Source: an uncultured Blautia sp. (lineage in GTDB: Bacteria > Bacillota > Clostridia > Lachnospirales > Lachnospiraceae). Taken from it: a DNA stretch of 64,000 bases. Made by a program: the position numbers and the translations under genes. Below are positions 1 to 64,000 of the stretch, piece after piece. Within the stretch, counting starts at the first letter, position 1; each line of letters begins with the position of its first letter. The notes under the pieces are model-generated. The model was not told where the DNA came from. It worked only from the letters and a program-made list of their open reading frames with translations, and made no database searches. The stretch spans positions 62,001-126,000 of the forward strand of contig CAMNTH010000003.1 of the NCBI GenBank assembly GCA_946557785.1. Reading direction: 5' to 3'.

Positions 1-747
1 ATAACGAACAAGGCATCTGTCTTTTTCGATTCCTTCCACACGCTTTCCCATTTTATCCACAAGGTTGTCATAAGCGTCTGTATAGCTGATCATTTCATCT
101 GCCTGATGGACCCGCAGATAGATCTGAGTATAAACTTCCTGGTCAAAATTCTCCGGAAGCACATATACAAATCCATTGATCTCACCGGAGCCAAGCGTGG
201 TATTCCCTCTGTTGAAGGATATGTAAAGAGGACTGCTGCCGATTCCCACAACGGTAAATTCTTCTCCTTTCAGAAGCTTGCTGTCCCCATCCTGGCGGAT
301 GCTGAGCACATCACCTACCTGGTATCCCCGCTTGGATGCAAACATGCTGTCCAGCAGACATTCTCCCCTTTTTTCCGGAAGCCTTCCCTTCGAAGCTGTA
401 ATCAGATTCACCCGGTCATCCATACATTCTACATGTACTACCTTTTGTTCATTTCCCTCACCGCAGTACACATCCGTGGAAAAAGAACCGATTGCTTCCT
501 CCACGCCATCTATCTCTTCAAGGGCTTTTACATCTTCCTTGGTAAGCCCCATTGTTCCCACAACCTTCATATCCATCAGCTTTGCTGCATCATAATAAGC
601 ATCTCCTGAAAAACGCATATCCGGAGATGCGGCCTGTATTCCTGAAAAAAAGGCTACTCCAAGGGCAACAATAATAAAAATGGAAATAAATCTCGCCTTA
701 TTTTTGCGTATTTCCATCCAAAAGTCTTTATGCAATGCTTTTCTCAT
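1..747 (-). CDS. FtsX/MacB-type ABC transporter permease, N-terminal part (cut by window edge)
   Basis: Only the first 249 codons are present; the gene continues past the left edge. The N-terminus has a short basic cytoplasmic tail and one membrane segment at about residues 20-38, then a long extracytoplasmic MacB-like periplasmic-core domain rich in beta-type sequence. This is the FtsX/MacB permease pattern, in which the partner ATPase drives conformational change at the outer face. The ATPase gene lies directly upstream with an 8-base gap, and GGTGGG precedes the ATG. I infer export of a peptide or lipid, or an FtsX-like regulatory role; the substrate is unknown. Confidence 0.85.
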   Translation of the reverse strand, partial: MRKALHKDFWMEIRKNKARFISIFIIVALGVAFFSGIQAASPDMRFSGDAYYDAAKLMDMKVVGTMGLTKEDVKALEEIDGVEEAIGSFSTDVYCGEGNEQKVVHVECMDDRVNLITASKGRLPEKRGECLLDSMFASKRGYQVGDVLSIRQDGDSKLLKGEEFTVVGIGSSPLYISFNRGNTTLGSGEINGFVYVLPENFDQEVYTQIYLRVHQADEMISYTDAYDNLVDKMGKRVEGIEKDRCLVRY

Positions 748-755
748 CAGCCCAC

Positions 756-1472
756 CTACCACTCAATTTCTTCAATAGGAGTTGGATGCGCATTCTCCGT
801 CATGGCAGATACCCTGCCGTTTTTGATCCGAATCACCCTGTCTGCCATTGGAGTCAGGGCAGAATTGTGGGTAATCACGATCACAGTCATCCCTCGTTCC
901 CTGCACATATCCTGCAAAAGCTTCAAAATCGCCTTACCCGTCTGGTAATCCAATGCGCCCGTAGGTTCATCGCACAGAAGCAGCTTCGGATTCTTGGCAA
1001 GGGCACGGGCAATAGAAACCCTTTGCTGTTCTCCACCTGAAAGCTGTGCGGGAAAATTTCCAAGACGGTCCCCAAGCCCTACCTCTTCCAGAACCGTTCT
1101 GGCATCCAGGGGATCCTTACAGATCTGGAGAGCAAGCTCAACATTTTCAAGTGCGGTCAGGTTGGGAACCAGATTATAGAACTGAAACACAAAGCCAATG
1201 TCTTCCCTGCGATAGCCGGTAAGCTGCCTGTTATTATATTTTGCCACGTTATTTCCATCTACCCATACTTCACCGGTGGTTGCCGTATCCATACCTCCAA
1301 GGATATTCAAAACTGTAGTCTTTCCCGCACCGCTGGGTCCTACGATCACTACAAATTCTCCTTTGGCGATCTGGAAGCTGATCTCATCAACTGCAATGAT
1401 CTTTACTTCTTTGGAACCGTAAATCTTCGATACTTTTTCCAGTTTCACATAATCTTCTTTATGTTCGTTCAT
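756..1472 (-). CDS. ABC transporter ATP-binding protein (MacB/LolD type)
   Basis: A 238-residue ATPase of normal length for the LolD/MacB class. Visible motifs are Walker A GPSGAGKT at 45-52, a Q-loop near 97, the signature LSGGEQQR at 144-151, Walker B ending in CDEP at about 167-170 and the switch histidine at 202. It sits immediately upstream of the FtsX-like permease and is almost certainly co-transcribed with it, forming an exporter or mechanotransmitting complex at the membrane. AGGAGT lies 7 bases before the ATG. The substrate cannot be read from the sequence. Confidence 0.92.
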
Positions 1473-1513
1473 TCAGTCAACTCCTGCTTCTCATTTTCTT
1501 TTTGTATCCCTTT

Positions 1514-2152
1514 TTAGATATTCCCCGCCGAGCTGCTTCCGATCCTTTGGCATCCGGCTTCCAGAAAAGCTTCCATTGCTTCTTCACTTCGGATACCCCC
1601 TGCAGCTTTTATCTTCACATCAGATCCCACATGCTTTTTAAAAAGGGCAATATCCTCAAGGGACGCTCCTGCTGTTCCAAATCCCGTAGATGTTTTAATA
1701 TAATCTGCCCCTGCCGCTGTAACGATTCTGCAAAGCTCCTTTTTTTCTTCTTCCGTAAGATAACAGGTTTCTATGATCACCTTCAGGATATGCTTTCCCG
1801 AAGCTTCCCGGAGCACTCTGATTTCTTTTTCTACAGCTGCATAATCATGGTTCTTTACATCGCAAAGATTCACTACCATATCAATTTCATCTGCACCGTC
1901 CTCAATGGCCTTCTTCACTTCCATAGCCTTGGCTTCTGTTACGCTGTAGCCAAGAGGAAATCCTACCACTGTACAAATACGCACCTTGTCCTGGAAGTTC
2001 TCCCGTATTCTGGAAATGTAGCAAGGGGGGACGCAGACTGACGCAGTTTTCAGCTCTATGGCTTCCTTGCAAAGCTTCTGAATATCTTCCCAGGAAGCAT
2101 AGGCTTTTAACTGAGTATGATCTACATGTGATAAAATTTCTTCCTTATTCAT
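1514..2152 (-). CDS. deoC: deoxyribose-phosphate aldolase
   Basis: Splits 2-deoxyribose-5-phosphate into glyceraldehyde-3-phosphate and acetaldehyde in deoxynucleoside catabolism. The sequence has the DeoC hallmarks: an EIDMVVNL strand carrying the catalytic Asp, the Schiff-base lysine in YIKTSTGF, and a second lysine in KAAGGIRS. I chose the ATG at 2152 because AAAGGAG ends 7 bases before it; the ATG two codons upstream is only one base from that site. It lies just downstream of cdd on the same strand, so the two form a nucleoside salvage unit. Confidence 0.95.
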   Translation of the reverse strand: MNKEEILSHVDHTQLKAYASWEDIQKLCKEAIELKTASVCVPPCYISRIRENFQDKVRICTVVGFPLGYSVTEAKAMEVKKAIEDGADEIDMVVNLCDVKNHDYAAVEKEIRVLREASGKHILKVIIETCYLTEEEKKELCRIVTAAGADYIKTSTGFGTAGASLEDIALFKKHVGSDVKIKAAGGIRSEEAMEAFLEAGCQRIGSSSAGNI

Positions 2153-2198
2153 GGTCATTCTCCTTTATTTCATCTAAAACAAGATTTCCGTCATTGGG

Positions 2199-2624
2199 TT
2201 ACTCCTCCAGATTATGTGACGTAAAGCTTAAGGGCAGCAATTGGGAGAGGCTGTAAATCTGGTATTCCTCCTCAGATTTTGGCAAAATGATCTCAAAGTT
2301 TTCCGGTTGGCAAAATTCCGCCATTACCTGCCTGCAGATGCCGCAGGGTGCACAGTAATCAAACCGAAGGGCATCCTTTGCCTTTCCTACAATGGCAATG
2401 GCCCGGAACTCTCTCTCTCCTTCGGACACTGCCTTAAAAAAAGCAGTTCTCTCTGCACAGCAGCAGGCACCATAAGATGCATTTTCGATATTGCAGCCCT
2501 TGTAGATCCTGCCATCCTTTGTAAGAAGCGCAGCACCCACCTGAAAGTTGGAATATGGCACATAAGCCCCTTTCTGTGCTTCAAAAGCTGCTTTTATCAG
2601 TTCCTTTTTTGTTTTTTCCAGCAT
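2199..2624 (-). CDS. cdd: cytidine deaminase
   Basis: A 141-residue, tetramer-type cytidine deaminase that converts cytidine or deoxycytidine to uridine or deoxyuridine. The zinc site is intact: the CAE motif at 56-58 (Cys56 ligand, Glu58 proton shuttle) and PCGIC with Cys94 and Cys97. The substrate-binding NIENASYG stretch precedes it. AAGGAGG lies 7 bases before the ATG. It is the first gene of a cdd-deoC unit read leftward. Confidence 0.95.
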   Translation of the reverse strand: MLEKTKKELIKAAFEAQKGAYVPYSNFQVGAALLTKDGRIYKGCNIENASYGACCCAERTAFFKAVSEGEREFRAIAIVGKAKDALRFDYCAPCGICRQVMAEFCQPENFEIILPKSEEEYQIYSLSQLLPLSFTSHNLEE

Positions 2625-2686
2625 TTATCTGCCTCCTTCCCAAGCCATCACTTACCTGCACTTTTTTACATTCATTAAGTATTTTT

Positions 2687-2714
2687 ATTATAGCACAAAA
2701 GGCACTGCCTGCAA
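2687..2714 (-). promoter_or_regulatory. promoter of cdd-deoC
   Basis: On the minus strand TTGCAG is followed after 16 bases by a perfect TATAAT, about 65 bases before the cdd start. The -35 box lies inside the terminator hairpin of the preceding gene. Confidence 0.6.
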
Positions 2715-2733
2715 ATCCCCGGCAATGCCTTTT
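2697..2733 (-). terminator. intrinsic terminator after the spore-protein gene
   Basis: Read on the minus strand, arms GGCATTGCC and GGCAGTGCC (one wobble) flank an 11-base loop and are followed by TTTT. It ends the gene stopping at 2737. Confidence 0.75.
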
Positions 2734-2736
2734 CAC

Positions 2737-2928
2737 TTAGTTTTCACTTTTTCTTTTTCGTGTCATAAGACCTCCGATGCGGCCTGTCTCTTTTGCTGAA
2801 AGGCTTTTCCATCCGCCCTCCAGAACCTTGTCAAGAAGCCCCAATTCCTTGGCGATCTCATACTTCATTTCTTCTTCTGCAGGAAGCTCTCCTTTTCGGA
2901 ATGCTTCTATTTCCTTATCTTTATTCAA
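2737..2928 (-). CDS. alpha/beta-type small acid-soluble spore protein (SASP-like), 63 aa
   Basis: The core reads MKYEIAKELGLLDK followed by SAKETGRIGG, which matches the two conserved stretches of alpha/beta-type SASPs (the germination-protease region and the GRIGG DNA-binding segment). These proteins coat spore DNA and protect it. I chose a TTG start at 2928 because AAGGAG ends 10 bases before it; a longer frame back to 3090 would overlap the pspC-like gene and has no ribosome site. The charged N-terminal extension of about 20 residues is longer than in Bacillus SASPs. Expression in the forespore is inferred from the family. Confidence 0.75.
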   Translation of the reverse strand: MNKDKEIEAFRKGELPAEEEMKYEIAKELGLLDKVLEGGWKSLSAKETGRIGGLMTRKRKSEN

Positions 2929-3014
2929 TGTCCTCACACTCCTTAATTTGTTTCTTTTGGAGTATGGACACATTCCGGGAAGAATATACATCTGCTTACA
3001 AATGTTCTGCCCTT

Positions 3015-3197
3015 TTATCTGGGAATGACGATCGCTGCAATGATATATGCCCAGAATCCCGCTCCGCCTACACAGGTAAAAATGATCCACGCCAGACGTA
3101 CCAGCGTTGGGTCAATATTAAAATATTCCGCAATGCCTCCGCATACACCGCAGATCATACAGTTTCCGGATGATTTGTAAAGTCGTTTTCCACTCAT
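3015..3197 (-). CDS. PspC domain protein, 60 aa
   Basis: A minimal PspC domain: a basic N-terminus, the CGVCGGIAEYF motif near residues 16-26, a DPTLVRLAW segment and one or two membrane passes at 34-58. PspC proteins respond to membrane stress, usually by binding partner proteins in the inner membrane. It is the last gene of the PadR-DUF1700-DUF4097 cassette, with a 37-base gap from the previous gene. Function beyond the family assignment is inferred. Confidence 0.88.
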   Translation of the reverse strand: MSGKRLYKSSGNCMICGVCGGIAEYFNIDPTLVRLAWIIFTCVGGAGFWAYIIAAIVIPR

Positions 3198-3234
3198 TTG
3201 ATTTTCCTCTCTCTCCTTTTATTATGATTGCCAG

Positions 3235-4098
3235 TTATAATTCAAAGCTTAATTTAATTTCTCCGATTCCGCATTCCAGATCAACTTCTCCAACAGCGCC
3301 TGGATAAGTTATCTCTTTTTCTTTTGCAAACCCGCTGTAGTTGTCATCTGCAATGGTAATTGTCCCGATTCCGCATTCCAGATTATAATTATAATCCTCT
3401 GCCTTGCCGTTAAGCGAAATGGAAAGGCTTCCCACCCCGCATTCGCCGTCAAGCTTTTGGGCTGTTATCCCGGTAAGCTCTGCATCTCCGGCACCAACTT
3501 CCACTTCCAGGCTTTTCACGGTAATGGAATCACCATTCACAAATTCTCCTGCACCGATTTCCATCTCCAGCTTATCTGCAAAAAGCGCATCCTGAATATC
3601 CACGCTCCCGGCTCCTACACAAATCTCCATTTTAGAGAATTTTTTTCCTGCAGGATAAAATACAGTTACCAGACGGCCGCTTTTTCTTTTGCTGCTTTCG
3701 ATCTTTAATTTCGAAGAACCGGATTTTACTTTTACATTTTGGCCGGGATCGTTTTCTACCTCCACCAGTATATTATTTCCGCTGTGCGCCTGAAGTATCA
3801 ATTCCTCATAGTAAAGGTCTATTTCCACTACGTCTGCTGCCTGTGCTTCATATCTTCTGATTCCTTCGTCTTCACCGGATGATGCCACATTCTCATGGCT
3901 TTTGTCCTCTTCATCATCCCAGTCAAAATCCCAGTCTCCGTCCCAAACCATAAAATCAGTAGCCCGGTAAACCTCTTTTTTCACCTCAGGAATATCCTTC
4001 CCCGAAGCTCCCATGGCCGCTCCTGCTGCGGAAAAACCAATTCCCACAGCTAAAAAAACACAGGTTAGTATCACCATGATCTTTGTAAACTTTCTCAT
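3235..4098 (-). CDS. DUF4097 (LiaG-like) surface protein
   Basis: A 287-residue protein with a signal/anchor segment at about 7-28, an acidic Trp/Asp-rich stretch near 50-68, then a repetitive beta region. From about residue 165 a short pattern ending in E-x-G-A/V/I-G recurs six times every 20-27 residues (VGAG, IGAG, VGAG, CGVG, CGIG, CGIG), as expected of the DUF4097 right-handed beta-helix. The start codon overlaps the stop of the DUF1700 gene by 4 bases, so translation is coupled. Similar proteins occur in LiaRS-type envelope-stress loci; a sensing or scaffolding role is inference. Confidence 0.85.
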   Translation of the reverse strand: MRKFTKIMVILTCVFLAVGIGFSAAGAAMGASGKDIPEVKKEVYRATDFMVWDGDWDFDWDDEEDKSHENVASSGEDEGIRRYEAQAADVVEIDLYYEELILQAHSGNNILVEVENDPGQNVKVKSGSSKLKIESSKRKSGRLVTVFYPAGKKFSKMEICVGAGSVDIQDALFADKLEMEIGAGEFVNGDSITVKSLEVEVGAGDAELTGITAQKLDGECGVGSLSISLNGKAEDYNYNLECGIGTITIADDNYSGFAKEKEITYPGAVGEVDLECGIGEIKLSFEL

Positions 4099-4952
4099 AT
4101 CTCTTCACCATTCCTTCTTCCTCTATGAATAATTTTCCCAATAAAATCCCTTATCTTATAAAAAATCGTCGGGAGGATCCTGCAGGCAAACCATGCTGTC
4201 ACAATACAGAATAGAAATCCTAATGCAGCTAGTAAACAGCCTACCCCAATGGTCAAAATTCCCTCCGCCGGACTGGAAAAGCAAAGTCCTATGCCGGATA
4301 TCAAAGTTCCTGCTGCCCCTGCCAGAATCCCAAGAGCCGCCGAGCCAAAGGCGAATACCAGAAGAAAGGGAAGGAACAGGATAGTGATCACAACGCCCAG
4401 CATTCCGCCTACTGCACCGGTAATGACAGGCGCTGCAAATACCAGAAATATGAGGATCAAAATTCCTGCATTTGCTCCCTTACCTTTATGTGCCTCTTCC
4501 GACTGATAGGCCTGTTCAGCGCGTCGGCCGTTTCTGTCTTGCCGCTCATTCGCACGGCCTCTCCCGAATCTCCTCTCATTGATATCCCTGCCGGTTTCTT
4601 CATAGCTCTGATGATAAGCAGCTCTATCGGTTCTGTTTTCTTTTTTTGCAGTATATCCGGTTCTGGCTATGGCAGTGTACTTATCAGGCATCTGCCCAGG
4701 CTCCCTTGTTCTGGTATCTTCATATCCCCACTCAGTATATTGTGCGTAAGTGTCATTGCTTTCTTTTAGATTAGCTTTGATAATGGCAGCTACCTTCTCA
4801 GGGCTTCCTAGCTCCCGAATGACATCTGCGCTTTGTTCCTCTCCTGCATCATCAAAGTAGTTCTCATAATAGTCAAGCGCTTCCCTGCGTTCCGCCTCGG
4901 AAATATCGTCAAGCAGACTTGAAAGCTGCTGCATAAACTGCGCTCTGTCCAT
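4095..4952 (-). CDS. DUF1700 membrane protein
   Basis: The N-terminal 65 residues carry the DUF1700 pattern: a small helical domain with LSSLLDDISEAERREALDYY and LGSPEKVA. A long charged, Arg/Gly/Gln-rich linker follows (about 75-155), then a hydrophobic C-terminal half with about four membrane segments. DUF1700 genes are habitually paired with PadR regulators and DUF4097 genes, as here: the PadR gene ends 3 bases upstream and DUF4097 overlaps downstream. Probably a membrane component of an envelope-stress response; no enzymatic motif is visible. Confidence 0.88.
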   Translation of the reverse strand: MDRAQFMQQLSSLLDDISEAERREALDYYENYFDDAGEEQSADVIRELGSPEKVAAIIKANLKESNDTYAQYTEWGYEDTRTREPGQMPDKYTAIARTGYTAKKENRTDRAAYHQSYEETGRDINERRFGRGRANERQDRNGRRAEQAYQSEEAHKGKGANAGILILIFLVFAAPVITGAVGGMLGVVITILFLPFLLVFAFGSAALGILAGAAGTLISGIGLCFSSPAEGILTIGVGCLLAALGFLFCIVTAWFACRILPTIFYKIRDFIGKIIHRGRRNGEEI

Positions 4953-4955
4953 ATT

Positions 4956-5273
4956 CTATATTCCTCCCTCAAACATCCTGGTAATTTTTGACGAGTAGTT
5001 GATCCACTCTATTTTGTAAAGGTTGAGCTGGGCTGCTCCTTTTTCAGTTAGTTTATAATATCTGCGATTTCTTCCGGCGTGAGCCATATCATATGTTTCC
5101 AGACAGTCGTCTTTCTGCAGGCGGCGCAGGACCGGATACAGGGTGGATTCGGATACATCCAGGACACTTCGAACATCCTGCGTGATCTTGTATCCGTAAG
5201 TTCCTTCCGGCTCTTTGGAAACTACCGCCAGGACGATGGCATCCAAAAGGGCTGCTCCTGTGTTAAAAATCAT
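4956..5273 (-). CDS. PadR family transcriptional regulator
   Basis: A 105-residue PadR subfamily-2 protein (one winged helix, short C-terminal helix). It shows GTYGYKITQDV, the recognition segment SESTLYPVLRRLQKDDCLE, and the wing with RRYYKLTEKG. PadR proteins of this size are homodimeric repressors that usually control their own operon. It is the first gene of the PadR-DUF1700-DUF4097-PspC cassette, and a palindrome between its promoter and start codon is a candidate operator. Confidence 0.92.
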   Translation of the reverse strand: MIFNTGAALLDAIVLAVVSKEPEGTYGYKITQDVRSVLDVSESTLYPVLRRLQKDDCLETYDMAHAGRNRRYYKLTEKGAAQLNLYKIEWINYSSKITRMFEGGI

Positions 5274-5296
5274 GGAATCACTTCCTTTATTTAATT

Positions 5297-5311
5297 TAGT
5301 ATATAATACTA
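5297..5311. promoter_or_regulatory. candidate PadR operator
   Basis: Arms TAGTAT and ATACTA separated by 3 bases lie between the -10 box and the padR start, where binding would block transcription. Related ATACTAT half-sites recur just upstream around 5335-5345. The assignment to PadR is by position only. Confidence 0.4.
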
Positions 5312-5324
5312 TTTTGTTAGTGAT

Positions 5325-5354
5325 ATTATATATTGTATAGTATTATTTTGTCAA
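5325..5354 (-). promoter_or_regulatory. promoter of the PadR-DUF1700-DUF4097-PspC operon
   Basis: The minus strand shows TTGACA, an 18-base AT-only-like spacer and TATAAT, about 50 bases upstream of the padR start. Confidence 0.7.
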
Positions 5355-5382
5355 TAGTATTTTGAGATATTATTTTATGAAT

Positions 5383-5417
5383 TATAATGATGTTGGTGCT
5401 TTTGCCCCCAACATCGT
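5383..5417 (+). promoter_or_regulatory. TATAAT plus leader hairpin before the rRNA methyltransferase gene
   Basis: A -10 box TATAAT (5383-5388) is immediately followed by a hairpin with arms GATGTTGG and CCAACATC (5389-5415), which would lie at the 5' end of the transcript. The hairpin read on the minus strand is nearly the same sequence as the hairpin at 55375-55403, which also directly follows a TATAAT. The -35 is weak (TTTTGA, 17-base spacer). Confidence 0.5.
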
Positions 5418-5474
5418 TATAAGAAAAGAAACACAGAAACTGCGTTTAAGGATAACGCCGTAATGGAGGATTTG

Positions 5475-6875
5475 ATGGACAGAGAGCTGAAATTGCCGGA
5501 AGCATTCCTAAAGAGGATGGAAGGGATGCTGGGCGATGAATTTGAAGCGTTTTTAGATAGTTATAAGGAAGAGCGTTCCTTCGGACTTAGGGTAAATACT
5601 TTTAAGATATCCTGCGAAGAGTTTGAACGGATCGTACCATTTCCGGTAGAAAGAATCCCATGGATAGAGAATGGATATTTTTATCAGGAAGAGAGCAGGC
5701 CTTCCCGGTGCCCTCTTTATCAGGCCGGGCTTTATTATCTCCAGGAGCCAAGCGCTATGACGCCTGCTTCCAGGCTTCCCGTAAATCCCGGGGAGTTTGT
5801 GCTTGATCTTTGCGCTGCGCCGGGAGGGAAAGCGACGGCTCTTGGGGCAAAGCTTTTGGGGCAGGGACTTTTGGTTGCAAATGACATCAGTACGTCAAGG
5901 GCAAGAGCCCTTCTTCGGAACCTGGAGCTTTTTGGCATATCAAACGTATTTGTGGCAAACGAAAAACCAGCCAGGCTTACCAAGGCATTCCCTGAGTTTT
6001 TCCATAAAATTGTTCTGGACGCCCCCTGCTCAGGAGAAGGAATGTTTCGGAAGGATGAAGCACTGGCAAAAGACTGGACGCCGGAAAAATCAGAAGAACT
6101 GGCAAAGGTACAAAGGGAATTAATCCTGCAGGCTGCCAACATGCTCCGTCCGGGGGGACTCCTTCTATATTCCACCTGTACCTTTGCCCCCTGTGAAAAC
6201 GAAGGAACCGTCTCCTATCTTCTGGAGCAGCGGCCGGATATGGAACTTACGGATATGGAGGATTATGAAGGTTTCGGAAAAGGAAACCCAGCCTGGGGAA
6301 ACGGCGATGAACAGCTAAAAAAATGTATCCGTATCTTCCCACACAAGATGAATGGAGAAGGCCACTTCCTGGCTCTTTTCCAAAAGAAAGGCTCTGCCCT
6401 TGCCCGGCCCATGGTTCTTCAGGGACAGCCAGACAAAAACACCCAAAAGTGGCTCACGGAATTTTTCCGGGAAATCGGCCTGAATTCATTTCAGGGAGTT
6501 CCCTTTGACTGGACCCGTGTAGAAACCCGCAGCGAAAAGGTATACTACCTGCCCCCTGTTCAGGCAGATTTCCGCGGCCTTACCTTTTTGCGCAACGGCC
6601 TTTACCTTGGTGACCTGAAGAAAAACCGCTTTGAGCCAAGTCATCCTTTTGCGCTGGCTCTCCATAAAGGTGATGCGGAAGCCAGAATCAGCCTTCCCCT
6701 CTCTGATGACCGCCTTTCCCGCTACCTGAAAGGAGAAACGCTTCAGATAGGCCAGGCCGAAGCCCCCCATTTAAAAGGCTGGCATCTTCTCTGCCCGGAA
6801 GGCTATCCCATTGGTTTTGGAAAACTGGTAAACCAGATCCTAAAAAACAAATGCCCCGCTGGCTGGCGTCCCTGA
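5475..6875 (+). CDS. RsmF/RsmB-type 23S/16S rRNA m5C methyltransferase
   Basis: A SAM-dependent RNA cytosine-C5 methyltransferase of the NOL1/NOP2/sun family. The SAM-binding CAAPGG is at 113-118, the motif IV cysteine in DAPCSG at 182-187, and the catalytic TC pair of motif VI at 234-235. A C-terminal region of about 170 residues matches the RsmF-type RNA-binding extension, so 16S rRNA is the likely substrate. I chose the ATG at 5475, preceded by GGAGG at 5 bases; an in-frame ATG at 5463 lacks a site. It stands alone on the plus strand behind its own promoter and leader hairpin. Confidence 0.9.
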   Translation: MDRELKLPEAFLKRMEGMLGDEFEAFLDSYKEERSFGLRVNTFKISCEEFERIVPFPVERIPWIENGYFYQEESRPSRCPLYQAGLYYLQEPSAMTPASRLPVNPGEFVLDLCAAPGGKATALGAKLLGQGLLVANDISTSRARALLRNLELFGISNVFVANEKPARLTKAFPEFFHKIVLDAPCSGEGMFRKDEALAKDWTPEKSEELAKVQRELILQAANMLRPGGLLLYSTCTFAPCENEGTVSYLLEQRPDMELTDMEDYEGFGKGNPAWGNGDEQLKKCIRIFPHKMNGEGHFLALFQKKGSALARPMVLQGQPDKNTQKWLTEFFREIGLNSFQGVPFDWTRVETRSEKVYYLPPVQADFRGLTFLRNGLYLGDLKKNRFEPSHPFALALHKGDAEARISLPLSDDRLSRYLKGETLQIGQAEAPHLKGWHLLCPEGYPIGFGKLVNQILKNKCPAGWRP

Positions 6876-6893
6876 CGCCAAGGCATGCGGGGC
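6853..6893. terminator. GC-rich hairpin between converging genes
   Basis: Arms GCCCCGC and GCGGGGC enclose a second small hairpin (GGCGT/ACGCC). It overlaps the last codons of the rRNA methyltransferase gene and lies before the stop of addA, so it could stop transcription from both sides, but there is no clear U tract. Confidence 0.45.
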
Positions 6894-6915
6894 GGTCCCC
6901 CAGAGGAAGGGGTGC

Positions 6916-9900
6916 TTACACTTTAATTACTTCATTTAACTGAAAGGAATAAATATACTTCTCCTTTACTTTCTTTCCTGTCATTCGCTCCAAAGCTTTT
7001 GCATAATCTTCAAGCTGCGCCCTGTAAAGCAATGCAAGTTTCTTTCCATTTCTGACCTTATCCGTTTTATAATCCACAAGCACAATTTCCTCTTCTTCCA
7101 GAAAATAGGCATCAATGATTCCCTGTACCAAAACCCTCTCCTCATCCGGCCAGGACGTCTCAATTTCCGAAGCCCCCACTGAAATCACAAAAGGCTGTTC
7201 TCTATACAGCATCCCCATACGCCAGGCTTTCTGCATCCTCTTTCCAAGAGAAGACTCTGCAAACCGCAGAATATCCCCTTCTGCGATGCACTCCGCCTCT
7301 GCGCCATCCATTTTCTGCTGCTCTAAAAGCCGGTCTATCTGTTCCCTGATTGCCTTTTCGGAATCCACCCGGGCATAATCCAGGCATTCCATAAGCTTAT
7401 GATAAGCCGTTCCTCTTTCAGCCCCTGTATACTCCTTTTCCTTCTCAGCCACGAACCTGGGGATCAGCGGAACAATATCCGGTTCAAAAAACAGGCTGTC
7501 CTCCCTGTCATTTTCTCCCCCATAACTTCGTTTTTTTAGTTCCGACACACTGACCTTCACAGGGATGGCCTTTAAATAGTCATAAGGATACTGATAAGAG
7601 AACCTCTTTTCAATCATGTTTCTTGTCTCTTCATCGTAAACTTTCTCTGCATCCCATTCTTTCAGATATTCCTCCAGCATCTGGCTTCCTGCCTGCTGCA
7701 CAACCTCGTCCCCTGCAAGGTCAAAAGCCGTAATCTTTCTAAGCACAAACTCCGCCTCGTCCCCATAAAGCCAGTGACTTCTATATGGATTTTTTCCATA
7801 TTCCAGATATAGCTCATCCATGCAGCGATGCCTTGCCAGTGCCGGAAGTACATAATCCCAGAATGTTTTGGCCTTCATACGGTTTCCCACACTTAAAAGC
7901 ACCTCTTCTCTATCTCGAAAGCGTGAAAGTGCCATGATCCGCTCCTCAAGCTTTCCTACAGTTCCGGTGAGCACAAGCTTCTCTTTTGCCCTGGTAAGCG
8001 CCACGTACAGCACACGAAGCTCTTCCCCTAAGCTTTCCTTTTGGAGTTCCCTACGAATCGTCTGCTTAAAGACCGTTGGCACCACCACTCTCTGGTCCGG
8101 AAAAATGGCATCTGCGCCAAAACCCATTTCCGGATGGATCAAAAGCCTGGCATTCATATCCCGGAAATTAAACTGTTTTCCCATGCCTGCTGCAAAAACA
8201 ACCGGAAATTCCAGTCCCTTGCTTTTATGGATCGTCATTATCCGGACAGAAGAAGAGCCGCTTCCGGAGAGATTCACTTCCCCGAAATCCACCTCGTATT
8301 TCTGCAGGCTTTCAATATAACGTATAAAATTAAACAGACCCCTGTAGCTGGTTTTCTCATAATCCATAGCCTTTTCCACAAGCATCTGAAGATTTGCGTT
8401 CCTTTGCTCCCCGCCGGGGAGAGCCCTTGCATAGTCTCCATAGCCTGTGGCTTTTAGCACATGAAGGATCAGCTGGTGGATGGGGGTATAGGCGGCCATA
8501 TCCCGGATTTCATTCAAGAGAACCAAAAACGCCCGTAGTTTTCCTTTCAGTTCCTCTTTCTCCTCATCTATAAAAAGCTCCATCTGCCCCTCTTCCACAT
8601 AAGCGCATACGCTGTCATAGAGCATTCCCTTTGGATTGGAGCACCGGATCTGAGCGGTTTCCTGGGAGGTACAGTTCACAATAGGGGAACGAAGAACCCC
8701 AAGAAAAGGAATGTCCTGGAGGGGATTATCTGCAATCCGCAGGAAATTCAGGACGGTCACCACTTCCAGTGCAGAAAAATAACCGGTTTTTGACGCCGTA
8801 TATGCCGGGATTCCTTTAGACGCCAGCACATCTGCAAAGGCTTCCGCCCATCCTGAGGCTGTCCGCAGCAAAATAGCGATATCTCCATATTCCAGCGGCC
8901 TGTATCCTCCTGTTTCCCTGTCAAGTACACGTTCTTTTCCTACCATTTTGCGGATTTCCTGGGCAATGGCAAGAGCCTCCAGTTCCTGGGGACTCTGCCC
9001 GGAATGTTCTTCCTTAAGCTCTTCCCCATCCTTTTCAATGATAAGCACTTCTGTTTTTACAAAAGAGTCTCTCTGCCCCTCCGGAAATACGGCTCCCGGA
9101 TACAAAGCTGCCGCATCATCATAGGCAATTCCTCCAAGATCCTCACCCATGATCTGTCTGAAAATATAATTAACGCTGTATAGTACCTCCTTTCGGCTCC
9201 TGAAATTCTTATGAAGGTCAATTCTCTGCTCCTGGCTTTCGGAAAGAGTGTAGCTTTTATACTTTTCCATAAAAAGCTCAGGCCTTGCCAAACGGAAACG
9301 GTAAATGCTCTGCTTTACATCACCCACCATAAAAATATTTTTTCTGTCATTGACCCATCCGGAAACACAATTGGTAAGAAGCTCCTGCACCAGATTGCTG
9401 TCCTGATACTCATCAACCAGTACTTCCTCATATTTCTCTGAAAGCTCCCTGGCAGCCTGGGTCATAGTCACGGTATCTCCCTCTTTTTTTACCAGGATTT
9501 CCAGGGCAAAATGCTCCATATCTGTAAAATCCAGCACATTTTTTTCCCGTTTCTTTTCTGCAAAGCTCTTTTGAAAGGCAAGGGTCAGCTCCACCAATGT
9601 CTCCATGGATTCCCCGCAATTTTTCAAAAGAAGGGCAAGAGTCTCCTCACAGCAGGAAAAATAGCGCTCAGACAGCTTCTTCCAGGATTCCTTTACTTCC
9701 TTTCGAAGAGCCTGCACCTGCTTCTTTAAGCTTTCCTCCCCATCCTGCTTTTTTCTGGAAAATGGTACAAACACCCCGCTATCCAGAAGCTGGCAAGTAC
9801 CATTATAGTCCTTTTCCTCTGCAAGCTCCTGCAATTTTTCCAATAAAAGAAGATCCTGATCCAGAGCCTCATCATAAAGATAAGGGCCTCCCTCTTCCAA

Positions 9901-10605
9901 ACAGATGGCCTTTGCCTCCTCTGTCATGTTCCGCATGCTTTCCAATTCCTCTTTGCACGCCTCCCACAGCAATTCCATCCATTTTGTATTTTTCAAAGGC
10001 GCCTCGCTCCGATAGCCCTCCAGGCATTCCAAAAGCCATTCCTTGGGATACGGGTGGCTCATGGCAGCCTCATAAACCTCCCAGATCAGCTCCTTGACTC
10101 CCTCATCCGTTTTTCCGGAAGCATAGCATTCCACAAAATCCACAAACCGTTCTCTATCCTCTGCCCCGTACTTTTCTTCCAGAAGCTTTTTCAGAACATC
10201 CTCCCGCAAAAGCTTTAATTCCCCCTCGTCCGCAGTCCTGTAGCCTGGATCTAATCCAATGAGGTGAAAATAATTGCGGATCACATAGGCGCAAAATCCA
10301 TCAATAGTGGTAATCTGAGCCGTATGGATCAGGGTCATTTGGCGCTGCAGATGATCGTTGTCCGGATTTTCGTACAGAGCCTGTTCCAGTGCACGGGAGA
10401 TTCGCTCCCGCATTTCTCCTGCTGCCGCCCTGGTGAATGTCATGATCAGCATTTTATCAATGTCTACCGGACGGGTACTGTCCATAATCTTTCCCAAAAT
10501 ACGCTGTACCAGGACTGCGGTCTTTCCGGAACCTGCCGCAGCGCTTACTAAAATATTTCTGTCCCTTAAAGAAATGACCTTCTGCTGTTCCTCTGTCCAT
10601 TTCAT
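6916..10605 (-). CDS. addA: ATP-dependent helicase/nuclease subunit A (AddA)
   Basis: The 1229-residue AddA subunit of the AddAB (RexAB) double-strand-break end-processing complex. It is a 3'-5' UvrD-type helicase with a C-terminal RecB-family nuclease. Walker A AAAGSGKT is at 22-29, the helicase DEYQD box is in the first third, and the nuclease VDYKTD motif is at 1177-1182 near the C-terminus. The start ATG at 10605 follows GGAGG by 9 bases and lies one base beyond the addB stop; an upstream in-frame codon at 10647 would overlap addB. Together with AddB it feeds RecA-mediated repair. Confidence 0.95.
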   Translation of the reverse strand: MKWTEEQQKVISLRDRNILVSAAAGSGKTAVLVQRILGKIMDSTRPVDIDKMLIMTFTRAAAGEMRERISRALEQALYENPDNDHLQRQMTLIHTAQITTIDGFCAYVIRNYFHLIGLDPGYRTADEGELKLLREDVLKKLLEEKYGAEDRERFVDFVECYASGKTDEGVKELIWEVYEAAMSHPYPKEWLLECLEGYRSEAPLKNTKWMELLWEACKEELESMRNMTEEAKAICLEEGGPYLYDEALDQDLLLLEKLQELAEEKDYNGTCQLLDSGVFVPFSRKKQDGEESLKKQVQALRKEVKESWKKLSERYFSCCEETLALLLKNCGESMETLVELTLAFQKSFAEKKREKNVLDFTDMEHFALEILVKKEGDTVTMTQAARELSEKYEEVLVDEYQDSNLVQELLTNCVSGWVNDRKNIFMVGDVKQSIYRFRLARPELFMEKYKSYTLSESQEQRIDLHKNFRSRKEVLYSVNYIFRQIMGEDLGGIAYDDAAALYPGAVFPEGQRDSFVKTEVLIIEKDGEELKEEHSGQSPQELEALAIAQEIRKMVGKERVLDRETGGYRPLEYGDIAILLRTASGWAEAFADVLASKGIPAYTASKTGYFSALEVVTVLNFLRIADNPLQDIPFLGVLRSPIVNCTSQETAQIRCSNPKGMLYDSVCAYVEEGQMELFIDEEKEELKGKLRAFLVLLNEIRDMAAYTPIHQLILHVLKATGYGDYARALPGGEQRNANLQMLVEKAMDYEKTSYRGLFNFIRYIESLQKYEVDFGEVNLSGSGSSSVRIMTIHKSKGLEFPVVFAAGMGKQFNFRDMNARLLIHPEMGFGADAIFPDQRVVVPTVFKQTIRRELQKESLGEELRVLYVALTRAKEKLVLTGTVGKLEERIMALSRFRDREEVLLSVGNRMKAKTFWDYVLPALARHRCMDELYLEYGKNPYRSHWLYGDEAEFVLRKITAFDLAGDEVVQQAGSQMLEEYLKEWDAEKVYDEETRNMIEKRFSYQYPYDYLKAIPVKVSVSELKKRSYGGENDREDSLFFEPDIVPLIPRFVAEKEKEYTGAERGTAYHKLMECLDYARVDSEKAIREQIDRLLEQQKMDGAEAECIAEGDILRFAESSLGKRMQKAWRMGMLYREQPFVISVGASEIETSWPDEERVLVQGIIDAYFLEEEEIVLVDYKTDKVRNGKKLALLYRAQLEDYAKALERMTGKKVKEKYIYSFQLNEVIKV

Positions 10606-10606
10606 C

Positions 10607-13600
10607 TTACTGCACCTCCCCAGCAAACGCTTTCCACAAATCTTCATCAGAAAATCTTTTCAGTCTTCTGAACTCATACCCGGGCAACTTTTTATCGAAA
10701 CCACAGGCACTCTGGTACGGACAATAGGTACAGGCATTTTTCTTCTCCAGTTCATAGGGGGCAAGCTGCGCATCTCCATTCAAAATGGCACTGCGGATTC
10801 CTGCAATCTTATTCTTTACATAACGGTTGAGAATATCAAACTGTTCCCTGCTTGCCAATGAAGCGCTTTTTCGGAAACTTCCATCCTTATTCAGCGTAAC
10901 AGGAATAGCGGAAAAGCTTCTGTCCATTTTCTCCGCCACCTCTTTGTCCGCCTGTACCAGCCCATTCATCTTTAGCTCTTTGAGCACCTCTTTGGTTACC
11001 CTTTCCACATCTGTCTCAATGCTTTCCTGAACCATAGGATCTTTTACATTGTAATAAAAAATCCCCGCAGGCTGTACGTCTTTCCCCGGATGCTTTTTCC
11101 TTTCCACCTGCAGGGCACCGTCCAGATAGATCATTAACTGAAGCTGCAGGCCGTGATACAAAGCCAGAAGGTCAAAGGAGGTATTCCCCGTTTTATAATC
11201 AATGACCTTTACAAGGATTCTGTCATCTTCTTCCAGGATATCCACACGGTCAATACGTCCGCCGCCAAAGGCTACCTCAAAGCCTTCCGGCTGAAATTCC
11301 CCTTGCTTGAGCTGCTCCTGCAAAGCCCAGATGGTCCTTTTCAGAATCCTTCTGGTCCGCTGGATCATATATTGATTCCTGGCATTGCTTTGTAATATGG
11401 TATTTCCATAATCCAGGGCAATCCGATCCAGACATTCGTCAGCAATGCGGTCCCTGTCTTCATCTCCCATGCTCTTCCATTCCAGTCCGTTTTTTTGGAC
11501 TTCTGCAGCAAAATCCTCCAGGGAACGGTGGATAATATTTCCCATATCCATAGCACGGAACTCGTACTCTGCCCTTTCAGTAAGCTTCAGCCCGTAGCGC
11601 AGAAAATGTGCAAAAGCACAGGCAGCGAATTTCTCCAGCCTTGTGGCTCCGGAAGGGGAAACATCCCCATAGAGAATCTTTGCAGCACTTTTGCTGATAC
11701 AATCCAAAGGTTTATTATAAAAAGCAGCTTCCGTCAGACTGCGGACAACAGCCCCATACTCCGGACTTCTTAAATACCAGCTATAAAGTTCCTGAAATAC
11801 AGGATCCTGGCTGTTTCTCTCTGTCAGGCCTTCCAGGAAATAATCCAGACTGGTTCCCGGAGTCTCCAGATAATGAAGAGGCTGCTGTTCCTCTGCTTTC
11901 TCTACTTTAAGACCGGGATATAAATTTTGTACAGAGCCGATCAGGTATGCAGGCCCTGCTGTTTCCCCCTTTGCGTTTGAGCGGCTGTAGGAAAGGTACA
12001 GACGTTCTCTGGGCTTTGTCAGATTCAGGTAAAGATAAAATCTCTGCATATTCATCTGTTCCCTGGGACTTGGGGCAAGCTCTACTCCCTGATCCCCGAA
12101 AAAATCCCGATCCATTTCCGTAAGGATTCCTCCCCCATCTGTATTCTTAGGAATACTGCCTTCATTAACACCCATAAAAAACAATGCCTTAATATCCTTT
12201 AATCTGGTTCTTTCCATATCACCGATCAGGATCTGATCCATGCTTGGCGGAATCAGCGCAACCTTTGCCTGCGCAAGCCCTGTTTCCAAAAGCTGCTGGA
12301 ATTCCAGGCGGCTCACCATTTCCTCCCCAAGGATCTCCACCATCTTATCCAGAAGGTTCATAATAATTCCGTATATCTGTGCATACTCTTTTTCCATGGC
12401 TTTCTCCCCTGCCCTGGCAAAAAGCAGTTCTCGCTCTTTGAGCTTCTCCTGAATACGGCATCCTGTAATAAATCCATAAAGACACTGGCAGTAATGACGA
12501 ACTGTTTCTTTTCCTCTAGAGAAGCCTTCCTCCAAGCATCCCACTTCCTCTATATAGCACTTTCGTATCTCATTAATTTCCTGGATTGCTTCCGGCTCCA
12601 TTCCCTGATAAATCCGCACCCATTTCTCAGACCATCTGGAATATCCCCGGATGCCCAGGGCAATTACATAATTCTCCAGACGATCCGCTTCCTCCCTTCG
12701 GATGTCGGACATGCCGCTGCGAAGATAGCGGAATACACTTTCGTATGGGAAGCCTTTCACCACCATTTCCATAGAAGCTCGTAAGAATTCTACAAAAGGA
12801 TTCATAAGGACCGAATGCTTTTCGTCCAGGAAATAAGGAATGCCTGCTTCCGTAAAAACCTGCCCTGCAATACCTGCATATTCCTCCAGGTTTCCGGTTA
12901 TCACGGCAATTTCTCCATAGCGGTACCCCCGTTCCCGCACAAGGCCGGTAATACGTCTGGCAGCTTCTTCCATTTCCTTTAGTGGGCTTTTCGCAGAGAA
13001 GATGGTAATTTCCTCCTGCTCTTTCTCATAAACTGCCCTTCTGTAACGGAAAATGTTCTGTTCCATAAATCCAAGAGCAGGAGAGGCGGCAAAGCGGGAT
13101 TTTTTTCCCCTTGGAATGAGAATCGGTTCTTCTATGTCCCTGGTAAGCTCAGAAAGGGTGTGTATCATTTTGCGGCTCATATAAAAAAGCTGATGGGGCT
13201 TGCCTATCACAAAGGGATTTTCCCGGTCATCTAAAGTGACGGTTACATATATCTTTCCGGAGATGGCAAAAAGTTCCCGGAGCACTTTGTTTTGTATAGG
13301 GGTAAAGCCTGTAAATCCATCCAGGAGGAGTACGCTGTCTTTTAATTTATGGGATAGCGGGAGGACGTTCATCAATACATCCAAAACCTCTTCACCAGTC
13401 ATGTAATGCCCTTCCAGGTAATCCTTAAATGCCTGGTAAAGGGTTCTTACATCCTTCAGTTTCATTTGAAGAAGCTTTTTATCACTGGCTTTTTCCATCA
13501 TCCGCTCCAGCTCTTCTTCCTGAATGTCATACTGCATAAATTCAGAGATCAGGGATTTTACCTCGTCCAGATAGCCTGGCTTCTTCATCTGGCTTCCAAG

Positions 13601-13924
13601 ATACGGCAGATCCTTTTGATGGAGCTGAACCATTTTCTTCAGAACCATGCTCTTCCCTGTTTCCTCCAAAAGCTTTCGGTTATCTCCCCCTACTTCCTCA
13701 AATATGCGGTAAGCCAAACGTTCAAAGCTTAAGATATCAATATTTAAAATTCCCTTCCCAGGATGCAGCTCCACCAATGTTTTCTGGGTCTGCATAGTAA
13801 ACTGCTCCGGGACGATTACATAATAATTCCGATTCGGGTGTTCTAAAGACTCCTCTATGATCTTTTTGTATGAAAAATAGGATTTCCCGGCCCCTGAGCT
13901 GCCGATAATGAATTGTAATGACAT
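10607..13924 (-). CDS. addB: ATP-dependent helicase/nuclease subunit B (AddB)
   Basis: A 1105-residue AddB with an N-terminal nucleotide-binding P-loop GSSGAGKS at 8-15, an inactivated-helicase-like middle, and a C-terminal nuclease domain with VIDYKTG. The cluster of cysteines NACTYCPYQSAC near the C-terminus, together with one earlier cysteine, fits the [4Fe-4S] clasp of AddB nucleases. AddB normally recognises Chi and cuts the 5' strand. GGGAGG lies 5 bases before the chosen ATG at 13924; the nine extra codons upstream have no site. First gene of the addBA operon. Confidence 0.95.
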   Translation of the reverse strand: MSLQFIIGSSGAGKSYFSYKKIIEESLEHPNRNYYVIVPEQFTMQTQKTLVELHPGKGILNIDILSFERLAYRIFEEVGGDNRKLLEETGKSMVLKKMVQLHQKDLPYLGSQMKKPGYLDEVKSLISEFMQYDIQEEELERMMEKASDKKLLQMKLKDVRTLYQAFKDYLEGHYMTGEEVLDVLMNVLPLSHKLKDSVLLLDGFTGFTPIQNKVLRELFAISGKIYVTVTLDDRENPFVIGKPHQLFYMSRKMIHTLSELTRDIEEPILIPRGKKSRFAASPALGFMEQNIFRYRRAVYEKEQEEITIFSAKSPLKEMEEAARRITGLVRERGYRYGEIAVITGNLEEYAGIAGQVFTEAGIPYFLDEKHSVLMNPFVEFLRASMEMVVKGFPYESVFRYLRSGMSDIRREEADRLENYVIALGIRGYSRWSEKWVRIYQGMEPEAIQEINEIRKCYIEEVGCLEEGFSRGKETVRHYCQCLYGFITGCRIQEKLKERELLFARAGEKAMEKEYAQIYGIIMNLLDKMVEILGEEMVSRLEFQQLLETGLAQAKVALIPPSMDQILIGDMERTRLKDIKALFFMGVNEGSIPKNTDGGGILTEMDRDFFGDQGVELAPSPREQMNMQRFYLYLNLTKPRERLYLSYSRSNAKGETAGPAYLIGSVQNLYPGLKVEKAEEQQPLHYLETPGTSLDYFLEGLTERNSQDPVFQELYSWYLRSPEYGAVVRSLTEAAFYNKPLDCISKSAAKILYGDVSPSGATRLEKFAACAFAHFLRYGLKLTERAEYEFRAMDMGNIIHRSLEDFAAEVQKNGLEWKSMGDEDRDRIADECLDRIALDYGNTILQSNARNQYMIQRTRRILKRTIWALQEQLKQGEFQPEGFEVAFGGGRIDRVDILEEDDRILVKVIDYKTGNTSFDLLALYHGLQLQLMIYLDGALQVERKKHPGKDVQPAGIFYYNVKDPMVQESIETDVERVTKEVLKELKMNGLVQADKEVAEKMDRSFSAIPVTLNKDGSFRKSASLASREQFDILNRYVKNKIAGIRSAILNGDAQLAPYELEKKNACTYCPYQSACGFDKKLPGYEFRRLKRFSDEDLWKAFAGEVQ

Positions 13925-13959
13925 AGATACCTCCCTGATATAAGCATTCACTTCTCCTT

Positions 13960-13988
13960 ATTATAACAAAAGGGAGAAATAATGTCTA
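13960..13988 (-). promoter_or_regulatory. promoter of addBA
   Basis: On the minus strand TAGACA, a 17-base spacer and a perfect TATAAT lie about 36 bases before the addB start. Confidence 0.7.
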
Positions 13989-14062
13989 ACAGGAGAAAAA
14001 ACCAGGAATAACTTTACATCTTTTGTAATAGGATATAGAAAGTAAGACAGGAGGCGCATGCT

Positions 14063-14500
14063 ATGAGTTCCAAAACCAAAATTGTTGTATTACATATGAA
14101 GGAAGTGGTCTATACAGCCATCTTTCTGTTCCTTGCCCTTGCACTTGGCGTGCTTGTTTTTTTTATGTTCGGTCCTGGGAAAAGCATGACAGCTTCTTCG
14201 GATGGGGCAGGGGTTTATACGCCTGGAATCTACCGCTCTTCCATTGAGCTAAATAACAATACCTTTGATGTGGAAGTGACGGTAGATGCACAGCGTATCA
14301 AATCCATTCAGCTTGTAAACCTAAGCGAAAGCACTTCCGCCATGTTTCCGCTAATGGAACCTGCACTGGTGTCTCTTGCCAGTCAGATCTACTCTACCCA
14401 GTCGCTGGAGGGAATCGAATACCCTTCTGACCAGAAATATACTTCCCTGATGCTTTTGGACGCTATCAGGGAGGCTGTGGATAAAGCAGCTAAAGATTAA
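14063..14500 (+). CDS. membrane-anchored protein with weak FMN-binding-domain resemblance
   Basis: A 145-residue protein with a short cytoplasmic N-terminus, one membrane segment at about 14-35, and an outside domain. The stretch beginning YTPGIYRSSIELN and the following VEVTVDAQRIKSI resemble the start of extracytoplasmic FMN-binding (RnfG-like) domains. The Ser/Thr-Gly flavin attachment motif is not obvious, so flavin binding is uncertain. GGAGG lies 8 bases before the ATG. It is a single-gene plus-strand unit between addBA and nadE, followed by a strong terminator. I do not recognise a specific function. Confidence 0.6.
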   Translation: MSSKTKIVVLHMKEVVYTAIFLFLALALGVLVFFMFGPGKSMTASSDGAGVYTPGIYRSSIELNNNTFDVEVTVDAQRIKSIQLVNLSESTSAMFPLMEPALVSLASQIYSTQSLEGIEYPSDQKYTSLMLLDAIREAVDKAAKD

Positions 14501-14519
14501 AGGATCAGAGCATATTAAA

Positions 14520-14565
14520 GGGAGGCTGTGACATAAACCTGTCACAGCCTCCCGGCTATTTTTTT
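14520..14565 (+). terminator. strong intrinsic terminator (bidirectional position)
   Basis: Perfect 13-base arms (GGGAGGCTGTGAC and its complement) with an 8-base loop, followed by a run of T on the plus strand. It separates the converging genes ending at 14500 and 14568. Confidence 0.92.
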
Positions 14566-14567
14566 AT

Positions 14568-16529
14568 CTATTCCAGCATCTCCGCCTCATCAAGCCAAAG
14601 CGTTGCACAAGCATCGCTTGGCATACGCAGATCCCCTCTTGGTGAAACAGCAATGCTTCCCACTTTCGGTCCGTCAGGAAGACAGGATCGTTTGAACTGC
14701 TGCTGAAAGAACCTTCTGTAAAATATCTTCAGCCATTTCAAAATCGTTTCTTTATCATACTCCCCTGCAAAAGCCATCAAAGCCAAACGGTAGATTTTCT
14801 TCGGCGGGAAAGTACAGCGAAGCATATAAAACAGGAAGAAATCATGAAGCTCATAAGGCCCTACCAGATCTTCCGTCTTCTGGGCAATGACGCCGTCCTT
14901 GGGAGGCAGAAGCTCCGGGCTTACCGGAGTATCCAGTATGTCGAGCAGCACCTTGGAAAGCCTCTCATCATTACAGGTATCTGCAAAATACCGGACAAGA
15001 TGGCGTACCAGGGTCTTTGGCACAGAAGAATTTACCCCATACATAGACATATGGTCACCATTATAAGTAGCCCATCCAAGAGCCAGCTCCGAAAGATCTC
15101 CTGTTCCGACCACAATACCGCCGGACTGATTAGCAACATCCATCAGAATCTGGGTCCGTTCACGCGCCTGGCTGTTTTCGTAGGTAACATCATGTTTTTC
15201 CGGATCATGCCCAATATCCCTGAAATGAATGTTCACAGCCTCTTTTATATTCACTTCTCTTAATTCAGCCCCAAGGCATTGGCTTAATACACATGCATTG
15301 CGGTAGGTTCTGTCCGTAGTACCAAAGCAAGGCATTGTCACTGCCGTAATCTTCTTTCTGTCCATTCCAAGCATATCAAAGGCACGCACTGTAACCAAAA
15401 GAGCCAGGGTGGAATCCAGTCCTCCGGATAGGCCGATCACAGCGTTTTGGCAGTGAATATGTGCAAGACGTTTTTTCAGCCCCATAGCCTGAATATTCAA
15501 AACCTCATCACAGCGCCTGTCACGCTCTTCTTTCCCATCCGGCACAAAGGGCCTGGAAGCAATCTTTCTTAAAAGATTTGTATCACAAATATCCAGATGG
15601 AAGATCCGCTCCTGGTAAACAGGCTGCGTTTTCCCTTCTTCCTCATCCGGGGAGAACAGGAAGGTAGTCATCCTTCTTCTTTCATTAACCAGGCGGTGAA
15701 TATCCACGTCCCCATAGGTGATGCCATTGACAAATCTCCTGCTCTCTCCAAGGATGGTGCCGTTCTCCGCAATCAGGTTCTGCCCTCCGTAAACAACGTC
15801 CTGAGTGGATTCTCCCTCCCCTGCCGTAGCATAAACATATCCGCAGATCAGCCGCCCGGACTGGCTGCATACAAGGTTTCTCCTATAGGAATCCTTTCCT
15901 GCAATCTCATCGCTTGCAGAAAGATTTACCATAAGATTGGCTCCGTGGAAAGCATGTCCTACACTTGGGGGCTCGCAAGCCCAAAGATCTTCGCAGATCT
16001 CCGCTGCGATCTTCAGCTTCGGCATCTCCTGGCAGGAAAAAAGCATATACGGTGATATGGGTACCTGGTTCTTTCCTATACTGCCCTCTTCCAAACCCGG
16101 ATCCAGGGAAACGGTTCCGTTCACGCCTTTTCCGGAAGTAAAATAACGCCCTTCATAAAATTCATTATAATTAGGCAGGTAAATCTTTGGCACAAAGCCA
16201 AGAATTTCCCCCCTGCAAAGAGCTGCAGCCGCATTATACAATTTCCCCTTATATTCCAGGGGAAGCCCTACGAACAAAATGGCATCCGTACCGGCGGTTT
16301 CCCTGGCAATTCGAAGAAGCTGAGCCCTGGCACCAGAAAGCAGTAATTCCTGCCAGAACAGATCACCGCAGGTATAACCGGTGATGCACAGCTCCGGCAT
16401 TACGATCACCTTCGCACCTTTCCCGCCTGCTTCATTTGCCATGCGGATAATTTCCGCTGCATTATATTCGCAATCTGCTACCCTGACATTCGGCGTACAG
16501 GCAGCAGCCTTGATAAACCCGTCTCTCAT
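14568..16529 (-). CDS. nadE: glutamine-dependent NAD+ synthase
   Basis: A 653-residue enzyme that amidates nicotinate adenine dinucleotide to NAD+. An N-terminal nitrilase-fold glutaminase carries the Glu-Lys-Cys triad (Glu46 in MPELCITG, Lys in PKIYLPNY, Cys in EICEDLW), and the C-terminal synthetase has the PPi-binding SGGLDS loop. Its length and two-domain layout match the long glutamine-dependent form, not the ammonia-only form. It is the third gene of an operon with the methyltransferase and hslO, 28 bases after hslO. Confidence 0.95.
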   Translation of the reverse strand: MRDGFIKAAACTPNVRVADCEYNAAEIIRMANEAGGKGAKVIVMPELCITGYTCGDLFWQELLLSGARAQLLRIARETAGTDAILFVGLPLEYKGKLYNAAAALCRGEILGFVPKIYLPNYNEFYEGRYFTSGKGVNGTVSLDPGLEEGSIGKNQVPISPYMLFSCQEMPKLKIAAEICEDLWACEPPSVGHAFHGANLMVNLSASDEIAGKDSYRRNLVCSQSGRLICGYVYATAGEGESTQDVVYGGQNLIAENGTILGESRRFVNGITYGDVDIHRLVNERRRMTTFLFSPDEEEGKTQPVYQERIFHLDICDTNLLRKIASRPFVPDGKEERDRRCDEVLNIQAMGLKKRLAHIHCQNAVIGLSGGLDSTLALLVTVRAFDMLGMDRKKITAVTMPCFGTTDRTYRNACVLSQCLGAELREVNIKEAVNIHFRDIGHDPEKHDVTYENSQARERTQILMDVANQSGGIVVGTGDLSELALGWATYNGDHMSMYGVNSSVPKTLVRHLVRYFADTCNDERLSKVLLDILDTPVSPELLPPKDGVIAQKTEDLVGPYELHDFFLFYMLRCTFPPKKIYRLALMAFAGEYDKETILKWLKIFYRRFFQQQFKRSCLPDGPKVGSIAVSPRGDLRMPSDACATLWLDEAEMLE

Positions 16530-16557
16530 TGCTCTTTCCTTTCTTCAATCCGGACAT

Positions 16558-17439
16558 TCAGCGTTTGCTTTTCCGGAGGATCTCCTTTAATTCTTCCACA
16601 TGGAATACATAATTGCTGTTGCAGAAATGACAGTTCAGCTCTACATCCTTTCCTTCCTGGATCATTTCGTTCAGATCCTTACGTCCAATGCTGATCAGCG
16701 CTTTTTCTACACGGCTTTTGCTGCAGTTGCAGTAAAACTCTGTTGGGATACGGTCGTTAATTTCCACATCAAATCCCTCCAGCACTTTTTCCAGAAGGCT
16801 CTCAGGCGTATGCCCCTCCTCCAGAAGGGTGGTAACGGAGCTGATATCCTGCACGTTTTTCTCCAGCCTGTCTATAACGGAATCCTCTGCAAAAGGCATC
16901 ACCTGCACAATAAAGCCTCCTGCCTGGCGAACCGTATTATCCTTATTCATCAAAACCCCAAGGCCTACTGCAGAAGGTACCTGTTCACTGGTTGCAAAAT
17001 AATAGGTCAGGTCTTCTGCGATCTCGCTGGTCTGAAGAGCCACCTGTCCAAGATAAGGCTCCTTCAAGCCCAGATCCTTAATGACATTCATAAAGCCTAT
17101 GCCAACAGCACCTGCCACATCCAGCTTGCCCTTGGCATTTGCAGGAATACACACATTGGGATTTCCTACATAGCCCTTTACGCGGCCTGCAGAATCTGCA
17201 GTCACCGTAATTCCATTCAGCGGCCCGCCGGCCTTGATCTGCAGGGTAAGAATGTCCTTCTCACCCTTCATCATCACCCCCATCATAGCTCCTCCTGTTA
17301 AAAGCCTGCCAAGGGCGGCCGTTGCCACAGGGCTTGTATTATGGGCCTTTCTGGCTGTTTCCACAACATCCTTTGTCACTGCTGCAAATGCGCGAATCTG
17401 CTGATTTGCAGCCATTGCTCTTACAATATAATCACTCAT
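16558..17439 (-). CDS. hslO: redox-regulated chaperone Hsp33
   Basis: A 293-residue Hsp33, a holdase switched on by oxidation. The C-terminal zinc-binding redox switch is intact: a CxC pair in FYCNCSKS and a CxxC pair in NCHFCNS. The N-terminal domain has the expected TAALGRLLTGGAMMG stretch. It sits between a methyltransferase gene and nadE in one leftward operon, an association without an obvious biochemical link. Confidence 0.95.
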   Translation of the reverse strand: MSDYIVRAMAANQQIRAFAAVTKDVVETARKAHNTSPVATAALGRLLTGGAMMGVMMKGEKDILTLQIKAGGPLNGITVTADSAGRVKGYVGNPNVCIPANAKGKLDVAGAVGIGFMNVIKDLGLKEPYLGQVALQTSEIAEDLTYYFATSEQVPSAVGLGVLMNKDNTVRQAGGFIVQVMPFAEDSVIDRLEKNVQDISSVTTLLEEGHTPESLLEKVLEGFDVEINDRIPTEFYCNCSKSRVEKALISIGRKDLNEMIQEGKDVELNCHFCNSNYVFHVEELKEILRKSKR

Positions 17440-17471
17440 GCTCTTTTTCCCTCTTGTGTCTTACGAATCTA

Positions 17472-18248
17472 TTATGCTTCTTTTCCTTTTTCCCTGGCAA
17501 TAAATGTGAGCCGTTCACTGTCTGCCCTAGGTGCATCCAGCGTATAGGCATCATAAACTGCCAGAAGCTCCATCCCTGCCTCCAAGAGAAGTTCTTTCAC
17601 GCACTCAGCCGTATAGGCCCTCTGGTAATGAACCTCTTCCTCTTTTTCATAAAGCCCGTCTTCCCTTGGCAAAAACAATGCCAGCTCATAAACATTGATC
17701 CTGCTCTTTGGATCATAGCTGTTTTCCCAGATAAAGCTGCCGTCCTCTCTGTTCTCAGCAATGGTGCGCTCACCTAGGATTTCCTCATACTTATAAACAG
17801 TATTTATATCAAAGATCAGGATTCCGCCGGGATCCAGGTAGTTATTGGCAAGGCAAAATACCCGCAGCAGTTCTTCCCTCTCAGTGATATAATTGATACT
17901 GTCGCATACACTTATGATTGCCCTTACAGTACCATATAATTCAAACTCCTGCATTTCCTGCAAAAGATACAAAATATCATGCCCGGATTCCATCCGCTTC
18001 TCCATGGCCTCCGCCAGCATTTCCTCGGAATTATCCACCCCGATCATATCGTAGCCTTCCGCTGCCAGCAATTCCGTCATTGTCCCTGTTCCGCAGCCAA
18101 GCTCCAGAACAAGGCCGTCAAAGATCCCGTATTCTTTCAGACGCTCAACCAGATAGTCCGCCCATTCTTCATAATTTACGTTATCCATGAATGTATCGTA
18201 AACGGAAGCAAATGCCCCATAACTGCAGGATTCCTCAGACTTTTTCAC
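17472..18248 (-). CDS. class I SAM-dependent methyltransferase
   Basis: A 258-residue Rossmann methyltransferase with motif I ELGCGTGTMTELL near residues 46-57 and the acidic SAM-ribose contact in MIGVDNSEEML. The N-terminus YGAFASVYDTFMDNVNYEEWA is typical of a widespread, functionally unassigned Firmicute family. It is the first gene of the operon with hslO and nadE and is preceded by a near-consensus promoter. The substrate cannot be predicted. Confidence 0.85.
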   Translation of the reverse strand: MKKSEESCSYGAFASVYDTFMDNVNYEEWADYLVERLKEYGIFDGLVLELGCGTGTMTELLAAEGYDMIGVDNSEEMLAEAMEKRMESGHDILYLLQEMQEFELYGTVRAIISVCDSINYITEREELLRVFCLANNYLDPGGILIFDINTVYKYEEILGERTIAENREDGSFIWENSYDPKSRINVYELALFLPREDGLYEKEEEVHYQRAYTAECVKELLLEAGMELLAVYDAYTLDAPRADSERLTFIAREKGKEA

Positions 18249-18334
18249 TTTTTCAACCTCGCTTTATTACAAAATGCTCCGCTCCTGGCAGGCACCTGCC
18301 TTAGAGCAAAGCGCCTGTCCATTGCCGTACGACA

Positions 18335-18363
18335 ATTATAAAACGGTCAGGCGTTTTTGTCTA
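18335..18363 (-). promoter_or_regulatory. promoter of the methyltransferase-hslO-nadE operon
   Basis: Minus strand TAGACA, 17-base spacer, TATAAT. The start codon is about 85 bases downstream. Confidence 0.75.
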
Positions 18364-18366
18364 CTT

Positions 18367-18415
18367 AAAAAAGAAGCACCAGAAGAGATTCTTCTTAAGA
18401 AACTCCCCTGATGCC
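18367..18415 (-). terminator. terminator of the lipoprotein gene
   Basis: On the minus strand arms GCATCAG and CTGGTGC close an inner TTCTT/AAGAA stem and are followed by CTTTTTT. It sits just downstream of the stop at 18429. Confidence 0.75.
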
Positions 18416-18428
18416 TTTTCATTTTCTT

Positions 18429-19469
18429 TTATTCTACAGGCATGTAATAAACGTCTGCAGCCTCGCCATGATAATAGTAATCTACGCCGTCCTGGTCATA
18501 GACGTCTTCATCATTAGCAAACTCATAGGTATTTCCGCTGGAATCCACCCAGCCGCCATTGCCGTTTGGCGTGATCACAAGTGGCGCCCCATCGGAATTG
18601 CGGTAAATGGTTCTTGTCTGGCTGGTATCCGTAAGCTGCGCATCGCTGAATCCACCGTTCATGATTCCTGTTCCTGAGCCGCCGGATCCCTGGGAATCGC
18701 TTCCCTGACCTTCACTTCCCTGAGCATCTGAGCCGTCCGCATCTTGTCCGTCTGCCCCTGCCGCTCCATTGTCTCCAGTCTCTTCCCCTGCACCTGCGCT
18801 GCTTCCCGGGGCTGCATTCTTCAAAGAAGAATTCCCCACAATAGCAAAGGACTCTACAGCTCCCTTGATGCCTGCAAGGGCATCTTCTGTTTTTACAGAA
18901 CCTACGATGGTATAATATTCATCTGCATTGGCAAATACCTTATTTACCACATATGCATACCCGCCGCTCTTCTCAGTGTTAAGCATCTTAGTCACATAGC
19001 TGTAGACATTAACGCCGTTTACATCTGTAGCCGAATAATCCTGGATCTCAAAATCAGTTCCCTGCACAAGGTCTGCAGCCTGCTCCAGGGAAACTGCCAT
19101 ATCCTGAGTGCTTGGAAGCACTGCAACGGACATATCCTCTTCCCCTGCACCATGGGTGATCAATATTTTACCCTGTTCCGGAGACTCAAAGCTGTACATA
19201 TCCGCTTCATCTATCTTATTTCCCCAGGTAGCATCCGGAAGCTTCATGGAGATCGCTTTATCACTGGACTGATAAATACTGGTCTGGGCATCCGGTGCGA
19301 TGGTAGGTGTAGGTTCCGGCACAGAGGTTGGCTCCGGTGTAGGAGTTACTTCCGATACTGCCGGCTCTTTTCCCTGATCCTCATCCTTATCAAATAAACC
19401 GCATGCGGTAAACATGCACGATATGGCAAGGGCCAATATCATGATTGCAAATGCTTTTCTATTTCTCAT
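18429..19469 (-). CDS. secreted lipoprotein with low-complexity linkers
   Basis: A 346-residue predicted lipoprotein: a basic N-terminus, hydrophobic segment and a lipobox-like FTAC with Cys at about 22, followed by a Pro/Thr/Glu-rich stretch. A folded domain of about 150 residues with a PsbP/DUF-like pattern follows, then a Gly/Ser/Asp/Gln-rich linker (about 235-275) and a short C-terminal Tyr-rich domain. AAGGAGG lies 5 bases before the ATG at 19469; the upstream extension to 19499 is not needed. It has its own strong promoter and terminator, so it is a single-gene unit. Function unknown. Confidence 0.7.
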   Translation of the reverse strand: MRNRKAFAIMILALAISCMFTACGLFDKDEDQGKEPAVSEVTPTPEPTSVPEPTPTIAPDAQTSIYQSSDKAISMKLPDATWGNKIDEADMYSFESPEQGKILITHGAGEEDMSVAVLPSTQDMAVSLEQAADLVQGTDFEIQDYSATDVNGVNVYSYVTKMLNTEKSGGYAYVVNKVFANADEYYTIVGSVKTEDALAGIKGAVESFAIVGNSSLKNAAPGSSAGAGEETGDNGAAGADGQDADGSDAQGSEGQGSDSQGSGGSGTGIMNGGFSDAQLTDTSQTRTIYRNSDGAPLVITPNGNGGWVDSSGNTYEFANDEDVYDQDGVDYYYHGEAADVYYMPVE

Positions 19470-19507
19470 AAGGTCCTCCTTCACTTTTTCCTCTATCATT
19501 GATATAT

Positions 19508-19536
19508 ATTTTACATTTTTATTACAAAAATGTCAA
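19508..19536 (-). promoter_or_regulatory. promoter of the lipoprotein gene
   Basis: Consensus TTGACA, 17-base spacer, TAAAAT on the minus strand, about 40 bases before the start. Confidence 0.8.
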
Positions 19537-19571
19537 CAAATTTCGCCTGTTACATTTGTGAAAAAAATATG

Positions 19572-19598
19572 AAAAAAGGAGCCGCTGCTTACGGCTCC
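19572..19598 (-). terminator. terminator of the carbohydrate ABC importer operon
   Basis: Minus strand arms GGAGCCG and CGGCTCC with a 7-base loop followed by TTTTTT, 14 bases after the permease stop. Confidence 0.88.
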
Positions 19599-19611
19599 CA
19601 TGAAATATCAC

Positions 19612-20430
19612 TTATTCTTTTACTGCACCTGATGTCATTCCCCCCACAATGTACTTCTGCCCGATCATATAAACAATGATCACCGGAATACAGGTGAGTA
19701 CGATATCTGCAAAAATAAAACTCCAATTATTCTTATTTTTTCCAAAGAACTGGTATACGGCCATGGTCATTGGGAAGAGCTTGCTTTTGCTGGACAAATA
19801 CAATGGAGTCAGGAAATCGCTCCACACACCCATGAACTGCAGGATGAAACAGGTAACCAAAGTTGGTTTCAAAAGCGGGAGGATGATCTTAAAAAACAAG
19901 CTTACAGGTCCAGCCCCGTCTATAACTGCAGCCTCATCCAGTTCCACCGGAACAGAAGTAACAAAGTTTCGAATGGTAAATACGCAGAAGGGAATCATGG
20001 CGCTGGTAAAAACCAAAATAATTCCGGTTCTAGTATCATTCAGGCGTGCTGCTGATAGTACGCGCACTAAGGTAACATAGTTTACCGGAAAAAATAATCC
20101 GCAAAGCACAAAGTAATATAACAATACATTTAGTTTTGTACGCTTTCTGCACAAAACAAATGCTGCCATAGCACAAAGCACTACACCAAGAGTAGTTGCC
20201 ACCAAAGCATAGGTAAGGCTGTTTACAAAGCCCTGCATCAGTTTTCCCTGTTCAATCACTTCTGTATAGTTACTGAAAAGCCACTGCGTTGGAAGATGCA
20301 GGTTCATTCTGGCTGCCTCAGCCTTGGGCTTAAAGGAGTTGAGCAAAACCATATAGAAAGGCGCCAGAACCAGAAGACACAGGATAATGCAGACTACATG
20401 CTTCAAAACTGCCTGAATCGTTTTCTTCAT
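19612..20430 (-). CDS. carbohydrate ABC transporter permease (MalG family)
   Basis: A 272-residue inner permease with six predicted membrane segments and the cytoplasmic EAA loop (DEAAVIDGAGPVSLFFKIILP) that docks the ATPase. MalG-type length. It overlaps the upstream permease gene by one base. No ATPase gene lies in the operon, so a shared MsmX-like ATPase elsewhere is expected, as is usual for CUT1 importers of Firmicutes. Confidence 0.93.
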   Translation of the reverse strand: MKKTIQAVLKHVVCIILCLLVLAPFYMVLLNSFKPKAEAARMNLHLPTQWLFSNYTEVIEQGKLMQGFVNSLTYALVATTLGVVLCAMAAFVLCRKRTKLNVLLYYFVLCGLFFPVNYVTLVRVLSAARLNDTRTGIILVFTSAMIPFCVFTIRNFVTSVPVELDEAAVIDGAGPVSLFFKIILPLLKPTLVTCFILQFMGVWSDFLTPLYLSSKSKLFPMTMAVYQFFGKNKNNWSFIFADIVLTCIPVIIVYMIGQKYIVGGMTSGAVKE

Positions 20431-21311
20431 TACTGCTGTACCTCCTGTTTTCCTAATGTTTTAACAATAAACACGCCAACCACAGCTGTGATAATCAAAA
20501 GAATTGTATTCAATGCAGTGGACATACCATACTGTCCTCTGGAATACAGCTGGAATGCATAGGTTGTAAGAACCTCTGTTGCATGCCCGGGACCTCCGTT
20601 GGTAAGAACGTAAACAATATCAAATACTTTCAAACCGTATGTAATACCAAATACCAGGTTGATCATAATAGAGCCAGTCAGCATCGGCAATGTAACATAA
20701 CGAAGTCTCTGCCAGAAGTTGGCACCGTCGATCTGCGCGGCTTCATAGTAGGATTTTGGAATGGTATTTAATCCAGCAAGGAAAATGGTCATAACATAAC
20801 CAATGCCGCGCCAGGCATCCACACCGATGATAGATTTCCAGACCACGTTCAGGTCAGATAACCATTTCAGTTTAAAAAAGTCCAGATGAACAGCCTCAAA
20901 GAACATATTTAAAAGACCGTTATTATAGTTCAGAATGGATTTAAAAATAAGACCGATGATCACAAAGGGCAGAATAGACGGCAGATAAAGCACCGTACGG
21001 TAAAAGCCCTGTCCCCGAAGCCCTTCCTGAAGCATAATGGCAATGAGAAGCGCAGGAATCAGCTTCACGATATTGGAAACGATGGTAAACATCAAAGTAT
21101 GCCCGATACCGGAAAGATAATTTTTATCGGACAGAAAAATTTCTTTGTAATTATCAAGCCCTACAAAATGTACTCCTGTAAGAACACTCCTTGAATTCCA
21201 GTCTGTTACGGAATATCCCACACCCATGATGCTGGGGAGCAGGAAAAAGATTATGTACAGCGCCAAAGGCACGATCAAAAACCACTGGGGGTAAATCCTC
21301 TTTTTATTCAC
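20430..21311 (-). CDS. carbohydrate ABC transporter permease (MalF/UgpA family)
   Basis: A 293-residue permease with six membrane segments and the EAA-loop sequence YYEAAQIDGANFWQRLRYVTLP. It is the partner of the MalG-type permease, with which it shares a stop/start overlap. It lies downstream of the binding-protein gene, separated by a 28-base perfect palindrome likely to tune the ratio of binding protein to permease. Confidence 0.93.
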   Translation of the reverse strand: MNKKRIYPQWFLIVPLALYIIFFLLPSIMGVGYSVTDWNSRSVLTGVHFVGLDNYKEIFLSDKNYLSGIGHTLMFTIVSNIVKLIPALLIAIMLQEGLRGQGFYRTVLYLPSILPFVIIGLIFKSILNYNNGLLNMFFEAVHLDFFKLKWLSDLNVVWKSIIGVDAWRGIGYVMTIFLAGLNTIPKSYYEAAQIDGANFWQRLRYVTLPMLTGSIMINLVFGITYGLKVFDIVYVLTNGGPGHATEVLTTYAFQLYSRGQYGMSTALNTILLIITAVVGVFIVKTLGKQEVQQ

Positions 21312-21342
21312 GCAAAGCTCCTCCCTTTTCTTTTTTAGAATA

Positions 21343-21370
21343 AATGGTGCGGAGAATTCTCCGCACCATT
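21343..21370. other. 28-base perfect palindrome between binding-protein and permease genes
   Basis: The sequence is self-complementary over all 28 bases, centred on GAATTC at 21354-21359. As RNA it would form a very stable stem right after the binding-protein stop. There is no U tract, so partial attenuation or 3'-end protection of the binding-protein mRNA is more likely than full termination. Confidence 0.7.
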
Positions 21371-21385
21371 ACTATGCTGCATTCA

Positions 21386-22702
21386 TTAGTTCCAAGCCGG
21401 ATCCCCTGCAACCTTCGCAGCCTCTGCACGGTTGGTATCCATGTTTGCCAGAACATCGTTTGCTTCCATTTCTCCTAAGCAGAAGGAAACAAGATCCTGA
21501 CCGAAGTTCATCCAGTAGTCATTTGTGTATTTTGTTCCATTCTGAAGAACGGATACTGCCATCTTTTCTTCCGGAATGCTGTTCATAAATTCTTCTTCTT
21601 CAGGCAGCCAGTGCTGTTCTACAGCATCATCGTTTGCATGGATGTTAGTGTAGGACGGAGAATTGTCCAGGATTTCCTGTAAGCTTTCTGTCTGTGCAAC
21701 AAAGTTGAACCATTCTTTTACAAGTTCCGGATGCTCGCTTCCGTTATAACCAAACATAGTGGGGCCGGCCGGGCTTGACGGGAACCAGGTGTTGTCTCCA
21801 AGAGGCTCAATGAACAGTCCGAACTCATCTTCTGTACCTGTATCTTCTTTGATCTGTTTGATATAGCTGGAGTTAGCCAATGCCATTGCACAGTTTCTGT
21901 CAGCAAATTCATTTGCCATATTGGTGCTGTCTGTACCGATCCAGTCTTCTCCGAAGTATCCAGCATCAGAAAACTCTTTAAACTGATTAAGAACTTCAAG
22001 CATCTTCTCATTATCAGCAAAAGTAGCTGTGTTATTGTTCAGTGCTTCATATAAACCAGGCTGTGCTTCCTCATAAATGCCGCCGATCTGGAAGAAAGGA
22101 AGCTGATGCTGCCATCCGTCTGCACCCGGCATAAACCATGGAGTAATTCCTGCATCCAGAATCTGTGCGCAAAGGGCTTTCAGCTCTTCATAGTTTGCAG
22201 GAACTTCCCAGCCGTTTTCTTCAAATAAAGATTTATTATACAGCATTACATACTCCGGAGAGTTATGCCAGAACTGCATACCATAAAGCTTATCATTACA
22301 TTTACATGCAGCCCGTCTTACTTCCGGAATCTTTGCTTCCCACTCAGCACCTGTAAAGTCGATGCAGTATTTTTCCGGATCAACGATTTGAGACTCTATT
22401 GCAAATGGGTTGGACTGGATCCAGAAAACATCTGTACAGGAGTCTGTTGCCAGCTTGGACAGAAGAATATCGGAATACTGATCTGCCGGAATCGTCTGAA
22501 GGTCAACAGTTACGCCATAGGTATCTTCAAAACGGTCAATCGTTGCTTTATAACGGTCATCCATCCATCCTGCAGATACGAGAATACTCAGCTCCTCACC
22601 TGCAAATTCATCTGTTGCAGCAGATACGTTCATTGCCATCCCTGCAGTCATGGAAACTGCCATTGCAGCTGTCAATACTGCTGATAAAGCTTTTTTCTTC
22701 AT
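21386..22702 (-). CDS. extracellular carbohydrate-binding protein (CUT1 family)
   Basis: A 438-residue family-1 solute-binding protein with a signal peptide of about 28 residues ending VSA. Segments such as DVFWIQSNPF and WWM-poor, aromatic-rich ligand loops fit an oligosaccharide binder. It contains no cysteine near the cleavage site, so there is no lipobox, which is odd for a monoderm importer. It is the first gene of the importer operon, divergent from a YesM/YesN two-component pair that probably controls it. Confidence 0.9.
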   Translation of the reverse strand: MKKKALSAVLTAAMAVSMTAGMAMNVSAATDEFAGEELSILVSAGWMDDRYKATIDRFEDTYGVTVDLQTIPADQYSDILLSKLATDSCTDVFWIQSNPFAIESQIVDPEKYCIDFTGAEWEAKIPEVRRAACKCNDKLYGMQFWHNSPEYVMLYNKSLFEENGWEVPANYEELKALCAQILDAGITPWFMPGADGWQHQLPFFQIGGIYEEAQPGLYEALNNNTATFADNEKMLEVLNQFKEFSDAGYFGEDWIGTDSTNMANEFADRNCAMALANSSYIKQIKEDTGTEDEFGLFIEPLGDNTWFPSSPAGPTMFGYNGSEHPELVKEWFNFVAQTESLQEILDNSPSYTNIHANDDAVEQHWLPEEEEFMNSIPEEKMAVSVLQNGTKYTNDYWMNFGQDLVSFCLGEMEANDVLANMDTNRAEAAKVAGDPAWN

Positions 22703-22918
22703 TTTATCTTCCTCCTCTTAATTTAAGTTCCCGTTGTCTCTGAACTTTTTTGTTGCATTTAGTTTACCAAATTGTCTAACAGGAATCTATGGATTATTCC
22801 AATTATATTTTGTACTTTTTTCACAGCAATGTGCGTTTTCCACAATTTTTCATTGTGTCTTTTAACTATTTTGTTCAATACCATTTCCAAAAACCTCAAT
22901 GATTTTTCCCAAAATCTA

Positions 22919-22927
22919 TGCTATAAT
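22919..22927 (+). promoter_or_regulatory. extended -10 promoter of the two-component operon
   Basis: TGCTATAAT, an extended -10 (TGnTATAAT), 50 bases before the kinase start; no good -35 is seen. The region 22703-22976 between the divergent units otherwise shows only AT-rich sequence. Confidence 0.55.
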
Positions 22928-22976
22928 GTGAACACTCAAGGAACGTAGGAACAATACAGCAAAGGAGGATCTCCAT

Positions 22977-24788
22977 TTGAGACACACAAAAAAGCTTCAG
23001 ACAAAGCTATTCCAGGCAGACCTTCTCCTGGCATGCCTTATACTTTTTTCATTTGCCGCCTTTTTTTATATATTTGTATCAAGACAGCTGATCAGCAGCC
23101 AGATACAGGCAATGCAGTCTTTGAATGACAATTTCCTGAACCAGGTAGAGTCATCGCTTCGGAGTCTGGACGCAGTATCTGCCAACATTAATTACAGCAA
23201 CATCTCCAAGGATCCCCTGGACAGCTCCTTTAACCTGAATATTTCTTATGACATGCTCAATGACATGGCAGAACTCTTTATTTCTATCAGCGGTACGGAA
23301 CTAATGGCAGATCAAATCAATCTTTATGACTTTTCCGGCAATACACTTCAGGCAGGCATGTCCACCATGGTCAAAAAGGCTACGGAAGAACAGCTGGAAT
23401 TGGCAGAAAAAGCACAAAGCTTAGGCGGAGGGAAGCTTATTACACTCCCTTATAAAACAGATGCATATTCCAAATCTACCAAGGCAGACAAATGGTTCAT
23501 ATCCCTTTACCGCAGCTTTTTTAATCAATACGGCCGTTCTGTAGGAACCATTGAAACTATGAAACAGTGTAAATCCATCTTTAAGGGAATCTCTTCCTAT
23601 AAAAAAAAGAACAGAGGAGCCGCTGCTTCTGTATTCATTTTTGATCAGGAAGGGAATCTGGTATATCCCTATGATACAGAGCCAGAAGAAACGGCTCTCA
23701 TACAGAAATATTTTAACCTGGGTCTGGATTCCGGAAAAGCATTCAAAAGCCCTCTCACGCAGGAGCAGGAATACGCAGCATGGTCTGTTTCCAAATATTC
23801 CGGCTATACCTACCTTACCATTCAGCCGAAGAAGGTCATTTTAGGCCCTGTTTATCATCTGCTGGAAATTCTGCTGGCGGTTGTAGGTCTCTTCCTGGCA
23901 GTTTCCGTTCTGATCTCCTATCGGCAGTCCCGCTCCCTGGTAAAGCCGATCAAACATCTCAAGCACATTATCCAGCGTCTGGAGCTTGACACTCTCGGCC
24001 AGGAAAAAGCTACCTCCTATCCTGTCTCCGTCAATGAGCTTGAGGAGCTTTACCAGGCTTTTCAGAATATGAGCGACAGCCTGAAGAATTCCATGAACCA
24101 ACTGATAGAAGCCCAGGAGCAAGAGGTTAAGTCCCGTACCCTTGCCCTTCAGACTCAGATCAATCCTCATTTTTACTATAATTCCCTCTCCAGCATCATT
24201 GTGCTTGCAGAAAACGGAGATACAGACGTAGTCATCCGAATGTGCCGCAATCTCTCCAGGATCATGCGGTATATTACAGATACTTCTTCCACAGTAGTTT
24301 CCCTTGAACAGGAAATCGACTATGTAAAAAAATATCTTTACTGCATGAAGGTACGGTATCAGTCCAGTTTAAATTACGAAGTATCCATAGCAGACTCTCT
24401 GCTTAATGAACCGGTTCCCAAGCTTCTTATCCAGCCAATTGTGGAAAATGCCATTAAGTATGGCTCCAACTGCCAGCCGCCCTGGACTATTACGGTCCGA
24501 AGCATTGTAACAGATACAAGCTGGCAGGTAGACGTTATCGACTCCGGCAGCGGCTTTACAAAAGAAGCCATGGACAAGATCAGCAAAAACATCCAGGATG
24601 CGCATAAAAATCCAGGAATGCCTGCATTAAAAATCAATGGGCTTGGCACACTGAATGTATATCTTCGCTGGAAACTTTTCTGCAAAGATGATATAATTTT
24701 TTCATATGGAAATACCCCGGAGGGACACGGCATCGTTTCTATAGGACGATATTTCTCCAAGGGTACCGAAAGCGGAGGAAACCCATGA
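22977..24788 (+). CDS. YesM-family sensor histidine kinase
   Basis: A 603-residue kinase with membrane segments at about 14-35 and 292-312 flanking an extracellular sensor domain, then a HAMP linker. The His_kinase motif QINPHFYYN has the phospho-acceptor His398, and the ATPase domain has VENAIKYG (N box) and DSGSGF (G box). It starts at TTG, with AAAGGAGG 8 bases upstream; no ATG fits. The response-regulator gene overlaps its end by 4 bases. YesM kinases sense sugars outside the cell, often through a binding protein; the divergent importer is the likely target. Confidence 0.93.
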   Translation: MRHTKKLQTKLFQADLLLACLILFSFAAFFYIFVSRQLISSQIQAMQSLNDNFLNQVESSLRSLDAVSANINYSNISKDPLDSSFNLNISYDMLNDMAELFISISGTELMADQINLYDFSGNTLQAGMSTMVKKATEEQLELAEKAQSLGGGKLITLPYKTDAYSKSTKADKWFISLYRSFFNQYGRSVGTIETMKQCKSIFKGISSYKKKNRGAAASVFIFDQEGNLVYPYDTEPEETALIQKYFNLGLDSGKAFKSPLTQEQEYAAWSVSKYSGYTYLTIQPKKVILGPVYHLLEILLAVVGLFLAVSVLISYRQSRSLVKPIKHLKHIIQRLELDTLGQEKATSYPVSVNELEELYQAFQNMSDSLKNSMNQLIEAQEQEVKSRTLALQTQINPHFYYNSLSSIIVLAENGDTDVVIRMCRNLSRIMRYITDTSSTVVSLEQEIDYVKKYLYCMKVRYQSSLNYEVSIADSLLNEPVPKLLIQPIVENAIKYGSNCQPPWTITVRSIVTDTSWQVDVIDSGSGFTKEAMDKISKNIQDAHKNPGMPALKINGLGTLNVYLRWKLFCKDDIIFSYGNTPEGHGIVSIGRYFSKGTESGGNP

Positions 24789-25540
24789 AATACACAGTAA
24801 TCGTCGCGGAGGACGAAGAATTATTATTAAACAACCTGATCTCCAAGATCCGGAAGGCGGACCCGGATTTTGAAGTCATAGGAAAAGCCCAGACAGGCAG
24901 CCAGGCGTATGAGCTTGTGGAAGAATTAAATCCTGATGTCCTTATTACTGACATCCGAATGCCGGTTATGGATGGAATTACGCTTCTCGCAGAGGTACGC
25001 AAGCAGTTCCCATTAGTGAAGTTCATCATCACCAGCGGTTTTTCGGATTTCGAATACGCTAAGAAAGCAATCAGCCTGAAGGTATCGGATTATCTTTTAA
25101 AGCCTGTAGATTCCGAAGAGCTGAAATCTGCCCTTTTTAAAGTCAAAAATGAATTTCTCATTACCAAAAGCAGCTATGAGGATGTTTTTAATGCAGGCAC
25201 CACCAGGATGCCTCCCGGAAAAATCGCAGAGCTTTTGAAGGATTTCCTGGTGGAAAACTACAGCCAGGACATCAACCTGAATCTCATAGCAGACAATATG
25301 AATTACAGCTCAAGCTACCTTACCAGGATTTTCTGCCAGGTTTATGACTGTACCCCGTCCAAATACATTACCAACCTGCGCATCAGCAATGCCCAGAAAA
25401 TGCTGCTGCACAACCCGGAGTTTTCTATCCGGCAGATTAGCGAGGCTGTAGGGTATCATGACCAGGGCTATTTCAGCCGGATCTTCAAAAAGCAAACTGG
25501 CTTAAGTCCCTTTGAATTTCGGGAGGATGCAGAAATTTAA
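24785..25540 (+). CDS. YesN-type response regulator with AraC DNA-binding domain
   Basis: A 251-residue regulator: a receiver domain with acidic pocket AEDEE near 8-12 and phospho-acceptor Asp56 in LITDIRMPVMDG, then an AraC-type double helix-turn-helix at about 150-247 (NLIADNMNYSSSYLTRIF and IRQISEAVGYHDQGYFSRIFKK). It is shorter than typical YesN proteins because the middle linker domain is missing. It is translated with the kinase through an ATGA overlap. Confidence 0.93.
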   Translation: MKYTVIVAEDEELLLNNLISKIRKADPDFEVIGKAQTGSQAYELVEELNPDVLITDIRMPVMDGITLLAEVRKQFPLVKFIITSGFSDFEYAKKAISLKVSDYLLKPVDSEELKSALFKVKNEFLITKSSYEDVFNAGTTRMPPGKIAELLKDFLVENYSQDINLNLIADNMNYSSSYLTRIFCQVYDCTPSKYITNLRISNAQKMLLHNPEFSIRQISEAVGYHDQGYFSRIFKKQTGLSPFEFREDAEI

Positions 25541-25543
25541 AAT

Positions 25544-25581
25544 GTGCCGCCCCATTTTGTATTGCGGGGGCAGCACGTTTT
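25544..25581. terminator. bidirectional terminator between converging genes
   Basis: Arms of ten paired bases with one mismatch (GTGC-GCCCC and GGGGC-GCAC), a 13-base loop and TTTTATTT on the plus side; A-rich on the other side. It separates the response-regulator and helicase genes. Confidence 0.75.
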
Positions 25582-27628
25582 ATTTCTGGTATTCATACAT
25601 ATGAAGCTCATGCAGCGCCCTGGTTGCTGTAATATAGCGCGCCTGAGCGGCCAGCTTGGTCTTGTCTTTCTTTGGAAATACAGAAAAAACCTGGTCAAAC
25701 TCCAATCCCTTTGCAAGATAAAAGGTGGTAACCGTAAGTCCCTTACGGAAGCTGGAACTATTTCGGTCCAGATAGGAAAGCTGTTTTTTCGTATCATAGC
25801 CCTTGCGTTCCATCTGTTTGTCCAGCATATGGTACGCAGCTGATGCCTCCGACTCTGTACGCAGCAGCACCGCAGCCGTTTCAAATCCTTCATCTCCTAT
25901 TTCCAGATGTGAAAGAGCCTCCTTTGCAGCCTCTTCCAAGGTGGAAAATTCCTGTTCCCTCACTGCAGCGCCGTGGCGTTCAAAAAGCTCCATATCTGTG
26001 ATCCCGGCAAGTTTATTGGCATATTCTGCAATCTCCACTGTATTTCGATAACTCTTATTCATCACGATCCTGCGGATGTCCTTTCCGAAAACTCCCGGAA
26101 GAAATGCCATTACGTCCTGCATTTTCTCATCCATGGTCTGAGCCTTATCTCCCAGTATTGTCATTCTGCAGGGAAATATCTTTTTCAGGATCAGGTACTG
26201 CAGACGGGAATAATCCTGCATTTCATCCACTACCAAATGCTTAATGGTCCGATCCGCTTTCTGCAGGAAAAGGCTATATTTCATATATAAGACAGGATAC
26301 ACATCCTCATAACGCAGCCTCCTCTTTTCAAAAGCCACTCTCTTAAGCCCCTGATAGCCTTCTCTTTTCAGGAAATGGCTATAGAGCACATAAAGATCTC
26401 TTGTCTCATACATTCTCATGAATTTTTCCATAACAGCATCCCGCTCCTCTTCCGGAAGATCGCTGCCCCGTAAGGTTTCCACCTCATCAATAAAGTATTC
26501 CGCTACTGCTTCCATTCTGGAAAGCAGGGGAATATCCATAAATTTGAAATAGAAAAGCTGTATGATCTCTTTTTCCGTCTTTACAAAGCCCTTATATTCC
26601 ACGTCTCTAAACCGCATCAGTTCGTCTTCCATCTCCAGGAAAAAACGCTCCATACGGTTTAAAAAGGCTTCTGACTGCTTCTCCTCATAAAGGCTTTGCT
26701 GTTTAGGATGGGCAAGCATCCGCTCGATCTGATCATACCGATCCTCGCAGTCGGAAACCGTATCCTGCAGCTCCCGGTAAGCGAATAGATCAAAACTCAT
26801 CTCCCGGATATTCTCTTCCCCCAGCTCCGGAAGAATGTGGGAAATATAATCTGCAAATACACTATTGGGCGAAAGAACCAAAATATTGGAAGATTTCAGA
26901 TTCTGTCTGTCATGATACAAAAGGTAGGCGATCCTATGGAGTGCTATGGAGGTTTTTCCGCTTCCCGCAGCCCCCTGGATTACAAGGATCCGATCCCTGG
27001 TATTTCGTATAATGGCGTTCTGCTCCTTCTGGATGGTGCGGATAATATTTTTCAGCTGTACCTCTCCATTGCTTCCAAGCTCTGCCTTCAAGATCTCGTC
27101 ATCAATCTTAATATCGCTTTCGAATTCATAAAGCATTCTTCCGCCCCGGATCTTATACTGCCATTTGGACGTGATCTCCCCTGAGATCTCGCCTGCAGGA
27201 GCCGTATAAGCAGCAGACCCTTTGTCGTAATCATAAAAAAGTCCGCTGATGGGAGCCCTCCAGTCATATACCAGCGGGATCCCTCCCGTCCTCTGTGCAA
27301 AATTTCCGATTCCTATATAAAACGATTCCGGCTCCGCTTCTCCCTCAAAGCAAAAATCAACCCTCCCAAAGAAGGGTGAGTCCAGCATTTTCCGAAACCG
27401 GTGCCTGAGCTGCATTTCTTCCTGATTGGCATTAACCTGATGAAGAAGGGCCTGCTGATTATCAAAGTTTTCATAACCATACTGATCCATCTCCGTATAG
27501 TTCTCCCAATAATACTCATGCATGCTCTCTATTTCTTTCTGTCCTTCTGCAATGGCTTCCTCAATCTCTTCTATTCTTTTGTGAAGTCCCTCCAGAACCC
27601 TGGCCAGATATCTTTCACTCTCACTCAT
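25580..27628 (-). CDS. HelD-like UvrD/Rep-family helicase
   Basis: A 682-residue superfamily-1 protein with a long N-terminal coiled-coil arm (about 1-60), Walker A GAAGSGKT in the middle and a DEMQD box. A C-terminal part holds the TTFYLAKGLEFDQV motif. This layout is that of HelD, which binds RNA polymerase and recycles stalled or terminated complexes, rather than of a DNA-repair UvrD. The ATG at 27628 is preceded by GGAG at 7 bases; 14 further upstream codons have no site. It is a single gene between two terminator-like hairpins. Confidence 0.85.
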   Translation of the reverse strand: MSESERYLARVLEGLHKRIEEIEEAIAEGQKEIESMHEYYWENYTEMDQYGYENFDNQQALLHQVNANQEEMQLRHRFRKMLDSPFFGRVDFCFEGEAEPESFYIGIGNFAQRTGGIPLVYDWRAPISGLFYDYDKGSAAYTAPAGEISGEITSKWQYKIRGGRMLYEFESDIKIDDEILKAELGSNGEVQLKNIIRTIQKEQNAIIRNTRDRILVIQGAAGSGKTSIALHRIAYLLYHDRQNLKSSNILVLSPNSVFADYISHILPELGEENIREMSFDLFAYRELQDTVSDCEDRYDQIERMLAHPKQQSLYEEKQSEAFLNRMERFFLEMEDELMRFRDVEYKGFVKTEKEIIQLFYFKFMDIPLLSRMEAVAEYFIDEVETLRGSDLPEEERDAVMEKFMRMYETRDLYVLYSHFLKREGYQGLKRVAFEKRRLRYEDVYPVLYMKYSLFLQKADRTIKHLVVDEMQDYSRLQYLILKKIFPCRMTILGDKAQTMDEKMQDVMAFLPGVFGKDIRRIVMNKSYRNTVEIAEYANKLAGITDMELFERHGAAVREQEFSTLEEAAKEALSHLEIGDEGFETAAVLLRTESEASAAYHMLDKQMERKGYDTKKQLSYLDRNSSSFRKGLTVTTFYLAKGLEFDQVFSVFPKKDKTKLAAQARYITATRALHELHMYEYQK

Positions 27629-27685
27629 CACGTCTCTCCAATTCCATAAATATCCTAGGTCAATCATCATGTAACTGTATTATTA

Positions 27686-27726
27686 TACCCCAACTCCCTC
27701 CAAAAGTATAGAAGGGAATTGGGGTA
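27686..27726 (-). terminator. hairpin between the GH31 and helicase genes
   Basis: Arms TACCCCAA-TCCC and GGGA-TTGGGGTA with one mismatch and a 15-base loop. On the minus strand it is followed by TAATAATA, not a U tract, so it is a weak terminator or processing site. Confidence 0.5.
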
Positions 27727-27747
27727 CATTATCAGTTCTCTGGTTCT

Positions 27748-30135
27748 TTAGTTTTCTATAACCTCTACGATATAATTCAATTCTTCCATCCCAGGATATT
27801 CTCCCTTACGGGGTGCCGCCAGCAGCTTCTTCTCTCCATCATCCCAGGTAAACTCTGTTGCTGCATAAGCTCCCTTTTCGAAATTATAATTATTTCCCTC
27901 GTCTTCATAGAGCTTAAAGGATGCATCCGCACCTGGGTAAACAAGGAGTTTCATAGGCTGCTCCGGCTTCTGGGAAGCGTACTGAAGGCCGCTCACTTTC
28001 GGAAGGATGGTTCCTGCTTTCACAAAGATGGGCATTCTGTCAATAGGTGCGTCCACAGTTACATACTGACCGCCTCCATAGCATTCATTTGTCCAGAAAT
28101 CAAACCATCTGCATCCGTCAGGCAGGTAGCAGGTCCATGTTTTTTCTCTGTCAAGAGCCTTGTTGTCTGACTCATAATACATAGGCTTTGTTACAGGACA
28201 AATAAGGAGGGATTTTCCAAACATGAATTCCTGGGAAATTCCAATCACATTTTTATCCTCAGGGAAGTCGAACAGAAGACTTCTCAGCATAGTTCCGTCT
28301 TCAAAATGTACTTCCGCTGCCAGGGAATAAATGTATGGCATCAGTTCATAACGAAGTTTGATGAACTTCTCGATTGCATCATAGAACATCGTTCCTTTTT
28401 CTCCGAAATTCCAGATCTCCCTTGGGGTATCTGTACCGTGAGAACGGAACATAGGGAGAAAGGCCCCCATTTCAAGCCATCTGGTATAAAGCTCACAGTA
28501 CCCCTTATCCTGAACGCCTTCCTCAAATTTTCCCTGCCAGAACCACTTAGGTGTTGGATCCCCGCTGCATCCGCAGCCGCGGTTCTGCCATTTCTCACAA
28601 ACGGTAAAGAATGCACCGATATCCAATGTCCAGTAAGGATAACCGCTCATACACATATTCAGGCCCTCTGTGATCTGAATCTTAAAATTTTCCCAGGAAG
28701 CACAGGTATCTCCTGACCAGAGCATGGCACCATATTTCTGACCGGAGGCATAGCCGGAGCGGGTCAGGTTCAAGACACGCATATCCTCCCTGTCTTTTCT
28801 CTGGTTTTCATAGATTCCTTTTGCATGCATCAGTGCATAGGCATTGGCCCTGGCTGCATCCAGATATTTTTTGTGTTCGTTTCCTACAAGAACATAACGC
28901 TCCCATGGTTCTCTTTTCACTTCCCCGTTCCAATCAGGACCGGAAAACGGCTCTGTGGAATCGCACCACCAGGAATCAAAGCCTCCGTCAAACAGTTCTT
29001 TTTTTGCCTGCTTCCAGTAGATTTCCCTTGCCTTTTCATTAAAAGCATCGTATGTAGAGAAATCATTGAGCATATAGCCTGCCTCAAAAAGCTCTGTATG
29101 ATTCTCACATCCTGTATTCATATTTGGCCATACGGAAATCATGGTATGGGCGTTCATTTTGTGGATTTCGTCCATACATTCCTTTAAATCGCTGTAACGC
29201 TCTTTATCCAGGACCTTATTGCCCCATTTTCCAGGCTCCCAGCTATTCCAGTCCTGTACGATACAGTCTAAAGGCACCCGGATATCGCGGTAGTGTTTTA
29301 CCACATCCCGAAGCTCCTTTGCAGTGTAGTACTGCTCCTTGGACTGCACATAGCCATATGCCCATTTTGGCAGCATCTGCGCTTTTCCTGTAAGGAAACG
29401 ATAATCATGGATCACGCCGTCCATGCTGCCGCCCCCCAGAAAATAATAGTCAATCTGGTCAACGGTATCCAAAAACAGATGGGATCTGCCGCTTTCGTCA
29501 TGGAAGGTCATTAAAGAACAGCAGTCCACCAGGATTCCGTATCCTTCTGAAGAAACCAGTACAGGCATTGGGATACGCATATTATGCTGGTAGAGATACT
29601 GGTTATGTCCTCTGTAGTTATAAATACCTTCTTCTGCCTGTCCAAGGCCATAAATCCCCTCGTCTTCTTTCCACTGGTAAAACAGGCGCGCACGGTAAGC
29701 CTTCCTGTCTACTACTTCTTTTAAGTTCTGTATAAAGTTGCGCTCTCCGTCTACGGTTTTTACCCTGTTGATCACAGGCTCCTCTCCGCAGGTGGAGTGA
29801 TGGATCACGTCAATCTCCATAAGATCTCTTCCCGGTTCTTTAAGCCAGCAGCTTTTGTCCCAACGCATCCAGGTAAATTCTCCGTTATTCAAATTAATGG
29901 AAACCTGTACCTTTGCTGTTTTTAAAAGGACTGTATCCTCCTTTTCCTCCGTAGAGAACGCTACAGGCGCATATTCCTTTTTCTCAATAATGAAAGATTC
30001 CCCCTGTGTGCATACCTCTTTTTTGGAAATAATACAGCGAATGATTTCTTCTGTAACAGGTACCAGGCGGTAATTCATTCCATCAAAATAAAGGTCTAGA
30101 CCTGTACTGTCCTTTTTTACCATCGTTTCTGCCAT
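27748..30135 (-). CDS. GH31 alpha-glycosidase (alpha-glucosidase or alpha-xylosidase)
   Basis: A 795-residue family-31 glycoside hydrolase: N-terminal beta-sandwich, (beta/alpha)8 barrel with the nucleophile in WWCDSTEP (Asp392), and C-terminal beta domains. There is no signal peptide, so it acts on imported oligosaccharides in the cytoplasm. The WCDSTEP form resembles oligosaccharide-active alpha-glucosidases more than the YicI alpha-xylosidase motif, but the substrate is not certain. Its regulator-like AraC gene lies immediately upstream, separated by a terminator. Confidence 0.92.
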   Translation of the reverse strand: MAETMVKKDSTGLDLYFDGMNYRLVPVTEEIIRCIISKKEVCTQGESFIIEKKEYAPVAFSTEEKEDTVLLKTAKVQVSINLNNGEFTWMRWDKSCWLKEPGRDLMEIDVIHHSTCGEEPVINRVKTVDGERNFIQNLKEVVDRKAYRARLFYQWKEDEGIYGLGQAEEGIYNYRGHNQYLYQHNMRIPMPVLVSSEGYGILVDCCSLMTFHDESGRSHLFLDTVDQIDYYFLGGGSMDGVIHDYRFLTGKAQMLPKWAYGYVQSKEQYYTAKELRDVVKHYRDIRVPLDCIVQDWNSWEPGKWGNKVLDKERYSDLKECMDEIHKMNAHTMISVWPNMNTGCENHTELFEAGYMLNDFSTYDAFNEKAREIYWKQAKKELFDGGFDSWWCDSTEPFSGPDWNGEVKREPWERYVLVGNEHKKYLDAARANAYALMHAKGIYENQRKDREDMRVLNLTRSGYASGQKYGAMLWSGDTCASWENFKIQITEGLNMCMSGYPYWTLDIGAFFTVCEKWQNRGCGCSGDPTPKWFWQGKFEEGVQDKGYCELYTRWLEMGAFLPMFRSHGTDTPREIWNFGEKGTMFYDAIEKFIKLRYELMPYIYSLAAEVHFEDGTMLRSLLFDFPEDKNVIGISQEFMFGKSLLICPVTKPMYYESDNKALDREKTWTCYLPDGCRWFDFWTNECYGGGQYVTVDAPIDRMPIFVKAGTILPKVSGLQYASQKPEQPMKLLVYPGADASFKLYEDEGNNYNFEKGAYAATEFTWDDGEKKLLAAPRKGEYPGMEELNYIVEVIEN

Positions 30136-30171
30136 GTTTTTTCGTTCCTTTCTTTTAATATCCCATGATAT

Positions 30172-30224
30172 AAAAAATCCCCCATATCAGGACGTTGTTT
30201 ATCTACATCCTAACATTAGGGGAT
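30172..30224 (-). terminator. terminator after the AraC gene
   Basis: On the minus strand arms ATCCCC and GGGGAT, with an inner AGGA/TCCT stem, are followed by TTTTTTAT. It separates the AraC gene from the GH31 gene, so the two are not simply one operon. Confidence 0.75.
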
Positions 30225-30278
30225 CCTTCTGTCTATGTCATTTCTTTGCAGGAATTTGTACTATATTCACAACCTTTT

Positions 30279-31139
30279 TTAGGAGTTCTTCTCTCTCGGG
30301 GGCTTTCCCACATGCTTCTTGTACAAACGGTAAAAATTGGAAATATTGTTAAATCCGCATTCCATGGCGATCTGTGTCACGCTTCGATCTGTAGTACGCA
30401 GCAGCTCCCTTGCATGAAAGACCCGAAGCCGCGTTACATAATCGCTGAAGCTGATATTGGTCACTTTCCTGAAATAGGATGAAAAATAATTGGAGCTCAT
30501 ATATGCAGCAGCTGCGGCATCATCTAATGTGATCTTTTCACAGTAATGCTGGTCAATATACGAAAGCGCCTGCTCCAGACGTTTCATGGCATTTTTCTTT
30601 TCTTTGAGCATTTCTCCGGATTTGGTATCGTCCTGGTATGCCCGGATCAGCATTGTAAGGATCCTAAGGACATTGGCTTTGATCATAAGAGGATACCCTT
30701 CTCTGCGCTCCTGCCACTCCCGGTATATTTCCCGAATTCCCTTGCGGATCTCATGGCTTATGGGTTCTTCGCTGCCAATGCGGTTTTTAAAGTTGCTTCC
30801 CCGCTCCACAAAAGGCTTCAGATAATCATGGTCAAAAAAACTCATTTTCTCTGCTATAAATTCCGGTGCAAAAACCATTACCACAAGATGCATCTCTTCT
30901 TCCATAAGGCTCCACCCATGAGGCTCCACATTATTAAAAATAATAATGTCCCCCTCTGACATGGTATATTCCTGCCCATTGACAAAATAACGGCCCTGCC
31001 CCTTTTCCACATAGGTTATTTCCAGGTAGCTGTGCCAGTGGTAAGTATCCGGATGGCTGTTCTCATCATTTAAAATGACTTCCCAAATCTGAAAAGGGAA
31101 ATCCTGGTCAAGTAAAATATTGTCCCGTACTAGTTTCAT
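30279..31139 (-). CDS. AraC family regulator with cupin sensor domain
   Basis: A 286-residue regulator: an N-terminal cupin-type ligand domain (HWHSYLEITYVEKGQGRY pattern) and a C-terminal double helix-turn-helix (ITLDDAAAAAYMSSNYFSSYFRK and SVTQIAMECGFNNISNFYRLYKK). The likely target is the GH31 gene next door. The start at 31139 has only a poor Shine-Dalgarno; a TTG at 31151 is one base from AAAGGA and is less likely. Confidence 0.88.
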   Translation of the reverse strand: MKLVRDNILLDQDFPFQIWEVILNDENSHPDTYHWHSYLEITYVEKGQGRYFVNGQEYTMSEGDIIIFNNVEPHGWSLMEEEMHLVVMVFAPEFIAEKMSFFDHDYLKPFVERGSNFKNRIGSEEPISHEIRKGIREIYREWQERREGYPLMIKANVLRILTMLIRAYQDDTKSGEMLKEKKNAMKRLEQALSYIDQHYCEKITLDDAAAAAYMSSNYFSSYFRKVTNISFSDYVTRLRVFHARELLRTTDRSVTQIAMECGFNNISNFYRLYKKHVGKPPREKNS

Positions 31140-31325
31140 GAGCCTGCACAAGTCCTTTCGATATTTTTGACTGATACATTTGAACTCTTATCGCATTTGG
31201 CATAATTTTCATTGCCATTTTATTTCCTTCATCACCGCAAGTATCTTATCCATAGCCTTTATCTGCAAATAGGCGGGATTTTCCCCATCACAGGGCTATC
31301 TTTCCCTTTAGGAAATTATTACTTT

Positions 31326-33164
31326 TTACGCCCCAGCCTTTTCAAACTGGCTGTTATAAAGTTCTGCATAAAAACCGTTCTGGCGCAGAAGCTCTTCATG
31401 GGTTCCCTGCTCTACGATGTCCCCGTCCTTCATCACAAGAATCAAATCTGCATCCTTGATGGTAGAAAGCCGGTGTGCGATCACAAAGCTGGTTCTTCCC
31501 TTCATAAGATTATCCATGGCTTTCTGAATACGCACTTCCGTTCTCGTATCTACAGATGAGGTCGCCTCATCCAAAATCAAGATCCGGTTGTCTGCCAGGA
31601 TAGCTCTTGCAATGGTCAGAAGCTGCTTCTGTCCCTGGGATATATTGCTGGTTTCTTCATCCAGCACCATATCATAGTCTCCGGGCTGCTGCATGATAAA
31701 GTTATGGATATGGGCTGCCTTGGCTGCCGCAACCACCTCTTCATCTGTAGCATCCAATCTTCCGTAACGGATATTTTCCCGAATGGTTCCGGAAAACAGC
31801 CAGGTATCCTGGAGAACCATTCCGAACATTTCCCTTAAATTGCTTCTGTTAAAATCTTTGATATTGTGTCCATCCACTTTAATCGAGCCACCGTTTACAT
31901 CATAAAAACGAAGGAGCAGCTTGACCATGGTAGTCTTTCCGGCTCCCGTAGGCCCTACAATTGCAATTTTCTGTCCGTCCTTTACCTCTGCGGAAAAATC
32001 ACGAATAATGATCTTTTGGGGATCATAACCGAATGTTACATGATCAAATTCAACATTTCCCCTAAGGTCTGTAATTTCTGCCGGTTTTTCCACATGTCTG
32101 TCTTCCTCCGGCTCCTCCAGGAACTCAAATACCCTCTCTGATGCCGCTGCAGATGCCTGAAGAAGGTTTGTTACCTGGGCGATCTGCTGGATGGGCTGGG
32201 TAAAATTCCTGATATACTGGAAAAAAGACTGGATTTCACCAACCTCGATCTTCCCTTTAATCACAAAGATGCCTCCAAGAAGTGCAACGATTACATATCC
32301 CAGGTTTCCTACAAACTGCATAACAGGCATCATGATTCCGGAGAAAAACTGAGATTTCCATGCAGACTCATAAAGCTTTTCGTTATCTTTTTCAAATTCC
32401 GCAACTACATCCTCTTCTTTATTAAATGCCTTTACCACATGGTGCCCGCCGTAATTTTCCTCGATCTGTCCGTTCACCCTTCCAAGGTATCTTTGCTGTG
32501 CCTGGAAATATTTTTGAGAATGCTTCATCACAACGCCGATGATTCCGCCTGAAAGAGGAAGCATCAAAACCGCAGCCCAAGTCATCCAGGCATTGATGGA
32601 AAGCATCATGACAAACACACCTATCAGCGTAGTAACAGATGTAATAAGCTGTGTCATACTCTGGTTTAAGCTCATCTGCAATGTATCCACATCGTTGGTA
32701 ACACGGGATAATATCTCTCCGTTTGTCCTGCTTTCAAAATAATTCAAAGGAAGGCGGCTGATCTTCCTGGAAATGTCCCTTCGAAGATGATAAGTCACAT
32801 CATTGGAAATCCCCGTCATGATGATTCCCTGAATAAAGGAAAAGCATGCGCTGCACACATACAGAGCCATAGTCCATAAAAGAATGTGGCCTATCTTTGT
32901 AAAGTCAATTCCTCCGGTGCCGCTTACCTTGGCTACAAGCCCATTAAACAATTCTGTAGTTGCTTTTCCAAGAATTTTTGGTCCCACAATGCTAAAAATG
33001 GTTCCTGCAACTGCAAAAACAAACATAATGCCAAAACGAAGCCTATACTGTCCCATATAATGAAACAGCTTCTTCATGGAACCTTTGAAGTCCTTGGCTT
33101 TTTCACCTGACCGCATTCCATGGCCGTGACCGCCCATTGGGCCTCTTTTTACCTGACTGCTCAT
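31326..33164 (-). CDS. heterodimeric ABC exporter half, catalytic-Glu subunit
   Basis: A 612-residue half-transporter with six membrane segments and an ATPase domain. Walker A GPTGAGKT and a Walker B with the catalytic glutamate (LDEATSSVD) are intact, but its signature is ISQGQKQ instead of LSGGQ. Paired with the upstream half-transporter this forms one consensus and one degenerate ATP site. The start codon overlaps the upstream stop by 4 bases. Such pairs (BmrCD, TM287/288-like) export drugs, lipids or peptides; the substrate is not known. Confidence 0.92.
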   Translation of the reverse strand: MSSQVKRGPMGGHGHGMRSGEKAKDFKGSMKKLFHYMGQYRLRFGIMFVFAVAGTIFSIVGPKILGKATTELFNGLVAKVSGTGGIDFTKIGHILLWTMALYVCSACFSFIQGIIMTGISNDVTYHLRRDISRKISRLPLNYFESRTNGEILSRVTNDVDTLQMSLNQSMTQLITSVTTLIGVFVMMLSINAWMTWAAVLMLPLSGGIIGVVMKHSQKYFQAQQRYLGRVNGQIEENYGGHHVVKAFNKEEDVVAEFEKDNEKLYESAWKSQFFSGIMMPVMQFVGNLGYVIVALLGGIFVIKGKIEVGEIQSFFQYIRNFTQPIQQIAQVTNLLQASAAASERVFEFLEEPEEDRHVEKPAEITDLRGNVEFDHVTFGYDPQKIIIRDFSAEVKDGQKIAIVGPTGAGKTTMVKLLLRFYDVNGGSIKVDGHNIKDFNRSNLREMFGMVLQDTWLFSGTIRENIRYGRLDATDEEVVAAAKAAHIHNFIMQQPGDYDMVLDEETSNISQGQKQLLTIARAILADNRILILDEATSSVDTRTEVRIQKAMDNLMKGRTSFVIAHRLSTIKDADLILVMKDGDIVEQGTHEELLRQNGFYAELYNSQFEKAGA

Positions 33165-35242
33165 GCCAATTCCTCCTCTGAAAGCTGTGACATCGCGATC
33201 TGACGGTAAACCTCGCAGTTCTTCATCAGTTCCTTGTGGGTACCGATTCCTGCCATATGCCCGTCATCCAGAACAATAATCTGATCCGCATGCAAAATTG
33301 TACTGATACGCTGTGCAACAATAATGGTAGTTGCTTCTTTTGTGTATTCCTTCAGCGCTTTACGAAGCGCACTGTCTGTTTTGAAATCCAATGCGGAAAA
33401 GCTATCGTCAAAAAGATAGATCTCCGGCTGCTTTGCAATTGCTCTTGCAATAGAAAGACGCTGTTTCTGTCCTCCTGATACATTGGTTCCGCCCTGGGCA
33501 ATAGGGGAATAGTAAGCATTGGGCTTCTCTTCAATAAACTCTGCTGCCTGGGCTACTGCTGCAGCCTCTTTCACTGCACTTTCACTGATCTTGGTCTTTC
33601 CATAGCGAATATTAGAGTCAATGGTTCCTGAAAACAGGATTCCTTTCTGCGGAACGTATCCCAGTTTATCCCTCAGTTCTTTCTGAGGCATTTCCCTTAC
33701 ATCCACTCCGTCTACCCGGACGGATCCTTCTGTTACATCATAAAACCTTGGAATCAGATTCAGCAATGTACTTTTGCCGCTTCCGGTGCTTCCTATGACA
33801 GCCACAGTCTGCCCTTTCTGTGCGCTGAAGGAAATGTCAGTGAGTACATTTTCTCCTGCATCCGGATAAGCAAAGGTCACGTGGTCAAATTCCACCCTGC
33901 CTTTTTGATCTTCCCTTGCATGCTTTGGATTTTCCGGGTCTTCAATGCTTCCTTCTGTTTCAAGAACTTCATTTATTCTGCTTGCTGCCACATTTGCCCT
34001 TGGAAGCATAATGGACATGGCTGTGATCATCAAAAAGGACATGATGATCTGCATGGCATATTGGATAAATGCCATAACATTTCCTACCTGCATGGTTCCC
34101 CCATCCACTGCATAGGAACCGAAATAAATAATAAGAATGGAGGTTCCGTTCATAATCAGCATCATGATGGGCATCATGAAGGTCATGCAGCGATTTACAA
34201 AAAGATTGGTCTTTGTCAGATCCAGATTAGCACGCTCAAATCGCTCCTCCTCATGCTTCTCCCTGCTGAATGCACGGATTACCGGAATACCGGTGAGAAT
34301 TTCTCTTGTAACCAGATTCAGACGGTCAATGAGTTTCTGAAGCATTGTGAATTTTGGCATTGCGAGCTGAAAAAGGACAAAGATCACCAAAAGAATCAAT
34401 ACTACAGCTACACCCAGAATCCATGTCATGGAGGAATCTGTCTGCAGCACACGGATCACTCCTCCGAGGCCTAAAATAGGCGCATACAATACGATACGGA
34501 ACATCATAGCCATCACCTGCTGTACCTGCTGCACATCATTGGTGCTTCTGGTAATCAGTGAAGCCGTGGAAAATTTATGGTATTCCCTGTTGGAAAAGCT
34601 CATGATCCTATGATATACGCTGCTTCTCAGATCATGGCCAAGTCCTGCCGCTACCCTTGCAGACAAAAAGGTGACGCAGATTGCTGCAGCCATAATTACA
34701 AATGCCATGAGCATCATATGGATACCGGAGGATATAATATAGTCCATCTGAATCTTATCCGCATCCTCTCCCATGGCCTCATATTCCATTCGGACAAAGG
34801 AAACTGCCGCCTGTGTCAAAATGGAATCCGGTATATCTGCCATATTTTCTTCCAATGCGCCCATCATTTCCAGATGCGTCCCATTTCCCGCAGCAAGTGC
34901 GCCGACTATCATCATGGGCCTGCATAAATAAACATTCAGTTGTTCTCTTGCTTCTTCCGATATATTATCTTTCAGCACGTAGACATCTTCATCCTGCAGG
35001 TAAGATTTCAGCACTTTTTCTACTGCGCCTTCCTCCATAAATGGCTTCAGTTTTTCCATGGTGGATACCCGGATCTTCTCCGGTACACCGTCTTCAATCC
35101 CCTGCTGCTGGATTCCCACATTGATAATTTTGGATGTATAATCCGGAAGGGAAAGGTCACAGTAGGCCTGAAGAAACAAAAGCCCCATGATCAGGACGAT
35201 AGATCCGGCTGAGTTTTTCAGGTACTTCATCAGTTTGATCAT
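33161..35242 (-). CDS. heterodimeric ABC exporter half, degenerate-site subunit
   Basis: A 693-residue half-transporter with an enlarged first extracellular loop (about residues 35-160) compared with its partner. It has Walker A GSTGSGKS and the canonical signature VSGGQKQ. The Walker B is followed by Asp instead of Glu (LFDDSFSALD), so its own ATP site should be catalytically weak. First gene of a two-gene operon. The complementary defects in the two subunits are the signature of a genuine heterodimer. Confidence 0.92.
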   Translation of the reverse strand: MIKLMKYLKNSAGSIVLIMGLLFLQAYCDLSLPDYTSKIINVGIQQQGIEDGVPEKIRVSTMEKLKPFMEEGAVEKVLKSYLQDEDVYVLKDNISEEAREQLNVYLCRPMMIVGALAAGNGTHLEMMGALEENMADIPDSILTQAAVSFVRMEYEAMGEDADKIQMDYIISSGIHMMLMAFVIMAAAICVTFLSARVAAGLGHDLRSSVYHRIMSFSNREYHKFSTASLITRSTNDVQQVQQVMAMMFRIVLYAPILGLGGVIRVLQTDSSMTWILGVAVVLILLVIFVLFQLAMPKFTMLQKLIDRLNLVTREILTGIPVIRAFSREKHEEERFERANLDLTKTNLFVNRCMTFMMPIMMLIMNGTSILIIYFGSYAVDGGTMQVGNVMAFIQYAMQIIMSFLMITAMSIMLPRANVAASRINEVLETEGSIEDPENPKHAREDQKGRVEFDHVTFAYPDAGENVLTDISFSAQKGQTVAVIGSTGSGKSTLLNLIPRFYDVTEGSVRVDGVDVREMPQKELRDKLGYVPQKGILFSGTIDSNIRYGKTKISESAVKEAAAVAQAAEFIEEKPNAYYSPIAQGGTNVSGGQKQRLSIARAIAKQPEIYLFDDSFSALDFKTDSALRKALKEYTKEATTIIVAQRISTILHADQIIVLDDGHMAGIGTHKELMKNCEVYRQIAMSQLSEEELA

Positions 35243-35322
35243 TGTTTCACTCCTTTTTCTGTTTCACTTTTTCGTCATATCTGGGGCATAGGATTCCTGC
35301 CCTTTCAAGGCGCTGAACAAAA

Positions 35323-35357
35323 GACGTCATACCGGCTAATGGGTATGGCGCCTTTTT
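35323..35357 (-). terminator. terminator of the clpB-DUF4250 operon
   Basis: Arms GACGTCATACC and GGTATGGCGCC pair over ten of eleven positions with an 8-base loop. Minus strand follows with TCTTTTG, plus strand with TTTTTT. Confidence 0.7.
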
Positions 35358-35372
35358 TGCAAAGTGATATCA

Positions 35373-35546
35373 TTATATAAACTGGTTCGTATATTCATCA
35401 TAGTGATAATCTATGGAATCCATCTTTTTCACCAGTTCTTCTTTTCTGATCCCTCTTAATGTGCAAAGGGCTTCCAGGGAATCGTAGTAGTCACGGAGCT
35501 GCGTATTTACATAACTCAGCAGCATGACAGGATCTTTTGGTATCAT
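35373..35546 (-). CDS. DUF4250 family protein, 57 aa
   Basis: A small open frame beginning [20 protein letters not shown], containing EALC, and ending [11 protein letters not shown]. The pattern and length match the DUF4250 family of small Firmicute proteins of unknown function. It has no membrane segment and is predicted mainly helical. Its ATG overlaps the TGA of clpB (ATGA), so it is translated together with the chaperone, and a terminator follows. Why it is coupled to clpB is not known. Confidence 0.8.
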
Positions 35547-38137
35547 AAACTTCCATCCTTTATTCTCGTAATAAATTCCCTGTTTTCCACATCCAGCACA
35601 ATCATATCTCCTGCATGGACGTTTCCGGAAAGAATCTGCCTTGCTGCAAGGGTTTCCACATGTTTCTGTAGATAACGCTTCAACGGACGTGCTCCATATA
35701 CCGGATCGTATCCTTCTTCAATAGCCTGAGCCTTGGCTGCATCGGTAAGTTCCAGGGACAATTCCTGGGTGGAAAGACGTTTGTTCAAATCTTTCACCAG
35801 TAAGTCTACTATCATACCAATGTTGTCTTTTGTCAAGGGCTTAAATAAAATTGTTTCGTCAAGACGGTTTAAAAATTCCGGACGGAAATGTTTTCTCAGG
35901 TCATTCAGCACCATTTCTTCTGCTTCCGGTTTAATTTCGCCTTTTTCATCAATTCCCTCCAAAAGGTAAGGAGAACCTATATTGGAAGTCATGATCAGAA
36001 TCGTATTCTTAAAATCCACAGTACGTCCCTGGGAATCTGTGATCCGTCCGTCATCCAGTACCTGCAGAAGAACATTGAATACATCCGGATGAGCCTTCTC
36101 GATCTCATCAAAAAGGACAACGCTGTATGGTTTCCTTCTCACTGCCTCTGTAAGCTGACCTCCTTCTTCATACCCTACATACCCCGGAGGCGCTCCGATC
36201 AGTCTGGATACAGAATACTTCTCCATATACTCGCTCATATCAATACGAACCATATTCTGTTCATCATCAAACAGATTTTCCGCAAGGGTCTTCGCAAGCT
36301 CCGTCTTACCTACGCCGGTAGGGCCAAGAAACAGGAAGGAGCCAATGGGTTTTGTTGGATCCTTGATTCCGGCCTTGGAGCGGAGAATTGCATCCGTTAC
36401 ACGGCGGACGCCTTCATCCTGGCCGATCACCCGCTTATGGAGCTGCTCCTCAAGCCCAAGAAGCTTGGTTCTCTCCCCTTCCGTAAGCCTGGTTACGGGG
36501 ATTCCTGTCCAACGGGAGATAATTCTGGCGATCTCATCGTCTGTTACAGCTTCATGAACAAGCCTGCGGTCGCTCTCCTTTACGTTCCGCTCTTCAATCT
36601 CCAACTGCTGCTGCAGTCTTGGGAGCTCACCGTACTGAAGTTCTGCTGCCTTTTCAAGATCATAGTTCTGCTGTGCTTTCTGAATCTGTTTATTTACATC
36701 CTCAATCTGTTCCCGAAGCCTGGAAAGCTTCTCTACAGAATGTTTTTCATTATCCCATTGTGCCTTCTTCGTATTAAAGGCATCCCGCAGCTCTGCCAGT
36801 TCCTTCTGGATATCAGCAAGACGCTCCTTACTTAAACTGTCCGTTTCTTTTTTCAGGGCGGACTCTTCAATTTCCAGCTGCATAATCTTCCTGCGCTGCT
36901 CATCCAGTTCGGTAGGCATGGAATCCAATTCAGTCTTGATCAGGGCACATGCCTCATCCACCAGGTCAATGGCTTTGTCCGGAAGGAAGCGGTCGGAAAT
37001 GTAGCGGTGGGACAACGTTGCAGCTGCCACCAGGGCGCTGTCCGTAATTTTCACTCCATGGTAAACCTCATAGCGCTCCTTTAGACCACGAAGGATGGAA
37101 ATGGTATCCTCCACAGTAGGCTCATCCACCATCACAGGCTGGAAACGCCGCTCCAATGCTGCATCCTTTTCAATATACTGTCGGTATTCGTCCAGGGTAG
37201 TGGCGCCGATACAGTGAAGCTCCCCTCTTGCAAGCATAGGCTTGAGCATATTTCCTGCATCCATGGCGCCGTCGGTCTTGCCGGCGCCTACGATCAGGTG
37301 AAGCTCATCAATGAAAAGGATGATTCTTCCTTCGCTCTTTTTCACCTCTTCCAAAACCGCCTTTAGACGTTCCTCAAACTCCCCTCTGTACTTAGCCCCT
37401 GCTACAAGGGCTCCCATGTCCAATGCAAAAATCTTCTTGTCCTTCAGCCCTTCTGGAACATCTCCTCCTGCTACACGCTGTGCCAGCCCTTCAATCGCGG
37501 CAGTTTTTCCTACGCCAGGCTCTCCGATCAAAACCGGATTATTCTTTGTCTTTCTGGAAAGGATACGGATAATGTTACGGATTTCACTGTCCCTGCCGAT
37601 TACCGGATCCAGCTTCTGATTCCTGGCTTTTTCCACCAGTTCCTCACCGTATTTATTCAATGTATCATATGTGGCTTCCGGATTATCGCTGACCACTCTC
37701 TGATTTCCTCTGACTGTGGACAGCGCCTGCAAAAAGCGTTCCCTGGTAATACCAAACTCCTGAAAGATCTTCTTCATCCCCGGACTTGGCTGCTTTAAAA
37801 GTGATAAAAACAAGTGCTCTACAGAAACATATTCATCTCCCATGGCTCTCGCTTCGTCCTCCGCACTTACCAGGGCTTTATTCAGGTATTGCCCGAAACG
37901 CAGCTCTCCGCCGGATACCTTTACCTTTCCATCCAGAGCCTTTTTCACAGTGTTCACAAAATATTCTTTATTAATTTCCATTTTCTCAATTAGCTTGAGA
38001 ATCAGGCTGTCCTCCTGGGTAAGAAGGGTGTACAAAAGATGCTCCTGCTCAATCTCCTGGTTGCCGTATTCATAAGCGGCCTTCTCCAGGTTCTGGACAG
38101 CTTCTATGGATTTCTGCGTAAATTTACTGATATTCAT
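35543..38137 (-). CDS. clpB: ATP-dependent disaggregase ClpB
   Basis: An 864-residue Hsp100 with the N-terminal Clp repeat domain (1-145), AAA1 with Walker A GEPGVGKT, the coiled-coil M domain (about 400-525) that distinguishes ClpB from ClpC, and AAA2 with GPTGVGKT. It lacks an IGF/L ClpP-binding loop that I can see, fitting a disaggregase working with DnaK. GGAGG precedes the ATG. Upstream lie a near-consensus promoter and a CIRCE operator, so HrcA control is expected. Confidence 0.97.
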
Positions 38138-38203
38138 AGGCTTTCCTCCTCTATTATAAAGAAATGCATTATATCAATACGATTGTTTTCTTGTTCTAGT
38201 GGA

Positions 38204-38232
38204 AATATAACACTTTTCTTTTTTATTGTCAA
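38204..38232 (-). promoter_or_regulatory. promoter of clpB
   Basis: Minus strand TTGACA, 17-base spacer, TATATT, about 65 bases before the start codon. Confidence 0.85.
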
Positions 38233-38240
38233 GAGGATTG

Positions 38241-38267
38241 TTAGCACTTTCTTTTGACGAGTGCTAA
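38241..38267. promoter_or_regulatory. CIRCE element (HrcA operator) upstream of clpB
   Basis: Arms TTAGCACTT and GAGTGCTAA with exactly nine bases between; only one position departs from the CIRCE consensus TTAGCACTC-N9-GAGTGCTAA. It sits 8 bases upstream of the -35 box, not between promoter and gene as is usual. Confidence 0.9.
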
Positions 38268-38272
38268 CTTCT

Positions 38273-38437
38273 TTATTTTTTTCCTGGTCTGCCAACTGAT
38301 AAATAGAGTTCTTCTATCCGTTCATTATCCGGCTGAATACCAAGTTCCTGAAGATTAACCGGCATGCCTATGCTGTGATAATATTTTTTCATTGCTTCAA
38401 TTCCCTGTACAGCGGCTGGTTTTTCAGATGCTCCCTA
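38273..38437 (-). pseudogene. C-terminal remnant of an iron-containing alcohol dehydrogenase
   Basis: On the minus strand an open stretch of about 54 codons reads GIEAMKKYYHSIGMPVNLQE, then LGIQPDNERIEEL and a stop. This is the C-terminal pattern of butanol/iron-containing alcohol dehydrogenases (G-I-x-A-x-x-x-F/Y-x-x-I/L-G-x-P). It has no start codon, an in-frame TAG at 38435-38437, and no recognisable homology further upstream, so at least 300 codons are lost. The interval 38138-38606 has no other gene apart from the clpB control region and the promoter of the next gene. Confidence 0.7.
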
Positions 38438-38560
38438 TTTTTCCAAAACCTTTGGGGCCGCTGCTGGAGTTGCACCAATGGAATAAAGGAAAATGAAATA
38501 AATTATTCAAAGAAGCACATATATTTCTGCGTGCCAGGACTAGCCTCCATGCCCGTGGCT

Positions 38561-38569
38561 TGGTATAAT
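38561..38569 (+). promoter_or_regulatory. extended -10 promoter of the AraC gene
   Basis: TGGTATAAT (extended -10) lies 37 bases before the start codon; no convincing -35. Confidence 0.5.
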
Positions 38570-38606
38570 AAAATATCTAAAGCCTTTTATTTTCGGAGGA
38601 GCCAAT

Positions 38607-39500
38607 ATGGAAAACGCATATGTACTTGAATTATCTGACGCAAAGTTTAAAGATCTCTTTCTGTGTTTCTGCGGCTATGCACAGTGTCAGCCTTTTCACA
38701 ACTACGGCCCGGCTGTACGCCCCAATTACATCATCCACTTTATCCTTTCAGGAAAAGGTACCTACCAGATAAATGACCGAAAATATCGTCTTCAGGAAGG
38801 GCAGGGCTTCCTCATTGAGCCGGAAACTGTTACCTACTATCAGGCAGACAGTACAGATCCGTGGACATATTTCTGGGTTGCTTTTGGAGGTACCAAAGCA
38901 TCAGAATATGTGAGCGACCTGGGGCTTAGCAGCAATCAGCCTACCTTTCACTGCGCTTACGGAAAAGAGCTGAAGCGTATTGTACTGCAAATGCTGAAAA
39001 GCATCAGTCAGGATACCAGCTCCCAATATCATCTCCAGAGCCTCCTGTACGAGTTTTTCTCTGTACTTACCCGGGATGCCGTGGTTTACGCTGACAAAGA
39101 AAACTCCGGCGACAGCTTTTACATGAACCGGGCTCTTTCTTACATACGCAGCCATTATGCGGAAGGAATCCGGGTCACCGATATTGCCGGATATATGTGC
39201 ATAAACCGCAGTTATCTCTACAAGCTGTTTGAACGAAGCCTTGGAGTGTCCCCCCAGGAGTTTCTCACCAGGTTCCGCATTTCCCGGGCAAAGGAACTGC
39301 TCTCCATATCAGATCAGGCAATTGAACATGTAGCCCTTTCCTGCGGCTATAAAGATACCCTTGTTTTTTCCAAAGTCTTCAAAAAACAGACGGGTGAAAC
39401 TCCTACTGTATATCGAAAAAATCATAAAAGAGAAATATCCCGGCGTCTCCTGGACAGTCAGGAGAGTCTTAACGAGCTTATACGTCAGGAAACATTTTGA
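38607..39500 (+). CDS. AraC family regulator, probably of alpha-galactoside use
   Basis: A 297-residue regulator: a cupin sensor domain (GKGTYQINDRKYRLQEGQGFLI, truncated here to the core pattern) and a C-terminal double helix-turn-helix (VTDIAGYMCINRSYLYKLFER and IEHVALSCGYKDTLVFSKVFKK). GGAGG precedes the ATG. The gene for a GH36 alpha-galactosidase starts 85 bases downstream on the same strand, the arrangement of RafR/MsmR-type activators. Inducer is presumably an alpha-galactoside such as melibiose or raffinose. Confidence 0.9.
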   Translation: MENAYVLELSDAKFKDLFLCFCGYAQCQPFHNYGPAVRPNYIIHFILSGKGTYQINDRKYRLQEGQGFLIEPETVTYYQADSTDPWTYFWVAFGGTKASEYVSDLGLSSNQPTFHCAYGKELKRIVLQMLKSISQDTSSQYHLQSLLYEFFSVLTRDAVVYADKENSGDSFYMNRALSYIRSHYAEGIRVTDIAGYMCINRSYLYKLFERSLGVSPQEFLTRFRISRAKELLSISDQAIEHVALSCGYKDTLVFSKVFKKQTGETPTVYRKNHKREISRRLLDSQESLNELIRQETF

Positions 39501-39546
39501 CTGTTTTATGAAACAATTGCTTCTCCTGTATTCTCCCAAATCTGTG

Positions 39547-39552
39547 TATAAT
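39547..39552 (+). promoter_or_regulatory. candidate -10 of the alpha-galactosidase promoter
   Basis: TATAAT about 34 bases before the start codon without a -35, as expected for an AraC-activated promoter. Confidence 0.4.
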
Positions 39553-39585
39553 GTGCTTATATTGGATAAAAAGCGAGGAAGCAAA

Positions 39586-41826
39586 ATGAGTATTATTTAT
39601 CATGAGAAAAGCAAAACTTTTCACCTTTATAATGATTCCATGAGTTATATCATGACTGTCCTTAAAAATGGACATATGGGACAGTTGTATTGCGGAAAGC
39701 GTATTCATGACCGGGAAGATTTTTCTTACCTTCTGGAAATGTGTGTACGCCCTATGGGTTCCTATGTTTATGACGCAGACCGTCTTTTTTCCCTGGATTA
39801 TCTGAAACAGGAATATCCTGTTTACGGTTCCACGGATTACCATGAGCCTGCCGTGGAGGTACTGCAGGGCAATGGCAGCCGGATTTCTGATTTTTGCTAT
39901 CGTTCCTTTTCTATTTCCGATGGAAAGCCAACGCTTGCAGGACTTCCGGCTACATATACGGAAGAAGATTCCGAGGCTCAGACTCTTACCATCACATTAG
40001 AAGACGAAGTAACCGGACTCTTGCTTCACCTGATGTATACTATTTTTACACATAGCAGTGCTATAGCACGCAGCGTATGCATCTCCAATGGCGGAAAGGA
40101 AACGGTGCATCTTACAAGGGTTATGAGCCTTAGCCTTGACCTTCCTGATGACAAATACGAATGGATCCAATTCTCCGGCGCCTGGGCAAGGGAGCGCCAT
40201 GTAAAAACAAGGCGTCTTGAAGAGGGAACCGTATCCATCGGCAGCATGCGCGGCCACTCTTCCCATGAACACAATCCTTTCCTGGTATTAAAACGTCCTA
40301 CTGCCGACGAACACCAAGGAGAAGCTCTAGGCCTTTCTTTTATATACAGCGGTAATTTCCTTATGCAGGCAGAAGTAGATTGTCATCACATGACAAGGGT
40401 TTTGGCAGGCATACATCCTGACTGCTTTGACTGGAAGCTGGAACCAGGTGAAAGCTTCCAAACTCCTGAGGCAGTTCTTGTTTATTCCTCTAATGGTATG
40501 AACGCAATGAGCCAGACCTTCCATCACCTTTACCGGAAAAGATTGGCTCACGGATACTGGAGAGATCGTGTCCGCCCAATCCTCATTAACAACTGGGAAG
40601 CCACTTACTTTGATTTTACAGAAGAGCGTCTTGTATCCATTGCAGAAAAAGCCAAGGAATGCGGCGTAGAGCTTTTTGTTTTGGATGACGGCTGGTTCGG
40701 CCAGCGCTGCAGCGACCGTGCAGGCCTTGGTGATTGGATAGCCAATCCGGATCGCCTCTCCGGCGGCATTACAGGCCTTGCGGATCGAATTGAAGCTCTT
40801 GGCATGAAATTCGGCTTATGGTTTGAGCCTGAAATGGTAAATAAAAACTCTGACCTTTACCGGGCTCACCCGGACTGGATCTTAAGTACGCCAAACCGCA
40901 GTGAATCCCATGGAAGATATCAGTATGTCCTGGACTTCTCCAGACCTGAGGTAGTAGACTGCATTTATCAAATGATGGCAAAGATCCTTCGTGAAGCAAA
41001 GGTTTCCTATGTTAAATGGGATATGAACCGCAGTATTACGGAATGTTACTCCTCTGCCCTTCCTGCGGATCGGCAGGGTGAAGTCTTTCATCGGTATATT
41101 CTTGGCGTTTACAGCCTGTATGAACGGCTTACCAGTGAATTTCCCCATGTGCTGTTTGAATCCTGCGCAAGCGGTGGCGGCCGGTTTGACCCTGGTATGC
41201 TGTACTATGCGCCTCAGTGCTGGACAAGCGATGATTCTGATGCAGTAGAGCGGTTAAAGATCCAGTACGGAACTTCCTTCTGCTATCCCATCAGTTCCAT
41301 GGGAACCCATGTTTCCGTAGCACCAAACCATCAGGTTTTCCGAAACACGCCGCTCCATACAAGAGCTAATGTGGCTTATTTCGGAACCTTTGGCTATGAG
41401 CTTGATTTAAACAAACTCTCCGAAGAGGAAATCCTTCAGGTAAAAGAGCAGATCGCATTTATGAAAAAGTATCGGGAGGTTCTTCAGTACGGTACATTCT
41501 ACCGCCTGGTCAGCCCCTTTGAAGGAAATGAAACCATATGGATGGCAGTTAGTGAGGACCGCCGCACAGCCATCGTGGGCTGGTACAGAGTGATGAATGT
41601 GGTTAATGCATACTATGAAAGAGTACGTCTGGAGGGGCTTGATCCACAGCTTTGTTACCGCAATTCCTTAAGCGGAACACTCCACTACGGAGATGAGCTG
41701 ATGAACTTAGGATTGATCACTACAGATGTTACAGCAGGAGAGGTTCTAGGCGGGATGAAACCATGTACGGATTATGACTCCAGGATTTATGTACTGGAAG
41801 CAGCCGATGGACAGGCAGGCCTGTAA
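39586..41826 (+). CDS. GH36 alpha-galactosidase
   Basis: A 746-residue family-36 enzyme hydrolysing terminal alpha-1,6-galactose from melibiose, raffinose and relatives. The nucleophile is Asp479 in KWDMNR, and the acid/base Asp549 lies in WTSDDSD. The spacing of 70 residues equals that of characterised Geobacillus GH36 enzymes. The CASGGGRFDPG substrate loop is present. No signal peptide, so cytoplasmic. I chose the ATG at 39586, preceded by GAGGAAG; an extended frame back to 39361 runs through the AraC gene and is rejected. Confidence 0.95.
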   Translation: MSIIYHEKSKTFHLYNDSMSYIMTVLKNGHMGQLYCGKRIHDREDFSYLLEMCVRPMGSYVYDADRLFSLDYLKQEYPVYGSTDYHEPAVEVLQGNGSRISDFCYRSFSISDGKPTLAGLPATYTEEDSEAQTLTITLEDEVTGLLLHLMYTIFTHSSAIARSVCISNGGKETVHLTRVMSLSLDLPDDKYEWIQFSGAWARERHVKTRRLEEGTVSIGSMRGHSSHEHNPFLVLKRPTADEHQGEALGLSFIYSGNFLMQAEVDCHHMTRVLAGIHPDCFDWKLEPGESFQTPEAVLVYSSNGMNAMSQTFHHLYRKRLAHGYWRDRVRPILINNWEATYFDFTEERLVSIAEKAKECGVELFVLDDGWFGQRCSDRAGLGDWIANPDRLSGGITGLADRIEALGMKFGLWFEPEMVNKNSDLYRAHPDWILSTPNRSESHGRYQYVLDFSRPEVVDCIYQMMAKILREAKVSYVKWDMNRSITECYSSALPADRQGEVFHRYILGVYSLYERLTSEFPHVLFESCASGGGRFDPGMLYYAPQCWTSDDSDAVERLKIQYGTSFCYPISSMGTHVSVAPNHQVFRNTPLHTRANVAYFGTFGYELDLNKLSEEEILQVKEQIAFMKKYREVLQYGTFYRLVSPFEGNETIWMAVSEDRRTAIVGWYRVMNVVNAYYERVRLEGLDPQLCYRNSLSGTLHYGDELMNLGLITTDVTAGEVLGGMKPCTDYDSRIYVLEAADGQAGL

Positions 41827-41870
41827 TCATTCTGCCTGGATGAGCACCCGCAAAAGGAGAACTATACGAA

Positions 41871-42527
41871 ATGAAACAGACAAAAATAGAACCCAAAAGA
41901 TTTTTTTTAATGCTCTTTGGTATCCTGTTTATCGGCATGTGCGTAGCCTCTTACCGAATGAGCAGTTTCGGCGTAGATGCCTTTACCTGTATGAACCTTG
42001 GTATCAGCGGATTTCTTCACATGACTTTCGGTAACTGGCAGCTGCTCATTAATGCAGTTATTCTGGTAGTGGTATTCTTTACCGTGCGGCAGTTCATTGG
42101 CCTTGGCACCATTGTGAATATGGTATGCGTAGGGTATATTGCAGATTTTCTCTGCTGGCTTTTTCTCACAAAACTGCAGATTACTGTTACACTGCCTCTT
42201 CGGATTTTCTTTTTGACACTTGGTACGCTGTTTGCCTCATTAGGATGTGCCCTGTACATGATCGCGGATCTTGGCCTCTCACCCTACGACAGTGTAGCCT
42301 TTATCATTAGAAAATATACCAAAAACCGAATTTCCTTCCGCATAGCCAGAGTGGTCTCCGATATATGCGTTATGCTGGTGGGCATCGCATTCTGCCTTAT
42401 GGCGCATAATAATCTTTTGGAAATCATCGGCCTTGGTACTATTATTAATGCAGTCTTAAATGGACCTTTGATTCAGTTTTTCAGAGGGATGATTGAAAAG
42501 AAATGGTCGTTTTCATGGTTGAAATAA
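41871..42527 (+). CDS. YczE/YitT-like integral membrane protein
   Basis: A 218-residue protein with five or six membrane segments, the conserved SSFGVDAFTCMNLGIS segment after the first helix and the repeated DLGLSPYDS motif in the second half. This duplicated D-x-F/Y-x-C/S pattern marks the YczE/YitT-like family. The family function is poorly defined; transport or transport-accessory roles have been suggested. It follows the alpha-galactosidase gene by 44 bases and is probably co-transcribed. Confidence 0.82.
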   Translation: MKQTKIEPKRFFLMLFGILFIGMCVASYRMSSFGVDAFTCMNLGISGFLHMTFGNWQLLINAVILVVVFFTVRQFIGLGTIVNMVCVGYIADFLCWLFLTKLQITVTLPLRIFFLTLGTLFASLGCALYMIADLGLSPYDSVAFIIRKYTKNRISFRIARVVSDICVMLVGIAFCLMAHNNLLEIIGLGTIINAVLNGPLIQFFRGMIEKKWSFSWLK

Positions 42528-42557
42528 CCACGCTTTTCATTTCCCCCATATTTATAC

Positions 42558-44531
42558 TTACATCAAAAACCTAAGTGCCGGATCTAAGAGCCCGATTATA
42601 AATCTCTGGGCTTTTCCGGCAAATGTGGATTCATTCCCATACAGCTCTTCTCTTTGATTTTCAAAAAGCTCTGCTTCCTGGGCATCCTCCTGATACTTCA
42701 GAAAGCTCTTATTAAGCTGTCCGGCAACATCCTTACTGTTGATCACCAGCATCAGCTCCGTATCCTGGTAAACGCTTTTCATGTCCATATTAAAGGAGCC
42801 TACAATGGCAAGGTCATCATCAATAACCATACTTTTTCCGTGGTAGGAAATACCGCCATTGTACTCCAGGACATGAAGCCCCGTATCCAGTATTTTCTGT
42901 TTGTTCAATACAAAGTCAACAGCTCCGAAGGGATTTCCGTTGTTCTTTGCAGAATTTGTCATAAGGGTCACATCAATTCCTCCGTCCGTGATCTCCCGGA
43001 AGGTACGGTACATCATCTCATTGCACATAATATAGGGCGTATGTATCACCGCACTTTTCTTTGCATCTTTCATTAATGTGCCAAGGGAATAGAACACACG
43101 GGGTTCTTTTGAATAAAGGCAGGTTGGATTGGAAAGCAATGTAATTTTGTTAACAGGCAAAGTCCCGCTCTCGTAATCCGTCTCTATAAACCAGTCTCCA
43201 TGCTCTTCTTTCATCTTCTGATAGATTTCATGAAGCTCTTCTTCTGCTGTTTTCACACTGGTGGTTTTCGCAATCCACTCTGCAGGCTTCCAGGCACGGC
43301 AAAGCTCCCATATATTTTCAAAATAATCAAGCACCTGGTACACAGAGCTTTCTGCTCCTCCTTCATTGTATACAAGCACATCCCTGTCGTAGTTTTTGTG
43401 GCTCTTCTGATCCCCAAGAAAATAGTTGAAGGTATTGCGGCCGCCAAGGATATATGCGGTTTCATCTGCAAGCAGATACTTGTCATGCATCCTGCTCATG
43501 GCCTTCCAGGGGGTAAGAAGATTGACCGGATTGTAAACACTGATCTCTATATTTTCCTGCTGCACAAGAGCATAAAAATAGGGATCCCCATCCATATGCA
43601 AAAAAAAGTTAAATCCATCCAGCAATATCTGCACCTGTACCCCCTGCTCTGCTGCCGCAAGAAGCGCTGCCATCACCTGTTTTCCTGCTGTATCCGAACG
43701 GAAATCAAAAGTAGATAAAATAATCCTTTTCTTGGCGCTTTCAATCAGGCGGATCCGCGCTTTAAGGGCGTCACCGTTTTCTTCTATCACAGCAGCCCTG
43801 TCGCAGGATACCCTATCCGAATAGAAACTGCTGCTGTCAAAGGATTCTTTATAGTTTTCGCTGATTTCCGGCTGCTTTATATAGGGAATCACTGCCCCAA
43901 GAATCAAATAAGCAGCGATCAGCAGGACAATCCCCACCCATAAAAGCTTTCTATTGGATTTCTTCCCTTCTCTTAATACGGAAATATGGAATTTCACATA
44001 GCGTACCAGGGAAAAGATCATAAACGCCATCATCAAAAGAATGATAACGCTGACGGTTTTATAAGGAAGGTCAGGAAACAAAAGAAGAATCAGGATTCCC
44101 ACATCCATCACGGCAGTGCAGATTTTTCCATACCACTGAGCGCCGTTCCTTACATTTTTCTTTTTCAGAAGATATAACCCCATGATTCCCATGTATCCCT
44201 CTTTTATGAGAAACAAAATAAAAAAATTTCCCATAAGAGGATAATGTGTGGCAACTGCAACTGCAAGGGCGCCCTGGGTAAGCTTGTCCGCTACGGGATC
44301 CAAAATCTTTCCGAAATCCGTTACCATATGAAATTTCCTGGCAATTTTTCCGTCAAAAAAATCAGTCAGCAGGGAGATGATCAATATGGTAAATGCGATC
44401 GTATATTCCTCCCTTGTTTCCGCCCTGTAATATACCAGCAGAAAAACCGGAAGCATCACTATGCGGAAGTATCCCATCAAATTAGGAATACTGAAATATT
44501 CTCTTTTTACTCTTTCAGCTTCTTTAAACAT
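42558..44531 (-). CDS. CDP-alcohol phosphatidyltransferase fused to a phospholipase D-type cardiolipin synthase
   Basis: A 657-residue two-enzyme fusion. Residues 1-200 form a CDP-alcohol phosphatidyltransferase with the full motif DFFDGKIAR (57-65), Gly74, Asp78 and Asp82, embedded in about six membrane segments, as in PgsA. Residues 235-640 form a PLD domain with two intact HKD motifs, HDKYLLAD (His349) and HGKSMVID (His564), as in cardiolipin synthase. It should act at the cytoplasmic membrane on CDP-diacylglycerol and phosphatidylglycerol. Each half is complete, so both activities are plausible. It has its own near-consensus promoter. Confidence 0.88.
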   Translation of the reverse strand: MFKEAERVKREYFSIPNLMGYFRIVMLPVFLLVYYRAETREEYTIAFTILIISLLTDFFDGKIARKFHMVTDFGKILDPVADKLTQGALAVAVATHYPLMGNFFILFLIKEGYMGIMGLYLLKKKNVRNGAQWYGKICTAVMDVGILILLLFPDLPYKTVSVIILLMMAFMIFSLVRYVKFHISVLREGKKSNRKLLWVGIVLLIAAYLILGAVIPYIKQPEISENYKESFDSSSFYSDRVSCDRAAVIEENGDALKARIRLIESAKKRIILSTFDFRSDTAGKQVMAALLAAAEQGVQVQILLDGFNFFLHMDGDPYFYALVQQENIEISVYNPVNLLTPWKAMSRMHDKYLLADETAYILGGRNTFNYFLGDQKSHKNYDRDVLVYNEGGAESSVYQVLDYFENIWELCRAWKPAEWIAKTTSVKTAEEELHEIYQKMKEEHGDWFIETDYESGTLPVNKITLLSNPTCLYSKEPRVFYSLGTLMKDAKKSAVIHTPYIMCNEMMYRTFREITDGGIDVTLMTNSAKNNGNPFGAVDFVLNKQKILDTGLHVLEYNGGISYHGKSMVIDDDLAIVGSFNMDMKSVYQDTELMLVINSKDVAGQLNKSFLKYQEDAQEAELFENQREELYGNESTFAGKAQRFIIGLLDPALRFLM

Positions 44532-44554
44532 AATCTTCCTTCTTTCTACATTTC

Positions 44555-44583
44555 ATTATATTGTCGCATTTTATGTATGTCAA
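44555..44583 (-). promoter_or_regulatory. promoter of the phosphatidyltransferase-PLD gene
   Basis: Minus strand TTGACA, 17-base spacer, TATAAT, about 25 bases before the start codon: a full consensus match. Confidence 0.85.
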
Positions 44584-44634
44584 TCCGCTTATTTACAAAT
44601 ACTAAGGAAATAAAATAATCTAAGGAGATTGGAT

Positions 44635-46182
44635 ATGAAAATAGATGACCCGCATTTCTGGAAGTCCGAACTAGAAGCATTTGAAAAAGCAACTGACGAT
44701 TTTTATAAAGGAGAAATTCCGGTGCATCAGTATAAAAGCATTTCCGGACTTTACGGAAGCTATTCTCAGCGCGGCGGAAAGCTTGCCATGCTGCGCCTGC
44801 GTATGACTGCAGGACGCATCACCAGGGAAAAGCTGAAGTTTCTCGCTGATGTGATCCGCCGTTTTCATATTGAAAAGGTACATTTTACCACCTGCCAGAC
44901 CATTCAGCTTCACAATCTGCTCCCGGCAGAGGTGCGTACTATCATAGAGGAAGCCTTTTCCTGCGGAATCATTACCATGGGCGGAGGCGGAGATTATCCC
45001 CGTAATGTCATGTGCTCTCCCCTGTCCGGTGTGGAAAAAGAAGAGTATTTTGACGTTCTTCCTTACGCAGAGGCGGCCGGAGAATATCTTATGACATTTC
45101 TAAAAAAGGAAAAGCTTCCAAGAAAGCTGAAGGTTGCCTTTTCCAACACCCCTGGCAACCTCACCCATGTCACTTACCGCGATCTAGGATTTGCGGCCAA
45201 AGAAAACGGCTTCTTTGACATGTACAGTGCAGGAGGTCTTGGAAAATGTCCTCTAATGGGTGTCAAGACTGCAGAAAATGTCCCTCCGGAAAAAGTTCTC
45301 TATTATATTAAAGCCATGTGGCTCACCTTCCGCTCCTACGGAAATTACGAAAACAGGAACAAATCCAGGACGCGCTTTATGGTGGAAGCCCTTGGCGGAG
45401 AAGAAAACTACAGGAAAGCATTTCACGAAAAACTAAATGAGGTATTGCAATCTGGAGAAAATCTGGATATTCCCAAATCCTCCTATTCTCCCTGGAAAAA
45501 AGGGGATGGAAGTTCGGTTGCCCATCCTCGTGCAGTCCCTCAGAAACAGGAAGGACTTTATGCTGTGCACTGGCATCCCATTGGAGGTATACCCTCTCCA
45601 AAAGTGCTGTGTAAGCTCTGTGACCTTATTTCAGATATACCTGAAGGAGAAATGCGTCTCTCTCCGGACGAAAGCGTTTATTTTATCAACCTGACAGGTT
45701 CAGAGGCGCAAAAAGTTCTCAACCTTACCTCTGACAGCGCCCAAACGCCCTTTGAAGAGTCTGTAAGCTGCATAGGTGCAGGAATCTGCCAGATCGGCCT
45801 TCGTGATTCTCAGGCGCTTCTTTTAGAATGCATTCAGGCAGTCAGAGATGCCGGACTTCCCCAAAATGCCCTTCCCCAAATTCATATTTCCGGGTGTCCT
45901 TCTTCCTGCGGAACTCATCAGACCGGGATACTTGGTCTGCGCGGCGCCGGAAAATTTATGAACGGCAAATCCCAGCCAGCTTTTCTTCTTTATGTTGGCG
46001 GCAGGGAGGTTGAAGGAAGGGAAGACTTTGGTCACGAAGCAGGAACTATCCTTTTGGAGCAGATTCCTTCTTTTCTTGTAGAACTTGGCAAAACAGTGGC
46101 GGATTCCGGCATGGATTTTTTGTCATGGCTTGACAAATATCCGGACGGCGTGGATCAGGCCGCAAAGAAATATACGGTATGA
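44635..46182 (+). CDS. siroheme nitrite/sulfite reductase-like protein
   Basis: A 515-residue protein with two ferredoxin-like half-domains and the siroheme/[4Fe-4S] ligand pattern: Cys379 and Cys385 in CIGAGIC, and Cys421 and Cys425 in CPSSC. The family reduces nitrite or sulfite by six electrons using a separate electron donor. I chose the ATG at 44635 (AAGGAG at 7 bases) over a TTG at 44629. It is a single-gene unit with a strong terminator; no siroheme or flavoprotein partner is next to it, so the donor and substrate are not known. Confidence 0.88.
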   Translation: MKIDDPHFWKSELEAFEKATDDFYKGEIPVHQYKSISGLYGSYSQRGGKLAMLRLRMTAGRITREKLKFLADVIRRFHIEKVHFTTCQTIQLHNLLPAEVRTIIEEAFSCGIITMGGGGDYPRNVMCSPLSGVEKEEYFDVLPYAEAAGEYLMTFLKKEKLPRKLKVAFSNTPGNLTHVTYRDLGFAAKENGFFDMYSAGGLGKCPLMGVKTAENVPPEKVLYYIKAMWLTFRSYGNYENRNKSRTRFMVEALGGEENYRKAFHEKLNEVLQSGENLDIPKSSYSPWKKGDGSSVAHPRAVPQKQEGLYAVHWHPIGGIPSPKVLCKLCDLISDIPEGEMRLSPDESVYFINLTGSEAQKVLNLTSDSAQTPFEESVSCIGAGICQIGLRDSQALLLECIQAVRDAGLPQNALPQIHISGCPSSCGTHQTGILGLRGAGKFMNGKSQPAFLLYVGGREVEGREDFGHEAGTILLEQIPSFLVELGKTVADSGMDFLSWLDKYPDGVDQAAKKYTV

Positions 46183-46193
46183 ACCAATATCGC

Positions 46194-46240
46194 AAAAAAG
46201 ACTGCAGACAGGTCTTTTTCGCCTGTATGCAGTCTCTTTT
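46194..46240. terminator. bidirectional terminator
   Basis: Arms AGACTGCA-ACAGG and CCTGT-TGCAGTCT with a 9-base loop; T-rich on the plus side and AAAAAA on the other, so it serves the genes converging from both sides. Confidence 0.9.
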
Positions 46241-46268
46241 GGAATATTTTCACAATATATCCCGCAGA

Positions 46269-47156
46269 TCAGAAACAGAACTCCCGAAAGAAATCGCATT
46301 CTGCGTCATTGCACTGTGCCGCATCCACCGTCTTAATATCACAATGGAATACATGCCCAAGCTGATTTACCTTGTCACCAAATACGCGGTATACAAAGGG
46401 AACCTGGTTCTTTGTAAGCCGCTCTACCAGTGCAGGCGCCTGGCCTTTCTGGAAGTCGCTTACAGAAGTCATGCAGAATACAGGTGTATATACATCTGTA
46501 ATGGTATCCAGCACGTTTAATTTCTTAAGCTCCTCGTCTGTTCCCTGTTCAGGCAGAAGGTCCTTCATAAATTCCAGTGTCTGAACTCCTGCCATGTCTC
46601 TGTCCACAGAATAAACGCCGCAGTTTAATGCCATCGCCGTAAGGGCAAAGTTCTCCGGCACTTCAAAATCATACTGTGCAGCATATGCAGGATTGGTACA
46701 GATTCCGGCATAAAGTCCCAATAAATGAGCTCCTGCAGAATCCCCTACTGCAAAAATACGCTCTGTGTCAAAATGGTATCTCCTGGCACGCTTCATGATC
46801 CACTTGCACACAAGATTCATATCCTCCAGCTGTGCAGGGAACTTATTCTCCGGTGCCAGACGATAGGTAAAGTTCACAACTGCAAATCCCCTCTGTGCCA
46901 GGCTCATGCAGTAATACTGATAACGTTCCTTATCTCCGTATACCCATCCGCCTCCATGGACGCTGATGATCACAGGCAGATCCTCATCCTCTGCCTGTTT
47001 CGGCCTGTATACATCCAGTACCTGAATATTTCGGTCAATATGCCCGTATACAATGTTATCCCATCTTTCCACATCCTCAGGCGTTGTCATCAGCGCATCC
47101 CGAATATCATCATTTTTTTTCGCTTCTTCCCTGAACTTATCACTTATCTCAGACAT
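46269..47156 (-). CDS. alpha/beta-hydrolase, HSL-type esterase
   Basis: A 295-residue esterase with the oxyanion-hole motif HGGGW near 76-80, the nucleophile elbow GDSAG (Ser near 150) and a C-terminal His in QLGHVFH. It belongs to the hormone-sensitive-lipase group and is cytoplasmic (no signal peptide). Substrate is probably a small acyl ester such as an acetylated sugar or xenobiotic; this is inference. GGAGG lies 6 bases before the ATG at 47156, six codons inside the longest frame. Confidence 0.9.
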   Translation of the reverse strand: MSEISDKFREEAKKNDDIRDALMTTPEDVERWDNIVYGHIDRNIQVLDVYRPKQAEDEDLPVIISVHGGGWVYGDKERYQYYCMSLAQRGFAVVNFTYRLAPENKFPAQLEDMNLVCKWIMKRARRYHFDTERIFAVGDSAGAHLLGLYAGICTNPAYAAQYDFEVPENFALTAMALNCGVYSVDRDMAGVQTLEFMKDLLPEQGTDEELKKLNVLDTITDVYTPVFCMTSVSDFQKGQAPALVERLTKNQVPFVYRVFGDKVNQLGHVFHCDIKTVDAAQCNDAECDFFREFCF

Positions 47157-47220
47157 GTTATTCCTCCGTATCATTATTCTGTCTTTTTCCTGGGAACCCT
47201 CTTTGGGCAGGCTTATCCGC

Positions 47221-47247
47221 TTTATATACTTTATATACTTTATATAC
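47221..47247. repeat. three tandem 9-base repeats (TTTATATAC)
   Basis: Three perfect copies of TTTATATAC followed by a diverged copy, 65 bases upstream of the esterase start. On the minus strand each copy supplies a TATAAA-like -10, so copy number could alter promoter strength. Confidence 0.8.
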
Positions 47248-47340
47248 TCTATCTGCTTTCATTCCCGCCCCGATTCCATCTCTCCTTATAGTATAACGGA
47301 TTCCCTGAAAGATTACAATTTTAATTTCTTGATTTTCTTC

Positions 47341-47369
47341 TTGACATTTCCAGCACCTTAGTGTACTAT
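47341..47369 (+). promoter_or_regulatory. promoter of the GntR-ABC operon
   Basis: TTGACA, 17-base spacer, TACTAT, 32 bases before the regulator start. Confidence 0.8.
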
Positions 47370-47384
47370 ATCAATAGAACACTA
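47359..47384. promoter_or_regulatory. YtrA-type operator overlapping the -10 box
   Basis: Arms TAGTGT and ACACTA with 14 bases between overlap the -10 and transcription start. This resembles the AGTGT...ACACT operators of YtrA-subfamily GntR repressors, so autorepression is likely. Confidence 0.65.
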
Positions 47385-47401
47385 GGACAAAGGAGGGGGA
47401 C

Positions 47402-47779
47402 ATGGAATTTAAAACAGAGCTTCCCATTTACCTGCAGGTAATGGCATCCATTAAGCGGGATATTGTGACAGGCAAGCTTTCGCCAGGAGAAAAGCTTCCA
47501 TCCGTTCGTGAACTGGCAGTAAATTATACTATTAACCCCAACACAGCCAGCCGTGTTTATAAGGAGCTGGAGAATGAAGACGCATGTTTTACACGCAGAG
47601 GAATGGGAACATTTGTCACCGATAGTATAGAAAGGATCAGAACAATGAAAGAAGAAATGGCTGAAGAACTCATCGGGCAGTTTCTGGAGGGCATGGCACA
47701 GCTTGGATTTGCCTTTGAAGAAACCATAAGGCTAATGGGATCCCATAAGAAAGGAGAACAGCAGCATGCTGGAATGTAG
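47402..47779 (+). CDS. GntR family regulator, YtrA subfamily
   Basis: A 125-residue repressor consisting of a winged helix (LPIYLQVMASIKRDIVTGKL; PSVRELAVNYTINPNTASRVYKELE) and a short C-terminal dimerising helix, the YtrA layout with no ligand domain. Such regulators repress ABC-transporter operons that respond to cell-wall stress. It overlaps the ATPase gene by 14 bases, and a matching operator lies over the promoter. Confidence 0.92.
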   Translation: MEFKTELPIYLQVMASIKRDIVTGKLSPGEKLPSVRELAVNYTINPNTASRVYKELENEDACFTRRGMGTFVTDSIERIRTMKEEMAEELIGQFLEGMAQLGFAFEETIRLMGSHKKGEQQHAGM

Positions 47780-48467
47780 AGATATTGTAAAGAAATATGG
47801 TTCAAAGACTGCCGTAGATTCCATCTCATTGAAGATTGAATCAGGCAGGATCTATGCCCTCCTGGGGCCTAACGGAAGCGGAAAGACCACACTGATGAAG
47901 ATGGCAATCGGCCTTGTGAAGCCTAGCCAAGGGAATTTTTACTACAACGATTCTCCCATCGGTCCGGACAGCCGCAGGGAAATTGCTTATATGTCCACAG
48001 AGCCTTACTTTTATCCCTGGATGAACGTCAAGGATGTGGGGGACTACTACGCTGATTTTTTTGAAGATTTCTCCATGAAAAAATTTGAAAAGCTCTTGGA
48101 AAGAATGCATCTGGAGAAAAGCCTGAAGACCAAATCCCTCTCTTCCGGTATGATGGCGAAATTGAAAATCGCAGTCACTATGGCCAGGAAGGCTAAAGTT
48201 TATCTTCTGGATGAACCGCTGAACGGAATTGACCTCCTGGCAAGGGACGAGATCATGACAAGCATTATTGAAGCTGCTGATCCTGACACTGCCATTGTTC
48301 TTTCCAGCCACCTGGTAGACGAACTGGAAAAAATCATTGACACTGCATACTTTATAAAAGATGGGCTTCTAGTAAAAACAAGCCAGGTTGAAGAACTGCG
48401 TATCACAGAAGGCAAGTCCATAGTAGACGAATATCGGGAAATTTACGGACAGGGAGGAAACATGTAA
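47766..48467 (+). CDS. ABC transporter ATP-binding protein (YtrB-like)
   Basis: A 233-residue ATPase: Walker A GPNGSGKT at 34-41, a signature reading LSSGMMAKL, Walker B YLLDEPLNGID and a switch SSHLVDE. The signature departs from LSGGQ but is usual for this subfamily. It pairs with the membrane protein that starts on the last base of its stop codon. An exporter or cell-wall-active antibiotic response is inferred from YtrA control. Confidence 0.92.
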   Translation: MLECRDIVKKYGSKTAVDSISLKIESGRIYALLGPNGSGKTTLMKMAIGLVKPSQGNFYYNDSPIGPDSRREIAYMSTEPYFYPWMNVKDVGDYYADFFEDFSMKKFEKLLERMHLEKSLKTKSLSSGMMAKLKIAVTMARKAKVYLLDEPLNGIDLLARDEIMTSIIEAADPDTAIVLSSHLVDELEKIIDTAYFIKDGLLVKTSQVEELRITEGKSIVDEYREIYGQGGNM

Positions 48468-49207
48468 TGGGAATGCTGATGAAATATGAGTTTCGTAAAA
48501 CAAGAATGTCAAGAATGATCCTTTTGCTGTTAACGGTACTATCAGAAATTCTGTTTCTTTCCGGATTGTTTTTGGACTGGGAAAAGGGTATGTTCTTAGG
48601 AATACTCTTCCTGACTTTATGTGCTATGTTTGGTCTTTTTTATCTCGGAATTGAGAGCATTCTTGTGTTTTCCAAAGATCTGAACACGAAGCAGAGCTAC
48701 ATGCTGTTCATGACTCCCAAAAACAGTTATCAGATTTTAGGAGCCAAGGCTTTGGAAAATCTGCTTTGTATTATCGCTGTCAGCGTAATCTTTATTCTGA
48801 TCGCTTTTGCAGATATCTCCATCGCCGCCATTCATTTGGATGGCCTCACCAGATTCTTAGAGGAAATAAAATACTTTTTAAACAGCATGTTCCATAATCT
48901 TCCTACCTGGCAGGAGGTTGTAGCAAGTATCTTTGCTTCTCTTTTGAACTGGTTTATGACCATTACCGTTGGATACCTGGCAGTAACGTTATCTGCCACT
49001 GTACTGGCCGGTAAGCGTTTAAACGGCCTGATCAGCTTTATCCTTTTTATCGTTATTTTGTGGGCAGTCGCAGTTGCCATGGAGTTCCTTCCCACACTTC
49101 CAAATGTTACGGCAGACTTTGCTATGCAATACGGTATTCTTCTTCTGTTCTCCGCTGCCTTCTATTTCATATCCTGCCAGATCATGGAACGGAAGCTCAG
49201 TGTGTAA
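48467..49207 (+). CDS. ABC-2-type membrane permease
   Basis: A 246-residue hydrophobic protein with about six membrane segments (near 20-40, 43-65, 95-120, 145-170, 175-195, 205-235), with no conserved catalytic motif. Its position as third gene of the GntR-ATPase operon (one-base overlap) identifies it as the channel partner. A terminator follows 15 bases later. Confidence 0.85.
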   Translation: MGMLMKYEFRKTRMSRMILLLLTVLSEILFLSGLFLDWEKGMFLGILFLTLCAMFGLFYLGIESILVFSKDLNTKQSYMLFMTPKNSYQILGAKALENLLCIIAVSVIFILIAFADISIAAIHLDGLTRFLEEIKYFLNSMFHNLPTWQEVVASIFASLLNWFMTITVGYLAVTLSATVLAGKRLNGLISFILFIVILWAVAVAMEFLPTLPNVTADFAMQYGILLLFSAAFYFISCQIMERKLSV

Positions 49208-49222
49208 TACGCCCATAAACGC

Positions 49223-49260
49223 TAAAAGCCCATCAGGGATACCCTCCCTGATGGGCTTTT
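49223..49260 (+). terminator. terminator of the GntR-ABC operon
   Basis: Arms AAAAGCCCATCAGGGA and complement with a 6-base loop followed by TTTT. The stretch 49261-49425 beyond it shows nothing I can name. Confidence 0.92.
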
Positions 49261-49425
49261 GCAGTATACCCAGCGTCCAGTAAAATATCCCATGCAGCAC
49301 AGATATTTGGCCGAAGCATCAGCTTAAGCGGCCCCCTCTATCATACCGGACGTCAATAATGCAGGACAAAATAAAAGCCGCATACCGAATCGAAATCAGC
49401 ACACAGCCCTTATAACAATTTAAAA

Positions 49426-49659
49426 CTATTTTGCAGAAGTTAAAAATGGAGAGATCTGCTCCAAAATACGGTTATCATCGGAATCATAACTCAGCAGCTG
49501 CGGTGCAGTCAAATCAAGACCAAAAACACCAATCACAGACTTCGCATCTACCGTACGGTTTCCTGTTCCAAGGTTAAAATCAACATCCATTTTATCAATG
49601 ATGCGAATAAAACTTCTCACCTGTTCAACGTCATCAAATTTTACATATACCTGCTGCAT
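49426..49659 (-). CDS. HPr-like protein lacking the phospho-histidine (Crh-like)
   Basis: A 77-residue protein whose second half follows HPr: TVDAKSVIGVFGLDL aligns with the KSIMGVMSLG region, keeping the regulatory serine (Ser41), and the end matches the last helix. The GIHARP active-site loop is missing and there is no histidine at all, so it cannot carry PTS phosphate. Crh of Bacillus shows the same loss and works only in catabolite control through its serine. Start chosen at 49659 because AAAGGG directly abuts the ATG at 49668. Single gene behind its own promoter. Confidence 0.75.
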   Translation of the reverse strand: MQQVYVKFDDVEQVRSFIRIIDKMDVDFNLGTGNRTVDAKSVIGVFGLDLTAPQLLSYDSDDNRILEQISPFLTSAK

Positions 49660-49733
49660 TAAAATCATCCCTTTCTGCGTCTGACATTCATTTCATATTT
49701 ATGTGAATATGATATCGTTTTCACTTTACGCAC

Positions 49734-49762
49734 ATTATATATCATGATTTTTATAAAGTAAA
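49734..49762 (-). promoter_or_regulatory. promoter of the HPr-like gene
   Basis: Minus strand TTTACT, 17-base spacer, TATAAT, 75 bases before the start; an inverted repeat TTGTC/GACAA lies just upstream near 49768-49785. Confidence 0.6.
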
Positions 49763-49853
49763 TTGTCATATTGGACAATGTTTTATGTTTTCTTTGTGCG
49801 GGATGACGATATCCTTTTCAGGTATTATGTCCACTTTCTGCAAGTTTATGCAT

Positions 49854-51266
49854 TCATTTCTCTTCCATATTTTCCTTTGTTTCCTTACATCGCTCTTCCA
49901 TAGGGATAAACTCCGTATGATGCCCTACATATTTGTATGCAGGGCGAATGATCTTCCCTGCATTCACCAGTTCCTCCAGCCTGTGGGCACTCCATCCCGG
50001 AATACGGGCAATGGCAAAAATAGGCGTAAACAGTTCTTTGGGAATTCCAAGCATGGTATATACAAATCCGCTGTAAAAGTCCACGTTCGCACACACATTC
50101 TTAAACAGCTTCCTTTGTTCCATAATAAGCCTGCCGGCAAGTCGTTCTACAAGCTCATAGAGGGCAAACTCCTCGCTAAGGCCCTTCTCTTGCGCCAGTT
50201 TCCATGCAAAACGTTTTAAAATCACTTCACGTGGGTCTGACAGTGTGTAAACCGCATGTCCCATACCATAGATAAGCCCGGAACGGTCAAAGGCCTGCTT
50301 ATCCAGAATCTTGCGAAGATATCCTTCCACCTCCCCTTCATCTATCCAGTCTTTAATATGTGCTTTGATATCCTCAAACATATCCTGCACCTTCAGATTG
50401 GCTCCGCCATGGCGTGGTCCTTTCAGGGAACCGATGGAAGCAGCCATAGAAGAATAGGTATCAGTACCGGAGGAAGTCACTACATGTGTTGTAAAGGTAG
50501 AATTATTACCGCCGCCATGCTCTGCATGGAGGATCAAAGCAATATCCAGCACCTTTGCTTCCAGTTCCGTATATTTCCCGTCAGGCCGGAGCATCAGGAG
50601 GATATTTTCCGCCAGGGAAAGCCCCTTCTCCGGATTTCGGATAAACAGCGTTTCATCCTTGCGGAAATGTCTGTAAGAATGATAGGAATAAACGGCAATC
50701 AGCGGAAGCTTCGCAATAAGCTCCAGACATTGGCGCAGTACATTCCCTGCGGAAATATCTTCCGGATTGGAATCGTATGTATAAAGAGTCAGGATGCACC
50801 GCTGCATGGAATTCATAATATTATCATTGGATGCTTTCATCACAACATCACGGACAAACCGCCCGCTTAAGGTTTCCAGCTTACACATCACATCCATAAA
50901 TTTTTTCAGTTCCGTTTCATTTGGAAGATGGCCGAATAAAAGCAGGTAAACAGTCTCTTCGAAACCGAATTTTCTTCCGTTTTGCCCCTGTACAAGATCA
51001 TAAATATTATACCCCTGATAATAAAGGCTGCCCTCTGCAGGAATCTTTCTTCCGTTGATCAGGTCAAAAGCATTTACATCGGAAACCTCTGTAAGACCTG
51101 TGAGAACACCCTTACCTGCGGAATCACGCAGTCCTCTCTTTACGTCATACTCCACATACAGGTTAGGGTCAATATGGTAATTTTTCATTAGTTGTTCCTG
51201 AAGTTCCAGGATGGCATGCTTCAGCTCTCCCATTTCCTCCAGATTCAGCATTTCGTTTTCGTTCAT
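49854..51266 (-). CDS. gltA: citrate synthase
   Basis: A 470-residue citrate synthase condensing oxaloacetate and acetyl-CoA. Catalytic residues are in the expected motifs: LHAEHGGGNNST (His), GMGHAVYTLSDPR (His and Arg context) and VDFYSGFVY (Asp). It has an extra N-terminal segment of about 60 residues compared with Bacillus enzymes, as in several Clostridia. GGAGGAG precedes the ATG. It follows an MBL hydrolase gene by 20 bases. No aconitase or isocitrate dehydrogenase gene is adjacent; a role in glutamate supply is likely. Confidence 0.93.
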   Translation of the reverse strand: MNENEMLNLEEMGELKHAILELQEQLMKNYHIDPNLYVEYDVKRGLRDSAGKGVLTGLTEVSDVNAFDLINGRKIPAEGSLYYQGYNIYDLVQGQNGRKFGFEETVYLLLFGHLPNETELKKFMDVMCKLETLSGRFVRDVVMKASNDNIMNSMQRCILTLYTYDSNPEDISAGNVLRQCLELIAKLPLIAVYSYHSYRHFRKDETLFIRNPEKGLSLAENILLMLRPDGKYTELEAKVLDIALILHAEHGGGNNSTFTTHVVTSSGTDTYSSMAASIGSLKGPRHGGANLKVQDMFEDIKAHIKDWIDEGEVEGYLRKILDKQAFDRSGLIYGMGHAVYTLSDPREVILKRFAWKLAQEKGLSEEFALYELVERLAGRLIMEQRKLFKNVCANVDFYSGFVYTMLGIPKELFTPIFAIARIPGWSAHRLEELVNAGKIIRPAYKYVGHHTEFIPMEERCKETKENMEEK

Positions 51267-51286
51267 AATAACTCCTCCTCATGTAA

Positions 51287-52111
51287 CTATATTTCCAAAA
51301 TACTGCCTGCTGACAGATATTCGATCCGGCTGTCCATTTCTTCCCGGAGCATATCATAAGCCTCCACGCTGGTACAATGGCAGGTGTAGTATTTGCAGGA
51401 ACGTTCCAAAAGCCTTTTGGCCATGCTTCTGCAGAATATCTTTTGCTTTTCCCTCTCCGGGTATGCGTTCATCAGATGCATTCCTCCAAGAACATAATCA
51501 ATTCCCCCTGGTGCAAAAGTCTCTGCTTTTTTCAGAATATTCACCATACCGTTATGAGCACAGCCTGCAATCAGCACCATTTTGCTTCCTTCCTTCAAAA
51601 GCAGATTCTGCTCATGCATAAATAAATCATGAATATGTCTGCCGTTCATAGACGTATACAGTCTGTCGTTTGCAGGGGAATAGCATTCCCTGCCTGTCAC
51701 CCCTGCGAAAATCTGAATTCCGGCATCCAGCTTATAATCCCCTGTATGAAGAATTACTCTTGGATTCTCCTTCCAGGCAGCGGGCAGTCCAATATACCTG
51801 ACGGTTCCATCCCCGTCATGGGCATAGAACTCCCCCAAAGCCTTCTTCTGTATATGAATCCCGGCCGTGGAATTGGCTTTCAGAAAAGTATCAATTCCTC
51901 CGCCGTGGTCATAATGTCCATGGGAAAGTATCGCAATATCCACGCCGCTGATGTCCGCTCCCAGCTTCCCGGCATTTTTCAAAAAGCCATCATCCTGTCC
52001 CATATCAAACAGTATCTTGTGATTTCTTGTCTCAATGTAAAGGCTTAGTCCATGGCTGCATAAAAATCCCTCCGAAACAGCCCTGTTTTCCATCAACGTA
52101 ACAATACGCAT
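51287..52111 (-). CDS. MBL-fold hydrolase of the dihydropterin-RFAP synthase-like group
   Basis: A 274-residue metallo-beta-lactamase-fold protein with the metal motif HGHYDHGGG and a further His in GCAHNGMVN, plus an LGGMHL segment. The NRAVSEGFLCSHGLSLYIE N-terminus is typical of the group annotated by likeness to archaeal 7,8-dihydropterin-6-methyl ribofuranosylaminobenzene phosphate synthase. The real bacterial function is not established. Start set at 52111, with GGAGA 7 bases before it. It shares a transcript with citrate synthase and lies next to the folate operon. Confidence 0.85.
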   Translation of the reverse strand: MRIVTLMENRAVSEGFLCSHGLSLYIETRNHKILFDMGQDDGFLKNAGKLGADISGVDIAILSHGHYDHGGGIDTFLKANSTAGIHIQKKALGEFYAHDGDGTVRYIGLPAAWKENPRVILHTGDYKLDAGIQIFAGVTGRECYSPANDRLYTSMNGRHIHDLFMHEQNLLLKEGSKMVLIAGCAHNGMVNILKKAETFAPGGIDYVLGGMHLMNAYPEREKQKIFCRSMAKRLLERSCKYYTCHCTSVEAYDMLREEMDSRIEYLSAGSILEI

Positions 52112-52188
52112 GTGAACTTCTCCCCTTTCCCCAAAAGAATTACTGCATTTTGGCAAATTGTTAATCTGATGCAGAATTCCCTTTTACT

Positions 52189-52217
52189 ATCATAACCTGC
52201 GCCAAAAAGATTTACAA
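52189..52217 (-). promoter_or_regulatory. promoter of the MBL hydrolase-citrate synthase pair
   Basis: Minus strand TTGTAA, 17-base spacer, TATGAT, about 78 bases before the hydrolase start. Confidence 0.55.
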
Positions 52218-52241
52218 TACAAATTTGGTAAAATCCCCCTC

Positions 52242-53063
52242 CTATTTCTGCTTCTGCAAATTTTTCAACATAGCTTCCACAGTCTGCCCCGTCAGCGGAT
52301 GACGCACTTTAGGTGCGATCTGGGTCAATGGCACAAGCACAAAATCCCGCATATGCATCTCCACATGAGGGATCTGTAAAAACGGCAGATCCACCACCAG
52401 ATCATCATACAAAAGGATGTCCAGATCCAGCGTTCTTGGTCCCCACACGATCTTACGCACCCTGTGCGCTGCCTGCTCAATCTCATGAAGGGCATCCAGC
52501 AGCTCCTCAGGCGATAACAGCGTACGCAGTTCCAAGGCGCCATTGAGAAAATCATCCTGTTCCACACCGCCATAAGGCTCTGTCACAAAATACTCCGATA
52601 CCTGGCATACCTGGCAGTCCTTCCGTGCTTTGAGCATTTCAACTGCCTGATTCAGGTATCCCCCTTTATCTCCCATATTGGATCCAAGGGCAATGTACGC
52701 AGTGTGCCATTTCCTGGATATCTCTACTGCAACCGTCTCCAAAGGCAGGCCAATGGGCGCCCATGGTTTCTGGATTTCAATTTCTACTTCCTGCACCAGA
52801 GCATATTCCAAAAGGATCGCCTGTGCCAATTCCTCTGCCAGCCGCTCCAGTAACCGGAATGTATGCGTTTCTGCAAATTGCTTTACAAAATGACAGACCT
52901 CCCCATAATTCACAGAGTATTCCAGCACATCCGTTTTTCCTGCCTTACGTGTATTGGCGTGAAGGATGACAGAAAATAAGAATTTTTGCCCCAGCGCATT
53001 TTCCTCAGGGTAAACGCCATGCCTGGCATATACCTCCAGTTTATTAATCTTAATCTTGTCCAT
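52242..53063 (-). CDS. folK: bifunctional dihydroneopterin aldolase / HPPK (FolB-FolK)
   Basis: A 273-residue fusion. Residues 1-118 are FolB, with YARHGVYPEENALGQKF and the active-site Lys in EIQKPWAP. Residues 119-273 are FolK, 6-hydroxymethyl-7,8-dihydropterin pyrophosphokinase, with YIALGSNMGD and the magnesium/ATP motif WGPRTLDLDILLY. The two enzymes act in sequence in folate synthesis, so the fusion channels the pterin. AGGAGG lies 5 bases before the ATG. Last gene of the folE-HD-folP-folBK operon. Confidence 0.95.
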   Translation of the reverse strand: MDKIKINKLEVYARHGVYPEENALGQKFLFSVILHANTRKAGKTDVLEYSVNYGEVCHFVKQFAETHTFRLLERLAEELAQAILLEYALVQEVEIEIQKPWAPIGLPLETVAVEISRKWHTAYIALGSNMGDKGGYLNQAVEMLKARKDCQVCQVSEYFVTEPYGGVEQDDFLNGALELRTLLSPEELLDALHEIEQAAHRVRKIVWGPRTLDLDILLYDDLVVDLPFLQIPHVEMHMRDFVLVPLTQIAPKVRHPLTGQTVEAMLKNLQKQK

Positions 53064-53072
53064 ATGGGCCTC

Positions 53073-53879
53073 CTAGTGGTTCAAAATTGCTCGGATCATC
53101 TGAATTGCCCGCTTATTCTCTTTGATATCATGTACTCTTACAAAAGAACATCCCTTCATCACTCCCATTACCGTTGTGGCAAGAGTTCCCTCCACCCTTT
53201 GATCCGATGGAAGATCCAATGCAATCCCGATAACGGATTTTCTGGAAGTTCCTAACAGAATAGGAAATCCAAGCTGATGCAGAACATCCACATGGTGAAT
53301 CGCCTCCAGATTCATCTCCCAGGTCTTGGCAAATCCCACACCCGGGTCTAACATGATCTTATCGTCTGCAACTCCTGCTTCCTGCGCAATTCTCACGCAC
53401 TCTTCCATATCCTTTACAAGGTCTGTCAAAAATGCATCGTAAACCGCTTCCTTCCGGTTATGCATCAGGCAGCAAGCTGCCCCATACTTCGCAGTCAGTT
53501 CTGCTACAGTTTTATCGTACTTAAATCCCCAAATATCATTTACCAGATCCGCTCCTGCCTTGAGGGCAGCCTCAGCTACCTTTCCCTTATAAGTATCTAC
53601 TGATACAGGAATATCAAAACGGCTTTTCACTGCTTCGATCACCGGCACCACTCTTTCGATCTCCTCCTCCTGGGTGATCATCTTATGGCCCGGGCGGGTA
53701 GATTCTCCGCCAATATCCACAATATCCGCTCCTTCTTCCAGCATTTCTCGGACATGGTACAAAGCAGCATCCAGTGTATGAAATTTTCCTCCGTCTGAAA
53801 AAGAATCCGGCGTTACATTCAGTATCCCCATAATATAAGTTTCATTTTTCGTATCAAATTCTCGGCTGCCGATCTTCAT
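53073..53879 (-). CDS. folP: dihydropteroate synthase
   Basis: A 268-residue TIM-barrel enzyme that joins the pterin pyrophosphate to p-aminobenzoate and is the sulfonamide target. Signatures are ILNVTPDSFSDGG near 17-29 and DIGGESTRPG. The start at 53879 has GAGGAG 7 bases upstream; five extra upstream codons would overlap the HD gene. It lies 11 bases after the HD gene and 9 bases before folBK. Confidence 0.96.
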   Translation of the reverse strand: MKIGSREFDTKNETYIMGILNVTPDSFSDGGKFHTLDAALYHVREMLEEGADIVDIGGESTRPGHKMITQEEEIERVVPVIEAVKSRFDIPVSVDTYKGKVAEAALKAGADLVNDIWGFKYDKTVAELTAKYGAACCLMHNRKEAVYDAFLTDLVKDMEECVRIAQEAGVADDKIMLDPGVGFAKTWEMNLEAIHHVDVLHQLGFPILLGTSRKSVIGIALDLPSDQRVEGTLATTVMGVMKGCSFVRVHDIKENKRAIQMIRAILNH

Positions 53880-53890
53880 CTGTATTCTCC

Positions 53891-54373
53891 TCAATATTCA
53901 ATGACTGTATTTTTCTTCTTTGCCGGCCAATTGCATCTTTCTTTTGAAGGGCAGCAAAAACAATCCCTGGACATCTTATCAGCCCGGTAAAGAAATCTCT
54001 GCAGGTGATCCGAACATTCCTCCTGCACACTTCGATGGCTTCTGATGGCTTCCTGTATGCGGATAATTTCCTCTTGGGAAAATCCGCATGTACCCAGGAT
54101 TTCTTCCGCCATCCTCACTCCTGCCAGATCATGGGGCGTTCCCTTTGCCATCTGTTCATATCTTCCGATATCATGGAGCAGTGCGGCGGCATAGATCAAT
54201 TCCTTTTCAATGCCTGTACCTTCTTCCAGATTATATATATACATCAGCCTTGCAACATCCAGAAAATGTTCCATCGTATGTCTGCAAAACTCCCGATCCT
54301 TCTCAGCCTCCTGCAGCAGCAAAAATTGCTTCGAATAAATAGGATTCTGCAAAATCTTATGTAATCGTTCCAT
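53891..54373 (-). CDS. HD-domain phosphohydrolase in the folate operon
   Basis: A 160-residue HD-superfamily protein with metal ligands His32, His67-Asp68 (LLHDIGRYE) and Asp132 (RADKMSR). HD proteins hydrolyse phosphate esters using divalent metals. A C-terminal tail carries four cysteines (138, 140, 141, 147) followed by basic residues, possibly an extra metal site. It lies between folE and folP; no Nudix pyrophosphatase for dihydroneopterin triphosphate is present in the operon, so it is a candidate for that step. That is inference. Confidence 0.82.
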   Translation of the reverse strand: MERLHKILQNPIYSKQFLLLQEAEKDREFCRHTMEHFLDVARLMYIYNLEEGTGIEKELIYAAALLHDIGRYEQMAKGTPHDLAGVRMAEEILGTCGFSQEEIIRIQEAIRSHRSVQEECSDHLQRFLYRADKMSRDCFCCPSKERCNWPAKKKNTVIEY

Positions 54374-54417
54374 GCTTATTGTCTCCTGTTACGGTTTCCC
54401 ATTACTGTCTTCTTCTT

Positions 54418-54975
54418 TTACTGTCTGACCATCTGCAGAAATGTTTGCTGCAGGGTATAGTCTTGTGCAAATACACCCTTCACAATAGTAGTTACTGTCT
54501 TTGTCCCCGGCTTTTGTACGCCGCGCATTGTCATACACATATGTTCCGCTTCCAGCATAACCATCACGCCCTTTGGCTTCAGGTATTTTTCCATGGCTTC
54601 CGCAATCTGTGCAGTCATATTCTCCTGAATCTGCGGTCTTCTTGCAAAGGTCTCCACCGTACGCGCCAGCTTACTAAGCCCCGCCACATGGTTATCTGGT
54701 ATGTAAGCAACATGGGCTTTCCCGTAAAAGGGCAGTAAATGATGTTCACACACGGAATAAAAGGTAATGTCCTTTTCCAATACTATATTATTGTTTGTAG
54801 CCTGAAATTGTTTTTTCAGATGTGCCTCAGGGTCTTCATACAACCCTCCGTAAATCTGTTCACACATACGTGCAATCCGATCCGGCGTTTCCAAAAGACC
54901 TTCCCTGGTAATATCCTCTCCAATGCCTTCCAGCATGAGACGGACTCCTTCTTTAATTTTTTCATGATCCATCAT
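54418..54975 (-). CDS. folE: GTP cyclohydrolase I
   Basis: A 185-residue type IA enzyme that makes 7,8-dihydroneopterin triphosphate from GTP, the first step of folate synthesis. Zinc ligands are visible in [12 protein letters not shown] and in [17 protein letters not shown] lies 7 bases before the ATG. First gene of the folE-HD-folP-folBK operon, preceded by a leader with a tetrahydrofolate riboswitch and terminator, so feedback control by folate is expected. Confidence 0.97.
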
Positions 54976-55037
54976 GCCCTTACCTCCTTAATTTATTTCG
55001 GGATGCAGGCATTTCCGGAATAGAAATGAGATAGACC

Positions 55038-55071
55038 TATGCGCTGGTCAAAAGGCTCCTGCCAGCGCATA
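55038..55071 (-). other. second hairpin in the folE leader
   Basis: Perfect arms TATGCGCTGG and CCAGCGCATA with a 14-base loop lie just after the U run of the upstream terminator and before the folE ribosome site. Could be a second control or a stability element. Confidence 0.6.
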
Positions 55072-55143
55072 AAAAAAACATCCCGATGTGAATGAGCATC
55101 TGGAATAAATAATAACTCTCCGCTTTTCTTCACAATCGAGATG
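55071..55143 (-). terminator. riboswitch expression-platform terminator of folE
   Basis: Minus strand arms CATCTCGAT-GTGAA (55129-55143) and TTCACATCGGGATG (55079-55092) pair over 14 positions with one bulge, followed by eight U. It lies between the aptamer and folE, so it can stop transcription when folate is ample. Confidence 0.8.
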
Positions 55144-55157
55144 AATATCCTCTGTGT

Positions 55158-55258
55158 GTTGCAACGGGTGCGAATCCCATATCGTAAGACAGGCTTTTCG
55201 TTTCCGTGGCAACTCCCCATCCACAAAACACTTAACGCATGGAATCCTATTTTGCATA
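55158..55258 (-). ncRNA. tetrahydrofolate (THF) riboswitch aptamer
   Basis: In the leader of folE the minus strand carries the conserved GCGTTAAG of THF riboswitches. A 9-pair P2 stem is formed by GGATTCCAT (55239-55247) and ATGGGATTC (55172-55180), closed by P1 TGCAA/TTGCA. A hairpin with the GATGGGGAGTTG loop and an ACGAA joint follow, and a pseudoknot of ATGGG with CCCGT is possible. The gene downstream makes the folate precursor and a terminator follows, the usual setting for this class. Confidence 0.75.
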
Positions 55259-55344
55259 TTATTTATTTGCCCACAATTATAGCACTTTGCATTGAAAAAT
55301 ACAATTCTTAATCAAGTGAATCTGCACTCAAAATAGCATTTTAT

Positions 55345-55373
55345 TTGATAAATTTCTCCTTTTACATTATAAT
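55345..55373 (+). promoter_or_regulatory. promoter of the alarmone synthetase gene
   Basis: TTGATA, 17-base spacer, perfect TATAAT; the transcription start would fall within the hairpin that follows. Confidence 0.75.
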
Positions 55374-55374
55374 A

Positions 55375-55403
55375 TGATGTTGGGGGCAAAAGCCCCTAAC
55401 CAT
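55375..55403 (+). other. leader hairpin, related to the one at 5389-5415
   Basis: Arms GTTGGGGGC and GCCCCTAAC (one G-U pair) with an AAAA loop directly follow the TATAAT. The sequence GATGTTGGGGGCAAAAGC is identical on the opposite strand at the other site. Confidence 0.6.
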
Positions 55404-55428
55404 AATGCAGGAGGATAAACAACAAAAC

Positions 55429-56106
55429 ATGGAAACAAAAGACACGATGCAATGGCTGGATACCTCCGATCCCAAAAAATTTATTGAAAACACTGTGAGA
55501 TTCAACAATCTGATGATGATGTACAGATGTGCCATACGGGAAGTCCGCACCAAGCTGGAAGTCCTGAATGATGAATTTTCTGTGGAAAATAAGCGTAACC
55601 CCATTTCCTTTATTAAAACCAGAATCAAAAAACCAGAAAGCATTTACCGGAAGCTTCAAAAAACAGGACACGATTTTACGCCTGACAATATCAGCACGCA
55701 GCTTAACGACGTTGCCGGCATCCGGGTTGTCTGTGCCTTTGTAGACGATATTTATACCATAGCAGCCCTTCTTGCAGGACAGGACGATATTACGGTTCTC
55801 AAGATAAAGGATTATATCAAAAATCCCAAACCCAACGGCTACCGCAGTTATCATATGATCGTAGAAATCCCTGTATTTTTCTCCAAAGGAAAAACACCTA
55901 TGAAAGTCGAGATCCAGATCCGCACCAACGGCATGGATTTTTGGGCTACTCTGGAACACCAGCTTCGTTACAAAAAAGGAATCGAAGAAATGAACGGATA
56001 TGATGAAGTAAGCAAGGAGCTTTTGGAATGCGCCGCCGCCGTCATCAGCATGGACAATGAAATGCAGCAAATCAAGAATAAAATCGGAGAATTCCATGAT
56101 ATTTAA
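55429..56106 (+). CDS. small alarmone synthetase (RelQ/YjbM-like GTP pyrophosphokinase)
   Basis: A synthetase-only (p)ppGpp enzyme of about 225 residues without HD hydrolase or regulatory domains. Motifs: IKTRIKKPESIYRKL (ATP side), DVAGIRVVCAF, NGYRSYHMIVEIP and EIQIRTNGMDFWATLEH (G-loop and metal sites). RelQ-like length. AGGAGG (55409-55414) lies 14 bases before the ATG at 55429, a long gap; an in-frame ATG at 55405 has no site, so the start is uncertain. It is a single gene with its own promoter and leader hairpin. Confidence 0.9.
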   Translation: METKDTMQWLDTSDPKKFIENTVRFNNLMMMYRCAIREVRTKLEVLNDEFSVENKRNPISFIKTRIKKPESIYRKLQKTGHDFTPDNISTQLNDVAGIRVVCAFVDDIYTIAALLAGQDDITVLKIKDYIKNPKPNGYRSYHMIVEIPVFFSKGKTPMKVEIQIRTNGMDFWATLEHQLRYKKGIEEMNGYDEVSKELLECAAAVISMDNEMQQIKNKIGEFHDI

Positions 56107-56191
56107 CTTTTATTCATTTTTTTATTTATTTTTACAAAATATTTTGCCAAATATTTGTGCATTTTAGAATATTTTAAATTTTCAAAAAGTA

Positions 56192-56200
56192 TGGTATAAT
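56192..56200 (+). promoter_or_regulatory. extended -10 promoter between the alarmone synthetase and corrinoid genes
   Basis: TGGTATAAT lies about 90 bases after the alarmone synthetase stop and points to the right with no open frame after it. Confidence 0.5.
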
Positions 56201-56206
56201 AGATAC

Positions 56207-56395
56207 AGGTTTTATTCTATATACAAACGATTTTCTACAAAAGATACAATTCATAATATCTGTGCCTTACTATTTCCTGTTTTCTTATGGCACAAAAACT
56301 TCTGGAGTTTCCAACCTCCTAGCTCTAATGAAAAAAATAAAATCTACAAAAACTCCCTTTCCGGCTTCTTCCGAGAAAGGGAGTTTTTGTTTTTA
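56207..56395 (+). ncRNA. candidate small RNA of about 190 nt
   Basis: The stretch from the extended -10 to a strong terminator has no open frame with a ribosome site. It contains hairpin arms GTGCC/GGCAC (near 56261-56293), and a GGAG/CTCC stem near 56304-56320, then the terminator. I could not match it to a known RNA family. It could also be just the 3' end of the previous transcript. Confidence 0.35.
56347..56395 (+). terminator. intrinsic terminator
   Basis: Arms AACTCCCTTTC and GAAAGGGAGTT with a 13-base loop, followed by TTTTGTTTTT; A-rich on the other side, so it may also serve the corrinoid gene. Confidence 0.9.
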
Positions 56396-56401
56396 TTGCT
56401 G

Positions 56402-59227
56402 TTATCGTCCTAATTTTTCACAGAAGGTTCCTTTTACATCGCTCCAGTTCTTGTCCGCATAATCCAAAAGATATTCTGCCTGCTCCATGGACATTTCCGG
56501 AAACAGAAGGAATAAGCTGTGGGAGCCGTATTTCTTTACAATACGATCTACATTCTTAATCCAGTCTTCAAATTCTCCTGAGTAGACTTTCACCCAAATG
56601 GATTTGCCTGCTGCAATTGCTTTGTCATAAATCACATCCCAATCCGGAAGAGTTCCGTCCGGGCCTGCATCTCCGCTTGTCCACTGAAGTGCGTCAATTC
56701 CATCGATCTCCATCAGGGCATCCATATGCTTTATGGCTGCCGGCCCATCCAGATGGTACAGAACATGATCCGCTTTTTCAGACTGTACCCTCAGAGACGG
56801 CTGGATATACCGGCGGAAGTCCTCCGGAGACATCATGGCAGAAAAGTCGCACTGAAGCTTCACGGTTTTTCCAGGTCCCCAGATCTGGAATACGGTATAA
56901 GCGTTTCCACCTTCTTCGTCCTTGATAACGTCATAAAAACGGTCATAATATTCATAGTAAAGATCCGTTACTTCCTGTATACGTTCCCCGATCATTTTCC
57001 CTTCATCCAGAAGATCAAACAAAATGTCCTGTGCACCCCGAAGAGAAGCAAGCACGTCTATGTTTTCCATCAGGTCAGGCATATCTACGTAGAAGTCATT
57101 TCCAGCCAGTTCACGGCAGTCACGGGCAAGCTGAATATGTTTCTTAAACCATTCATTCTCAGGATCAAAGGCCAGCTTGGGCACACCTTCCCAGCTCTCC
57201 AGGCATTTATTAAACCAAACGGTATCTTCCTTAAATCCGATTTCAGAGCCAAGGTATGCCGCAAGGGAACCAGGCCCAAAGTCAATATTCAGGTTCGGGA
57301 AGCTCTCACCAAGGAAATAATGGGTATCACAGAAATAACGGTAGCGGTCTACGATCCTCTGTGCATTCTGGTATTTGTCCTCCATGTCCGTCCAGAAAAG
57401 CTCTTTTGGCATGTTGTAATATTTTCCCTGGCAAATCTGATCAAGGTAGCCGCCTTCTACAGGCGTACCGTCAGAGTACTGCTCCACCTCCGGCTTTCTT
57501 GCGATCACACACATCAGCGGACGTCCTGCATTTTGATGTTTCCAGTAATTTTTGAATTTTTCTTTGGTTCCTTCCCAGTCTGCTTTGTATCCTTCCCCTG
57601 GACCTGGAACATGAACGGATTTTACAGAGCCGTCTACCTTAAAGGATTTCTTTTCTTCTTTTTCATGAGATACCGCCTTCTCCGCCTTCGCTTCTCCCAA
57701 AGGTGCCTCCTCACATTTACGCTCTTTTGGCACATCAAACTCTCCTGCAGCCGCTTTTGCACAGAAGCCGGACTCTGCGTATTTCTTTGCCTGCTCTGCT
57801 GCGGATGCGGCGTCCTCAGTATAGGAGTCCGCACCGATCTCATCAGCGAATGCCTGGGAAATCGGGGCACCGCCTACCATGATCTTAATCCTTCTTCGGA
57901 AGGGCTGTTTTAATAAAGCTGCCACAGTATCCCTAAGAGACGGCATGGTGGTTGTTAAAAGAGCTGAAAGACCTACAATGGTCGCTTCCTTATGCTCTTC
58001 AATGGTTCTTACAAAAGTTTCAATAGGTACATCAACCCCAAGGTCAATCACCTCAAATCCTGCGCTTTCGAACATCATTCCTACCAGGTTTTTGCCGATA
58101 TCATGAAGATCTCCCGCTACAGTTCCAAGAATAATGGTTCCTGCGCTGCCTGCCTCCCCTGTTGCAAGGTATGGCTTTAAGGCTTCCACGCCGGCTTTCA
58201 TAGCTCTGGCTGCAGCCAGCATCTGAGGTACAAAGATAATCTCCTTTTTGAAATTCTCTCCTACCACAGCCATGGCGCCGATCATACCGTCATTGAGAAT
58301 CGCTGCAGGATCACATCCTGCGTCAATGGCTTCCTGGACGCATTTGCCGATTTCTTTATTTTTGCCGTTCTGGGTAGCCTTAAAAACTGCCTGCATCTTT
58401 TCATCCATGGGACTTGCAGGAGCAGCCGCTTCCTCTTCCTGTGCTTTTTCTGTAAATGCATCAATATATTTCAGGCAAAAATCGTCTTTTTCCAAAAGAG
58501 CATTGGCAGCATAGATCATACCGATCATATTTTTGTTTGTAGGATCTACAATGGCGCTGTCCATGCCCGCATTCATAGCCAGCACCATAAATGCCTGGTT
58601 TACATATTTTCTTGCCGGAAGACCGAAGGAAATATTGGAAAGCCCGCTGGTAATATGAATATCCGGATATTCTGCTTTAATCCTGCGGCAGCACTGTGCA
58701 AATACAGTCAGTGCCGTCTGATCCGTGGATAAGGTCACTACCAGAGGGTCAATATGTAATCTATTTGGTGCTATGTTGTATTCTTTTGCTTTTTCCATAA
58801 TCCCGTGGAATACCTTCATACGGCGTTCTACTGAATCCGGAATTCCATCATTGTCGCAGAGAAGCGCAACACATTCCCAGTCCGTGTCCGCAATGACCGG
58901 GAAAATGGTATCAATTTTATCTCCTTCCAGAGAAACGGAGTTAATAAGACCCGGCCGTTTACAAAACGGAATAGCTGCTACACAGGACTTTGCACTTGGG
59001 CTGTCCACGCAAATAGGAGTGTCCGTTACCTCCTGTACAAGGCCGATCATCCATTTCAGGGTTTCTACCTCTGCATCTTCTTCTACAGATGCACACACAT
59101 CCAGAAACGCAGCTCCCGCCTCCGCCTGTTTTCTGGCTCTTTCTTTAATAAGCTCCCCATCTCTTTTCTCGATTGCTTTGGCTACGGACGGAATAGAGCC
59201 GTTCAGCTTCTCACCAATGATAATCAT
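56402..59227 (-). CDS. three-domain methyltransferase: methyl-THF MeTr + corrinoid protein + URO-D/MtaA-like domain
   Basis: A 941-residue fusion. Residues 1-260 are a pterin-binding TIM barrel of the MeTr type (EKLNGSIP, CVDSPSA, GLSNISFG). Residues 265-470 are a corrinoid-binding module: a helical cap, then the B12 fold with DLHDIG, axial His375. A charged linker (470-535) leads to a URO-D-type methyltransferase domain (540-941) as in MtaA/CmuA. The usual zinc motif HxCG reads HLDG (His825, Asp827). It would move a methyl group from a methylated substrate through B12 to THF. Start at 59227, AAGGAGG 8 bases upstream. Only a reductive activator is missing. Confidence 0.88.
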   Translation of the reverse strand: MIIIGEKLNGSIPSVAKAIEKRDGELIKERARKQAEAGAAFLDVCASVEEDAEVETLKWMIGLVQEVTDTPICVDSPSAKSCVAAIPFCKRPGLINSVSLEGDKIDTIFPVIADTDWECVALLCDNDGIPDSVERRMKVFHGIMEKAKEYNIAPNRLHIDPLVVTLSTDQTALTVFAQCCRRIKAEYPDIHITSGLSNISFGLPARKYVNQAFMVLAMNAGMDSAIVDPTNKNMIGMIYAANALLEKDDFCLKYIDAFTEKAQEEEAAAPASPMDEKMQAVFKATQNGKNKEIGKCVQEAIDAGCDPAAILNDGMIGAMAVVGENFKKEIIFVPQMLAAARAMKAGVEALKPYLATGEAGSAGTIILGTVAGDLHDIGKNLVGMMFESAGFEVIDLGVDVPIETFVRTIEEHKEATIVGLSALLTTTMPSLRDTVAALLKQPFRRRIKIMVGGAPISQAFADEIGADSYTEDAASAAEQAKKYAESGFCAKAAAGEFDVPKERKCEEAPLGEAKAEKAVSHEKEEKKSFKVDGSVKSVHVPGPGEGYKADWEGTKEKFKNYWKHQNAGRPLMCVIARKPEVEQYSDGTPVEGGYLDQICQGKYYNMPKELFWTDMEDKYQNAQRIVDRYRYFCDTHYFLGESFPNLNIDFGPGSLAAYLGSEIGFKEDTVWFNKCLESWEGVPKLAFDPENEWFKKHIQLARDCRELAGNDFYVDMPDLMENIDVLASLRGAQDILFDLLDEGKMIGERIQEVTDLYYEYYDRFYDVIKDEEGGNAYTVFQIWGPGKTVKLQCDFSAMMSPEDFRRYIQPSLRVQSEKADHVLYHLDGPAAIKHMDALMEIDGIDALQWTSGDAGPDGTLPDWDVIYDKAIAAGKSIWVKVYSGEFEDWIKNVDRIVKKYGSHSLFLLFPEMSMEQAEYLLDYADKNWSDVKGTFCEKLGR

Positions 59228-59365
59228 GACATTTTCCTCCTTAAAATACATCCGTCATCTGTAAACATTTTAGCGGAAAACAGGAGGAATCTGCATCTGT
59301 TATCTTGGGCAGTTTATGTATTATTTTACGAAATGTATTTCATATTTATAAGATATATCCGGTAT

Positions 59366-60349
59366 TCATAAATGCACCCGGGCTTCTCCGCTGTTCTTCA
59401 AGCGGAATGCACGGGGCGTCATATGGTAACGTTCCTTGAAAACCCGATGGAAATAACTGTTATTCTCATATCCTACTGCAGAAATAATATCACTCACCGG
59501 CAGATCCGTGTCGCACATCAGCTCCACGGCCTTATTCAGGCGCTTCCGCTGGAGCAGTTCCTTAAAATTATATCCTGTGGATTTTTTAATCATTTTGCTC
59601 AGCATATGCATAGGAAGGTGCAGCCTATCGCAAAGCTCTGTAAGTGTAGCGGTTCTGTACTGCTGTTCTATATAATCCAGGGTCGTCATGGTGATCATAT
59701 TTTCATACTGGTTTGGAAGGCGCATTTCCACATACTGAACCGCATCCAAAAGATAAAGAAAAATCAGCCCCATGGTAGTCTGGTTGATCCGGCTCTGATC
59801 TCCTTTTCCTGTGACCAAAGAATAAATAATATTCTCCAGAAGGTTCTGGATCTGGAGAACCTCCGCTACTTTGAAGTGAAGATATTCCCCCCGCTCTTCA
59901 TCCTGGCGCAGCACATTTACCAAGAAATCCGCAAGCACATTATTCCTTCCCGCCATGGAATATGCCACATCAAAAAATTCCGGCAGCACCATGAAATTAA
60001 TGGCAATATCGCTCTCCCCTGCCGGAAGAATCTCATGGGTAGTAAATTGATTCAAAAACAAAAGCTCTCCCTTACGTACCACAACCTGTCTTCCGTCAAT
60101 GATATTTGTCAGGCGGCCCACACACACATAAAGCACCTCAATAAAATTATGTCTGTGGGCTGGAAAATGCACAAAGCGGGTATGGGTTCGAACTGCGATC
60201 AGCTTTCCTTCCTCCAGCATCTTTTTGCTGTCCACGGTAAAATCTTTCCCGGAGGTATATAAGTCCTTATCTACCTTGGAAACCCCGTCCAGAATTCTTC
60301 TCTCCTCTTCTGAAATTTTTTTCAAATGCTCCAATAGCTCCTGCTGCAT
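59366..60349 (-). CDS. AraC family regulator with cupin domain
   Basis: A 327-residue regulator: an N-terminal helical extension, a cupin domain (RFVHFPAHRHNFIEVLYV; VRKGELLFLNQFTTHEI) and a C-terminal double helix-turn-helix (TLTELCDRLHLPMHMLSKMIKK; VSDIISAVGYENNSYFHRVFKE). It lies between the sugar importer and the corrinoid methyltransferase on the same strand and may control either. A palindrome GAAATGTATTTC lies just downstream, near 59331-59343, before the methyltransferase gene. Confidence 0.9.
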   Translation of the reverse strand: MQQELLEHLKKISEEERRILDGVSKVDKDLYTSGKDFTVDSKKMLEEGKLIAVRTHTRFVHFPAHRHNFIEVLYVCVGRLTNIIDGRQVVVRKGELLFLNQFTTHEILPAGESDIAINFMVLPEFFDVAYSMAGRNNVLADFLVNVLRQDEERGEYLHFKVAEVLQIQNLLENIIYSLVTGKGDQSRINQTTMGLIFLYLLDAVQYVEMRLPNQYENMITMTTLDYIEQQYRTATLTELCDRLHLPMHMLSKMIKKSTGYNFKELLQRKRLNKAVELMCDTDLPVSDIISAVGYENNSYFHRVFKERYHMTPRAFRLKNSGEARVHL

Positions 60350-60507
60350 ATGATATCACTGCCTTACTTTTTATATTTACATTTAAAAGTCTTGTTCGAT
60401 CATCTAATTTCTCAGTGTAATCTGCATCGCATTTATTGTCAACCGCCGTTTTCCCGAAACCCTCTTCTGGCTCAAGCCAAAAAGCCGTAGTATGCCTGCA
60501 CACGTAA

Positions 60508-60535
60508 CAAAGGACGGGGCATACGCCCCGTCCTT
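60508..60535 (-). terminator. terminator after the sugar-binding protein gene
   Basis: Perfect arms AAGGACGGGGC and GCCCCGTCCTT with a 4-base loop, followed on the minus strand by TGTTAC; a short U stretch makes it moderate. Confidence 0.7.
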
Positions 60536-60575
60536 ATGAGGGATTATCATATTCAGTAATGCAAAAGCACAAATT

Positions 60576-61598
60576 TTAGTACAGTTTAGCCATTTCTTCG
60601 ATGTTGTCGGAATTGAACTGCAAAGGCAGGCCAAGAACGATTTCTGTACCGCCGTCATCAGCTGTTGTAATGGTGTATTCTCCAAGGTCGCCAGCTGTGA
60701 ATGTCTCATCCAGAGCACCTGTGATTTCTTCGTTTGCAAGTGCGATTGTTGCATATGCGCTGAGTTTTCCAAGACCCTGCATATCCCACAGATAGAAGTA
60801 TGGGCAGGAATGTGCATCGTCAGCACCTGTGTACTCGATCATTTCAGACGGAAGTCCAAGACCTGTCAGTTTGCAGGTGGATTCATTATCCTGAAGATAT
60901 TTAGCAGCCGCTGCAATACCAACAGTTGTAGGAGCGCAGATTACTTTCAGATCCGGATAGTTCTCAAGAAGAGCAGATGTCTGGTCTATGGATTTCTGCG
61001 GTTCATCATCACCATAAGCAACTTCTACCAATTCCAGTTTACTATATTTTTCATCGCTTTCCATGATGGATTTCATAGCGTCGATCCATGCGTTCTGGTT
61101 AGCTGCCTGAGAAGTAGCAGAAAGGATCGCCCACTGGCCTTCGCCGCCTGCGATATCCAGAACTGCATCCATAAGAGCCTGTCCTACAGCAACAGTACCA
61201 GCCTGGTTTACAAATACCTGACGGCTGTCAGAGTTTGGTGCAGAGTCAAAAGAAGATACTTTGATTCCAGCGTCCATAGCTTCTTCCATCTTTGCCTGAA
61301 GAGCATTTACGTCATTTGCGGAAATACAGATTGCATCGTAGTCCTGAGAAATCAGGTTATCAAGAACCTTGATCTGTGCATCAGCAGTAGCTGCTTCCGG
61401 ATAAACTACGTCTACTGTGCCGCCTTCTGCTTCTACAGTTTCTTTATAAGAAGCTGCTGCGATCTCGAAGAATGCATTACCTGCAGATTTTCCAACCAGA
61501 GCGATCTTCTTGCCGTCTGCTACGCCAGCAAATACCGGGCAAGCTGCTCCAAGGACCATTGTTCCGCAAAGAACTGCGCTAACTAATTTTTTGTTCAT
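60576..61598 (-). CDS. Lsr/Rha-like sugar-binding protein (periplasmic-binding family 2)
   Basis: A 340-residue solute-binding protein with a signal peptide of about 24 residues (cut after VFA); a cysteine at 20 is not in a proper lipobox. The pattern of VGKSAGNAFF, FDSAP, SATSQAANQNAW and FYLWDMQGLGKLSAYA follows LsrB/RhaS. Two aspartates that contact AI-2 in LsrB appear as Asn and Thr here by eye, so rhamnose or another deoxy- or pentose sugar is more likely than AI-2. Last gene of the importer operon, after a stem-loop. Confidence 0.88.
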   Translation of the reverse strand: MNKKLVSAVLCGTMVLGAACPVFAGVADGKKIALVGKSAGNAFFEIAAASYKETVEAEGGTVDVVYPEAATADAQIKVLDNLISQDYDAICISANDVNALQAKMEEAMDAGIKVSSFDSAPNSDSRQVFVNQAGTVAVGQALMDAVLDIAGGEGQWAILSATSQAANQNAWIDAMKSIMESDEKYSKLELVEVAYGDDEPQKSIDQTSALLENYPDLKVICAPTTVGIAAAAKYLQDNESTCKLTGLGLPSEMIEYTGADDAHSCPYFYLWDMQGLGKLSAYATIALANEEITGALDETFTAGDLGEYTITTADDGGTEIVLGLPLQFNSDNIEEMAKLY

Positions 61599-61634
61599 GA
61601 TTTTTCCTCCCTAGGATATAGTTTTATTTTGCAA

Positions 61635-61658
61635 CTGCCTTTCTGCACAGGAAGGCAG
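61635..61658 (-). other. stem-loop between permease and binding-protein genes
   Basis: Arms CTGCCTT and AAGGCAG with a 10-base loop lie in the 88-base gap upstream of the binding-protein gene. Likely a processing or stability element that lets the binding protein be made in excess. Confidence 0.5.
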
Positions 61659-61686
61659 CTAACAACATGGAAATAAGTGAAGCATT

Positions 61687-62691
61687 TTATTTCTTTACCT
61701 TCATTGCTTTCTTCACCTGGCCTATGATGTTCGGCAGGGCAACTGCCCCGATCAGCAAAAGCCCCAGGATCAGAAGGATTACCTGAGCATGCACGTTTCT
61801 CTGACCAAGACCTACACGCAGACACACAATGATAAATGCAGAAATCACACCGCCTGCTAAGTTTCCTTTTCCACCAGTGGATGAAATACCGCCGAATACA
61901 GCCATGGCAATAGCATCCATTTCGAAACCGTTACCTGTCGTGGTATTAGCACCGTAAGAAGTAGATACGATAAACAAAGCACAAAGTCCGGAAATCGTTC
62001 CCATTACCGTGTAAATAATGAAGCGAATCTTCTGCACATGAATTCCTGAATAATACGCAGTAAGACGGTTGGTACCAATTGCATAAACCCGGCGTCCAAA
62101 GGTACTCTTTCCCAAGATCACTGCAAAGATCACTGCCATGATCACTACCAGGAATAAAATATATGGCACGCTTCCTACTTTGCCTGCAAGAAGACGGAAG
62201 CCGTCGGTATTGCTTGCGGAAATACTTCCTCCGCTTCCCAGGATGATTTCTGCAATACCACGGAAGATGATCTGGGTTGCAAGAGTGACGATCATTGGGG
62301 GAAGCTCCTGAAATCTTGTTAAAATAAAGCCATTTACACTCCCGCAGAGAGTTCCCACAACCAATGCGGTAATTACTACTAAAACAAACGGGGCGCCTGT
62401 GTTGCAGACAATACAGCTCATGGTTGCGCAAAGGCAGACGATCGATCCTACAGAGATATCAATCTCACCTAAGACCAGGATGTATGCCATAGGAAGCATA
62501 AGGAATACTTCCGCCAGGTAAACCGGCATCTGACGCAGCAGACTCTTCAGATTATAAAATTCTGAAAAACATGCGCAGAAAATATTTACCAAGATAAAGA
62601 CGATAACCAGAATGCCTTCCCAGCTGAAAAGCATTTTCTTTATGGGACTTTCCGGCACATTATTAATACTTCTTCCAGATTTTCCGGCCAT
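61687..62691 (-). CDS. sugar ABC transporter permease 2 (RbsC/LsrD/RhaQ type)
   Basis: A 334-residue permease with 8-10 membrane segments. It has the ISVGSIVCL and GNGFEMDAIAMAVFGGISSTGG motifs of CUT2 permeases. It starts 2 bases after the first permease gene ends, so the two form a heterodimer, as in LsrCD and RhaPQ. Confidence 0.93.
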   Translation of the reverse strand: MAGKSGRSINNVPESPIKKMLFSWEGILVIVFILVNIFCACFSEFYNLKSLLRQMPVYLAEVFLMLPMAYILVLGEIDISVGSIVCLCATMSCIVCNTGAPFVLVVITALVVGTLCGSVNGFILTRFQELPPMIVTLATQIIFRGIAEIILGSGGSISASNTDGFRLLAGKVGSVPYILFLVVIMAVIFAVILGKSTFGRRVYAIGTNRLTAYYSGIHVQKIRFIIYTVMGTISGLCALFIVSTSYGANTTTGNGFEMDAIAMAVFGGISSTGGKGNLAGGVISAFIIVCLRVGLGQRNVHAQVILLILGLLLIGAVALPNIIGQVKKAMKVKK

Positions 62692-62693
62692 GA

Positions 62694-63686
62694 TTACATC
62701 TCCCTTCCTTTTAATGCACTTCTGTCAGCAACACGCTGCAGAACAACGTTGGCTACAACAACCACAAGGATCAAAACACCTTTGATGGTATTCTGTGCTA
62801 ACGGGTCAATACCAACCAACGGAAGCGCTTTGGCAATCGTAGCCAGGATCAGGGAACCAAGCAGAGCGCCAAGCACCGTACCTCTTCCGCCGCTCATGCT
62901 GACACCGCCGATTACACAGGCTGCGATAACATCCATTTCACCGCCAAGCTGCATATCCGGCATGGCTGATGCATAAACGGAAACCTGAATGGCGCCCCCA
63001 AGACCGGCAAGGAATCCCATGATCATATATACAAGCAGTTTGATATTCCTCACATTGATACCGGAAACCTCCGCTGCATTTGCATTACTTCCTACTGCAT
63101 AAATCTTACGGCCTGTTCTGGTCCACTTCATAAAAAAGAAGAACACCACATAGCAAAGAATAATCACCCAGATGACACAGCTCAAGCCAAGAATCTTGGT
63201 GGTTGCAAAGTCTTTAAAGCTTCCAAGCGCAGCCGCACTTGCCCACTCTCCGCCATTGGAAACCAGGTATCCCATGGCACGGAATACATACATAAAGCCC
63301 ATGGTTGCAATGATAGGAGGCACATCCGCCCTTGAAATTACAAGTCCTACCAGCAGTCCGCATGCAGTACCGATTGCCAGGGCAATGGCAAAAGCCACCA
63401 CCGTATTGGAAATATATTCATATTTCAAAAGCATACCAATGGACATACCTGAAAGAGCCAGGGTAGACATGATGGAAATATCAATACCACCTACCAGCAT
63501 AACACACAGCATACCAAGAGACATGATCATGGTAACTGCATTATTCTTCAGCATATCCGTAACAGATTTCACTGTAAGAAAAGAGGGGCTGATCACGGAT
63601 ACCACTGCAAACAGCAGGATCAGGATCACTGCCAGCAGTGCCTCACGAGAGCCTGTGATTTTTTTTACGATTGATTTCTTTTCCAT
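62694..63686 (-). CDS. sugar ABC transporter permease 1 (RbsC/LsrC/RhaP type)
   Basis: A 330-residue CUT2 permease with 8-10 membrane segments, the IDISIMSTLALSGM stretch and the GGEMDVIAACVIGGVSMSGGRG motif typical of RbsC. Its ATG shares a base with the stop of the ATPase gene (TAATG), so translation is coupled. Confidence 0.93.
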   Translation of the reverse strand: MEKKSIVKKITGSREALLAVILILLFAVVSVISPSFLTVKSVTDMLKNNAVTMIMSLGMLCVMLVGGIDISIMSTLALSGMSIGMLLKYEYISNTVVAFAIALAIGTACGLLVGLVISRADVPPIIATMGFMYVFRAMGYLVSNGGEWASAAALGSFKDFATTKILGLSCVIWVIILCYVVFFFFMKWTRTGRKIYAVGSNANAAEVSGINVRNIKLLVYMIMGFLAGLGGAIQVSVYASAMPDMQLGGEMDVIAACVIGGVSMSGGRGTVLGALLGSLILATIAKALPLVGIDPLAQNTIKGVLILVVVVANVVLQRVADRSALKGREM

Positions 63687-64000
63687 TATTTAGCGGCCTC
63701 CTTTCCTGCTGCATGTCCTTTTTCCATAGCAAGCTCCAGAATTGCTTCCTGGGTCGCTTCTCCTCTGGACAGTTCACCGGTCTTACGGCCGTTGCACATA
63801 ACAATAATCCGATCGCTCATGCCCAAAATTTCCGGCATCTCAGAAGAGATCAGAATAATCGCATAGCCTTTCAGCGCCAGTTCGCCCATGATAGCATAAA
63901 TTTCTGCTTTTGCACCTACGTCAACACCCTTGGTAGGCTCATCCATGATCACGACTTTCATTTCCTGGCTTAACGCCTTGGCAACAACTACTTTCTGCTG
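63686..64000 (-). CDS. sugar ABC transporter ATPase, C-terminal part (cut by window edge)
   Basis: Only the last 104 codons are in the window. They begin within the second ATPase half: [10 protein letters not shown] (the end of a signature), Walker [16 protein letters not shown] and a switch [10 protein letters not shown]. This matches RbsA/LsrA/RhaT tandem ATPases of about 500 residues, so some 400 residues lie beyond the right edge. It is the first of ATPase-permease-permease-binding protein, the lsrACDB/rhaTPQS order. Confidence 0.9.

Follow-up and report, generated by a model that had tools for sequence, protein, structure and literature searches.

What does a bacterium do with a single protein that joins a methyl-THF-forming methyltransferase (MeTr), a corrinoid carrier and a third domain resembling the UroD superfamily, and in which direction does the methyl group travel along it? 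The protein is encoded in the window, i.e. the whole stretch of 64,000 nucleotides of an uncultured Blautia sp. that was analysed here. We favour, with somewhat better than even confidence, the interpretation that the fusion acts as a corrinoid demethylase in a single chain, taking the methyl from an O-methylated sugar or glycoside and supplying the acetogenic pathway with methyl-THF.

Three domains of a putative methyl-transfer chain in one polypeptide

The fusion was called as a single unbroken frame of 941 aa in the window (table 1), and its enclosing ORF (56402-59251, reverse strand) stays open through 949 codons; the start at 59227, which gives the 941-residue product, is preceded by a strong AAGGAGG ribosome site. 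Pfam domains in this protein are Pterin_bind (residues 20-228), B12-binding_2 (281-351) and B12-binding (364-476), and the first 265 residues are recognized by NCBIfam as a methyltetrahydrofolate:corrinoid methyltransferase (PRK07535, 350 bits with a cut-off of 259). The view, put forward in a sequence-only reading of this DNA, that MeTr, MT1-like and corrinoid parts share one 941-residue chain is borne out by the open frame, by these domain matches and by the same fused state in 23 of 80 loci (see below). The nearest solved structure to residues 1-260 is 4o0q (320 bits), the acetyl-CoA-pathway enzyme 2e7f reaching 130 bits; the deposit title of 4o0q is dihydropteroate synthase, and we take it to be the part of a Desulfitobacterium O-demethylase that forms methyl-THF. 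For residues 276-482 the best match is the corrinoid protein 1y80, with 7xcn and 4jgi also matched, and in the same PDB sequence searches the MeTr and corrinoid parts jointly match the methionine synthase core as well. Searches of the 941-aa chain with Pfam and NCBIfam found no homocysteine domain.

Table 1. Features of the fusion gene, its neighbours and the GH31 locus, in window coordinates.
Feature	Position	Strand	Remarks
Three-domain fusion protein: MeTr - corrinoid carrier - UroD-like putative methyltransferase	56402..59227	-	941 aa
MeTr (methyl-THF-forming methyltransferase) domain, residues 1-262	58442..59227	-	PRK07535, PDB 4o0q
Corrinoid carrier (helical cap + B12 Rossmann domain), residues 278-482, DxHxxG with H375	57782..58396	-	Pfam, PDB
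Charged linker, residues 487-545	57593..57769	-	length varies between relatives (alignment A4)
C-terminal domain (CT), residues 546-941, UroD superfamily by predicted fold	56405..57592	-	
HLDG motif, residues 825-828, at MtaA-type HxCG position	56744..56755	-	
AraC-family regulator	59366..60349	-	just upstream of the fusion; Pfam HTH_18, AraC_binding
Sugar-binding protein, RhaS/LsrB type	60576..61598	-	Peripla_BP_4
Sugar ABC importer permease	61687..62691	-	BPD_transp_2
Sugar ABC importer permease	62694..63686	-	BPD_transp_2
Sugar ABC importer ATPase, 504 aa	63686..64000	-	runs past window; identified by eye
GH31 glycosidase, CT-tracking subfamily	27748..30135	-	Pfam GH31; clusters with GH31 beside CT elsewhere
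AraC regulator of GH31 locus	30279..31151	-	74-80% identical to AraC genes in the 8 closest CT loci listed
Histidine kinase (22977-24788) and response regulator (24785-25540) of GH31 locus	22977..25540	+	
CUT1-type importer: permeases (19612-20430, 20430-21311) and binding protein (21386-22702)	19612..22702	-	

The pterin and corrinoid positions that were checked are conserved. The corrinoid motif reads D373-L-H375-D-I-G378, and the axial histidine 375, described earlier as intact, occurs in all rows of alignment A4, which comprises the window protein and 22 relatives (L082 was omitted for a frame disturbance). Identical in 23/23 rows are D75, N96, D160 and N198 of the MeTr part, presumably its pterin residues, together with D373, H375 and G378, which we take to be the corrinoid residues; the motifs of both parts are intact. 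The full-length AlphaFold model of the fusion is poor (pLDDT 71, pTM 0.46, with low pLDDT at residues 501-536), too weak for any verdict on how the domains touch. A promoter and terminator scan gave 14 and 7 sites, with 13.9 and 6.4 in shuffles, i.e. no excess.

A remote branch of the UroD superfamily

The assignment of the C-terminal domain (CT) to URO-D finds its support in profile comparison and in fold. CT yields no Pfam match even at E 10, falling short of the gathering cut-off of PF01208 (URO-D), and no NCBIfam match; PDB sequence searches with CT alone and with CT profiles returned chance matches only, 4ay7 not among them. Yet profile-profile comparison gives a probability of 85-90% and aligns the HLD of HLDG on the HSC of H-x-C-G, in agreement with the CT model (pLDDT 91), whose closest solved fold is a methylcobalamin:CoM methyltransferase (4ay7, 10% identity in the structural alignment). 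Judged by this model, CT is a remote branch of the UroD superfamily with a predicted UroD/MetE (UroD/MtaA) fold. It has relatives at 24 to 39% identity to which no role is assigned.

Enzymes of the MtaA/MtbA type use HxCG and a later Cys as zinc ligands. The HxCG Cys is replaced by Asp in 56/56 CT rows, and the later ligand position, which we chose by eye, holds E in 37 of the 56 and P, D, Q, A or S in the others, never Cys; CT thus lacks the combination of HxCG and later Cys that marks a methylcobalamin:CoM methyltransferase of this type. HLDG is invariant throughout the CT branch (56/56 and 21/21 aligned rows), which rules it out as a chance occurrence. The motif was correctly placed by the sequence-only reading but is a trait of the whole branch, not a peculiarity of the window protein. 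Alignment A1 comprises 21 of 30 CT loci, nine with stops, partial or weak matches having been dropped; alignment A3 comprises 55 of 80 loci, one short row having been dropped and the rest thinned at 90% identity. C793 is likewise invariant (56/56) and also present in 19 of the 21 rows of the wider alignment, which leaves room for a thiolate metal ligand from elsewhere in CT and weakens the case for a thiolate-free site. Further invariant residues of the acid- and His-rich kind are D794, H825, D827 and H834. As for the suggestion that the metal site or the substrate is probably new, its substrate half draws on genomic context. In the accessible part of PMC13222342, the UroD-type demethylases CdmB and the Moorella O-demethylase are zinc-free, so an odd metal site by itself is no proof of a new substrate.

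Distribution and origin of the fusion

CT was found in 27 of 397 genomes of the same family (Lachnospiraceae), lying inside a frame of about 950 codons in three of them (the window genome, one congener and one other genus); in all others the frame is shorter. Elsewhere in the phylum, 18 further genomes out of a sample of 368 carry a CT relative, the window genome making it 19. Scanning named genomes turned up 110 relatives, and 80 loci from among them were retained. All three domains lie in one ORF in 23 of these 80 loci: 11 titled Blautia, one from Robinsoniella peoriensis, and the remainder from MAGs with broader names, including a ruminant-gut group. Three of the fused loci are imperfect, L082 having a frame disturbance in the MeTr part, L071 being cut at a contig end and L084 beginning at a contig edge. 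An assembly join or frameshift as the source of the fusion, which the sequence-only reading had named as a ground for refutation, is ruled out by this recurrence.

CT stands alone in 57 of the 80 loci, two of them from Spirochaete MAGs (L127 and L129, one a Treponema). On a quick CT tree the fused state requires three changes, compared with 21 in shuffles; one gain and two losses (L067 and L086) fit this pattern, and the fusion probably had a single origin. The presence of CT in the two Spirochaete MAGs suggests transfer across phyla. CT adjoins GH31 and sugar permeases in both. Among viral contigs, 37 pattern matches were obtained, none of them a relative.

Corrinoid, MeTr and activator partners

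CT travels with corrinoid proteins. Within the family, a corrinoid-domain match (E 1e-45, MetH included) is present in 27/27 CT genomes and in 114/397 overall (Fisher 2e-16), and outside it (E 1e-40) in 18/18 CT genomes against 24/62 controls (p 1e-6), p-values that overstate the case since the sampled genomes are related and not independent. For the family-wide count 114/397 is the safer figure, at least 80 genomes being among the matches listed; leaving out the three fused genomes, the match is found in 24/24 CT genomes. This co-occurrence, like the best fold match being a methylcobalamin enzyme, speaks against CT being a sugar-acting barrel enzyme that is no methyltransferase and whose fusion to a methyl carrier has some other cause. 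The invariant acid and His residues, the sugar neighbourhood described below and the relatives without an assigned role would all suit such an enzyme, which we nonetheless regard as very unlikely.

The link to MeTr is looser. An OdmA-like MeTr (E 1e-50) occurs in 13 of the 27 CT genomes, where 2.5 would be expected, and is missing from 14; among more distant stand-alone CT genomes (separated by identity, 58-70%) it occurs in 2 of 12, so CT must there pass its methyl elsewhere. The parts can also be scattered. In genome G133, two neighbouring genes on a contig separate from CT encode a MeTr and a corrinoid protein, 78% and 69% identical to the fused domains, and in G338 the CT, MeTr and corrinoid genes lie on three contigs. 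Near stand-alone CT, a separate MeTr was found in four loci and a separate corrinoid protein in five. The gene row of L094 reads CT, DUF2284, the corrinoid activator RACo, a Pfam URO-D protein, MeTr and corrinoid protein; RACo is near CT in 4/80 loci, three of the four fused. In two distant stand-alone CT loci (L147 and L148) a corrinoid protein lies close to a RACo-like activator and, by eye, a PocR-like regulator, with an MtaA-like UroD protein as well in L148; this resembles the mlp clusters described in the available portion of PMC10418091. In G560, from another family, the surroundings of CT look by eye like a cluster for pectin and sugar acids, and a corrinoid gene accompanied by a regulator and a UroD-like gene follows at a distance of about 16 kb.

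The window genome holds PF14574 (reductive activator, RACo-type) twice, neither copy beside the fusion, and two ACS matches with RACo adjoining. At G000:C3 (L135:5566-10041) the same genome carries a corrinoid protein, a RACo-type activator and, by eye, a PocR-like regulator; no substrate methyltransferase was recognized in the stretch read, which looks like an orphan corrinoid hub. Given this set and the ACS matches with their RACo, the window genome is very probably that of an acetogen.

Apart from the fusion, the search of the window genome brought up only a single MeTr, next to the ACS genes, and a single corrinoid protein; the genome also has a stand-alone homocysteine domain and no MetE. 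This inventory would accommodate the reverse direction of transfer, in which MeTr takes the methyl from methyl-THF and CT, as a MetE-type C-terminal half, hands it to a thiol or another acceptor in the manner of a methionine synthase; split methionine synthases are known (accessible text of PMC7311316). We consider this improbable, as the HxCG Cys is Asp in every CT row and Cys is absent from the later ligand place chosen by eye, while stand-alone homocysteine domains occur in genomes without the fusion too. Near CT we recognized no methionine gene by eye, whereas sugar importers and glycosidases are common there, and the MeTr part is closest to 4o0q, presumably an O-demethylase component.

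Genomic context points to sugars

Demethylation of a sugar is the interpretation that the surroundings of CT favour, although not through the genes right beside the fusion. The AraC regulator just upstream has counterparts of 84-92% identity in 5/80 CT loci. The binding protein of the adjacent importer matches RhaS (TIGR02637) at 279 bits, under the cut-off of 342, and in the PDB is closest to 4wzz, followed by the rhamnose-binding 4kvf and 5bq3. High identity to this RhaS-type importer is confined to the window's nearest relatives, and we rejected it as a general CT partner, its binding protein being near 5/80 loci, in one at just 29% identity. Directly downstream of the fusion lies a folate biosynthesis run (folBK, folP, HD protein, folE; 52242-54975, reverse strand); folE and folP relatives are also found in 1/80 CT loci (L088), possibly by chance.

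The sugar context had been noted, rightly, by the sequence-only reading, which drew on the adjacent importer; the widely conserved partner is instead the GH31/CUT1/two-component locus at 19612-31151, 26 kb from the fusion, whose gene set adjoins CT in other Blautia. Compared with their counterparts in the 8 nearest CT loci listed per gene, its genes are 59-87% identical (CUT1-type importer genes 69-87%), except for the histidine kinase (49-68%). With the window GH31 as query (E 1e-180), 20/21 CT genomes and 1/59 controls were matched (p 1e-16), a cut-off lying near both the weakest CT-genome match (5e-195) and the single control match (1e-191). The controls were random picks from 370 family genomes without CT; this test and that of methionine genes covered those 21 of the 27 CT genomes whose CT reaches at least 58% identity, the six with weaker CT being omitted. 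The subfamily is absent from G133, which has CT. GH31 of any kind is present in 21/21 CT genomes, a count made on CT genomes only, and the closest solved structures to a GH31 relative in L062 are alpha-xylosidases.

A counted cluster of sugar importers or glycosidases lies within 10 kb of CT in 63/80 loci and is missing within that distance from 17/80; among the 38 loci whose flanks extend 8 kb or more both ways, the numbers are 32 and 6. By gene, GH31 is that close in 32 of the 80 loci, while 37-38 have importer permeases, 28 a binding protein and 28-35 a two-component pair; GH95 is near 10/80 and GH106 near 3/80. These are counts of CT loci alone, and transporters are common in such genomes anyway. 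Where the GH31/importer locus ends, an ORF of 356 aa (18429-19499, reverse strand) matches neither a Pfam family at E 1e-6 nor any of the genes called in the 80 CT loci; recurrent CT neighbours without a Pfam match at E 1e-5 are L112:1468-4218 (916 aa, three loci) and L082:6803-7918 (371 aa, five loci), the latter possibly a spurious frame.

Two other kinds of methyl donor have to be weighed against a sugar. Methanol or another small donor, for instance methanol derived from pectin, would accord with the presence near CT of MtaB and a corrinoid protein in L101, L105, L106 and L110 and of MtaB in L109. In the 23 fused loci, however, MtaB was not seen within the available flanks, which reach 10 kb at most, and where it does occur it is a separate methanol enzyme, so that CT would be redundant; we hold a methanol-type substrate to be highly improbable. 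The five loci just named, in which CT stands alone, are the only ones of the 80 with MtaB, and a PocR-type regulator is also near.

A methoxylated phenol, demethylated by CT while the sugar genes import and open a phenolic glycoside, is a less far-fetched alternative, if still an unlikely one. The UroD-type O-demethylases MtvB, OdmB and VdmB act on methoxylated aromatics (PMC13222342, as far as its accessible part goes), and a Blautia strain cleaves aryl ethers via a corrinoid O-demethylase (accessible part of PMC9602652). That these enzymes are of the aryl type and that zinc is absent from some UroD-type demethylases keeps an aryl demethylase in play. Against it, CT is too distant from known families for a Pfam or NCBIfam match, the partner that tracks it is a GH31 of the alpha-xylosidase kind, often with CUT1-type importers near, and by eye no aromatic-pathway gene was recognized in the loci read.

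Proposed function

As a demethylase of methylated sugars, the fusion would work as follows. CT would bind an O-methylated sugar or glycoside so as to expose its methoxyl carbon to the middle domain's Co(I) corrinoid; the cap-B12 module would carry the methyl, and CH3-Co(III) would swing to the N-terminal MeTr, which would make methyl-THF for consumption by the acetogenic pathway of the same genome. A separate RACo-type reductase would activate and reset the cobalt, the demethylated sugar would be fermented, and the fusion would spare the carrier the search for partners. The components of a corrinoid O-demethylase are all found, namely an MT2 with pterin residues, a DxHxxG corrinoid protein, an MT1 of predicted UroD fold and an activator in the genome. 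We infer CT to be the methyl-donor side, and likewise infer in which direction the methyl moves and what kind of substrate is used; the donor side and the sugar are read from context. As to the exact sugar, our guess would be a methylated pectin or xylan-type one, e.g. 2-O-methyl-xylose, which would fit the alpha-xylosidase-like GH31. Since a phenol leaves more readily than the alcohol of a sugar, an acid-His site that binds a metal or gives a proton would, again as a guess, make sense.

More broadly, and with a confidence a little short of even, we envisage in gut Bacillota a corrinoid-dependent anaerobic route in which O-methylated plant sugars are demethylated by a UroD branch of its own together with one GH31, and in which Blautia and relatives, having fused the whole chain, let methyls of cell-wall sugars enter acetogenesis directly. 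Thanks to the partnership with GH31, a short series of methylated sugars would be enough to put the question of the substrate to a direct test.

Comparison with known systems

Both the three-step logic and the individual parts have been described before. In the open-licence PMC literature, as far as its accessible text goes, we found no description of a MeTr-corrinoid-UroD fusion, of CT's UroD branch or of corrinoid demethylation of sugars, nor of sugar demethylation by strict anaerobes, an oxidative P450 route alone turning up.

MtaA/MtbA (4ay7), the nearest fold, differs from CT in all but 10% of aligned residues and in the HxCG Cys, which is Asp in CT. The core of MetH has the same order of MeTr, cap and B12 domain as the fusion, which, unlike MetH, has neither a homocysteine nor a SAM reactivation domain and ends in the UroD-like domain instead. 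Shuttling of a corrinoid domain between active sites has been studied mainly in MetH, and if our interpretation is true, one chain with donor enzyme, carrier and acceptor enzyme would be a handy object for studying it between two active sites. CmuA, the chloromethane enzyme of Methylobacterium, likewise unites a UroD-superfamily methyltransferase I and a corrinoid carrier in one chain, presumably in a different domain order. Its methyltransferase is from a different branch, and its MTII is a separate protein, CmuB (accessible part of PMC13222342).

The O-demethylases MtvABC, OdmABC and VdmB and the chloromethane system CdmBCA share with the fusion a UroD-fold substrate methyltransferase, a corrinoid protein, a MeTr to THF and an ATP-dependent activator; they are, however, separate proteins acting on aromatics or haloalkanes, whereas the fusion is one polypeptide with a remote UroD branch in a sugar context. 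Type 1 mlp clusters, in the available portion of PMC10418091, combine a corrinoid protein, RACo and an MtaA-like UroD protein, as does the CT genome of L148, and are proposed for methyl-sulfur or methyl-selenium compounds; CT is not an Mlp, its 10% identity to 4ay7 lying below the more than 25% to a characterized CoM methyltransferase by which type 1 is defined. The nearest case of sugar demethylation in that literature is the P450 demethylation of 6-O-methyl-galactose (PMC10033563, accessible part), which also removes a methyl from a polysaccharide-derived sugar but, unlike the route proposed here, does so oxidatively and releases formaldehyde.
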